The notes below the pieces were generated by a model. That model was not told the DNA's origin and ran no database searches. It saw nothing but the letters and a program-made list of their open reading frames with translations. From the NCBI GenBank assembly GCA_030024085.1, contig JASEJE010000013.1:1-33824 (forward strand): a DNA stretch of 33,824 bases. The letters are read 5' to 3'. This stretch comes from Bacillota bacterium. GTDB taxonomy: Bacteria > Bacillota > SHA-98 > UBA4971. How positions within the stretch are numbered: position 1 is the first letter of the stretch; each line of letters begins with the position of its first letter. Positions 1 through 33,824 of the stretch are shown here, piece after piece. Position numbers and translations under genes: made by a program.

Positions 1-329
1 GCTCGAGGCAGCGCTACGAGCTCGACCTCGTGCGCGAGCTGGCCTCCAAGGACCTCGGGCTGAGACGGGTTGCGGTCACCGCCCGCGCCCCCCTCGGACT
101 CGGGGGCCTCGTGGACGAATGCATCGAGTTCGACCCGGACGGCCGCGCCCAGGTCCCTGACGACCTACGCCCGCCGGTCGATGTGGTCGCCGGGCAGATG
201 CTCGGCCTCTTCAAGGCCCTCGACCTCGGCATCTCCCCGGACGAGCCATCGGCGCGCGGGGCCATCAACAGGGTGGTCCAGGGTGTCACGATCTATCCGG
301 CCGACGTCGACGAACTGCAGTGCAGCTAA
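1..329 (+). CDS. SIS-domain sugar isomerase, C-terminal part (5' truncated by window edge)
   Basis: The open frame runs in from the window edge (codons in phase with position 3) and ends at TAA 327-329, so the true start is outside. The visible roughly 108 residues include a C-terminal block with GQMLGLFKALDLGISPD followed by ARGAINRVVQGVTIYP. This block is characteristic of the AgaS-type SIS family (tagatose-6-phosphate or galactosamine-6-phosphate ketose/aldose isomerases, GlmS-like second SIS domain). Members isomerise or deaminate phosphorylated amino sugars or ketoses in the cytoplasm. The active-site SIS motifs are not in view, so the substrate cannot be stated. The stop codon lies inside the CTAAG end of a 50-bp repeat remnant (326-375), so the last residues (QCS) may have been altered by an insertion. 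Confidence 0.8.
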   Translation, partial: SRQRYELDLVRELASKDLGLRRVAVTARAPLGLGGLVDECIEFDPDGRAQVPDDLRPPVDVVAGQMLGLFKALDLGISPDEPSARGAINRVVQGVTIYPADVDELQCS

Positions 330-375
330 GTGAGGATTCAGAAAAAGTGTCGCAAACTTATGGCGCCATACTTAG
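326..375. repeat. Solo-end remnant of the CTAAGT...ACTTAG repeat family
   Basis: A 50-bp segment starts CTAAGTGAGGATTCAG and ends ATGGCGCCATACTTAG. The right 34 bases are the reverse complement of the left arm of the full copy at 14395-14605. The left 16 bases resemble the other terminus, as seen at the right end of the copies at 2235-2427 and at 23832. The roughly 150-bp core is missing, so this is best read as an internal-deletion derivative keeping both ends. Its first bases contain the stop codon of the upstream SIS gene. Confidence 0.7.
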
Positions 376-407
376 ACATGGGCAGGCGGCGGTCCAGAAA
401 CCGCGAC

Positions 408-887
408 TCATTTCAGCCTCTTCGACATCCTGCGTCTCGCAGTCTCATACCCCATCTCCTCGTACAGCGCCAACGCCGGCTTGTTGAACTCCCACACGTT
501 GAGCTCCACTTCCGCGACATCCCTGGCGAGGGCCCACTCGTGGACTCTCTCGACAAGGGCGCGGCCGATCCCGGCGCGCCTGAAATCCTTTCCGACAACA
601 AGATCATGGATCATGACATAGCGCCTCGGGACCACGATCGGGAGATCGGGCGCACACCCAATGGATGCGTGGACAAGGCCGACGGCACGCCCGCCGGACT
701 CGGCCACGAAGATGACGGCGTCATCACCTGCAGTGGCGGCGGCAACCGCCTCCTGAATCCACCCGCGCCCCTCCGGCTTTCGGAACACGTGGGGCAGCGC
801 CTTCCGGTGAAACGTCTCTACCTCTTCGAACAACTCGCACAGCGCCTCGAAGTCGTTCGCAGTCGCCTGGCGTATAGAGAAGTCCAT
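408..887 (-). CDS. GNAT family N-acetyltransferase
   Basis: A 159-residue protein of the usual GNAT length. These enzymes move the acetyl group from acetyl-CoA to an amine. The visible GNAT core comprises an N-terminal IRQATANDFEALCELF segment, a central strand ending HDLVVGKDFRRAGIG with the acetyl-CoA pyrophosphate-binding R-x-x-G-x-G type loop, and the C-terminal NKPALALYEEMGYE motif. I chose the ATG at 887 because a GGAGGGAGG ribosome binding site lies just upstream; an in-frame TTG at 902 would put that site inside the gene. It is convergent with the SIS gene. The acceptor substrate is unknown, and such lone acetyltransferases cannot be assigned from sequence. Confidence 0.9.
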   Translation of the reverse strand: MDFSIRQATANDFEALCELFEEVETFHRKALPHVFRKPEGRGWIQEAVAAATAGDDAVIFVAESGGRAVGLVHASIGCAPDLPIVVPRRYVMIHDLVVGKDFRRAGIGRALVERVHEWALARDVAEVELNVWEFNKPALALYEEMGYETARRRMSKRLK

Positions 888-1542
888 GCAGCCTCCCTCC
901 AAAGCGATTCCTTACGGTCGGGACGGTCGGGGCGGTCGGGACGCCGACCAGCGCACTGAGCCTACCGCCCCCCACCTCTGTGCCCACGCCCACGCCAACG
1001 CCCATTTGCGCCCCGCGCCCGCGCCCACAGCCTGTCCGGCCTCACAGGGAAGGCTGGACGGAGATTGACTACTGTTTTTCCTCCAACCGGCAGCTTTCGC
1101 CGAACGACGTGGATGATTTCCGGTCAGCTCACGCCCGGGAGGTGCCTGAAAACCATCCACCCACACCCACACCCACACCCACGCCCGCACCTGGACCGGC
1201 ACCAACGCCAGCGCTCGCATCCCCGCAGGCCCGCAACAACCCGCCCACCGCCGCGATCCGGCAGTCTGCCCGCGCCCACACCTGCACCCACAGGCACACC
1301 CACGCCCGCACCGGCACCGGCAACAACGCCAAGGCTCGCATCCCCGCACGCCCACGCCCATCCCCGCACCCACGGCCGCATCCGCGTGCCGGCGCCCTGC
1401 GCACCTCCCCGGCACCGGCGCCTTTCCCTGGGGATGGCAGCCGCCGCCCAGTACTGCGCTCACGATACGTAACGACCTCCGGCCGAGCGCAGCTGGTTGG
1501 GCCGTTTGGTCGCGCGAAACCGGCAGCCTTAGGAGCCCTTAA
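888..1542. other. Intergenic low-complexity DNA, no credible gene
   Basis: This stretch is rich in cytosine and in CCCAC/CGCCC-type words on the plus strand. All six frames are unusually open because of composition, giving overlapping long ORFs on both strands, none with a recognisable domain or a good ribosome binding site. I see no RNA gene. It contains the CCCACA tract listed separately. Confidence 0.6.
1158..1380. repeat. CCCACA/CCCACG minisatellite with a duplicated block of about 55 bp
   Basis: Runs of CCCACA and CCCACG hexamers occur near 1160-1190, 1270-1310 and 1345-1380. A longer block of about 55 bp beginning ACCCACGCCCGCACC and ending GCTCGCATCCCCGCA occurs near 1179-1230 and again near 1299-1350, about 120 bp apart. 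The plus strand is almost devoid of T, giving strong strand asymmetry. Confidence 0.7.
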
Positions 1543-2178
1543 TGCTACTCTGTTACGTATGGAGCCTCTGGTACTGCCGTCGCCTGAGCTGACATCTGAC
1601 GTACATCACGGGTTCCTCCTGCTGAGCCGTTCCCTGCGTCACGCTTGAGAGCCATCCACTGATGTACATCACTCGTCTGGCTCTTCCCGTTCCATACGTC
1701 ACGCATCGGAAGCCAATCAGTGACGTACATCATTGTTGCCGCCTTACCCGTTCCCTGCGTCACGGGTTCTCTACGAACCGTTCCATACGTCACGCATTCG
1801 CGGCCAATCAGTGATGTGCATCATCGTTGCCGCTTCACCCGTTCCGCACGTCACGGGTTCTCCACGAATCGTTCCACAGGTCATGCATCGAAGCGGGACC
1901 AGTGACGCACATCACGGGTTCCTTCTGACCCGTTCTCTACGTCATCATTGAGAGCCATCCAGTGATGTACATCACTGGTCCGAGTCTCACTCGTTCTCTA
2001 CCTCATGCGTCGAATCCAATCGCTGACGCACGTCACTCTTCCCGCCGTACCCGTTCCGCACATCACGGGTCCTCGAGGAACTGTGAGCTCATGAGCCACC
2101 AGGGCCAGGAGTCGCCCTGCCAAACACGTCCGCCACGCCTGCCAACCCGGATGGCATTTCATATCTGACAGAGCAGTA
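1543..2178. mobile_element. Non-coding repeat element with inverted ends and a 30.5-bp periodic array
   Basis: The left end reads TGCTACTCTGTTACGTATG, and the right end is an imperfect inverted copy (ATCTGACAGAGCAGTA on the plus strand). Between them lie sixteen copies of a core RCRTCA word (one copy reads ACCTCA and one AGGTCA). They start at 1603, 1636, 1666, 1696, 1727, 1757, 1787, 1818, 1848, 1878, 1909, 1939, 1969, 2000, 2030 and 2060, that is, steps of 30 or 31 bp after a first step of 33. Seven lie in TGAYGYACRTCA near-palindromes and the rest follow a CCGTTCC-type prefix. A shorter copy sits at 9820-10113. No transposase is encoded, so this would be a non-autonomous, MITE-like element or a regulatory or structural array. 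Confidence 0.65.
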
Positions 2179-2234
2179 TCAAGACCGTGATTCTGGCAGA
2201 GAACGCATACGCAACAGAGCAGTACCAGGACTGG

Positions 2235-2427
2235 CTATGTATGGGTTTGCAAATCCGCGCCAGTTTGGCAGAAGCTTCCGGGTTGCCGGTGCTTGCACGA
2301 CGGGGCGTTGAAGATTTGACAAGCCTGAATGCCAAACCTAACGAGGCGCGCCGCAAGCGCGCCGCCCCCGGAGTGCAACACCGGCAACCTCTGGGAAAGT
2401 GGCAGCGATCTCTGAACCCACACTTAG
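2235..2427. repeat. CTAAGT...ACTTAG palindromic repeat, 193-bp copy
   Basis: This copy begins CTATGTATGGG and ends CCCACACTTAG. Its core contains GGTTGCCGGTG paired with CACCGGCAACC, the neighbouring TTGCAC/GTGCAA and GGGG/CCCC pairs, and an inner hairpin GGCGCGC-CGCAA-GCGCGCC. It matches the copy at 23639-23832 nearly base for base across the core and right arm. A short 90-residue ORF across it is a by-product of the palindromes, not a gene. Confidence 0.8.
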
Positions 2428-2441
2428 TCATAGTGAATGAG

Positions 2442-2523
2442 GCCGGCTCCCATTATCGTAAGCCGTAGGTTACACTTGAGGCACTTGCCTTTAGTGCAGA
2501 GCTACGTACGAAAGGGAGCCGGT
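2442..2523. other. Nested hairpin, possible structured RNA or mini-element
   Basis: Arms pair in strict nested order. GCCGGCTCCC (2442-2451) pairs with GGGAGCCGGT (2514-2523), CGTA (2457-2460) with TACG (2507-2510), CGTAG (2464-2468) with CTACG (2502-2506), CACT (2473-2476) with AGTG (2493-2496), and AGGC (2479-2482) with GCCT (2487-2490) around an ACTT loop. It lies about 170 bp before the GntR start. It matches no riboswitch consensus I recognise. It lacks a T-tract, so it is not an ordinary terminator. Confidence 0.5.
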
Positions 2524-2627
2524 ACACGTAATGTTACCACAAAATGCGTCGGTCTAGAAGCAGGCAGGGACAAAAGTTTCTCACGACGCGGCAGGAGATC
2601 CTGGACACATGGCGAAGCTAAACGATA

Positions 2628-2654
2628 AAGATTATAATCTTATATGTTTATACT
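2628..2654 (+). promoter_or_regulatory. AT-rich promoter/operator region before the GntR gene
   Basis: A perfect 14-bp palindrome, AAGATTATAATCTT (2628-2641), contains a TATAAT hexamer (2633-2638). A second -10-like TATACT lies at 2649-2654. This is the only strongly AT-rich spot for hundreds of bases, 43-70 bp before the start codon. A clear -35 box at 17 bp is not visible. I infer that the palindrome is an operator, plausibly autoregulatory for the GntR protein. Confidence 0.5.
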
Positions 2655-2696
2655 GTAGTCCCCACCCCCAACCCACCCCTCAAAGGAGGTCGCAAC

Positions 2697-3533
2697 GTGG
2701 TCCATCCGGGCGTTGACCGGGCGAAACCCGTGCCCCTGTATCACCAGGTGAAGGAGTCGCTCCGCGAGCGAATAGAGGCCGGGGAGTGGCCGCCGGGGGA
2801 GCGCATCCCGACGGAAAAGGAGCTTGCCGCCGAGTACGCAGTAAGCCAGATTACCGTAAGGCAGGCCCTGGCCCGGCTGGCCAGCGAAGGCCTCGTGGAA
2901 CGCTGCCAGGGCAGGGGCACGTTCGTGTCGCAGCCTTCAGTCGTACAAGACATCCTGGACCTTGGCGGCTTCTCGGCCGGGCTCGCCAGCGCGGGCATCG
3001 AGATCGAGACCCGGCTCCTCGGCGCCGGTATTGTTGCCGCGAGCGAAGGTGTCTCCCAGCGCCTGAAGGTGGCCCAGGCCGCCTCCGTGATAGAGGTCCG
3101 TCGCGTCCGCCTTACGGCTGGGGTGCCAATATCGCTCCAGACATCGTATATGCCTTGCGAGCTGTGTCGGCCCATCCTTGACCGCGACCTCGCACGCGAG
3201 TCGCTGTTTTCGCTGCTCACCGAGGCCTGCGGCCTGGAGCTCGTGCGCGCAGAGGAGGTCCTCAGCGCGGTCACGGTGGACGAATATGAGGCAAAGGTCT
3301 TGCTTGTGACCCCCGGAAGCCCGGCGTTTCTGGTCCGGAGGACCACGTTTGACAGGAACGGAACGCCCGTCGAGTTCGTAAAATCCGTGCTGCGAGGTGA
3401 TAGGTGCAAGTTTACGGCGACGCTGACTACCAGAGCGAAGGGAAAGACGGGAACAGGGATAGGAGCGGGAACGAGGACGAATCGCGCGGAAACAGGAGAG
3501 CAGACTGTCGGCATCAAGACGCAGGTATCCTGA
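2697..3533 (+). CDS. GntR/HutC-family transcriptional regulator
   Basis: The protein has 278 residues. Residues about 13-78 form a GntR winged helix: PLYHQVKESLRERIEAG, then GERIPTEKELA and a recognition helix with SQITVRQALARLASEGL, ending in GRGTFVS. Residues about 95-240 form a UTRA effector domain of the HutC subfamily (SLFSLLTEACGLELVRAEE, PAFLVRRTTFDRNGTPVEF). The last 35 residues are a Gly/Thr/Lys-rich tail with no domain match that I recognise. The GTG start is supported by AAAGGAGG at 2682-2689. It is the first gene of a co-directional run with the ECF transporter, so it probably controls that operon in response to a small ligand, sugar- or cofactor-related; the ligand is not deducible. 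Confidence 0.92.
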   Translation: MVHPGVDRAKPVPLYHQVKESLRERIEAGEWPPGERIPTEKELAAEYAVSQITVRQALARLASEGLVERCQGRGTFVSQPSVVQDILDLGGFSAGLASAGIEIETRLLGAGIVAASEGVSQRLKVAQAASVIEVRRVRLTAGVPISLQTSYMPCELCRPILDRDLARESLFSLLTEACGLELVRAEEVLSAVTVDEYEAKVLLVTPGSPAFLVRRTTFDRNGTPVEFVKSVLRGDRCKFTATLTTRAKGKTGTGIGAGTRTNRAETGEQTVGIKTQVS

Positions 3534-3560
3534 GCCATGTGCACGTTGAGAGCAGTTTTT

Positions 3561-3606
3561 CCCTTTAGGAGTCTCCCTTAGGAATCTTCGATCTTGACAC
3601 AATGTC
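3561..3606 (+). promoter_or_regulatory. Direct repeat plus GACA-CAA-TGTC dyad before the ECF S gene
   Basis: Two near-identical tandem words, CCCTTTAGGAGTCT (3561-3574) and CCCTTAGGAATCT (3575-3587), are followed by GACACAATGTC, a dyad at 3596-3606 that sits immediately before the AGGAGG site at 3611-3616. This position would suit an operator or a translational control site. It has a TTGACA but no -10 partner at the right distance. Confidence 0.35.
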
Positions 3607-3624
3607 TACAAGGAGGAGAGTCCA

Positions 3625-4176
3625 ATGGCAATCGGCCCCGAGCTCAAGAGTCCTCCCTCTCAGGGGAGCGAACTGAAGCACGAAGGTGACCTGCGCAAGA
3701 CATACTGGACCCCCAGGCGTGTCGCCCGGATGGCGATATTCGTGGCGCTCAGCGCTGTCGGCGCGCTCATCAAGATCCCGAGCCCGACCGGCACGGTGGC
3801 TCTTGACTCGTGCCCCGGCTATTTTAGCGCCATATCCTTCGGCTGGCTCGAAGGCGGCATCGTCGCCGCGATAGGCCACATCTTCACGGCGGCCACGACC
3901 GGCTTCCCGCTCAGCGTGCCCATCCACATCCTGGTTGCAGTCGAGATGGCGGTCTTCGCCGCAGCGTTCTGGTGGATCAACAAGAAGCTTGGAGTAATAG
4001 CGGCGATAATCGCCGCCACGTTCCTTAACGGAGTCGTGGCCGCCTTCGTGATGGTCCCCATCGGCGGCATGGGACTGGCGCTCGGGCTACTGGCGCCGCT
4101 CACAGTGGGGTCGGCCGTCAACATCATCATCGCAGCGGTGGCCTACGCGATCGTGAAACGCAGCAACATGATCTGA
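3625..4176 (+). CDS. cblT: ECF transporter S component, probably alpha-ribazole type (CblT-like)
   Basis: A small integral membrane protein of 183 residues. A soluble N-terminus of about 30 residues (ends YWTPRRVARM) is followed by about five or six hydrophobic helices, the usual build of ECF S components, which bind a vitamin or precursor and dock on the EcfA-A'-T module. The first helix and loop (IKIPSPTGTVALDSCPGYF) and the HIFTAATTGFPLSVPIHI stretch resemble what I recall of the CblT family, predicted to import alpha-ribazole. The AGGAGG site is 8 bp before the ATG. Downstream genes supply a CblS-like kinase and a complete ECF energising module. The S-component identity is secure; the substrate is inferred mainly from neighbours, and other precursors remain possible. 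Confidence 0.75.
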   Translation: MAIGPELKSPPSQGSELKHEGDLRKTYWTPRRVARMAIFVALSAVGALIKIPSPTGTVALDSCPGYFSAISFGWLEGGIVAAIGHIFTAATTGFPLSVPIHILVAVEMAVFAAAFWWINKKLGVIAAIIAATFLNGVVAAFVMVPIGGMGLALGLLAPLTVGSAVNIIIAAVAYAIVKRSNMI

Positions 4177-4209
4177 TCGGGGCGACGGCAACCACAGAGG
4201 CCACAAGGG

Positions 4210-5286
4210 ATGGGCTCCACAGGGGATGAAGAACACATGTCGCATTCAGGCCATTCAGAGATAGAGCGAGAGCTGGCAGAGCTGGCGGGACTGGCGGGAC
4301 TGGCGGGACTGGCGAAATCGGCGGGGCCGATGGGGCTGGCGGGGCGAGCGGAGTCGGCCGGCCTCGCAGGCCAGGCGGGCGTCGGTTCGCCCGCCGGTCG
4401 GCCCACCAGCTCGCCCGCCAGTTCGCCCGCTAGTTCGCCGGAGGAAGTCGCACGCGCCATCCTCCGGCGGCGCGTGGAGAGGCGTCGCGACCTGACGCTG
4501 GTGCGGCTTGCGGGCCCATATTACCTCGTCATCGCGTGCGACTCTGACGGCGGGATAGGCCCGAAACCCCACGACACAGTCAAGGTGCCCGGTTATCTCC
4601 TCGGGCGGTTCGCAGCGCGCGTGCCACTCATGGAGATCCTCGCCAGTGGCGCCCGTCCGCTGGTACTGGTCGACGCGTTGAGCGTAGAATTGGAGCCGAC
4701 GGGCAAAGAGATCATCGAAGGCGTGAGGTTCGAAGCTGGTCTTGCAGGAATCGAAGGCGAGGGAGCAGTCACCGGAAGCACAGAAGACAACGTACCAACG
4801 GTCGCAACAGGGGTCGGAGTTACGGTCATAGGACTTGCGCAGCAACATCGGCTGAGAGCTGGGACCTCTGCTCCCGACGATATCATCGCAGCCGTCGGTG
4901 TCCCGAAGAGCGCACCCGGAGATGTAGTAACGATCGACGACCCTGAGATCGCAGATGTCCCTACGGTGATGAAGCTGGCACACATGGCGGTGGTTCACGA
5001 CATCTTGCCCGTCGGCTCCAAGGGAATTGAATACGAGGCCCGCCAGATGGCCGCGTCGGCCGGCCTCGGCGTCGTCCTGACGGCAGACCCCGGCCTCAAC
5101 ACCAGGAAGTCGGCAGGTCCGGCAACGTGCGTGCTGGTTTCGGTAGCGGCAGCGGCGGGCAAGGACGGTGACGCGGCACGCCGGACGCGCCGGGCGCTCG
5201 ACGAGATCTGCCGGGCCGTGGGCAAGCCCGTGGCACTCGTGGGCCGGCTCACACCTGATGGCGGCGATCCGGCGCGCCCGCGTTGA
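4210..5286 (+). CDS. cblS: AIR-synthase/ThiL-fold kinase, probable alpha-ribazole kinase (CblS-like)
   Basis: A cytoplasmic PurM/ThiL-superfamily protein. The catalytic part starts near residue 80. It has an ATP-binding CDSDGGIGPKPHDTVKVPG segment, then LMEILASGARPLVLVDALSVE and GAVTGSTEDNVPTVATGVGV, ending in a C-terminal PurM-like domain. CblS proteins, known from Listeria and Geobacillus, phosphorylate alpha-ribazole to its 5'-phosphate for cobamide assembly and belong to this superfamily; they travel with CblT. The first 77 or so residues are an unusual low-complexity Leu-Ala-Gly and Ser-Pro-Ala stretch. ATG 4210 (GAGG 9 bp upstream) and ATG 4237 (AGGGGA 10 bp upstream) are both possible starts. 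It follows the S-component gene by 33 bp. The alternative, a ThiL-type kinase for another substrate, cannot be excluded. Confidence 0.7.
   Translation: MGSTGDEEHMSHSGHSEIERELAELAGLAGLAGLAKSAGPMGLAGRAESAGLAGQAGVGSPAGRPTSSPASSPASSPEEVARAILRRRVERRRDLTLVRLAGPYYLVIACDSDGGIGPKPHDTVKVPGYLLGRFAARVPLMEILASGARPLVLVDALSVELEPTGKEIIEGVRFEAGLAGIEGEGAVTGSTEDNVPTVATGVGVTVIGLAQQHRLRAGTSAPDDIIAAVGVPKSAPGDVVTIDDPEIADVPTVMKLAHMAVVHDILPVGSKGIEYEARQMAASAGLGVVLTADPGLNTRKSAGPATCVLVSVAAAAGKDGDAARRTRRALDEICRAVGKPVALVGRLTPDGGDPARPR
4266..4440 (+). repeat. In-frame 9-bp tandem repeats in the kinase N-terminus
   Basis: CTGGCGGGA-type 9-mers are repeated in tandem from about 4276 to 4345 and encode Leu-Ala-Gly triplets. 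A second set of TCGCCCGCCAGT-type units near 4405-4440 encodes Ser-Pro-Ala-Ser. The reading frame is preserved because the units are multiples of three. Confidence 0.7.
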
Positions 5287-5448
5287 GAGCGGCTCAAGGC
5301 CGCGTCGCATGTGGGCGATATCGCGGGTCGACCGTATTGCGCGTCGTCATTGCGTGTCGCCCTGCAATGTCATGGTATCAGCTGACGCTCGGAGCATCAT
5401 CAGGCTTCGCAGCGTGCCGACACGGAATCAGGGAGTGCATCGCAGTAC

Positions 5449-7371
5449 ATGGCAGAAACAACTGTTGCTCACGGCAGAAGCATTGTCGAGGTCGAGTCGC
5501 TTTCATACAGGTACCCAAAAGGCAAGACTCCCACCCTTAAAGGTATAACCTATGGCATTGATGCCCCGCGCTTCGTCGCGATCATGGGCCCGACCGGCGC
5601 AGGCAAGACCACGTTCGCCATGACGCTCAACGGGCTTGTCCCGCAGTTCTTCGAGGGCGACGTGTCGGGCCGCGTCTCGGTCATGGGCATGGACACGCAG
5701 AAGTTCCGGATCCAAACGCTGGTTTCCAGGGTCGGCCTGGTGATGCAGGACCCGGAAACCCAGATCTTCGGCATCACGGTCAGGGAGGACGTGGCGTTCG
5801 GCCCAGGGAACATGGGCCTTCCGCCGGTAGAGATCGAAGGCCGGATCCCGGAGTCGCTCCGGGTGGTCCGGCTTGCCGGCTACGAGGGACGGTTCACGAG
5901 CGAGCTATCGGGCGGCGAGAAGCAGAGGCTCGCGATAGCGGGCGTGCTTGCGATGCGCCCGGAGGTGCTCGTGCTGGATGAGCCCACGTCGGAGCTCGAC
6001 CCATTGGGCCGCGACGAGATTTACGCGGCCGTTGACCGGCTGCAGCGCGAACAGAACCTCACCATCCTGGCGGTGGAGCACTCGAGCGAGGACATAGCCG
6101 AGCGGGCCGACGAAATCGTCGTGGTGAACCAGGGCGAGGTGGTATGGCGCGGGCGGCCGCGCGACCTTTTCTGCAACGCGCCTCTGACCATGAGCTTCGG
6201 CATCAGGCCCCCCCAGGTGTGTGAGTTCGGGTGGAGGCTGTATGAGCTGGGGCTTATCGGCCAGCGTGATGTGCCCCTCACGGCCAGCGAGGCAGCCGAC
6301 CTTGTAAGGCGCATCCTGAAAGGGCGGAGCATTCCCCGGGGCGTTTCGCGCACGCTCCATGAGGCAGCTCCCGACGATTTCTCGCCCGTGTCTCCACCGC
6401 CCTGCCAGGCAACGCCGCACGGGACGTCAGGTTACGACGCGTCATCACAGATGCAAGGCGGGCCTGGCCGGTCCGGCACGACCACCTGCGCGCCGGTTGC
6501 GATCAGGGTTGAAGGGCTGGAGCACAGCTACGGCCAGACCACCCAGGCCCTACGCGGCATCGACCTGGAGATACGGCGCGGCGAGTTCGTGGCGCTCGTC
6601 GGCCAGAACGGCGCGGGCAAGACCACGCTGGTCAAGCACTTCAACAACCTCCTCAAGCCTACCAGAGGGCGCGTCGTGATCGACGGCGCCGACACGAGGG
6701 GCGAGACCGTAAGCAGCCTCTCGCGGCGCGTGGGCTACGTCTTCCAGAACCCGGACCACCAGATATTCTGCTCCACGGTTGAGGAGGAAGTAGGCTATGG
6801 CCTGCGCAACCTGGGCCTTACGCCCGAGGCGGCCCGGGAGCGCGTGCGCGAGGTGCTCAGGTTCGTGGGCCTCGAGGCCGTGGCCGACCGCCACCCGTTC
6901 ACGCTCGGCAAGGGAGAGCGGCAGCGCGTCGCCGTGGCATCGGTGCTGGTCATGAAGCCGAACATCCTCGTCATCGACGAGCCCACCACGGGCCAGGACT
7001 GGACGGGCGCCGAGCACATGATGCGCCTGGTCCGGGACCTCCATCGTGCAGGGCATACGATCATCATGATCACGCACGACATGCGCATCGTCGCAGAGTA
7101 TGCGGAGCGGGTCATCCTCATGCACAAGGGGAAGGTCGTGGCCGACGGGACGCCCGCCGAGGTCTTCAGCCAACGCGAGGTGCTGCGCTCGGCCTACCTC
7201 GCTCCGCCGCAGATATCGCTCCTGGCGGACGAACTTGCGGACGTCGGCATGCTTCCGGGAGTAACCACCGTGGACGAGGCCGTGGCACTCGTCGCCGCCG
7301 CGCTGGAGGACGGGTCTCAGGGCGGGACGCCACTGAGCGGGACGCCGCAAGGTGGAGCGCCGCCAGGCTGA
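5449..7371 (+). CDS. ECF transporter ATPase, fused EcfA1-EcfA2 (two ABC domains)
   Basis: A 640-residue cytoplasmic protein made of two ABC ATPase domains, equivalent to the usual separate EcfA1 and EcfA2. Domain 1 (about 15-250) has Walker A GPTGAGKT (47-54), Q-loop QDPETQIF, signature LSGGEKQ (153-159) and Walker B VLVLDEP. Domain 2 (about 350-590) has GQNGAGKT (from 385), a QNPDHQIF Q-loop, and Walker B ILVIDEP. Its signature is LGKGERQ in place of LSGGQ, a deviation also known in some ECF ATPases. A linker of about 50 residues rich in Pro, Ser and Gly joins them. It energises uptake by the S component encoded two genes upstream, together with EcfT downstream. The start has only a weak GGAG about 13 bp upstream. 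Confidence 0.93.
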   Translation: MAETTVAHGRSIVEVESLSYRYPKGKTPTLKGITYGIDAPRFVAIMGPTGAGKTTFAMTLNGLVPQFFEGDVSGRVSVMGMDTQKFRIQTLVSRVGLVMQDPETQIFGITVREDVAFGPGNMGLPPVEIEGRIPESLRVVRLAGYEGRFTSELSGGEKQRLAIAGVLAMRPEVLVLDEPTSELDPLGRDEIYAAVDRLQREQNLTILAVEHSSEDIAERADEIVVVNQGEVVWRGRPRDLFCNAPLTMSFGIRPPQVCEFGWRLYELGLIGQRDVPLTASEAADLVRRILKGRSIPRGVSRTLHEAAPDDFSPVSPPPCQATPHGTSGYDASSQMQGGPGRSGTTTCAPVAIRVEGLEHSYGQTTQALRGIDLEIRRGEFVALVGQNGAGKTTLVKHFNNLLKPTRGRVVIDGADTRGETVSSLSRRVGYVFQNPDHQIFCSTVEEEVGYGLRNLGLTPEAARERVREVLRFVGLEAVADRHPFTLGKGERQRVAVASVLVMKPNILVIDEPTTGQDWTGAEHMMRLVRDLHRAGHTIIMITHDMRIVAEYAERVILMHKGKVVADGTPAEVFSQREVLRSAYLAPPQISLLADELADVGMLPGVTTVDEAVALVAAALEDGSQGGTPLSGTPQGGAPPG

Positions 7372-7651
7372 CCCATACAGGTTTCATTCGTTTGACCCAA
7401 TTCTTTCGGCTTGACCGCTTCGGGTTAGCTTGGCTGACGACATCAATGACGCCTGACCAGATGCGGATCACAAGCTCGCGGGAGTCTTCATGAGTATCAG
7501 AGGCTCCCGGCGCCTACGCTTCGTGACGCGCCGAGACTGGAGCGCCGTCCCCGGAGCGCAGCACCAGCAATCATTGGACGAGCTATAAGTCGACTCGGGT
7601 TCCACAGCGGCACCCAGGTGCAGCAGAAGAATGCATCGCAGGAGGAATCAC
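7372..7651. other. Intergenic gap with a decayed repeat fragment
   Basis: There is no gene here. Around 7533-7575 the bases GAGCGCCGTCCCCGGAGCGC followed by AGCACCAGCAATC resemble the right core arm of the CTAAGT repeat family (GCGCGCCGTCCCCGGAGTGC then AACACCGGCAACC), without a recognisable left arm. I read it as a worn fragment, with modest certainty. The GGAGG at 7641-7645 is the ribosome binding site of the next gene. Confidence 0.4.
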
Positions 7652-8461
7652 ATGTTTCTCGAGTACATCCCCGGCCGATCCATTATCCACCGCCTCGACG
7701 TCCGGTCGAAGGTCGTAGCATTCATCTGCCTCATGGTGGTTCTGTTCCTTTTCAGGAGCCCCGCGTACAACGCCGCCATCGTGCTGGCCGTGGCGACAAT
7801 CGCCGCCGCCGCGCGCCTGCCCGCCCGGAAGTTGTGGGGGGTCCTCGGACCGCTAGTCCCGGTCTTCGTGTTCATCATGGTCATAACCGGATACACGTAC
7901 CCCGCATCCATGTTCACCACAGAGGCGGCGCGGAGGGTTCTCTTCTACTCGTGGCCAGGGCGCCACCTGCCAGTGTCCACGGGTGGCATCCTTTACGGGC
8001 TCACCTTGCTTCTCCGGATCCTCACCATGGTGGTGGCGTCGTCGGTCCTCACGCTCACGACGCCCCTGGACGACTTCCTCCAGCTTCTGCGGGCCATGCG
8101 TGTCCCGTACGAGATGTCGTTCATCATCACAACGGGGATTCGGTTCGTGCCCACGATGGAAAGGAAGGCTGCGATGGTCCTGGACGCGCAGAGGGCACGC
8201 GGCACCATGGTCGAGACCGGCGGCATGATACAGCGCATCAAGGCGTACGTCCCAGTCATGGTCCCGATGATCGTTGACTCCATCAGGATGTCCGAGAACC
8301 TCGCGTGCGCCATGCTCAACCGGGGCTACGGCGCAACCCGAAACTGGACGACCCTCCGGAAGATGGCCATGCGCCCGCGCGACTACCTTGTGCTTGCGGC
8401 TTGCGCCGCTCTCACCGTCGCGGCCGTCGCGGCCGCACGTTGCGGTTACGGAGCGCTCTGA
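7652..8461 (+). CDS. ecfT: ECF transporter transmembrane component EcfT
   Basis: The protein has 269 residues and several hydrophobic helices (about 22-55, 62-82, 112-135, 150-168, and one at the C-terminus). It shows the family landmarks: N-terminal YIPGRSIIHRLDVRSK, the first coupling motif DAQRARG (Arg-Gly at 183-184), and the second motif NRGYG (224-225). These Ala/Arg-Gly motifs in the cytoplasmic coupling helices bind the grooves of the EcfA ATPases. I chose ATG 7652 rather than the upstream in-frame ATG 7631 because GGAGG at 7641-7645 is 6 bp before it and the protein then starts like other EcfT proteins. With the fused ATPase and the S component it forms a dedicated (group I) ECF importer. 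Confidence 0.93.
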   Translation: MFLEYIPGRSIIHRLDVRSKVVAFICLMVVLFLFRSPAYNAAIVLAVATIAAAARLPARKLWGVLGPLVPVFVFIMVITGYTYPASMFTTEAARRVLFYSWPGRHLPVSTGGILYGLTLLLRILTMVVASSVLTLTTPLDDFLQLLRAMRVPYEMSFIITTGIRFVPTMERKAAMVLDAQRARGTMVETGGMIQRIKAYVPVMVPMIVDSIRMSENLACAMLNRGYGATRNWTTLRKMAMRPRDYLVLAACAALTVAAVAAARCGYGAL

Positions 8462-8492
8462 TCTCAGCATCACTTCACGGGAGGTTCCTTCA

Positions 8493-9500
8493 ATGAACGA
8501 CACGCTATTCGAACGTGCATACGGATGTCTCATGGGAGTTGCTGTCGGCGACGCGATGGGAATGCCTTCGTCGCTCATGACGCCGGACGAGATCCGCCGC
8601 CAGATAGGCCGCATAGACAGGTTCCTGCCTGCCCCGCCCGGACATTTCATCCATGACGGCCTGCCGGCTGGGAGCACGACCGACGATACCGCGCAGACCC
8701 TTGCGGTGGCTCGCGCGATCATCGGCGACCGAGGCAGAGTAGTGCCCGAGAGCGTAGCGCGGGAGATTCTGGCCTGGGTCGAGTCCATAGGAGCCCTCGA
8801 CGAAGGGGCGCTCGTGCTCGGGCCCAGCTCGCGGACGGCCCTGAGGCTCCTGCGCGACGGCGTTCCCCCTGCCGAGGCAGGCAAGTCCGGGGAGACCAAC
8901 GGCGCGCCCATGCGGATTAGCCCAGTCGGCATCATCCATCCGGGTGACCTCCACAATGCGGTAGCCGACACCGAACTCTGTTGTCTGCCGACCCACGGCA
9001 CGAGCATCGCCATCTCCGGCGCCGCCGCGGTGAGCTGCGCCATCGCGTCTGCCATGGGCGGGGAGACGTCCCTCGAAGAGGTGATACGCGCGGCAATGCG
9101 GGGAGCCGACCTCGGGGCGACCCGCGGACGGGTGGTGGCTGCGCCGTCCATCGCGAGGAGGATCGAGTGGGCCGCGGACCTTGCTCTTTCGGCCCGCAAC
9201 GAGTCGCGCGCGTGCCAGGACCTGTACGAGCTTGTGGGGACCACCGTCGCCACTTCGGAGACCGTGCCCGCGGCCCTCGCCCTCTTCGCTCTTGCCGGGG
9301 GCGACCCGATGAAGACGGCAGTCCTCGCCGCGAACACCGGCGGCGACTGCGACACCGTGGGCGCCATCGCAGGCTCGGTGGCAGGCGCCTTCACAGGAAT
9401 CGCCGCCTTCCCCGGCGATGCCATCGAGACCATCGAGCGCGTCAACAGGCTCGATCTGCGCGCCGTGGCCGTGGCGCTCGTGGAAACCGTCAAGCGCTGA
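8493..9500 (+). CDS. ADP-ribosylglycohydrolase (DraG) family hydrolase
   Basis: A 335-residue cytoplasmic enzyme of the DraG/ARH fold, which binds two magnesium ions and cleaves alpha-N- or O-glycosidic bonds of ribosides. Visible motifs are GDAMGMP (19-25), TTDDT (62-66, metal ligands), PTHGT, and the C-terminal TGGDCDT (about 282-288, metal ligands). The GGGAGG site at 8479-8484 supports ATG 8493; the longer open frame upstream overlaps ecfT and is not needed. It ends the ECF operon, 31 bp after ecfT, which suggests it acts on the imported nucleoside or a derivative. Since alpha-ribazole also has an alpha-N-glycosidic bond, hydrolysis of it or a related nucleoside is an attractive but untested idea. 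Removal of ADP-ribose from protein is the alternative. Confidence 0.9.
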   Translation: MNDTLFERAYGCLMGVAVGDAMGMPSSLMTPDEIRRQIGRIDRFLPAPPGHFIHDGLPAGSTTDDTAQTLAVARAIIGDRGRVVPESVAREILAWVESIGALDEGALVLGPSSRTALRLLRDGVPPAEAGKSGETNGAPMRISPVGIIHPGDLHNAVADTELCCLPTHGTSIAISGAAAVSCAIASAMGGETSLEEVIRAAMRGADLGATRGRVVAAPSIARRIEWAADLALSARNESRACQDLYELVGTTVATSETVPAALALFALAGGDPMKTAVLAANTGGDCDTVGAIAGSVAGAFTGIAAFPGDAIETIERVNRLDLRAVAVALVETVKR

Positions 9501-9565
9501 CACCGCCCAGATCCGCTGACGTTGACGCCGACCCTACGCGCCTCTGCCCTTTCTTGACACACGCT

Positions 9566-9594
9566 GCGACGGCCTGGCTCCGCGAGGCCGTCGC
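9566..9594 (+). terminator. Strong hairpin after the ECF/ADP-ribosylglycohydrolase operon
   Basis: GCGACGGCCT (9566-9575) pairs perfectly with AGGCCGTCGC (9585-9594) around a 9-base loop, 66 bp after the stop codon. No T-tract follows, so it is either a Rho-assisted or bidirectional end or an mRNA-stabilising stem. Confidence 0.45.
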
Positions 9595-9629
9595 GGCGTG
9601 CCATCACGGCCATCGATGGTTGCCGCCGG

Positions 9630-9820
9630 TCATGGGGCCAGGGTCTCTTCTGCCAGTGCCTTCACAAAGCCTATGAACCTGCTGAGCGCCTCCTGAAAGT
9701 CGTCATTGACTTCGGCAAGCCGCGATAGGAAAGGCACAAGCTTGTTCCAGTCCAGGTTGAGCTCGTACACGTTCCTGAACATGTGCCGAAATCTGATGAA
9801 CAGGCAGCAGCCTCTCGTAC
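9630..9820 (-). pseudogene. C-terminal remnant of a HepT-like toxin / nucleotidyltransferase-partner protein
   Basis: Reading the minus strand, an open frame ending at 9630 encodes FIRFRHMFRNVYELNLDW followed by about 40 more helical residues (KLVPFLSRLAEVNDDF, then a stretch ending ETLAP). The RFRH-x6-Y-x4-LDW pattern is typical of the C-terminal half of HepT/MNT-type proteins, whose RX4HXY motif is the toxin active site and which pair with a nucleotidyltransferase antitoxin. Here the motif reads R-F-R-H-M-F-R-N-V-Y, so the expected His is Asn. The N-terminal half and the partner are absent. Coding similarity stops where the 30.5-bp array element begins (about 9820), so insertion or deletion there probably broke the gene. 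An ATG at 9782 would give only a 50-residue peptide. Confidence 0.6.
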
Positions 9821-10113
9821 TACGAAGCGGGACGGGTGACGCGCATCACGGGTTCTTCCTCAACCGTTCCGCACGTCATCGTTGAGGGCTATCCGGTGAT
9901 GTACATCACTGGTGCGTGCCTTATCGATTCCCTGTATCACGCGTCCAAGAGCAAGGATGATGCACATCACGCGTCAAGCTCTTCCCGTTCCGTACATCAC
10001 GGGTCCCTCGGGGAGGTGCACGCCTGGGTGTCCCCGAGACCGGAAGTCGCGCTGCCGAACAAGCCCGCCAGGCCCATGAGGCTGGATGTCATTTCGTATC
10101 TGACAGAGTAGCA
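9820..10113. mobile_element. Second, left-truncated copy of the 30.5-bp periodic element
   Basis: The sequence matches positions about 1890-2178 of the first element in order. Core words start at 9843, 9873, 9903, 9934, 9964 and 9994 (steps 30, 30, 31, 30, 30; the 9934 copy reads GTATCA). The same tail of about 115 bp follows and ends ATCTGACAGAGTAGCA. The left inverted end is missing. The right end abuts the stop codon (10114-10116) of the minus-strand UroD-like gene. Confidence 0.65.
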
Positions 10114-11220
10114 CTAGGCCTGCGCCTGCGACCACCGGGCTCCTTCGTCCATCATTATGAGGTAATTCCGCAGCGGGACGTAGTTTGCCACGGAGTTGCC
10201 GGAGCCGAGCGCATACCGCCGCGGCATGCAGCGGTCGAGGATGTCCCTGACGTACGCGCGAAGCTCGTTCTCCTCAAGCCGGCACAGCTTGTCCACGTCG
10301 ACCCCGCCCAGCGCGGCGACGCGATCCCCGTACGCCTCCTTGAACTCGGTCACAGGGATTATCTCGTCCTGGAAGGAGTGGATGGCGTCGATCTTCACGT
10401 CGTCTATCAGGGTGTCCATGATCTCGCGGAGGTTCCCGCACGAGTGCAACCAGTACATCAGGCCGTGTGCATGGGCCAGCTCTGCGTAGCGCTTGTGCCA
10501 CGGAAGCACATGCTTCGCCAGGTGGCACGGTGATAGGAACGTGGACGTTTTAAACCCCAGGTCGTCGCCCTGGAAGAAGCCACCCACGTTGTCCAGGGTG
10601 ACGATGTTCCGATAGAAGCCGCACATGGTCTCGCCCACCCTGTTGAACACGGCCTCCACAAGCTCAGGGTTCTCAAACAGCATGATGCTCATGCCCTCGA
10701 ACCCGAGCAGGTGCTCTGACACGACCTCGAACACCCCGCTCGAGGGGCAAACCATCATCCTCATGCCAGGCGGGAGGTTTCGCGCGACGAACTCGTACCT
10801 CGAATAGTCGACATCCTCCGGCCTCGGCCACGGGTATCGCTCGTAGTCCCCCCAGGATGCGATGAGGCCCCCACGCTCGTCCACCCACGACCTCTTGCCC
10901 CGCGAAAGGTCGGCGGTGTCCTCCGCCACCTTCTCGGCGCGCGCGAACTCGATGGCACCGGAGATCCATATGTAATCGTAGCCCATCCTGTGCCAGAACT
11001 TGATGAGCTGCCGGTAGTAGGTCTCCGGATCCTGGTCGAGGCTCGCCGCCGCCGGCTCCCCAAGGACGTCCTCGAGCACGCGTCTTACCATCTCCGGGTC
11101 GGCGTAAAGCTCGGCAAAGTGGACTCTCACGGCAGCCTTATGTCCCAGGATCACCTGCCGCAACTCATCGAAGTTCGGCTCGGGCTTTGCAAGAGGGACC
11201 CTGAGGCCGTTCGTCGTCAT
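10114..11220 (-). CDS. Uroporphyrinogen decarboxylase-like (UroD/MtaA superfamily) protein
   Basis: A 368-residue TIM-barrel protein of the UroD superfamily. This family includes uroporphyrinogen decarboxylase and zinc-dependent corrinoid or CoM methyltransferases. The segment YWLHSCGNLREIMDTLID (about residues 255-272) has the H-x-C arrangement that binds zinc in the methyltransferase branch, and SFQDEI plus LGGVDVDKL follow as in that family. GMRMMVCPSSGVFE is a typical barrel strand. It is far from the heme-type UroD signature, so I do not call it hemE. GGAGGGG lies 8 bp before ATG 11220. It follows xylulokinase by 45 bp on the same strand, so it sits at the tail of the sugar operon. Many sugar clusters carry such a UroD-like gene whose reaction is not established. 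Confidence 0.85.
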   Translation of the reverse strand: MTTNGLRVPLAKPEPNFDELRQVILGHKAAVRVHFAELYADPEMVRRVLEDVLGEPAAASLDQDPETYYRQLIKFWHRMGYDYIWISGAIEFARAEKVAEDTADLSRGKRSWVDERGGLIASWGDYERYPWPRPEDVDYSRYEFVARNLPPGMRMMVCPSSGVFEVVSEHLLGFEGMSIMLFENPELVEAVFNRVGETMCGFYRNIVTLDNVGGFFQGDDLGFKTSTFLSPCHLAKHVLPWHKRYAELAHAHGLMYWLHSCGNLREIMDTLIDDVKIDAIHSFQDEIIPVTEFKEAYGDRVAALGGVDVDKLCRLEENELRAYVRDILDRCMPRRYALGSGNSVANYVPLRNYLIMMDEGARWSQAQA

Positions 11221-11265
11221 GGCCGATCCCCTCCTCGCTAATGCTTCGCTGCTAATGCCTCGCTA

Positions 11266-12816
11266 CTAGTGCTCTCGGCTGCGCCGGGACACGATCTCGG
11301 CTGCTCGATCGAACTCGGGCTTGAGACGCGGATAGAGATCCCGATACAGGCCGTAATACTCCTCGTACAGGCCCACGCCGGACAGCTCTGGCTCAGTTAC
11401 GCCGGCGGGCTTGATGGTTCTCTCGCATGCCTCCGGCACGCTTCTATAGACCCCTGCCCCCACTCCCGCCAGGAGCGCGGCGCCGTAAGCTGGTCCCTCG
11501 GTAACCTCGAGGGTGACGAGGGGGGATCCGAACACGTCTGCGATGATCTGCCTCCACAGCGTGCTTCTTGCTCCGCCGCCGGAGACCCGCAGCTCCCCAA
11601 TGGAAACGCCGAGCGCCTTAACAAGCTCGAGGCAGTCTCGCAAGCTGAAGGCCACGCCCTCCATGACCGCCCGGGCCATGTGGGCCTTTGTGTGGCGCAG
11701 AGAAAGCCCGAAGAACACGCCGCGGGCGTTGGGGTCCGGATACGGCGTCCTCTCGCCGGCCACGTACGGCAGGAACACCAGGCCCTCACACCCGGGTTCG
11801 GCGTGCGCGGCCTCGGCCGTGATGATCTCATACGGGTCCGTTCCGGCGCATCTCGCCACCGCCACCTCGGCCTCGCACAGCGCATCGCGGAACCAGCGCA
11901 TCGAGCCACCCGCCCCCAGCGTGACTCCCATGGCGTGCCACTTGCCGGGCACGGCGTGGCAGAACGTGTGAAGCCGCCCCTCGGCGTCAAGCGCAGGTTC
12001 GTCCATATACGCAAATACGACGCCGCTCGTGCCCACTGTCACGGATATCGCTCCCGGCTTCACGATGCCGCTGCCCACGGCCCCCGCTGCCTGGTCGCCG
12101 CCGCCTCCGACCACGGGCGTCCCCTCCGCAAGGCCGGTCTCGCGCGCCGCCGCCTCCGTAACCCGCCCGGTCACCTCCGGGGATTCGTAACATCTGGGGA
12201 GCCAGTCCTCACTAACCCCGAGCGCGCCGAGGACGTCATGCGACCACCTGCGGTCCTCGACATCGAAGAGGAGGGTGCCTGAGGCGTCTGAAACCTCCGT
12301 CGCGTACTCACCCGTGAGCATGAACCTTATGTAGTCCTTGGGGAGCAGGACCTTGCGGATCTTCTTGTATACGTCCGGCTCGTGATCCCTGACCCAGACG
12401 ATCTTCGGCGCCGTGAAGCCGGTCAAGGCAGGGTTGCACGTAAGCTCGCGAAGGCGCTCCGCGCCGCCGACGGCCCCGATGATCCAGCGGCACTCGTCCA
12501 TAGTCCGCTGGTCGCACCAGAGGATGGCCGGCCGGAGGACCTGGTCCTTCTCGTCGAGCAGCACGAGCCCGTGCATCTGGCCAGTGAGCCCCACGCACCC
12601 GATATCGGCCGGCTCCACACCCCCGCGCTCGCACGCCCGCCGTATGGCGCCGACGGCGGCGGCCCACCAGTCCGCCGGGTCCTGTTCCGCCCAGTTAGGG
12701 CGCGGGGTGTGAAGCGGGTAGACCTCGGTTGCGGATGCGACGATGCCCCCGTCTTCGTCCATAACGATGACCTTGGTGCCTGAAGTCCCTATGTCGATAC
12801 CCAGGAGTAAAGGCAA
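11266..12816 (-). CDS. xylB: Xylulokinase
   Basis: A 516-residue FGGY sugar kinase of normal length that phosphorylates D-xylulose with ATP to give xylulose 5-phosphate for the pentose phosphate pathway. Visible features are the N-terminal phosphate loop IDIGTSGTKV, the xylulokinase-typical GLTGQMHGLVLLD followed by ILWCDQRT (substrate contacts), GGGGDQAAGAVGSG with the catalytic Asp, and the C-terminal SGGGARSTLWRQIIADV adenosine motif. I chose TTG 12816 because AGGAGG lies 8 bp upstream and the protein then begins PLLLGIDIG as usual; an ATG 36 codons earlier would add an Arg-rich leader. It follows the binding-protein gene with a gap of about 400 bp that contains a hairpin and a repeat. Confidence 0.95.
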   Translation of the reverse strand: MPLLLGIDIGTSGTKVIVMDEDGGIVASATEVYPLHTPRPNWAEQDPADWWAAAVGAIRRACERGGVEPADIGCVGLTGQMHGLVLLDEKDQVLRPAILWCDQRTMDECRWIIGAVGGAERLRELTCNPALTGFTAPKIVWVRDHEPDVYKKIRKVLLPKDYIRFMLTGEYATEVSDASGTLLFDVEDRRWSHDVLGALGVSEDWLPRCYESPEVTGRVTEAAARETGLAEGTPVVGGGGDQAAGAVGSGIVKPGAISVTVGTSGVVFAYMDEPALDAEGRLHTFCHAVPGKWHAMGVTLGAGGSMRWFRDALCEAEVAVARCAGTDPYEIITAEAAHAEPGCEGLVFLPYVAGERTPYPDPNARGVFFGLSLRHTKAHMARAVMEGVAFSLRDCLELVKALGVSIGELRVSGGGARSTLWRQIIADVFGSPLVTLEVTEGPAYGAALLAGVGAGVYRSVPEACERTIKPAGVTEPELSGVGLYEEYYGLYRDLYPRLKPEFDRAAEIVSRRSREH

Positions 12817-12854
12817 GGCGGACACCTCCTGCTCGTCTGCGGCGAAGCTTCGTC

Positions 12855-12887
12855 GGGCTGGCCTCCATATTCCGGATGGGCCAGCCC
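12855..12887 (-). promoter_or_regulatory. Hairpin in the leader of xylB
   Basis: GGGCTGGCC (12855-12863) pairs with GGCCAGCCC (12879-12887) around a 15-base loop, about 40 bp upstream of the xylB start on the minus strand. There is no T-tract. It could stabilise the upstream transporter mRNA, with lower expression of xylB downstream. Confidence 0.4.
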
Positions 12888-13009
12888 GGCGCGGGGCGGG
12901 ACGGGCTGACATCCCGCGTCCCATCAGTCGGCCTTCCTGGCGGCCTTGAGCGCCCGGGGCCTGGCGGTCCGGGCCCCGGGTATCGGAGTTCGCACGTCAC
13001 GCCGCTCGG

Positions 13010-13229
13010 CTAAGTAGACCGCCACAAACTCGCGCTGCTCTTGAGCCCGCAAGCCCTGGCCAGGGTTGCCGGTTCGTCCTCCCGGGACGGCGCGTGCGGT
13101 GAGGTGCGTTCGAATCTCGCGCTCAAGGCTAGCCAGATCCCAGGCACCCCGCCCTGGCAAGCACCGGCGACCCCAACACCGTCAGGCGAAGTGGCGCAAG
13201 CTCATGGCGCCATACCGCCCCACACCTAG
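13010..13229 (-). repeat. CTAAGT-family repeat, 220-bp inverted copy overlapping a stop codon
   Basis: Read on the minus strand it starts CTAGGTGTGG, has ATGGCGCCAT, then a core with GTCGCCGGTGCTTGC and ACCGGCAACCC, and ends GTGGCGGTCTACTTAG. It is therefore the same family as 14395-14605, more diverged. Its first bases supply the TAG stop codon (13226-13228) of the sugar-binding protein gene. Confidence 0.75.
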
Positions 13230-14209
13230 AACACCGACTCCGGCGTGTAGTAGTCCTTCGCGTTCTCTCTCGTGACGAGTTCAGCGCTGAGGATGACCTT
13301 CGACGGAAGCTTGTTCTGGTAGAACCCGTTCAGCTTCTGGTCACGAAGCGCCATCACCGCCATGCTTACGCCGGTGGCTATCATGGACGGCGGATAGGTG
13401 ACGTCGGCGCGCACCAGCGGGTCGCCGTCGATTATCATCTTGATGATGTCCTTGGAACCCGCGCCCCCCAGGAAGAGCTTGATGTCCTTGCGGCCCGACT
13501 CCTTGTACGCCTGAAGAACGCCCTTCAGCACGTCGTCGTCCTGCGCCCAGACGCCATCGATCTCTTTATACTTCTGGAGGTAGTTCTCCATTATCTCGAG
13601 GCCCTTCTGCGTCGACCAGTACGCCGGCTGGGAGTCGAGGATCTCGATGCCGGGGTACTCCTTCATGACGGCCTTGAACGCCTCGACGCGCTCGGTGTTG
13701 ATGACGCAGGGGATTCCCTCGAGGACCACGATCTTGCCTTTCCCTTTTAGCTCCTTGGCCATCCATTCGCCCGCGACCCTTCCGAGACCAGGGTTGTCGC
13801 CGGCGACGTAGATGTTCTCAACGGGCTTCGTAAGACCCCTGTCGACTGAGACGATGAATATCCCTTTCTTGCTCGCCTTTTCCACAACAGGCGTGAGCGG
13901 CGCCGAGTCATGGGCGAGGATGACGAGTGCGTCTATGCCCTTGACCATCAGGTCCTCGACCTGGCCCACCTGCTGCTGGGCAGAGTCGGCCGTGACGAGG
14001 AAGAACGTGACGTCCTTGTCCTTCGCCTGCCAGTCGCTTATGGCCTTCTTGGCCCACCAGACGATGCCGCCCGTCCAACCGTGGTCCGCCGTGGGAATCG
14101 AGACGCCTACCCGGATCTTCTTGGGCGCCGCAATCGCGGAACCAAGCAGAACCGTTGCCGTCAGGCACAGCGTCAGGAGCAGGACCAGCCCAACTCTGAA
14201 CCTCTTCAT
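13226..14209 (-). CDS. ABC sugar transporter substrate-binding protein (RbsB/XylF type)
   Basis: An exported sugar-binding protein of about 327 residues. It has a positively charged start (MKRFR), a hydrophobic signal of about 20 residues and a probable signal-peptidase I site after AIAA; the single early Cys is not in a lipobox. The mature part begins KKIRVGVSIPTADHGWTGG. It shows the periplasmic-binding-protein type-1 pattern (VEDLMVKGIDALVILAHDS, VSVDRGL, AGDNPGLGRVAGEWMAKEL, VWAQDDDVLKGVLQAYKE) known from ribose, xylose and galactose binding proteins. GGAGGA lies 9 bp before ATG 14209; ATG 14215 would be too close. The permease and ATPase genes are upstream in the same operon. The stop codon is within a repeat terminus, so the extreme C-terminus may have been trimmed. 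Confidence 0.92.
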   Translation of the reverse strand: MKRFRVGLVLLLTLCLTATVLLGSAIAAPKKIRVGVSIPTADHGWTGGIVWWAKKAISDWQAKDKDVTFFLVTADSAQQQVGQVEDLMVKGIDALVILAHDSAPLTPVVEKASKKGIFIVSVDRGLTKPVENIYVAGDNPGLGRVAGEWMAKELKGKGKIVVLEGIPCVINTERVEAFKAVMKEYPGIEILDSQPAYWSTQKGLEIMENYLQKYKEIDGVWAQDDDVLKGVLQAYKESGRKDIKLFLGGAGSKDIIKMIIDGDPLVRADVTYPPSMIATGVSMAVMALRDQKLNGFYQNKLPSKVILSAELVTRENAKDYYTPESVF

Positions 14210-14394
14210 CACCATATCTCCTCCTTCAGCATTGCAGTGAGTTTCCGCTGTCTACCAGGTGCCAGACTTCCTCTACGCATAACCACACCAACGAACGCCT
14301 CGCGTAGCAATGCCTGGTGGCTCTCACCCCCAACCAGAATGCCAGCCTTCGCAGCCTTCGCATTCCTCGCATCCTTCGCGCCCCGCAACGCACC

Positions 14395-14605
14395 CTAAGT
14401 ATGGCGCCATAAGTTTTCGCCACTTTTCTTGAGGGTGCTAGGCTTGCCGGTGCTTGCACGACGGGGCGTCGAGAATTCGGCTGGCCCGTGCGCCAAATTC
14501 GAACGAGGCGCGCCGCGAGCGCGCCGTCCCCGGAGTGCAACACCGGCAACCCTGGAGAGCCCCTGCACGCTGAAAAGCAGCGCGGATTTCTGGCGATCTC
14601 CTTAG
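14395..14605 (+). repeat. CTAAGT-family repeat, 211-bp reference copy
   Basis: This copy begins CTAAGTATGGCGCCATAAG and ends TGGCGATCTCCTTAG. The core has GCTTGCCGGTGCTTGCAC paired with GTGCAACACCGGCAACC, GGGGCG with a CCCC arm, and an inner GGCGCGC/GCGCGCC hairpin. It sits in the 560-bp gap between the permease and binding-protein genes (14210-14769), where I see no gene; 14640-14765 is Pro/Arg-coding low-complexity sequence. Confidence 0.8.
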
Positions 14606-14769
14606 TTCGTCCGCAACGCATCCCTCCAACCCCGGGCTCACTCGACTTGCCCGGAAGCCTGTCGGTCAGCCGCACCGGCCGCACCGGTCCCGTTCTGAGC
14701 CCGAACCTGAGCCCGAGCCCGCCCACGGCTGCCCCCCTCCTCGGGCCCACGCCGAGTCCCGGCGTCCGC

Positions 14770-15747
14770 CTATCGCCGCTTGCCCTGGATGAGCACCGCG
14801 CCGATAATCACAAGCCCCTTGACGGTCCCCTGCAGGTAGGGAGACACGCCGAGCATGTTCAGCATGTTGTTGATTATCCCGAGGATGATCGCTCCAAACA
14901 CGGTCCCCGGGATCGTGCCGCTCCCGCCTGTCAGCGGAGTGCCGCCGATGATCACCGCTGCGATGGCGTCAAGCTCGAAGTTCAGCCCTGCGTTCGTGGA
15001 GCTTATGGAGTTGAGCCTCGATGAAAGCAGGACGGCTGACACCGCAACAGTCAGGCCCACGACAAGATATGAGGTGAACCTGATGACCTCGGTCTTTATT
15101 GCGGCGTACCTGGCCACCCTCTCGTTCGATCCGACGGCACATACGTACCGCCCGTACCGGGTGCGCGTCAGGACGATGTGGAAGACGACCGCAAGCCCCA
15201 GCATTATCCACACCGGGACGGGAATGCCGATGAGGTCGCCCATCCCGAGTTCGGGATACATCGAACTCGCCGAGCGGAATTCCCCGGCATTGCTGATATA
15301 CAGGGTCAGGGACCGAAATATGGCCATGGTGCCCAGCGTGGCAACGAACGGCGCGACCTTGCCCACGGTGATGATTAGCCCGTTGGCCGCCCCGCCCACA
15401 AGCCCAAGGAGCATCCCCACGACGATGGCAACGACGATCGCCCCGATCTCCCCGATCTCGCCGCCGAACTTGTTGAGGGTCAGGATGACGATGCCACCGA
15501 CGAGCGCGGTCATCGATCCCACGGAGAGGTCGATGCCGCCCGAGATGATCACGAACGTCATCCCCAGCGCGATGATCCCTGTGTACGAGACCTGCCGCAG
15601 TATGTTGAGGATGTTCTGCAGCTGCAAAAAGTATGGGCTCGCAATCGACGATATGATGAAGAGCAGGATGAGCGCATAGAGCGAGCCGAACCTCTCGTAG
15701 TCCAGCCTCTTCGGAACCATCTTCTTCGGAATTGCCCTGATGTTCAT
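14770..15747 (-). CDS. ABC sugar transporter permease (RbsC/XylH type)
   Basis: A 325-residue inner-membrane permease with about eight to ten hydrophobic helices. Family landmarks are the GIIALGMTFVIISGGIDLSVGSM segment after the second helix, the coupling-region stretch RTRYGRYVCAVGSNERVARYAAI, and the C-terminal AAVIIGGTPLTGGSGTIPGTV loop. These are characteristic of the BPD_transp_2 permeases for ribose, xylose or galactose. The ATG lies 1 bp after the TGA of the ATPase gene, so translation is probably coupled. Together with the double ATPase and the periplasmic protein it forms one importer. Confidence 0.95.
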   Translation of the reverse strand: MNIRAIPKKMVPKRLDYERFGSLYALILLFIISSIASPYFLQLQNILNILRQVSYTGIIALGMTFVIISGGIDLSVGSMTALVGGIVILTLNKFGGEIGEIGAIVVAIVVGMLLGLVGGAANGLIITVGKVAPFVATLGTMAIFRSLTLYISNAGEFRSASSMYPELGMGDLIGIPVPVWIMLGLAVVFHIVLTRTRYGRYVCAVGSNERVARYAAIKTEVIRFTSYLVVGLTVAVSAVLLSSRLNSISSTNAGLNFELDAIAAVIIGGTPLTGGSGTIPGTVFGAIILGIINNMLNMLGVSPYLQGTVKGLVIIGAVLIQGKRR

Positions 15748-15748
15748 G

Positions 15749-17269
15749 TCAGGAAGCCCGTCCCTTCAAGCCTGTAGCATAGTACATGATCTCTTCCTCG
15801 CAGATGCGGTCGCCTTCGAGGATGCCCGCGATGCGCCCGTCGCGCATTACCGCCACCCGGCTGCACATGCCGATGATCTCCTCGAGTTCCGAGGAGATCA
15901 GGATACAGGAGATGCCCGACATCACCAGTTGCCGGATGAAGTCGTATATCTCCTTCTTCGCGTTCACGTCTATCCCGCGTGTAGGCTCATCAAGGATGAA
16001 TACCTCCGGCCCTGGATCGAGGCTCTTCGCAAGCGACACTTTCTGCTGGTTTCCACCGCTCAGGAACTCCAACCTCGTCTCGATGGACGGCGCCTTGATG
16101 TTGAACGCGTCCACGTAGAACCTGGCCTTCTCCCGCTCCTTCCTGGCGTTGATGAGGAGCCTGCAATACTTGCCGAGCGAGACCAGGGTCGTGTTGGCGA
16201 CCAGGTTGAAGCTGGTGAGGATACCGATCCCCTGCCGGTCCTCCGACAGGTAGGCGATGCCGTGCCTTATCGCGTCGCCGGGCGAGTTCACCACGCACTC
16301 CTTGTCGTGGACGAGGATCTTCCCCGAGGTCTTCCTTCGCACCCCAATTAGCGCCTCGGCAAGTTCGGTGCGTCCTGCCCCGATGAGCCCGGCGAACCCC
16401 AGTATCTCGCCCTTCTTGAGGTCGAAGCTTACATCGTGGAGCACGCCCTTTACCGAAAGGCCCTCCACCCTCAGCACGGTCGTCCCCTGCGCCTCGACCT
16501 TCTCCGGGAAGATCGTGTCAAGCTCCCGCCCGACCATTCGCTTCGCTATCTCGTGCTCGCTCAGGTCCGTAGCGGAGTCGATGCTCACGGTCTCGCCGTC
16601 CCGGAGAACCATCACCCGGTCGCAGACGCGCTTCACTTCCTTCAGCCTGTGGGAGATGAAGATGACCGTGACGCCCCTCTCCTTGAGACGGCGCATGAGG
16701 TCCAACAGGACGTCGATCTCGTACTGGGTCAGCGACGCTGTGGGCTCGTCCATTATCAGGACCTTCGGGTCATGGGTGATCGCCTTCGCGATCTCCACCA
16801 TGCGCTTCTGGGCGACGCTGAGCCTGTCGATCCTCTCGTCGGGCGCGATGTCGGTGTGCAGGTCATGGAGCAACTCGCGCGCCTTCGACATCATCTTCTT
16901 CTTGTCGAGGAGCCAGGCGCCCACCCGGTACTCGTTCCCGAGGAAGATGTTCTCGTAGACGTTGAGGTCGCTCACCAGGTTGACTTCTTGAGGGATCATG
17001 GCGATACCGATCCTCTTCGCCACCCCTGCGTCCCTTATGTGGACGGGCTTTCCATCGAAGAAGATCTGCCCCTCCGACGGGGTGTAGGTGCCGCCAAGTA
17101 TCTTGATGAAGGTGGACTTGCCGGCACCGTTCTCGCCCACAATGCCGAATACCTCCCCCCGGCGGATCTCGACGTTGATGTCCTTCAGGACATACACTCC
17201 CGAGAACTCCTTGGAGATACCGGCGGTCTTGATGATCACGCCATCCATGCCATCCATGCGACTCTGCAT
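15749..17269 (-). CDS. ABC sugar transporter ATPase (RbsA/XylG/MglA type, two ABC domains)
   Basis: About 506 residues with two ABC domains in one chain, the hallmark of CUT2 sugar importers. Domain 1 has Walker A GENGAGKS, a degenerate signature LSVAQKRMVEIA and Walker B LIMDEPTASL. Domain 2 has a family-typical altered Walker A (GLIGAGRTE), a full signature LSGGNQQKV and Walker B FILDEPTRGIDV. The frame stays open to a GTG at 17305 that overlaps the previous stop as GTGA. However, GGAGG and AGGAT lie just before ATG 17269, and the conserved part begins IIKTAGISKEFSG, so I prefer 17269; ATGs at 17257 and 17248 are also possible. Confidence 0.94.
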   Translation of the reverse strand: MQSRMDGMDGVIIKTAGISKEFSGVYVLKDINVEIRRGEVFGIVGENGAGKSTFIKILGGTYTPSEGQIFFDGKPVHIRDAGVAKRIGIAMIPQEVNLVSDLNVYENIFLGNEYRVGAWLLDKKKMMSKARELLHDLHTDIAPDERIDRLSVAQKRMVEIAKAITHDPKVLIMDEPTASLTQYEIDVLLDLMRRLKERGVTVIFISHRLKEVKRVCDRVMVLRDGETVSIDSATDLSEHEIAKRMVGRELDTIFPEKVEAQGTTVLRVEGLSVKGVLHDVSFDLKKGEILGFAGLIGAGRTELAEALIGVRRKTSGKILVHDKECVVNSPGDAIRHGIAYLSEDRQGIGILTSFNLVANTTLVSLGKYCRLLINARKEREKARFYVDAFNIKAPSIETRLEFLSGGNQQKVSLAKSLDPGPEVFILDEPTRGIDVNAKKEIYDFIRQLVMSGISCILISSELEEIIGMCSRVAVMRDGRIAGILEGDRICEEEIMYYATGLKGRAS

Positions 17270-17301
17270 GAGATCCTGCGATCCTCCTGGCCCGGGGGCC
17301 C

Positions 17302-18291
17302 TCACTTCTTCATCGCCTGGTCGAAGGCGAGCGCCGACGGCTTGAAGTCGACCTTGCGGACGAACTCGAGGGCCTGTCTGGCGCCGAATTCCCGGTCCAT
17401 GCCGCTATCTTCCCACTCGACTGAAAGCGGCCCATCGTAATTCATGTCGTTGAGCGCCCGGATTATCTCCTCGAAGTTGACGTCGCCGTGGCCGAGGGAG
17501 CGGAAGTTCCAGCCCCTACGGCTGTCGCCGAACGGCAGGTGCGACCCGAGTATGCCCGAGCGACCGTCGAGCTTGACGGCAGCGTCCTTCATGTGCACGT
17601 GGTACACGCGATCGGCGAACTCCCGCAGGAAGAGGTGCGGGGTCACACCCTGCCACAGGAGGTGGCTCGGGTCGAAGTTCAGGCCCATGGTCGGACGGTG
17701 CTCGAACGCCTCGAAGAGACGCTGGGTGGTATAGAAGTCATACGCTATCTCAGTAGGATGGACCTCGAGCGCGAACCTGACGCCGCAGTGATCGAACTCA
17801 TCAAGAATGGGGGTCCAGAGCCTCACGATCTCCCTGAACGCGTCGTCGATCATCTCCTCGGAGGTCTGCGGGAACGAGTAGAAGAACTTCCAGATGGGGG
17901 AGCCCGTGAACCCGGTGACCACGCGGCACCCCATGTTCTTCGCGGCTCTCGCGGTGTGCTTCATCTCCTGGATCGCCCACTCACGAATCGCCTCGGGCTT
18001 ACCCTTCACTGCAGGCGGGGCGAAGTTGTCCAGGCGCGCGTCGTAGAGGTCGCCCACGCACTGCCCGGCGAGGTGCGCCCCGAGCGCCCAGCACTTCAGG
18101 TTGTGTTTCGCGAGGATCGCCTTCCGCTCCGCCACGTAGTCTGGGTCCTCGGCGGCCCGCTTCACGTCCATGTGATCGCCCCAGCAGGCGATCTCCAGGC
18201 CGTCGTATCCCCACTCCCCTGCTTTCCGGCACATCTCCTCAAAGGTCAGGTCGGCCCACTGCCCGGTGAAGATGGTCACTGGCCTCGCCAT
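17302..18291 (-). CDS. Sugar phosphate isomerase/epimerase-type TIM-barrel protein
   Basis: A 329-residue AP-endonuclease-2-like (xylose isomerase-like) TIM barrel, the family of IolE, IolH, UlaE and many sugar epimerases. Metal-site strands are visible in order: EIACWGDH, GFTGSP, ALEVHPTEIAYD (Glu ligand), LNFDPSHLLWQGV (Asp and His ligands), VHMKDA and GHGDVNFEEI, ending PLSVEWED (second Glu). The GGGAGG site lies 9 bp before the ATG. It lies between the ATPase and a Gfo/Idh/MocA dehydrogenase. That pairing is common in pathways where a sugar or polyol is oxidised at one carbon and then epimerised or dehydrated. The exact substrate cannot be read from sequence. Confidence 0.9.
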   Translation of the reverse strand: MARPVTIFTGQWADLTFEEMCRKAGEWGYDGLEIACWGDHMDVKRAAEDPDYVAERKAILAKHNLKCWALGAHLAGQCVGDLYDARLDNFAPPAVKGKPEAIREWAIQEMKHTARAAKNMGCRVVTGFTGSPIWKFFYSFPQTSEEMIDDAFREIVRLWTPILDEFDHCGVRFALEVHPTEIAYDFYTTQRLFEAFEHRPTMGLNFDPSHLLWQGVTPHLFLREFADRVYHVHMKDAAVKLDGRSGILGSHLPFGDSRRGWNFRSLGHGDVNFEEIIRALNDMNYDGPLSVEWEDSGMDREFGARQALEFVRKVDFKPSALAFDQAMKK

Positions 18292-18411
18292 CTCAGACTA
18301 CCTCCCTTGGACTAGAATCCCAGACTCGAAACCGACTCGCAGGGCCGCGCGCGAACAGGCCCTGGCACCAGGACCCTGCTGCATGGGACCTCACACGCAC
18401 GGGGCTTCGCG

Positions 18412-19587
18412 TCAACCCACATTGACCCACGTAGCACCCTTCTTCGAACTCTCCACGCACTTGTTGATGAACCTCACCCCGGCGACGCCCGCCTCTGCGC
18501 TCGGGAAATCCATGTCTTCAGGGGTCGGCGTTTCACCCGCCCGCTTCTTCATCAGGGCGCCGATGAAGGTCGAGTAGATGTTCGCGAACGCCTCGTAATA
18601 GCCCTCAGGGTGCCCGGACGGGATGCGCGAGAGCCGCGCCGCAGCAGGGTAGAGATAACCCTCGCCCCTCGACAGCACCTGGACGGGCTGGCCGAGGTAG
18701 GCGACCTTCAGGTAGTTGGGGCTCTCCTGCGCCCACTCGATGGAGCCTTTGGTGCCGAATATCCTCACACGCAGGTCGTTGTCGTGGCCTATCGCCACCT
18801 GCGAGCAGTGGTACACCCCGGTCGCGCCGCCCTCGTATCTCACGAGGATCTCTGCGTTGTCATCGAGGCTGCGATTCTCGCCGAAGACGTCGAGGCTCGC
18901 GCAGAGGGACTCTATCTTGAGCCCCGTTATGTAGGAGACCAGGTTCTCGATGTGGCTCCCGATGTCGCCCACGCAGTTGGAGATGCCGGTCTGCGCCGGG
19001 TCCGTCCGCCACGAAGCCTGCTTTTGCCCTGTCGCCTCGAGCGGGGTCGCAAGCCACCCCTGAAGGTACTCGGCGGAGATCACCCTGATGTCGCCGATGT
19101 CGCCGCGGCGGATCATCTCACGGGCGTGTTTCACCATGGGGTACCCAGTGTACGTGTAGGTGACCGCGACGAGAAGGCCGTTCTCCTTTGCTATGCGGGC
19201 GAGGTCCTCGGCCTGTTCCACCGTGAAGGTGAAAGGCTTGTCGCACACCACGTTGATGCCGTTTTCGAGGAACGCCTTCGCCACCGCGTAGTGGGCGTAG
19301 TTCGGCGTCACGATGGACACGAAATCGATCCCGTCATCCCTGGCGGCCTCCTGGCGCGCCATCTCCTCGAAATCGCGATACAGGCGCGACTCGTCGAGCC
19401 CCAGGCTCTTGCCCGTTGCCAGAGTGTTCTCGTGCTTTCTCGAGAACACGCCCGCCACAAGCTCGGCTTTCCCATCGAACATCGCAGCTTTCCTGTGGAC
19501 GTCCCCGATGAATGCACCGGGGCCGCCCCCGACCATCCCGAAGCGAAGCTTCCTGACGGCAGATCCGCCGTCCTTGCCCTCGATCAC
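18412..19587 (-). CDS. Gfo/Idh/MocA family NAD(P)-dependent oxidoreductase
   Basis: A 391-residue dehydrogenase. The N-terminal Rossmann domain begins LRFGMVGGGPGAFIGDVH, with a GxGxxG-like turn that here reads GGGPGAFIG. A CDKPF motif corresponds to the catalytic E-K-P (Asp in place of Glu, Lys retained). The C-terminal alpha/beta domain includes GDIGSHIENLVSYITG, which carries the substrate-site Asp and His. The GTG start at 19587 has AAGGGGAG 7 bp upstream. Members oxidise sugars or inositols in the cytoplasm. It is flanked on both sides by TIM-barrel sugar isomerase-like genes, so it probably handles the transported sugar or its derivative. Confidence 0.92.
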   Translation of the reverse strand: MIEGKDGGSAVRKLRFGMVGGGPGAFIGDVHRKAAMFDGKAELVAGVFSRKHENTLATGKSLGLDESRLYRDFEEMARQEAARDDGIDFVSIVTPNYAHYAVAKAFLENGINVVCDKPFTFTVEQAEDLARIAKENGLLVAVTYTYTGYPMVKHAREMIRRGDIGDIRVISAEYLQGWLATPLEATGQKQASWRTDPAQTGISNCVGDIGSHIENLVSYITGLKIESLCASLDVFGENRSLDDNAEILVRYEGGATGVYHCSQVAIGHDNDLRVRIFGTKGSIEWAQESPNYLKVAYLGQPVQVLSRGEGYLYPAAARLSRIPSGHPEGYYEAFANIYSTFIGALMKKRAGETPTPEDMDFPSAEAGVAGVRFINKCVESSKKGATWVNVG

Positions 19588-19624
19588 GGTACCACTCCCC
19601 TTCCGGATAGGATGTGTTTTGGCG

Positions 19625-20662
19625 TCATCCCCTGGCGAAAGACATGTCCATCCCCATGGCCCTGAAGATCTCGGTGTACGCCTTCACCGCGTCCCTGTCC
19701 CGCTCAGCGGCGGCCATGGCCTGCTCATCGATCCTGGACGCGATCTGATCGATGAACTCCCATTGGATGATGCTCTGCTTCACGGCCTCGACCTGGTTCT
19801 CTGTGTACGGGAACAGGTCGTAGCCGATGCGCTCGCCCCGGCTCCCGTAGCCGGCCTTCTGAAGTTCGCGGGCGAGCGCGATGGTCTCGGTGAAGAAGCT
19901 TGCGCCGACCATGTTGTCATCGTCGAACGTCCCCCAGCCGCTATTCGCGTGCTGGTGGCCGAGGAGGCCTTCCTTCGCGAGGAGGGCCGCGTACTCGGCG
20001 AGGTGCTCGCCGTTCATGAGCAGGTGTTGCCAGTCCATGTTGAGCTGCAGATTGCTCGTATCGACGCCTTTCTCCCTGAGCTTCCATACCACGTAGAGGC
20101 TCATGCCCATGTTCCGCATGAGGATCTTCATGGCGGGCTCGCTGTTCTTGTGCTCAAGGAACACCGTCACGCCTCTGGCAGCGGCGTGGCTCACGGCCTC
20201 AGCAATGCCGTCTATGAAGTAGGACCACACCTCTTTGTAGTCGGCCTGGAACGGGTAGTTGTATCCCTCGCCGCCGGGCCAGATGATAAACCTCGCTCCT
20301 ATGTGGGCAGCCAGGTCGATCCCGCGTTTCGTGATGGAGACCGCCTCCTGGCGACGCTCCTTCCTGGGATTGATGAACGACCCCTGCGCGAACTCGGGGA
20401 ACGAGAAGAGACCCAGGGCCAGGCAGTAAATGTCCTTCGGGCCCAGGGCTTTCCTGACAGCGTCGAGGTTGTCTTCGTTGAGCTCGTTGGGGTAGTGGAA
20501 CTCGAAACCGTCGACGTAGTCGGCGAGGCCTTCTGCGGCGCGAGCGGTGCGCTCTGCCATGGTCTCTTTGATCGCCTCGGGATGGTAGCCCCCGGGCATG
20601 AACCTCGTCGCGTTGGGCCCGAAAGCCCAGATCCCTACGGAGTTCTTGAGCCGTCGTTTCAT
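19625..20662 (-). CDS. Xylose isomerase-like TIM-barrel sugar isomerase
   Basis: A 345-residue TIM barrel. Features recalling XylA are ARFIIWPGGEGYNYPF (XylA has a similar WGGREGY strand), FLEHKNSEP (metal-binding Glu and substrate loop, like EPKPNEP), LNMDWQHLLM, and LLGHQHANSGWGTFDDD (like the HANRGD-type strand with metal ligands). It is shorter than XylA (about 390-440) and diverged, so it may isomerise another aldose such as rhamnose, lyxose or a hexose. GGGAGG lies 8 bp before ATG 20662; the upstream open frame of 33 codons lacks a site. It is the first enzyme gene after the repressor, and xylulokinase is in the same run, which fits aldose-to-ketose conversion followed by phosphorylation. 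Confidence 0.85.
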   Translation of the reverse strand: MKRRLKNSVGIWAFGPNATRFMPGGYHPEAIKETMAERTARAAEGLADYVDGFEFHYPNELNEDNLDAVRKALGPKDIYCLALGLFSFPEFAQGSFINPRKERRQEAVSITKRGIDLAAHIGARFIIWPGGEGYNYPFQADYKEVWSYFIDGIAEAVSHAAARGVTVFLEHKNSEPAMKILMRNMGMSLYVVWKLREKGVDTSNLQLNMDWQHLLMNGEHLAEYAALLAKEGLLGHQHANSGWGTFDDDNMVGASFFTETIALARELQKAGYGSRGERIGYDLFPYTENQVEAVKQSIIQWEFIDQIASRIDEQAMAAAERDRDAVKAYTEIFRAMGMDMSFARG

Positions 20663-20945
20663 TGCGATGCCTCCCAGTGCTGCAGTACAGGAATCTATGG
20701 AGCCGTGCGCGGTAACAGGCCGCGGTCTTCCTGCACGCCGCGCCACCGAGGAACATGTCACATGCCCCGCCAGGGCCTACCGCAGCGGGCCGCGGCCTGC
20801 GAGAGCCTGCGCTGCCTTGCCACGTCATCCCACTCTCACGTCGGCGCCGTCCCGTAAGTTGATGGGCGATCGCGGTAGCCGTCGGTACTTTGTAGAGGAA
20901 ACTGCGTCGTCCCGCCTGAGCGGTCGCGCCGGCGTTTTGCGCAGG

Positions 20946-22349
20946 TCAGAACGTTATCCTCGGCAGACTCAGGAAGTCGCTCAATACAAGCGATACTCCT
21001 CCAATCGCGCATGCGTCGGGACCAAGCATCGCCGGCACCACCCTGACGCCCTTGATGAGCTGGGACAGCCCGCGCGCCTCCATCTCTCTGGCGGCCTCGT
21101 CGAGCACCCAGTGCCCGCACCGCCCGACGGTATTCCCGACGATAACGACCTCCGGGTTAAACGCATTCACTATGCCTGCGATCCCGATCCCGAGATATCT
21201 TCCTGTTTCCCCGAGCACGTGTTGCGCTGCGGCGTCGCCCCGCTCGCATGCCTCCACCAGCACATCCACCGACAGCCTCGCCGCCGCGTCCGCCCCGGCT
21301 CCTGAGACCTCGGCCGCCGTGGCAGACGGCTTTGCGGCATCCACCGCGTCTGCCGTGCCTGCCTTGTCCGCCCTGCCTGTAGTGACCGCCGCGTCCTGGG
21401 CGGCCGGACCGCTCGCAGCGCCCTCAGCGTCAGACCGCCGGTGGTCCATGGCGAGCAACTCCCGAAGGATACAGGCCTCGCCGCGCTCCAGCACCTCTCT
21501 GGCCCTACGCAGCGTCGCGAGCTCGGAAGCGAGGGTCTCCCAGCAGCCCCGGTTTCCGCAGCCGCAGACCGGTCCGTCGGGGAGAATCGTGAAGTGTCCG
21601 AGTTCTCCGGCATACCCCGTGGCACCGCGATAAAGCTCTCCGTTCACGACGATGCCTGCACCGAGGCCCACCCCGACGCTCAGGTAAACCATATGGCGTA
21701 TCCCCTGCCCCGCGCCGAACCATTTCTCGCCGAGCGCGCCCACGTTGGCCTCGTTGTCCACGTAGACCGGGGCGTCGAACCGCTCCTGCAGCACGTCCTT
21801 GAGAGGCACGTTCTTCCACCTGAGGTTGGGCGCGAACTTGAGGACGCCGTGCTCCATCTCCACCAACCCCGGCACGCCTGCACCTATGCCGAGAAGGCCG
21901 CGAGGCGTAGACGGCGCGCCAGCCAGGATGTCTGCGATGCCGTCCAGCATCTTTTCAAGGATCCGCTTTTCCCCCATCTCCGGGCTGATGCTGAGCCTCT
22001 TGCGAGCGAGCACCTGCGCCCGGAGGTCCGCAAGGATAATCAGAATGTAGTTGACACCGAGGTCGACTCCGACGATCACCCCGGCCCCGGCGTTGAGCTG
22101 CAGCATTATGGGCTTGCGACCCATGGCCGAGGTGCCGGTGCCTATCTCCTTCACGAAGCTATCGTGGATAAGCTCATCCACAAGGGACGACACCGTCCCC
22201 CGGGTCAACCTCGAGATCCGCGCAATCTCCGCTCGCGAGATGGGCGCGTGTCGCCATATGATGTTGAGAATGACCGCCTTGTTGAGCTCCTTCACAAGGT
22301 CCTGGTTCCCCGTTGTGGGGCCTTTCTTCTCACCGAATGCCCTGTCCAT
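20946..22349 (-). CDS. xylR: ROK-family transcriptional repressor, XylR type
   Basis: About 467 residues. The N-terminal winged helix (about 13-75) has LNKAVILNIIWRHAPISRAE and SRLTRGTVSSLVDELI. The ROK sugar-kinase-like domain contains VGVDLGVNYI, an AGVPGLVE strand and DNEANVGALGEKWFGAG. It also has GYAGELGHFTI, with the His of the ROK zinc site, and the zinc cluster CGCGNRGCWE. The C-terminus has FNPEVVIVGN. Unusually, about 55 Ala/Asp/Thr-rich residues are inserted after the zinc region (coded at about 21275-21440). ATG 22349 has AGGAAG 6 bp upstream. A xyl-operator-like dyad lies 15 bp before the start. In Bacillus XylR, xylose releases the repressor; here the same logic is inferred for the downstream sugar operon. 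Confidence 0.92.
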   Translation of the reverse strand: MDRAFGEKKGPTTGNQDLVKELNKAVILNIIWRHAPISRAEIARISRLTRGTVSSLVDELIHDSFVKEIGTGTSAMGRKPIMLQLNAGAGVIVGVDLGVNYILIILADLRAQVLARKRLSISPEMGEKRILEKMLDGIADILAGAPSTPRGLLGIGAGVPGLVEMEHGVLKFAPNLRWKNVPLKDVLQERFDAPVYVDNEANVGALGEKWFGAGQGIRHMVYLSVGVGLGAGIVVNGELYRGATGYAGELGHFTILPDGPVCGCGNRGCWETLASELATLRRAREVLERGEACILRELLAMDHRRSDAEGAASGPAAQDAAVTTGRADKAGTADAVDAAKPSATAAEVSGAGADAAARLSVDVLVEACERGDAAAQHVLGETGRYLGIGIAGIVNAFNPEVVIVGNTVGRCGHWVLDEAAREMEARGLSQLIKGVRVVPAMLGPDACAIGGVSLVLSDFLSLPRITF

Positions 22350-22363
22350 CTGCACCTTCCTAT

Positions 22364-22389
22364 TTAGTTTGTTCGATGCCCAAACTTAT
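22364..22389 (-). promoter_or_regulatory. xyl-type operator upstream of the ROK repressor gene
   Basis: The plus strand reads TTAGTTTGTTCGATGCCC then AAACTTAT. Half-sites AGTTTG (22366-22371) and CAAACT (22381-22386) are inverted around a 9-base spacer. This closely resembles the Bacillus xyl operator (AGTTTGTT...CAAACTAA). A TATAAT on the plus strand (22393-22398) and TTATAC on the minus strand lie just beside it. Placement between promoter and ribosome binding site implies autorepression. Confidence 0.65.
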
Positions 22390-22492
22390 GGGTATAATTT
22401 CGCCGCTCGTTCCAGAACTCCTTCTTCCTGTCCATACATTTTTGCGACTTTTTTCGCGGGACTCGGAAAGGCCGGGTACAGTGCAAAGAGAG

Positions 22493-22525
22493 GCCTGCCG
22501 GGCCCACTCACAAGGCCCAGCAGGC
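22493..22525 (-). terminator. GC-rich hairpin between the DUF3795-type gene and the ROK gene
   Basis: GCCTGCCGGGCC (22493-22504) pairs with GGCCCAGCAGGC (22514-22525) with one mismatch around a 9-base loop. On the minus strand it is followed by CTCTCTTTGC, a weak pyrimidine run. It may end leftward transcription from 22909. The rest of 22390-22590 shows no gene. Confidence 0.35.
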
Positions 22526-22593
22526 GTCACGAGAGCATCACAGCCAGGAGGTCAGGAAAGCCGCAGCGGCTCTCGCTTCTTACCTTGCTCCAG

Positions 22594-22790
22594 CTATGGG
22601 TTCACAAGTTTGCGCGGGGCCTTCCGGTGGGTCCGGGGTTGCCATTGCCTGCACAACGGGGTGCCGAAACCTGCTCGCTCGTATGCGGACCAAATCCCGC
22701 CGAGGCGCTCCCTTCAGGGTGCCGACCCCGGAGCACAGCATCGGCAACCCGCAGGGAGATGGGAGTGACCTCTGACCTGCACCCTGGAGG
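22594..22790 (+). repeat. Degenerate CTAAGT-family repeat copy
   Basis: The copy begins CTATGGGTTCACAAGTTTGC. Its core GGTTGCCATTGCCTGCAC corresponds to GGTTGCCGGTGCTTGCAC of the other copies, and CCCCGGAGCACAGCATCGGC to the right arm. Clear divergence and loss of the right CTTAG end suggest an old copy. Confidence 0.6.
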
Positions 22791-22908
22791 CCAGCGAAGA
22801 ACCGTAGTTCGTGCTGCAAGTCCCCCCGCCTTTGCTTCTGCGTCGCCCGCGTCCGGGCACAACTGGGTTACCGAGGTGCGTCGAAGGCATCCATAAACGA
22901 GGTGCCAG

Positions 22909-23262
22909 TCACGCCCCCGACCGTCCACCCCTTATCGCGTCCAGAACCGCCCTGGCGGCCGGGACCCCCTGCAGGAATTTCTCCAGTTGCTCACAGGGAT
23001 ACCCCTCGCAATGTGCGCAGTTCTCAACCTTGGTGCGGATGCCGCACGCTCGTATGGGACACTCACCGCAGTAGCCGCCGAGCCTGCCGTGAAAAGCCAG
23101 GCATCCATCGCAAATACAGTCCTCCGCGGTAACGGTGATGCCCAGTTCCTCCGACCACTTCTCAGCCGTCTTCCTCCTCCCCTCTTCGTCGTTGTTTTGC
23201 GTGGCGATGTACGCGGGGCATTCGCTGCACACGAGTCCGCAGTAAGCCACCATGCGGTTCAT
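22909..23262 (-). CDS. Cysteine-rich small protein, DUF3795-like
   Basis: The protein has 117 residues with about ten cysteines, arranged as CGLVCSECPAYIA near the N-terminus, then CICDGCLAFHGRLGGYCGECPIRACG, and CAHCEGYPCEQLEKFL. This spacing is typical of DUF3795-type proteins, which are small, probably metal- or Fe-S-binding, and of unknown function. GGAGGAGG lies about 10 bp before ATG 23262. The open frame continues upstream 61 codons, but that part lacks a ribosome site and is repetitive. It stands alone between repeats with no operon partner. Confidence 0.85.
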   Translation of the reverse strand: MNRMVAYCGLVCSECPAYIATQNNDEEGRRKTAEKWSEELGITVTAEDCICDGCLAFHGRLGGYCGECPIRACGIRTKVENCAHCEGYPCEQLEKFLQGVPAARAVLDAIRGGRSGA

Positions 23263-23587
23263 CTGGCTTCTCCTCCTCCGCAAGATCGTGCCGGGTCTCC
23301 GGCCAGGACTGGGCGAACATACATTCGCCCTCAACACCATTATGCCGGCTCCTTCCTCAGAAGTCAATACCATCCTCGCCGCGGTGATGGCCTCCTCATC
23401 ATCCAGCGCATCGCCATTCCTGCCCGCGTTAAGAGTTAGCACCATCCCCGCTGCGGTTATCGCCTCTCTTCGGTCGGGCGATTCAGACTTTGCAGGAATG
23501 CCTCTCCTCTCCTTCGAAATAGATAGCCAGTACAGGCGGGCGTGACGGGGTGGCCCCCAGGGAACCGGGACGTGTGCTCAGGTGGTG
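23263..23587. other. Intergenic, holds a diverged 37-bp direct repeat
   Basis: No gene is supported. Two similar blocks occur: AGTCAATACCATCCTCGCCG onward (about 23362-23398) and AGTTAGCACCATCCCCGCTG onward (about 23436-23472). They match at roughly three quarters of positions. On the minus strand both would read as a similar Ala/Ile-rich peptide, so this may be a relic of a coding repeat. Confidence 0.4.
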
Positions 23588-23637
23588 TCCATACGACCAA
23601 TGTCGCACGGCATCCACACGACCAACGTCGCTTGGCA
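23588..23637. repeat. 25-bp tandem repeat, two units
   Basis: The units at 23588-23612 and 23613-23637 both start TCCAYACGACCAAYGTCG and end GGCA, differing at about four positions. The array ends 1 bp before the CTAAGT terminus of the next repeat element. Confidence 0.7.
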
Positions 23638-23638
23638 T

Positions 23639-23979
23639 CTAAGTATGGCGCGACGAGTTTGCGGCACTTCTCCTGACGCTGTTGAGGTTGCCGGTGCCTG
23701 CACGACGGGGCGCTCTCGATCTGGCAAGCCTGAATGCCAAATCTAGCGAGGCGCGCCGCAAGCGCGCCGTCCCCGGAGTGCAACACCGGCAACCTCTGGA
23801 AAAGTGGCAGCGATCTCTGAACCCACACTTAGGGCGGGGCGCCTGGAATTTGGCTGGCCTTGAGTGCCGAATTCGAACGAGGCGCACCGCAAGCACGCCG
23901 TCCCCGGAGAGCAACATCGGCAACCCTGGACGGGACTTGCGCGCTGAAAAGTAGCGTGAATTTGTGGCGATCTACTTAG
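23639..23979 (+). repeat. Composite of two CTAAGT-family copies
   Basis: A complete copy spans 23639-23832 (starts CTAAGTATGGCGC, ends CCCACACTTAG), with GGTTGCCGGTG/CACCGGCAACC and GGCGCGC/GCGCGCC stems. It is followed directly by a second core lacking a left arm (begins CGGGGCGCC at 23835). This second core runs through GAGGCGCACCGCAAGCACGC and ends GGCGATCTACTTAG at 23979. The two right arms are of different subtypes. The composite ends 33 bp before the phosphatase gene start. Confidence 0.75.
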
Positions 23980-24011
23980 GGGACCAGCGTCGCACTAGAG
24001 GAGGAGGTTTT

Positions 24012-24731
24012 GTGGCAGGATTCGCATCAGAGCCGGCGCCGGCAGTTGAGGCCGCGATATTCGACCTCGACGGTGTCATAGTGGACACGGCGAAATACCA
24101 CTACATGGCGTGGAAGCGCCTCGCGAACGAGCTGGGGTTCGACTTCTCGCCCAAGGACAACGAGAGGCTCAAGGGCGTGAGCAGGATGAGGTCGCTGGAG
24201 ATACTGCTGGAAATCGCCGGGCTCCGGCTCGACGAGCACAGCAAGGCTGAGCTGGCCGAAAAGAAGAACCAGTGGTATATTGAGTACATCAGCACGATCT
24301 CGCCTGCCGAGATCCTGTCGGGGGTGCCGGAGTTCATCGGCGGCCTGAGAAAGCTCGGCGTGAAGACGGCTCTCGCCTCGGCGAGCAAGAACGCGCCCAC
24401 CATCCTCGGGAACCTCGGGATCGCCAGCCTCTTCGATGCAATAGTGGACGGCAACGCCGTGTCCATGGCAAAGCCCAACCCCGAGGTCTTCCTGGTGGCT
24501 GCCGGCCGGCTCGGCGCAGACCCGCGCCGCTGCATCGTGTTCGAGGACGCCGAGGCCGGGGTGGAGGCCGCCCACAGGGCGGGCATGTATGCAGTAGGGG
24601 TGGGCAGCCCGGACGTGCTGCGCCATGCGGATCACGTGATCCCGGGGTTCGCCGGGCTGGACCCGGCGGCAATACTCGAGCTTGCGCAGCGGCGCCGCAC
24701 CCCGCGCTGCACGCCGCATTGCCAGGTGTAA
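24012..24731 (+). CDS. HAD-superfamily phosphatase, beta-phosphoglucomutase-like
   Basis: A 239-residue cytoplasmic HAD enzyme. Motif 1 is FDLDGVIVDTAKYH with the nucleophile Asp and the acid/base Asp. The helical cap (about 35-95) contains GVSRMRSLEILLE, typical of beta-phosphoglucomutases. Motif 2 is LASASKNA, motif 3 is AKPNPEVFL, and motif 4 is VFEDAEAGVEAA. Beta-phosphoglucomutase interconverts beta-glucose 1- and 6-phosphate after phosphorolysis of maltose, trehalose or kojibiose; related enzymes simply dephosphorylate sugar phosphates. The GTG start has GAGGAGGAGG a few bases upstream. No disaccharide phosphorylase gene is nearby, so mutase rather than phosphatase activity is uncertain. 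Confidence 0.85.
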   Translation: MAGFASEPAPAVEAAIFDLDGVIVDTAKYHYMAWKRLANELGFDFSPKDNERLKGVSRMRSLEILLEIAGLRLDEHSKAELAEKKNQWYIEYISTISPAEILSGVPEFIGGLRKLGVKTALASASKNAPTILGNLGIASLFDAIVDGNAVSMAKPNPEVFLVAAGRLGADPRRCIVFEDAEAGVEAAHRAGMYAVGVGSPDVLRHADHVIPGFAGLDPAAILELAQRRRTPRCTPHCQV

Positions 24732-24759
24732 GTGCAGGAGCAGGAGTGGACGCACTATC

Positions 24760-26037
24760 GTGAACGGCTTGCAGGAATTGCTCAGCGATGGATCACTGGG
24801 GCGTATACTGCGGTCCTTCAGGGAGGCCACGGGGCTTGTCGCAATCGTAATAGACGTTTCCGGCGAGCCAGTCCTCACCCCGATGGCCTGGGAGAACTGC
24901 TCGGTCTGCCGGCTCGTGCGCGCCTCGCCCGAGGGGCGCGCAAGGTGCGGCGCCTCATACGCCGACGCCGGCCGCCAGGCAGTCCGCCTCGGCAACCTTT
25001 ACGTGTTCCAGTGCCACGCGGGGCTTGTCAACTGGGCCGCTCCGCTCGTGGCCGATTCAACGCACATCGGCTCCGTCATCTGCGGCCAGGTCACGATGTG
25101 GGACGTGGACGACCTCTTCATGAAGGAGGTGGCGGACAAGACCCGCGACCTCGGCATCGAGCCATCGGCCCTCCGCCGCGCGGTGCTCGAGCTGGAGCAG
25201 CTATCCACCATCAAGGTGCAGGCTGCAGCGGAGCTCCTCTTCGCCGTCGCCAGCTACATGGTGCAGGCGAAGGACCTCGCCATCAAGCAGCGGCAAGAGA
25301 TCTCCCGCCAGCAGGCCCTCCTCGGCGAGGCGATCCAGGAGCGCAAGCGCCTCGAGCAGGAGATGTGCGTGGCCGCCCCGGCCATCTACTCCCGCGAAAA
25401 GGAGGAGAAGTTGCTCCGCGCCGTCCGCGCTGGCAGAAGGACCGAGGCCAGGGGGATCCTCAATGACATCCTCGTGGACATCTTCATGGCAAGGCCGGAG
25501 CGCCTGGACATCCTGAAGGCCCGTCTCCTCGAGCTGACGGTGGTGCTCTCCAGGGCAGCCGTTGAAGCAGGCGCCCACCTCGAGCGGCTGCTCGGGCTCA
25601 ACTACCACTGCATCGAGGATCTCTCTCGCCTCGACACGTTCGACGGCCTGTGCTTCTGGATAGTGCAGATGCTCGACCAGTTCATGGATAGCGTGCGCGA
25701 GGCCTCCAGCGGCAGCTCGAGACTGGTGAGGGACGCCGTCCGCTACATGAGGGAGAACCTCGCAAGAAAGCTCACCCTCGAGGACGTGGCCGCCGCCGTC
25801 CATGTCAGCCCCTCCCACCTCAGCCACGTCTTCAAGCAGGAGACAGGCGTGACGGTCATGGAGAACCTCACCCTCATCCGCCTCGAAGAGGCCAAACGCC
25901 TTCTCTCGGACCTCCGCTACAATGTCGCCGAGGTTGCCGAGAAGGCAGGATTCAGTGACCCGGCGCATTTCAGCAAGTGTTTCAAGAGGATCGAGGGGAT
26001 CGCGCCCAGCGACTTCAGACGGCGCTCGTCCGCGTAA
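24760..26037 (+). CDS. PocR-sensor AraC-family transcriptional regulator
   Basis: About 425 residues. The N-terminal PocR domain (about 1-170) carries Cys 47, 50, 63 and 85, in CSVC, ARCGASY and FQCHAGL, a pattern I associate with metal or cofactor binding in PocR sensors. A helical linker follows, including a coiled-coil-like stretch around QEISRQQALLGEAIQERKRLEQE. The C-terminal AraC domain (about 325-425) has two helix-turn-helix units, LTLEDVAAAVHVSPSHLSHVF and VAEVAEKAGFSDPAHFSKCF. PocR itself activates the cob/pdu genes of Salmonella, and PocR-AraC proteins often lie beside corrinoid methyltransferase genes. Directly downstream are just such genes, so it is their likely activator. The GTG 24760 start has GGAG about 12 bp upstream. 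Confidence 0.9.
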   Translation: MNGLQELLSDGSLGRILRSFREATGLVAIVIDVSGEPVLTPMAWENCSVCRLVRASPEGRARCGASYADAGRQAVRLGNLYVFQCHAGLVNWAAPLVADSTHIGSVICGQVTMWDVDDLFMKEVADKTRDLGIEPSALRRAVLELEQLSTIKVQAAAELLFAVASYMVQAKDLAIKQRQEISRQQALLGEAIQERKRLEQEMCVAAPAIYSREKEEKLLRAVRAGRRTEARGILNDILVDIFMARPERLDILKARLLELTVVLSRAAVEAGAHLERLLGLNYHCIEDLSRLDTFDGLCFWIVQMLDQFMDSVREASSGSSRLVRDAVRYMRENLARKLTLEDVAAAVHVSPSHLSHVFKQETGVTVMENLTLIRLEEAKRLLSDLRYNVAEVAEKAGFSDPAHFSKCFKRIEGIAPSDFRRRSSA

Positions 26038-26478
26038 GCCCCTTGCCGGCGCCGCCCCCGGGTAGCGCCGCCACTCGCCCACCGACTCACCCACCACCCG
26101 CCCGCCCTTGCCCCCCTCCCTCCCTCCCTCCCTCCCTCCCTCCTTCCTTCCTTCCTTCACTCTCTCACTCACTCACTCATTCGCTTCTCCTCTCACTCAC
26201 TTCTCGCCTCCGCTATCAGGAGCATTCCGCAGGATCGGACATGAAAAAGCAGGCCAGGCCATGGATTTGCGCGTCCGCGCATGTAGACTCTACGGTGGAG
26301 GGCTTGCCTCCGCGCATGCCTCAAGAAACGGCGTCCGCGGCGCCGCGTCATCGTAACGATGACAGCCGCGCACTTCGTCCGCCCAGTTCGTCTTTTGGCC
26401 GTTCGCTTCTGTGGTGCCGGCCGCCGGGCCACAGCGTCGCAGGGTGCTTTCACGCAATATCTGGAGGGGGTATGGGAA
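26038..26478. other. Regulatory gap before the corrinoid methyl-transfer genes, no gene
   Basis: A 441-bp interval follows the PocR/AraC gene. It holds the tetranucleotide microsatellite described separately and, at 26349-26361, a small dyad CATCGTAACGATG. An open frame from 26359 runs into the corrinoid gene but has no supporting start. I found no cobalamin-riboswitch core. A promoter controlled by the upstream activator would be expected here, but no clear -35/-10 pair is visible. Confidence 0.45.
26110..26200. repeat. Tetranucleotide microsatellites (CCCT)n, (CCTT)n, (CACT)n
   Basis: About seven CCCT units (26112-26140) run into about four CCTT units (26140-26156) and then CACT/CTCA units to about 26200. 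The plus strand is almost pure pyrimidine, with a few A. It lies 280-370 bp upstream of the corrinoid-protein gene. Confidence 0.85.
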
Positions 26479-27117
26479 GTGTTTGATTTCGCTGAGATGA
26501 AGGCTGCTCTCGAGCACGGCAAGGCCGCGCAGGTCAAGGAGTTCGCCGAGAAAGCGCTTGCCGAGGGGGTCGGCGCCGAGGAGATCCTGAACGAGGGACT
26601 GATCGCGGCAATGGCGGTGGTCGGGGAAAAGTTCAAGAAAAACGAGGTGTACGTGCCCGAAGTGCTCGTGGCCGCACGCGCCATGTATGCGGGCCTCGAC
26701 GTCCTGCGCCCGCTGCTCGCGAAGAGCGGCGTGAAGAAGGCCGGCAAGCTGGTCATCGGCACGGTCAAGGGCGACCTCCACGACATCGGCAAGAACCTCG
26801 TAAAGATGATGTTCGAGGGCGCGGGCTACGAGGTCGTAGACCTTGGAACCGACGTGTCGCCGGCGAAGTTCGTGGACGCCGTGCGCAGCGAGCGTCCGGA
26901 CTTCCTCGGGATGTCGGCGCTTCTCACCACGACCATGCCCTCGATGAAGTCCACCATCGAGGCGCTCAAGGACGCCGGGCTCCGCAACCACGTCAAGGTC
27001 CTGGTCGGCGGGGCGCCGGTCACGAGCAAGTATGCCTCGGAGATCGGCGCCGACGGCTACGCCCCCGACGCAAGCTCGGCAGTGGACGTCGCAAAAGAGC
27101 TGGTTAAGGGCAAGTAG
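26479..27117 (+). CDS. Corrinoid (B12-binding) protein of a methyltransferase system
   Basis: A 212-residue cytoplasmic carrier of the MtbC/MtmC/MtvC type. It holds a cobamide whose cobalt accepts and donates a methyl group. The N-terminal helical cap (1-85) includes FKKNEVYVPEVLVAARAM. The B12 domain then shows the base-off signature: GDLHDIGKN with Asp99, the cobalt-ligating His101 and Gly104; SALLTTTM (Ser146, Leu148); and GGAPV (177-178). The GTG 26479 start has GGAGGGGG about 8 bp upstream. A longer frame exists upstream but would add a non-conserved leader. The methyltransferase gene follows after 23 bp and the reactivation gene after that, so the three form one operon. Confidence 0.94.
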   Translation: MFDFAEMKAALEHGKAAQVKEFAEKALAEGVGAEEILNEGLIAAMAVVGEKFKKNEVYVPEVLVAARAMYAGLDVLRPLLAKSGVKKAGKLVIGTVKGDLHDIGKNLVKMMFEGAGYEVVDLGTDVSPAKFVDAVRSERPDFLGMSALLTTTMPSMKSTIEALKDAGLRNHVKVLVGGAPVTSKYASEIGADGYAPDASSAVDVAKELVKGK

Positions 27118-27140
27118 TCAACAAGGAGGAGGATGGGGGC

Positions 27141-28367
27141 GTGCCCAGGCTCATCGATCTTGTAAGGATCGCCGGGCGCCGGCTTGTCGTGCCGCTCCTC
27201 GGCTACCCGGGGGCGCAGTTGACCTGCTCGTCGCTCAAGCAGAACGAGTTCAATCCTGTGTTGCACTGCGAATCCATCTGCCGCCTGGTGGACCGGTTCT
27301 CGCCGGACGCGGCGTTCTTCATGATGGACCTCTCAGTCGAGGCGGGCGCGCTCGGGCTTCCGGTGCGCTACCCGCTCTATGAGTCGCCGACAGTGGAGGA
27401 GCACCCCGTGCGCAGCCTCGCGGACCTCGAGGCCTTCAAGGTGCTCGACCCGCTGGACGACGCCCTGGTGCAGGCGCGAATAAGAGCCATGGAACTCATG
27501 AAGGAAAGGCTGGACGTGCCGCGAGGCGGGTACGTCATCGGGCCGTTCACCCTTGCGGGCCTGCTCATGGGAGCGTCCGAGCTTGCGATGGCAACAATCA
27601 CAGACCCGGACCTTGTGCACGGCGTGGTCGGGTTCTGCACCGACGTGTGCGTCCGCTACGCGCGGGCGCTCGCCGCCGCAGGCGCAGACATGATCGCGAT
27701 CCTCGAGCCGACGGCGACGTTCCTTTCGCCGCAGGCGTTCGACACGTTCTGTGGGGCGTATATCAGGGGCCTGATAACGGAAGTGACAGGCAATCCGGGC
27801 ATGACAGGTGCGGCACCCGCAGGAGACGTAGCAGGCGGAACGGACGCAACAGGCGGCAGGGCCGGGGCAGGCGCGAGAACCGCGACAGGCACGACGGACG
27901 CGGCGGACAAAGCAGACGCGGCGGGCGTGCGGAACGGGTCGGAGTCGGCGGGCATAGAGCGCACAACAGGTGCTACAGGTTCTGCGAGCAGAGCGAACGC
28001 ACCAGACATTGCGGGGCCAAGACGCGCCGACGCCATGACGCCCATGATGATACTACACATCTGCGGGGACACGTCACATCTCGTCAGGAACATGTGCGCC
28101 ACCGGCGCCCACGGCCTGAGCCTCGACTCGCCCGTGGACTTCGCTCGCGCGGCTCGCGAGGCCGACCCCGAGGTCGTCCTTATCGGGAACGTAGACCCCG
28201 TCGGGGTGATGGTACAGGAAACGCCCGACGGCGTGAGGCGCGCCGTGAGGGCGCTCCTCGATATGATGGAGCCCTACGAGAACTTCATCCTGAGCACAGG
28301 GTGCGATCTTCCGTACGAGACGCCCTTCGAGAACATCGACGCTTTCATGAAGGAAGGCCGACTTTGA
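27141..28367 (+). CDS. UroD-superfamily corrinoid methyltransferase (MtbA/MtvB-like)
   Basis: 408 residues. The zinc-type methyltransferase site is present: HICGD (about 306-310, H-x-C) and STGCDLP (Cys about 388). Barrel strands such as GGYVIGPFTLAGLLMGAS and GADMIAILEPTATFLSP are also seen. Such proteins move a methyl group between a substrate and the cobamide: MtvB-type O-demethylases act on methoxyaromatics or quaternary amines, and MtbA/MtaA types act on coenzyme M. As it is the only methyltransferase in the operon, it could be the substrate-side enzyme. A low-complexity Gly/Ala/Thr/Asp segment of about 80 residues (about 217-298) interrupts the domain. GGAGGAGG lies about 8 bp before GTG 27141. 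The stop overlaps the next start (TTGA). Confidence 0.88.
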   Translation: MPRLIDLVRIAGRRLVVPLLGYPGAQLTCSSLKQNEFNPVLHCESICRLVDRFSPDAAFFMMDLSVEAGALGLPVRYPLYESPTVEEHPVRSLADLEAFKVLDPLDDALVQARIRAMELMKERLDVPRGGYVIGPFTLAGLLMGASELAMATITDPDLVHGVVGFCTDVCVRYARALAAAGADMIAILEPTATFLSPQAFDTFCGAYIRGLITEVTGNPGMTGAAPAGDVAGGTDATGGRAGAGARTATGTTDAADKADAAGVRNGSESAGIERTTGATGSASRANAPDIAGPRRADAMTPMMILHICGDTSHLVRNMCATGAHGLSLDSPVDFARAAREADPEVVLIGNVDPVGVMVQETPDGVRRAVRALLDMMEPYENFILSTGCDLPYETPFENIDAFMKEGRL

Positions 28368-30352
28368 TCACGCTCCTGGTGCCTTCAGCAGGGATCAAGC
28401 TCGACGTGGAACCGGGGGCGCACCTTTTCGATGCGCTCCGCAAGGCCCACGTGCGCCTGTACGCCCCTTGCGGCGGCCGCGGGGTGTGCGGCAAGTGCCG
28501 CGTCGCGGTGGATGGAGACGTGAGCCCGCCATCCGATGTAGAACTGAGGCTGCTCGACCCAAAGGAGCTCGAGGCCGGTATCAGGCTTGCGTGCCAGGCC
28601 GTGCTCACGGGGGATACAGTTGTGCGGGCCCCCGGGTCGCCCACGGAGGCGGAGACCCCGGTTGCGGCGTCTGAAGCGCGACCCACGCTCGCGCCTGAGC
28701 CGGACGCGGTATTGTGCTGGGGCTCCGCGCCATCGACCAGCAGCGGCGAGCCCAGGGTATGGACGCGCACCGTGGAAGTGGATCTCGAATCGCACGACGG
28801 CGCGCCGTCGGACTGGGAGCGCCTCGTCGCAGCGCTCGGCATCGGCGACTATGACGGTGCTGCCGCGCCACCGGCGCTTCAGCTGGCCCGGCGCCTGCCG
28901 GCCGCCCTTCGCGGCAGCGCGGACGCGGCGGAAGCAAGCCCGGATGCTGGCTCGGGCCGCTCGCGCGTGTGCGCCGTGCTTCTCGACGGCGCCGTCCTAG
29001 ACGTCCTCGTGAGAGAGCGCGACGTCTTCGGCGTCGCCCTGGACATCGGCACCACCACGGTGGTGGCGTACCTCGTAAACCTGCGAACCGGCGAGACCGT
29101 CGATGTCGCGGGCGTCCTGAACCCCCAGGCATCGTATGGCGCGGACCTCATATCCCGGATCTCCTTGGCCGAAACCCCCGACGGCCTCGAGACTCTGCGC
29201 CGTGAGATAGTTGGGGCAGTGAACGGCCTCATCAGGAGACTCGCAGGCTCATCGGGCGTGGACGCGGACCAGATCTACCTCGCCGGGGCGGTCGGCAACA
29301 CGTGCATGCATCATCTTTTTCTCGGGATTCCCCCAAAGCACCTCGCCAGATATCCATATAACCCGGTGGTGAGGCAGTGCCACCCCCTCGCCCCTGCCGA
29401 GGTTGGCCTCGACGCGATGAACGAGCGCGGGCAGTTCTTCTTCTTGCCGAACATAGCCGGGTTCGTCGGCTCTGACGCTCTGGCAGTCGCGGTCGCCTGC
29501 GGCATGAACGAGCGTTCCAACCCCGCCGTGCTCGCCATCGACCTCGGCACCAACGGCGAGATCATCCTCGCCGCACGGGGACGCGTGCTCGCGTGCTCGA
29601 CCGCTGCGGGCCCCGCCTTTGAGGGCGTGAACATCTCGTGCGGGATGATGGCCGCCCCCGGCGCCATCGACGCTGCCCGGCTCATCGAGCGCAACGGCGC
29701 GCCGGAGGTCGCCCTGCACGTCATCGGGGGCGGCCCGCCTCTTGGCATCTGCGGGTCGGGCCTCGTGAGCCTGGTGGCTGCTTTGCGCAGCGCCGGCATC
29801 GTGGACGAGACCGGCGCCTTCGTGCGGAAGGATGGGCGCCGTTCCGGCCCCCTGGAAAGCAGGCTTGTGGACGGCCGGGGAGGGCTGGAGTTCCTCCTGT
29901 CTTCGCCTGAACCAGGTGGTCTCGCGGGTCCCGGCTCCGATGAGGCCCAAGCCAATGGCAGAGGCGAAGGCGAGCCCGCTGTAGCCCTCACCCAGCGCGA
30001 CATAAGAGAACTTCAGCTCGCAAAAGGTGCCATCAGGGCGGGAGCCGAGATCCTCCTGCAGGAACTCGGCATCAGCGCCGGAGAGATCTCCCGCGTCTTC
30101 CTCGCGGGGGCCTTCGGCACCTACCTTGATAAGGACGCCGCCGCAGCTATCGGGCTGCTCCCGCCAGCTCCCAGGGCCAGCGTCACCTCCGTCGGAAACG
30201 CCGCAGGCGAAGGAGCAGTGCTGGCGATCACAAGCAGGGACGCCTACCATGAAGCCCTCAGGCTCGCCCGTGAGGTCGAGCACGTCGCGCTCGGAGCGCA
30301 TCCCAGATTCCGGGAGGTATTTGCAGAGTCCATGCTCCTCGGTGCCGAGTAG
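28364..30352 (+). CDS. RACo-type corrinoid reductive activator (ferredoxin + ASKHA ATPase, DUF4445)
   Basis: A 662-residue protein that, in this family, uses ATP and electrons to bring inactive Co(II) corrinoid protein back to Co(I). The N-terminal [2Fe-2S] ferredoxin has Cys36, Cys42, Cys45 (CGGRGVCGKC) and Cys77 (ACQA). A linker of about 110 residues follows. From about 220 comes the ASKHA fold, with DIGTTTVVAYLVN phosphate loop 1, NPQASYGADLISRI, IDLGTNGEI phosphate loop 2, GPAFEGVNISCGM, CGSGLV and FLAGAFGTYLD. I chose the TTG at 28364, which overlaps the preceding stop as TTGA and has AGGAAGG 6 bp upstream. The open frame reaching back to 27647 lies inside the methyltransferase gene and is not real. 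It completes the three-gene methyl-transfer operon. Confidence 0.93.
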   Translation: MITLLVPSAGIKLDVEPGAHLFDALRKAHVRLYAPCGGRGVCGKCRVAVDGDVSPPSDVELRLLDPKELEAGIRLACQAVLTGDTVVRAPGSPTEAETPVAASEARPTLAPEPDAVLCWGSAPSTSSGEPRVWTRTVEVDLESHDGAPSDWERLVAALGIGDYDGAAAPPALQLARRLPAALRGSADAAEASPDAGSGRSRVCAVLLDGAVLDVLVRERDVFGVALDIGTTTVVAYLVNLRTGETVDVAGVLNPQASYGADLISRISLAETPDGLETLRREIVGAVNGLIRRLAGSSGVDADQIYLAGAVGNTCMHHLFLGIPPKHLARYPYNPVVRQCHPLAPAEVGLDAMNERGQFFFLPNIAGFVGSDALAVAVACGMNERSNPAVLAIDLGTNGEIILAARGRVLACSTAAGPAFEGVNISCGMMAAPGAIDAARLIERNGAPEVALHVIGGGPPLGICGSGLVSLVAALRSAGIVDETGAFVRKDGRRSGPLESRLVDGRGGLEFLLSSPEPGGLAGPGSDEAQANGRGEGEPAVALTQRDIRELQLAKGAIRAGAEILLQELGISAGEISRVFLAGAFGTYLDKDAAAAIGLLPPAPRASVTSVGNAAGEGAVLAITSRDAYHEALRLAREVEHVALGAHPRFREVFAESMLLGAE

Positions 30353-30544
30353 TGTCCTGTGCAGTCCTTGGCAGCTCTCAATGGCCTCAATACCCCCACG
30401 GGCCACGGGCCCTGCACCATCTATGGCGGTGCCTGAGGACACAATGGCGAAGCCTTGAGCCGATGCCAGGACTAGGGCCAGGGGCACTCGGCGCTCAACC
30501 GGGACAGAAAGTGGTCCAAGTCTGAGAAATCGTCCAGGACCTTG

Positions 30545-31777
30545 TCAGATGCCCGCATCAGCCCTCAGCGCGTCAGCCCTGTCCAACTTCTCCCAGGGCA
30601 GGTCAAGATCTGTCCGGCCGAAATGCCCGTACGCAGCCAACTGCTTGTAGATGGGTCGCCTGAGCTTGAGGGCGTCGATCATCGCTGCAGGCCTCAGGTC
30701 GAAGTGCTTGCGGACCAGCCTTGCGATCTTGTCATCCGATATGCGTCCCGTCCCGAAGGTATTCACATCAACAGCAACCGGCCGGGCAACACCGATGACA
30801 TAAGCGGCTCCCACCTCACACTTGTCAGCGAGTCCGGCTGCGACGATGTTCTTCGCCACCCAACGAAGCGCGTACGACGCAGACCTATCGACTTTCGTGG
30901 GGTCCTTCCCCGAGAACGAGCCGCCCCCGTGACGAGCTATTCCACCATACGTATCGACCATAGTCTTACGACCTGTGAGACCAGAATCGCCGTGTGGTCC
31001 ACCTACTACAAACCTTCCGGTGGGATTGACGTAGATCCTGGTGCGGTCGTCCAGAAGCTGTAGCGGGATCACCTGCCGGATCACTTGCGAAATGACGTCG
31101 TCGCGCAAAACAGCGTACTCCACCTCAGGACGGTGCTGCGTAGACACTATCACCGTTTCGACGCGGACGGGCGTATCGCCGTCGTATTCTATAGTGACCT
31201 GAGTCTTGCCGTCGGGGCGAAGGTAGGGCAAAACCCCTGTCTTCCTAACCTCAGCCAGCCTCCGGGCCAGCTTGTGGGCGAGCACAATCGGCAAGGGCAT
31301 AAGCTCAGGCGTCTCGCACGTGGCGAATCCATACATTATTCCCTGGTCTCCTGCGCCGAGTCGCTCGAACCCGTTCGAAACGTTCGCGGCCTCGAGCTCT
31401 CTGGCTTCCAGCGACTCGTCTACCCCCAGTGCTATATCCGGGGACTGCTCGTGTATAGAGGTGATGACACCGCAGGTGTCAGCGTCGAATCCATATTTGG
31501 CTCTCGTGTAACCGATATCGCGAACAGTGTCACGCACAATGGAGGGGATGTCTACGTAGCAGGAAGAGGTTATCTCGCCGATGACAACCACAAGACCGGT
31601 AGTCACAGCGACTTCGCACGCCACGCGGGCATCGTGGTCTTCGGCAATGATGGAGTCGAGGATAGCGTCGGCCACCTGGTCGCACATCTTATCCGGGTGT
31701 CCTTCTGTGACCGATTCCGATGTGACAAGGCGTCTTACCCTGCCACCCTTAACAACTTGGCGTGTCGTGCTCGACAT
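30545..31777 (-). CDS. metK: S-adenosylmethionine synthetase
   Basis: A 410-residue enzyme making S-adenosylmethionine from methionine and ATP in the cytoplasm. Diagnostic motifs are [15 protein letters not shown] near the N-terminus, [12 protein letters not shown] (the GAGDQG hexapeptide), and [17 protein letters not shown] (the nonapeptide/P-loop). Length and order match bacterial MetK. GGAGGG lies 9 bp before the ATG. It is 36 bp downstream of the NifU-like gene on the same strand, an unusual neighbour that hints at an Fe-S/SAM (radical SAM or methylation) theme. Methionine made or spared by the corrinoid system could feed it, but that link is only metabolic inference. There is no room for a SAM riboswitch directly upstream. 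Confidence 0.97.
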
Positions 31778-31813
31778 AATGTAATCCCTCCGCCTGATGC
31801 GTGGACGTGGACG

Positions 31814-32230
31814 CTAGTTCTCAGATTGCTGACCATCGGGCGTTTGCGGCCTGGATTTTGAAATATAGTCGAGAATCGCCAGGCGAAGCGCCGCGGGGCC
31901 CAGCACGGAACAGTGGATTTTCTGATCCGGGAGACCGCCGAGGGCCTTGATGATGTCTTCCTCGGCGATTTGGTAAGCTTCCTCGAGAGTTTTACCTCTG
32001 GCAAGTTCAGTGGTTACACTGCTGGTTCCGATGGCTGCAGGACATCCATACAGCTTAAACTTGACGTCTACAAGTCTCCCGTCCTTCACCCTAATGTAAA
32101 CCCTCAAATAATCACCACACGTCGGGTCGCCAATTGTCCCAACCCCATCTGCATCCGGTATCTCGCCCACGTTCCTGGGATTGAGAAAGTGCTCCAGAAC
32201 CTTCTCGTTGTAGAACATACTGTAGCTCAT
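31814..32230 (-). CDS. NifU/IscU-like iron-sulfur cluster assembly scaffold
   Basis: About 138 residues. The IscU fold has its three cluster-binding cysteines: DPTCGD (Cys38), LYGCPAAIGTSS (Cys63) and HCSVLG (Cys107). The usual opening YNEKVLEHFLNPRNVGE is also present. It would assemble [2Fe-2S]/[4Fe-4S] clusters for transfer to apoproteins. No cysteine desulfurase is seen in the window. Start choice is open: ATG 32230 (GGAGG 13 bp upstream) or ATG 32218 (AAGGA 11 bp upstream, and closer to the family start); an ATG at 32260 is also in frame. It sits between metK and the MinD-like ATPases, all on the minus strand. Confidence 0.92.
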   Translation of the reverse strand: MSYSMFYNEKVLEHFLNPRNVGEIPDADGVGTIGDPTCGDYLRVYIRVKDGRLVDVKFKLYGCPAAIGTSSVTTELARGKTLEEAYQIAEEDIIKALGGLPDQKIHCSVLGPAALRLAILDYISKSRPQTPDGQQSEN

Positions 32231-32369
32231 CCTTGCTTCTGGTCCTCCGACATGGCACATACACGCAGACGAAGCATAAGGGCGTCAGAACCGAAATGTG
32301 GCGCCAACGAACAGGGAAAGCCCGTGTTCTCCCCGCTGCCGCACGTCTCTTCTCCCGAAGGCGGCAGGT

Positions 32370-33272
32370 CTATTCCAGACAGGACGAGACTTTCATCCAT
32401 AGCTCTCGTATCGCCTTTGAGGCCTTCCCTTCCCTCTGATTGGAACCACTGTCCGCAGGCGCTACTGCAGGCAGTCCCCTCGCCAGGGCATTGACCACTT
32501 CCTCATCGAACGGGATCCTTCCTGCGACTTGTATTCCCTCGTCGTGGCAGTAACGCTCGATCTCTTCGGCCTTCCCCTCGTCGAGATCGTACTTGTTGAT
32601 GCAGACCATCGTCTTGGTATCAAAGTGCCTCGCCAGCTCAAGGATTCTCTCCATATCGTGCGTACCAGCCACGGTGGGTTCCGTGACGATGAGGGCCAGA
32701 TCCACTCCTGAGATCGAGGATATCACCGGGCAGCCTATACCCGGCGGCCCGTCCGTGATGATATGGTCCAATCCCTGATCCTCTGCTATGGACCGCGCTT
32801 CCCGCCGCACCTGGGTCACCAGCTTGCCCGAGTTCTCTTCGGCAGCTCCAAGCCTGGCGTGGACCAAAGGCCCGTAAGGCGTATCTGAGACAAACCAGTG
32901 GCCTGAGAGGGTATCCTCCATGGTTATCGAGCCTTGGGGACAAGCATAGGAGCACACGGCACAACCCTCGCATGAAATGGGATCGATCTGAACCTTACCG
33001 TTACCGCGGCCCTTGCCCGTGCTGATGGCGCCGAAACGGCAGGCTTCCACACATACGCCGCATGCGGTGCACCTCTCGTGGTCGAGCACAGCCTTTTTCG
33101 AGGCGTAGAATTCCCTGGTCTCACGCACGGTGGGCTTGAGAATAAGGTGCAGATCGGCTGCGTCCACGTCACAATCAGCCAGAACCTTGTTCTCGGCCAG
33201 AACCGCAAACCCTCCGACCAGGGAAGTCTTGCCGGTGCCCCCTTTACCACTTATGATCAGTAGCTCTTTCAC
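32370..33272 (-). CDS. MinD/Mrp-like P-loop ATPase with two [4Fe-4S] ferredoxin motifs
   Basis: A 300-residue SIMIBI-class ATPase. The deviant Walker A is GKGGTGKTS (9-17). A ferredoxin insert carries C-x2-C-x2-C-x3-C twice (Cys68/71/74/78 and Cys101/104/107/111), binding two [4Fe-4S] clusters. Walker B/switch follows as HIITDGPPGIGCPVISS. This architecture is common in anaerobic clostridia and archaea as adjacent pairs of ATPases, thought to act in Fe-S or metallocofactor maturation, but a defined reaction is not established. The GTG start at 33272 has AAGGG about 11 bp upstream. Its partner ATPase ends about 100 bp upstream at 33375. Confidence 0.93.
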   Translation of the reverse strand: MKELLIISGKGGTGKTSLVGGFAVLAENKVLADCDVDAADLHLILKPTVRETREFYASKKAVLDHERCTACGVCVEACRFGAISTGKGRGNGKVQIDPISCEGCAVCSYACPQGSITMEDTLSGHWFVSDTPYGPLVHARLGAAEENSGKLVTQVRREARSIAEDQGLDHIITDGPPGIGCPVISSISGVDLALIVTEPTVAGTHDMERILELARHFDTKTMVCINKYDLDEGKAEEIERYCHDEGIQVAGRIPFDEEVVNALARGLPAVAPADSGSNQREGKASKAIRELWMKVSSCLE

Positions 33273-33374
33273 CTTCGCGTCATCCCTTCGACTCCGGCTC
33301 GCTCTGACACAAGAAGTCCACGCTCTATGCGAACGCCGTCGGACCTTTCTACCTCCTGAACATGGTCACGACCC

Positions 33375-33824
33375 TTAGTCCACGCGCGTGCAGTTGCTTG
33401 AAAACCACTCCCTGAGAGGCTTGCGCCCAGGGTCAGTTTGCCCGGCCTCTACCAGGGCGCGGATCCTTCGCCAGAGCCCCTTGAAAGCCTCCTTTAGCTC
33501 AGGGAACTCCTCCGCGAGCCGCCCTCCCCTGGCATAACATGCTGCGTATCTTCGGTCAAAGGGGATCTCCAGCAGCACGGGCACCTTCTCCCGCCTGCAA
33601 TAGGTCAGGAGGTCCTTGTTGCCGAGCCCCGAACGGTTGATCACCACTCCGAAGGGGATACTTAGTTCCTTCACCACATCGATGGCCAAAATGAGGTCAT
33701 TGAGGCCGAAAGGCGTGGGCTCGGTGACCAGCACGCAGAAATCGCTATCTTTGACCGATGCCACTACAGGACACGATGTCCCGGGCGGAGCATCTATGAT
33801 GACGCCCGCCAGGTCAAAGTCGTC
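33375..33824 (-). CDS. Second MinD-like P-loop ATPase, 5' truncated by window edge
   Basis: The open frame enters from the right edge and stops at 33375, leaving 149 residues. The visible start DDFDLAGVIIDAPPGTSCPVV is the Walker B/switch region (DAPPGTSCP matches DGPPGIGCP of the neighbouring ATPase). It is followed by LVTEPTPFGLNDLILAIDVV and VVINRSGLGNKDL, the usual C-terminal half. Walker A and any ferredoxin part lie outside the window. The two ATPases in tandem match the clostridial pair arrangement. The GTG at 33764 is an internal codon, not the real start. Confidence 0.9.
   Translation of the reverse strand, partial: DDFDLAGVIIDAPPGTSCPVVASVKDSDFCVLVTEPTPFGLNDLILAIDVVKELSIPFGVVINRSGLGNKDLLTYCRREKVPVLLEIPFDRRYAACYARGGRLAEEFPELKEAFKGLWRRIRALVEAGQTDPGRKPLREWFSSNCTRVD

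Follow-up and report, generated by a model that had tools for sequence, protein, structure and literature searches.

The window (the whole stretch of DNA that was analysed, 33,824 nucleotides) contains an operon with the gene order GntR-S-AIRS-A1A2-T-DraG (Table 1), and the question that it raises is which substrate its last gene product, a DraG-fold enzyme, might cleave in the company of a transporter and a kinase. That a relative of the ADP-ribosylglycohydrolases closes the operon, as the original prediction had it, is borne out by the reading frame, the protein family, the fold and the gene order in relatives. The frame of 335 amino acids is open throughout from ATG to TGA, GGGAGG lies about 8 nt 5′ of the ATG, and the start is 31 nt past the stop codon of the ECF-T gene. 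Residues 11-308 of the protein match the Pfam family ADP_ribosyl_GH (PF03747) with 219 bits against a cut-off of 26.2 (E 1.2e-64). The full S-AIRS-A-T-DraG set is found in the relatives G001, G003, G010, G011 and G012, and A-T-DraG in G007 on a contig that breaks off within the A gene; since the set recurs complete in relatives, it is no chance arrangement of the window's contig. In G001, a CRISPR array (CRISPR-DR2, 21 repeats; L039 186-1559) precedes the GntR gene by about 2.8 kb.

Table 1. Genes of the operon, their predicted roles and the evidence for each.
Feature	Coordinates	Strand	Evidence
GntR/UTRA (HutC-type) regulator, likely substrate-responsive control of the operon	2697..3533	+	PF00392, PF07702
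ECF transporter S component, CblT-like, predicted alpha-riboside binder	3625..4176	+	PF12822, S tree
AIRS-domain protein, CblS (alpha-ribazole kinase) family	4210..5286	+	PF00586 29.9 bits; homologues, context, conserved columns
Fused ECF ATPases (A1A2)	5449..7371	+	TIGR04520/TIGR04521 above cut-off, two ABC stretches
ECF transporter T component	7631..8461	+	PF02361
DraG/ARH-fold hydrolase, predicted alpha-ribotide (alpha-riboside 5′-phosphate) N-glycosidase	8493..9500	+	PF03747, model, fold matches, ligands

An AlphaFold2 model of the DraG protein, made from an input of 43 sequences (window and public), has a mean pLDDT of 96.3 and matches MJ1187 from end to end (Z 40.2, rmsd 2.1, 301 residues). 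ARH3 (Z about 38) and R. rubrum DraG (Z about 36) are further matches, the range over MJ1187, ARH3, DraG, 6DRE and 8ZA7 being Z 34-40, and the structure of ARH3 with alpha-NAD+ (7ARW) is among the fold matches with Z 35.8. Identity to the ARH3/ARH1/DraG hydrolases in structural alignments is about 20-24%. The binuclear Mg ligand set, reported for ARH3 as Thr76, Asp77, Asp78, Asp314, Asp316 and Thr317 (PMC9738213), is present in the window protein as T63, D64, D65, D285, D287 and T288. Five of these residues (T63, D64, D65, D285, D287) and H168 are identical in 115 of 115 aligned rows of the DraG subfamily, and T288 is kept in 113 of the 115.

The likeness in fold and in the two-Mg ligands would also suit a protein ADP-ribosyl hydrolase such as DraG, ARH1 or ARH3, and the curated model of ADP-ribosyl-[dinitrogen reductase] hydrolase DraG (TIGR02662) does give a weak match; but its 85.7 bits are far below the cut-off of 337.05, as are the 60.8 bits obtained with the Tri1 model (cut-off 490). 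Unlike that of the known hydrolases, the context of the window gene is metabolic and not one of protein modification: kinase and transporter genes are its recurrent neighbours, and no nitrogenase or ADP-ribosyltransferase gene was seen in the operon. The equivalent of the catalytic Glu41 of ARH3 is, moreover, a serine, and activity on modified proteins is judged very unlikely. The window's genome (G000) encodes five PF03747 proteins; two further DraG-fold genes, more distant ones, stand in tandem on the same contig, about 53 kb downstream (G000:C4:62437-65521).

The S and AIRS genes are related to cblT and cblS, CblS being an AIRS-type protein; this kinship is drawn through cob-linked homologues, gene context and the literature, not through characterised CblS/CblT sequences. 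Of 398 genomes of the phylum, 97 gave a homologue in a search with the window AIRS protein, and across a set of 60 contexts the AIRS gene usually adjoins a homologue of the window S gene and often cobU, cobS or cobT. CblS is reported to be an alpha-ribazole kinase (PMC6461909) that phosphorylates the riboside (PMC6461909, PMC6167548), and the cblS-cblT pair to substitute for cobT in Lactobacillus (PMC5064896, PMC6167548). In a tree of S components (omitting L206, L189, L038, L123, L207, L197, L198, L205 and L208), the window S falls within a clade of 20 rows (SH-aLRT 97) made up of 10 loci with DraG and AIRS, one with DraG and PfkB, and nine with AIRS without DraG. When L084, a short contig, is set aside from these nine, seven of the eight full loci have a cobalamin riboswitch 6 to 121 nt ahead of the S/AIRS block (the exception is L129). 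The window S is thus closely akin to S components of the B12 regulon, because its clade-mates sit under cobalamin riboswitches. Of the AIRS columns conserved in both groups, all but one agree in residue between the DraG-linked proteins and the rest. In the AIRS tree, which omits L206, L189, L038 and L123, the bacterial DraG-linked proteins form one clade of 13 rows (12 DraG-linked plus L084; SH-aLRT 89, branch not starred) inside the CblS family. A search by sequence found no solved structure for the AIRS protein. Its N-terminus (window 4210-4460) is of low complexity, with Ala-Gly-Leu and Ser-Pro-Ala repeats, and AIRS matches in most other genomes begin only near residue 80-90.

The route proposed here begins with a dedicated ECF transporter whose CblT-like S component would import an alpha-riboside, for which alpha-ribazole or something closely similar is the most likely candidate. 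The CblS-like AIRS kinase would phosphorylate the 5′-hydroxyl, after which the DraG-fold enzyme, with its two Mg, would hydrolyse the alpha-N-glycosidic bond of the 5′-phosphate to release the base and ribose 5-phosphate. In the window lineage, which lacks the CobS that would build alpha-ribazole phosphate into a cobamide, the route would be catabolic. A probability of about one half is assigned to this route as a whole, and the looser claim that the DraG protein cuts an alpha-N-riboside or its phosphate is considered likely. The original prediction of a hydrolase of alpha-ribazole or another alpha-riboside is thus supported in part, strongly by its genomic context, with the amendment that the 5′-phosphate is probably a better candidate substrate than the free riboside, since the neighbouring gene encodes a kinase. 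The predicted logic resembles that of pseudouridine breakdown by PsuK and PsuG, in which a kinase acts first and a glycosidase then acts on the nucleoside 5′-phosphate, carried over here to alpha-nucleosides; it differs in that the folds are unrelated and that PsuG cuts a C-C bond. ECF importers usually serve scarce vitamins and not carbon sources, which counts against a breakdown route.

The type of bond is one for which the fold has precedents. The original prediction knew of no alpha-ribazole hydrolysis in the DraG family, but ARH1 and ARH3 are reported to hydrolyse alpha-NAD+, an alpha-N-riboside of an aromatic base, and not beta-NAD+ (PMC9738213). Because an alpha-ribotide is equivalent to an alpha-ADP-ribosyl-base minus its AMP part, the proposed step would be a small one for the DraG fold, and from the published structures we infer that the window enzyme may be capable of it. 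In ARH3, a histidine contacts the pyrophosphate on the side of the ribose (PMC6309922). The residue mapped to it by alignment is invariant in 115 of 115 rows of the subfamily and would suit a ribose 5-phosphate group, though ADP-ribose too.

The catalytic Glu41 of ARH3 is aligned with Ser27 of the window protein. In ARH3, the base displaces Glu41 from one Mg, activity of the E41A mutant is severely reduced, and the O-linked serine substrate depends on Glu41; in the authors' argument, the Glu41-assisted nucleophilic step is superfluous for the N-glycosidic bond of alpha-NAD+, and an assisting contact to the amide is described as possible (PMC8319183). The glutamate may matter for alpha-NAD+ after all, since it was ARH3 E41A that was used to trap alpha-NAD+ in the crystal. 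At this column, 13 of the 15 AIRS-linked rows lack glutamate (11 Ser, one Tyr, one Gln; two Glu) versus 19 of the 82 PfkB-linked rows (16 Gln, two Ser, one Thr; 63 Glu), the exceptions being the AIRS-linked L050 and L193, which keep glutamate, and the PfkB-linked L216 and L266, which have serine. The raw contrast is strong, but serine at this position needs only three origins and there are only two starred independent pairs, so a pairs test is without power; the exchange was rejected as a proof of function, and Ser27 is taken as a hint. Loss of the adenosine pocket was likewise rejected: the Gly-Ser-Tyr insert of ARH3 is missing from the window protein, but also from MJ1187, a Thermus homologue and 6DRE in the same alignments, and does not discriminate. 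ARH1 is reported to bind adenosine elsewhere (PMC6309922).

The DraG-linked loci are set apart from the B12 regulon by their control. There is no Rfam match in the window, and a cobalamin riboswitch was found at none of the DraG-linked AIRS loci, a set of 15 made up of the window, nine further loci, L050, L043, L199, L191 and L042 (L038, L189, L206 and L123 are left out as copies or partial contigs of the same lineages). Among AIRS loci without DraG, by contrast, 28 of the 57 were sampled and 24 have one, in batches of 8/9, 8/9 and 8/10, the first picked mostly for cob linkage and the other two not; in 18 of the 24 the riboswitch is at most 180 nt upstream of the S/AIRS block. As related loci do not count independently, the comparison was also made by family, which gives 16 of 19 versus none of seven (Fisher p 0.0002; families tallied by hand). 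Nine of the 15 DraG-linked loci have a GntR gene no more than 4 kb from AIRS, versus one of the 57 others, and that single case is probably L123, a cut contig from the genus of the window. Regulation has therefore switched in the DraG-linked loci, from which the cobalamin riboswitch is gone and in which GntR is common.

Neither CobS (PF02654) nor CobT was found in any of the 13 genomes of the window's family, eight of which hold AIRS, whereas CobS is present in 54 of 58 other genomes, or 54 of 56 without G014 and G016, which have no AIRS. CobS is also absent from G251, which has the same operon, and from the Melioribacter and Bacteroidota genomes (L192, L195, L200), and it is present in four DraG-linked lineages (G263, G125, Actinopolymorpha and three Nitrososphaeria). 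CobS is needed to use alpha-ribazole phosphate, which CblT-CblS feeds to this cobamide synthase. In the absence of CobS, alpha-ribazole phosphate has no known cobamide outlet in the window's family, G251, Melioribacter and Bacteroidota. Because the four other lineages retain CobS, the catabolic reading rests on the window's family, G251 and Ignavibacteriota/Bacteroidota; in the CobS-containing genomes a breakdown role is possible, not implied. Inspection by eye of window positions 26359-30352 showed a corrinoid protein, a UroD-type methyltransferase and a reductive activator, and the organism probably uses corrinoids despite the absence of CobS.

Two other explanations turn on these same results. 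One is that the substrate is another unusual nucleoside (for example a purine or nicotinamide alpha-riboside, or a damaged nucleoside) and that alpha-ribazole is not involved, with which the lack of a cobalamin riboswitch at all 15 loci, the absence of CobS and CobT from the window's family and the general nucleoside importers beside some DraG-linked AIRS genes (L050, L085) are consistent; it is nevertheless judged unlikely, as the window S branches among S genes that have a cobalamin riboswitch immediately ahead of them, the conserved columns of AIRS are the same but for one, and archaeal AIRS-DraG pairs adjoin cobA. The other is that DraG has an editing function related to cobamides, either stripping unwanted alpha-ribosides or recovering dimethylbenzimidazole for cobamide assembly. 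The neighbourhood of cobA in archaea speaks for this explanation, as does CobS in G263, G125, Actinopolymorpha and Nitrososphaeria, and genes like btuB and btuF flank the Melioribacter operon. These flanking genes are suggestive only of a B12 link, all being below curated cut-offs (169.9 vs 599.7 bits for BtuB, 67.3 vs 234 for BtuF, with a heme-binding model scoring slightly better than BtuF on the BtuF-like protein). With no CobS in the window's family, G251 and the three Melioribacter/Bacteroidota genomes, and no cobalamin riboswitch at DraG-linked loci, editing is quite improbable.

The pairing of AIRS with DraG recurs in Bacillota, Ignavibacteriota/Bacteroidota, Actinomycetota and Nitrososphaerota, which makes about seven lineages from four or more phyla: the window's family, G251, G263, G125, two complete operons in Ignavibacteriota/Bacteroidota (L192 of Melioribacter and L200 of Bacteroidota bin209), Actinopolymorpha alba (L193) and three Nitrososphaeria. 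The co-occurrence with CblS/CblT-like genes on which the original prediction depended was thus found, AIRS lying within 5.5 kb of DraG at eight of 80 named loci of the DraG subfamily and at eight of 59 loci in the phylum. PfkB is the neighbour at 60 of the named loci, a sample that was found with an alignment built from such members and is enriched for them, so that 68 of the 80 have one kinase or the other and 12 have neither; in the phylum, 28 have PfkB and 23 neither. PfkB and AIRS occur together within this distance at none of the 139 loci. On the DraG tree (which omits L189, L194, L195, L206, L207, L205, L197, L198, L208, L038 and hits below 120 bits), AIRS linkage needs eight changes, at least four of them forced by starred branches. 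Separate DraG lineages have therefore acquired the AIRS kinase or exchanged it with PfkB, and at G311 a PfkB gene stands where AIRS would be, together with a CblT-like S, A, T and DraG. What matters, it follows from such swapping, is a kinase together with DraG, and not every member of the subfamily need act on alpha-ribazole, since most sit with PfkB.

The window's genome has a sister operon (L036, G000:C26:1-20000, positions 5004-14613) with the order SorC-S2-A-T-PfkB-DraG-DhnA-type aldolase-zinc dehydrogenase-FGGY kinase. Its DraG is 44% identical to that of the window, it has a PfkB kinase and no AIRS, and it is recurrent in the phylum.

At L085 (G125), the order is PfkB, nucleoside-binding protein, ABC ATPase, two permeases, two nucleoside hydrolases (PF01156), AIRS and DraG. 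PF01156 enzymes act on beta-nucleosides, which would leave the alpha ones for DraG. The nucleoside hydrolases yield free ribose beside a PfkB kinase, and the PfkB partners of DraG score best against the ribokinase model TIGR02152, below its cut-off. DraG might accordingly cleave the unphosphorylated alpha-riboside to base and ribose, with the kinase acting separately or later (on ribose, if PfkB is ribokinase-like). Against this, AIRS/CblS is reported to phosphorylate the riboside itself (PMC6461909, PMC6167548), so that kinase and DraG would compete for one substrate, and the histidine that contacts the ribose-side phosphate in ARH3 is invariant; cleavage before phosphorylation is doubtful on these grounds. 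At L050 (G003:C45:42000-61000, positions 353-10988), GntR, DraG, PfkB, a nucleoside ABC importer, AIRS, a relative of ribose-1,5-bisphosphate isomerase and a PF04227 (PsuG-type) protein are encoded together, perhaps a bisphosphate route for several nucleosides.

The same DraG subfamily includes YegU of the E. coli yegTUV genes (L143; Enterobacterales loci such as L225 and L267). The DraGs of G263 and Actinopolymorpha branch next to the YegU clade (SH-aLRT 84). With its DraG-subfamily protein (37% identity), kinase, nucleoside-type importer and GntR regulator GgaR (YegW), this system is like that of the window, but its kinase is a PfkB and its importer an MFS protein, where the window has AIRS and ECF. 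On the strength of this kinship, the involvement in ADP-glucose or glycogen metabolism that has been proposed for yegTUV might be extended to the window. ADP-glucose, however, has no known alpha-N-riboside bond to cut, and the window kinase and transporter are like CblS and CblT, not YegV and YegT. ADP-glucose is reported to weaken the binding of GgaR, and loss of GgaR to raise glycogen, in a report that assigns no function to YegU (PMC10819704). A glycogen role for the window operon is therefore considered extremely unlikely. Somewhat more tentatively than the route proposed for the window, the kinase and DraG might together constitute a general means of alpha-nucleoside breakdown in bacteria and archaea, in which a CblS-like or PfkB kinase would make the alpha-ribotide and a YegU-type DraG, including YegU of E. 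coli, would cut it; the window operon would then be the alpha-ribazole branch, evolved from the salvage of a B12 precursor and retained once the cobamide synthase was lost, or because it was lost. A link to thiamin was considered and rejected: thiD/thiM stand beside yegU-type genes (Enterobacterales, L266) but look like a separate unit, with a TPP riboswitch between DraG and thiD in L266 and another that belongs to the thi genes of L225. Searched at the DNA level with a short query, E. coli genomes gave no match.

The closest known system is CblT-CblS salvage (Listeria, Geobacillus, Lactobacillus), which shares with the window a neighbouring ECF S component and AIRS-type kinase, the conserved kinase columns and its occurrence mostly in Bacillota. 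The window differs from it by the addition of DraG and of its own A1A2 and T, by GntR instead of a cobalamin riboswitch (a control that is frequent in CblT-CblS salvage, not strictly defining) and by a genome without CobS. By titles and abstract openings, the open literature (5.39 million papers) yielded no DraG-family reaction on alpha-ribazole, the single paper with both alpha-ribazole and ADP-ribosylglycohydrolase naming them in separate contexts, and for alpha-ribazole catabolism it yielded general cobamide papers (by listing). New here are that AIRS is paired with DraG, that regulation has switched and that CobS has been lost; the fold and the type of bond are not new. If the proposed route is correct, alpha-ribazole would have a predicted fate besides cobamide synthesis, a large orphan branch of the DraG family including E. 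coli YegU would have a substrate class, and the operon would be a clear case of vitamin-precursor salvage turned into a breakdown system. It would also mean that cobamide salvage is not to be predicted from cblS by itself, contrary to the assumption of genome surveys.

One genus provides a natural series of gains or losses, with the full operon in G251 (L083), DraG without S-AIRS in G274 (L149), and S-AIRS without DraG on a short contig of G117 (L084). In the Nitrososphaeria (L190, L191, L199), the AIRS gene is divergent from DraG and beside cobA, and the AIRS protein of L190 has an N-terminal ribbon-helix-helix domain (PF01402), so that it looks like a fusion of kinase and regulator.

Follow-up and report, generated by a model that had tools for sequence, protein, structure and literature searches.

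The window analysed here is a stretch of 33,824 nucleotides (G000:C4:1-33824) from the 3.1-Mb, 65-contig assembly of an uncultured member of the Bacillota, whose named relatives are unclassified Bacillota MAGs, UBA6811 and MAG-64. Between two predicted genes at 13226-14215 and 14770-15747, on the forward strand, lies an intergenic element of 211 bp (14395-14605), which the sequence, a BLAST search of its own genome and the gene calls mark as a full-length copy with ends of type A and a core of type I. The element is short and repeated, and it contains no transposase gene. It begins with CTAAGTATGGCGCCATAAG. Its 5' terminal arm (CTAAGTATGGCGCCATAAGTTTTCGCCACTT..., 14395-14440) is an inverted end of the IS630 type, and the inverted partner of this arm is the 3' arm at 14553-14605, which ends in ...GGCGATCTCCTTAG here and in ...CTACTTAG in most copies.

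The arms enclose a structured core (14441-14552), which matches our covariance model with 111.7 bits and is predicted to form a three-way junction of an interrupted outer stem, P1, and two hairpins, P2 and P3. The blocks of P1 comprise 12, 4 and 4 pairs plus two variable pairs: its 5' side (14441-14466) consists of 14441-14452, TTGC at 14454-14457 and GGGG at 14463-14466, and its 3' side (14528-14552) of CCCC at 14528-14531, GCAA at 14537-14540, and 14541-14552. Pair counts and sequence place P3 at 14507-14525, with GGCGCGC (14507-14513) facing GCGCGCC (14519-14525), and P2 at 14473-14500, with GAATTCGGC (14473-14481) facing GCCAAATTC (14492-14500) and a single C-A mismatch in this copy. An earlier note, made from the letters alone, had described the outer stem, the GGGG/CCCC step and the GGCGCGC hairpin, and all three are present as claimed. 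It did not name the third arm, GAATTNGGC/GCCNAATTC, which is P2 and completes the three-way junction.

The same note had proposed a dispersed CTAAGT...ACTTAG family, and that family is real. With up to three mismatches allowed, a single 24-mer from the core matched at 236 places in the own genome, and its reversed control at none. About 40 other scored places in the genome match 14395-14605 over nearly its whole length in BLAST, mostly with 84-97% identity, and the best full-length copies reach 97%. A profile search of 430 kb of sampled sequence found 61 copies and fragments; our copy statistics refer to these sampled stretches of the 3.1-Mb genome, and by extrapolation the genome-wide total is roughly 440 copies or fragments. 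Inverted CTAAGT...ACTTAG ends are found in nearly all full-length copies, and in type A they are imperfect.

The window itself holds eight such places. All six given in the earlier note (326, 2235, 13010, 14395, 22594 and 23639) proved to be copies or derivatives, and 7523-7576 and 23833-23979 are additional. All but one lie on the forward strand, the exception being the minus-strand copy at 13010-13229. That at 326-375 is an ends-only derivative of 50 bp (CTAAGTGAGG...CATACTTAG), and the piece at 7523-7576, which the earlier note missed, is the 3' half of a core. The copy at 2235-2427 combines a type I core with type B ends (CTATGTATGGGTT... / ...CTGAACCCACACTTAG), and that at 22595-22750 is old and decayed. 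A mosaic at 23639-23832 joins a type A 5' arm and a type I core to a type B 3' arm (...CTGAACCCACACTTAG); abutting it, 23833-23979 is the 3' part of a second type A copy, probably a nested insertion into the CTAG of its neighbour's core, with the left half lost. The TTGCTAGGGCGGGG core variant in this pair (23639-23979) contains CTAG, so the family should be able to insert into itself.

Nearly all full-length copies read C-TAAGT...ACTTA-G. To find empty sites across the genus, we joined the flanks with CTAG replacing the element and tested 11 full sites. One of these (L117) reads GGGG-CTAG-GCT in the relative G002 and GGGG-CTAAGT...ACTTAG-TCT in G000, and at a second (L105) G002 has TTAG where G000 is filled. 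Another copy (L007) appears from its flanks to sit within a further copy, at a former CTAG. An empty CTAG set against a filled CTAA...TTAG is the pattern that TA duplication inside CTAG would be expected to leave, as for IS630. Placing AAGT...ACTT between CT and AG would yield an identical sequence, and the TA duplication thus rests on the analogy with IS630. ISY100, of the IS630 (Tc1/mariner) family, duplicates TA in vitro (PMC2170065), and a preference of IS630 for the TA in CTAG is given by the title of Tenzen and Ohtsubo 1991, cited in the same paper. Insertion at TA with TA duplication (PMC2170065) is what the element shares with IS630 and ISY100, but those are autonomous and the element here is without a transposase gene. 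As a separate observation, the orthologues of insertion site C11:84350 in G003 and G004 (L112 and L114, about 1620-1680) carry an unrelated insertion of approximately 48 bases when compared with the empty L105 site.

A CTAG target could also be served by a transposase of the IS5 group. MITEPsy1 of Pseudomonas syringae, an IS5-related MITE of 100 nt, inserts at CTAG or YTAA (PMC3189936) and in its use of CTAG resembles the element described here. However, MITEPsy1 duplicates all four bases, whereas the filled sites in our genome read CTAA...TTAG and not CTAG...CTAG, and the motif at the ends agrees with that of an IS630 element; we consider an IS5-type origin very unlikely.

The IS630 element in question comes from relatives in the same class. 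One of them, G014 (L094), encodes an apparently intact transposase of 280 amino acids with DDE_3 and HTH domains, which scores 187 bits against the NCBIfam IS630 family model NF033545. In another, G015, the IS spans L095:883-2025 and its transposase copy is split into two frames; its ends (CTAAGTTAGTG.../CTAAGTTAATG...) read CTAAGTTAGTGTCCAATTAAATTTGCCACTTTGCCAGG and CTAAGTTAATGCACAAAAGTTTACCGAACTT, with C and G outside. G001 and G004 have transposase relics with stops, and G005 and G016 have fragments. Even when CTAAGT is omitted from the scoring, the left IS ends of G015 and G014 match MITE ends of type E (from G013) and type B (from G000) with z of 6-7.5 against shuffles, and GCCACTTTACCAGG lies equally far from the tip in the left IS ends and in the type B and E MITE ends. 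Type C ends match the right IS end (p 0.003), and the matches of types A and D are weak, so that the likeness between MITE and IS ends is a partial one. Because the left IS ends match type B and E ends, an IS630-family IS of this kind likely was once, or still is, the helper of the MITE.

These comparisons also answer the earlier note's suggestion that the ends be set against resident transposases of the IS200/IS605 or IS630 kind. Its guess of an IS630-like partner was right, in that the terminal motif of an IS630-family IS from related genomes recurs at the element's ends; the enzyme, however, is found in class relatives and not in the genome at hand, as neither a DDE_3 (PF13358) transposase nor a match to the G014 transposase was detected in the G000 assembly. 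This may be a real absence, or it may reflect the poor assembly of repeats when a multi-copy IS is present in a short-read MAG. An element can be an IS630-type MITE without a functional transposase in the same genome, but it could not move there today; the lack of one in this incomplete assembly is thus a point against present-day movement, despite copies that are 97% alike. The note's other suggestion, a REP-like element served by an IS200/IS605 enzyme, fared worse. A REP- or BIME-like repeat moved as single-stranded DNA by a Y1 transposase (IS200/IS605, RAYT) would be in keeping with strong hairpins and with the dispersed, intergenic copies, but the Y1 domain PF01797 is absent from the carrier genomes G000, G001, G003-G005, G013 and G015, and true inverted-repeat ends and an empty CTAG site also speak against it. 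Since a Y1 transposase is lacking in the own genome and in most carriers, we reject this origin as extremely improbable. A resemblance of the ends to integron attC sites was likewise dropped, the order of GTT and AAC being reversed relative to attC.

We therefore regard the element as very probably a non-autonomous MITE of the IS630 (Tc1/mariner) type, moved into CTAG by a transposase supplied in trans. The earlier note had listed a MITE among its readings, and the inverted ends, the empty CTAG site in a relative and the match of the ends to an IS630-family IS uphold it. In outline, an IS630-family transposase would recognise about 38 bp at each end, namely CTAAGT, a spacer, an AAATTT-like block and [G]CCACTTTNCCAGG, excise the element, and reinsert it at the TA of a CTAG with duplication of that TA; we infer both the mobilisation in trans and the cut-and-paste steps.

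The position of the copies relative to genes, which were predicted with a purpose-made hexamer-based gene caller, is in keeping with such a target. None of the 61 sampled copies or fragments has more than half its length covered by a gene. Among the 25 full-length type A copies sampled, 18 are intergenic, seven lie exactly on a stop codon and none is genic, and the CTAG sites outside elements divide into 82 genic, 53 intergenic and 20 at stops. Genic copies are thus strongly depleted relative to the sites available (p 6e-8), which argues that insertions inside genes have been removed, and that those between genes or at stops would persist. The share of copies at stop codons is what a CTAG target predicts, with an odds ratio of 1.03 against CTAG sites. 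Read inwards, both ends begin C-TA-AGT, and the element, on entering a CTAG whose TAG is a stop codon, would therefore leave a TAA stop in place: C-TAG becomes C-TAA-GT, and the protein is unchanged. Two cases lie in the window. The TAA at 327-329, in the 326-375 derivative, is the stop codon of a gene predicted at 30-329, and the outer CTAG (13226-13229) of the 13010-13229 copy overlaps the stop codon of the minus-strand gene predicted at 13226-14215. BOX elements of Streptococcus pneumoniae also supply the stop codons of neighbouring genes, in 36 cases (PMC3049150). They share with our element the provision of a stop to adjoining genes, but are of other sequence and build; here the stop is made of the TA of CTAG and the first base of the element.

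The core is the less ordinary part. The fold of the element is stable far beyond chance (z -4.35 as RNA, -4.29 as DNA), with predicted core energies of -51 to -85 kcal/mol. A covariance model built on 11 diverse cores and run over 0.62 Mb of loci gave 83 matches at E <= 1e-6. Across 82 distinct rows, 92.7% of pairing cells are paired, and double-sided changes occur in 20 of the 38 pairs. Double-changed cells number 116, compared with 25.7 in shuffled alignments and no more than 26 in slid structures. The covariance analysis that the earlier note had called for thus found covariation well above background, although fitting the alignment to the structure makes these counts somewhat too high, and related sequences exceed shuffles more easily, a point that the slid controls partly answer. 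Compensating changes, which that note had thought plausible, have good cases in the outer stem and the third arm, but its own example from the 13010 copy is weak. Between related genera, the outer stem has been rewritten on both sides: it reads GGTTGCCGGTG/CACCGGCAACC in the window genome, GGTGTCAGGTG/CACCTGACACC in G007 and GGAGGCCGATG/CATCGGCCTCC in G008.

Covariation of this kind could in part come from template switching within quasi-palindromes, and at the extreme it would be entirely a by-product, with the polymerase copying one arm onto the other and no selection on the fold. The element is a long quasi-palindrome, the ends of type C are nearly identical over about 50 bp, and paired changes are present in all stems, as that process would have it. 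It leaves unexplained, however, why the unpaired junction letters and the core length have been kept across two families of the class, and the core is often more conserved than the arms. As the whole explanation we think it unlikely.

We give a similarly low weight to the proposal that the core acts as RNA, as a transcribed and stable three-way junction (an sRNA, a protector of mRNA ends or an RNase III target) whose pairing is selected. The very stable predicted folds and the covariation would suit it, and transcripts of NEMIS elements have been proposed as RNase III targets (PMC2229807). Selection on one transcribed strand should leave G-U pairs in excess of A-C mismatches, and the outermost stem does show such an excess (36 to 15 cells). 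Over all pairs, however, the two are balanced (89 to 73 in type I, sign test p 0.16), and the orientation of copies relative to flanking genes is near even (21 to 17). A search of the window with the covariance models of Rfam 15 gave no match at E<=1, and searches of the relatives gave sub-threshold chance matches only. The mobile structured RNA of the earlier note thus gains no support over a DNA structure: covariation does not tell the two apart, and neither wobble pairs nor orientation to genes show a strand bias. Given the overall G-U/A-C balance and the 21 to 17 orientation, we lean towards a role of the core at the level of DNA rather than RNA.

The distribution of cores and ends bears on what that role might be. 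By BLAST, the element occurs in six of six members of the genus, six of seven members of the sister genus and two members of a second family in the class; a lone weak match in G047 (6e-4) was taken as chance. A model search of 199 genomes of the phylum, with strict filters and 19 candidates scored per genome, found matches only in the genus and in G013, and we take the element to be restricted to its class. Two types of core and no fewer than five types of end can be distinguished, and in many cases the ends have diverged more than the core. Types A and E have cores that are 85% alike and arms that are 56% alike (shuffled, 47%); types C and D have cores that are 90% alike and arms that are 44-54% alike. 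Conversely, the arms of types A and D are 66-72% alike and their core types differ. As most elements were found through their core, the sample favours conserved cores, but the cross-combinations are independent of that bias. The second core type is found in type C elements (G000:C22:37161-37041, 45251-45370 and 145902-146069), with different P2 and P3 sequences and near-perfect inverted ends of about 50 bp that run into the core stem.

One core type thus occurs with unrelated ends, and related ends occur with different core types. Among possible roles of the core we tentatively favour one in the DNA itself: by pairing with itself, as a single strand or a cruciform, the core may bring the ends close together and favour mobilisation, which would explain how the core was kept while the ends were swapped and diverged with changing transposases. 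The exchange of ends also prompts a broader and somewhat more doubtful reading, in which the core is a functional structured module, of DNA or RNA, that has spread between changing IS630-type ends. Such a module would act in cis, raising mobilisation or limiting harm, and selection at the level of the transposon would keep the three-way junction for longer than the ends that bind the transposase.

As an IS630-type MITE, the element is ordinary in kind. The family is apparently undescribed, as judged by a literature search that found no paper naming UBA6811 and none joining bacterial IS630 MITEs with covariation, subscription journals lying mostly outside its reach. RUP of S. pneumoniae, a repeat of 107 bp described as simple and with ends like those of IS630-Spn1 (PMC2229807, PMC3049150), is similarly a short, non-coding, many-copy repeat with TA ends, a target duplication and IS630-family-like ends. 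In contrast to RUP, our element has 211 bp, encloses a covarying three-way junction in its core, uses a CTAG site and belongs to another bacterial group. ERIC and Correia/NEMIS also share TA termini, a target duplication and transcripts predicted to be highly base-paired, and one review knew of no IS partner for them (PMC2229807). They differ in sequence and are described as long stem-loops, whereas here a covarying three-way junction is common to several end types.

The usual view of a bacterial MITE is of transposase-binding ends that enclose an expendable filling; here it is the filling that is conserved. A covarying structured core that outlasts the transposon ends, and persists through their exchange, is the unusual part: in two families of the class it shows compensating changes, and its ends meanwhile are replaced and recombined. 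Should the core aid transposition, it would constitute a testable structural cis-signal in a MITE of the Tc1/mariner type. The combination of a CTAG site with C-TA-AGT ends illustrates, in addition, how a repeat can hit stop codons and leave the protein unchanged.

The window also contains repeats of other kinds. A second dispersed repeat, at 1597-2080 and 9823-10012, forms arrays with a unit spacing of 61, 91 or 121 bases and is built on the palindrome GTGATGTACATCAC and CCGTTCCCTGCGTCACG; with up to one mismatch, this palindrome has 66 sites genome-wide, which are clustered, and none in the reversed control. At 980-1470, low-complexity repeats of the CACCCACGCCCAC kind lie between predicted genes.
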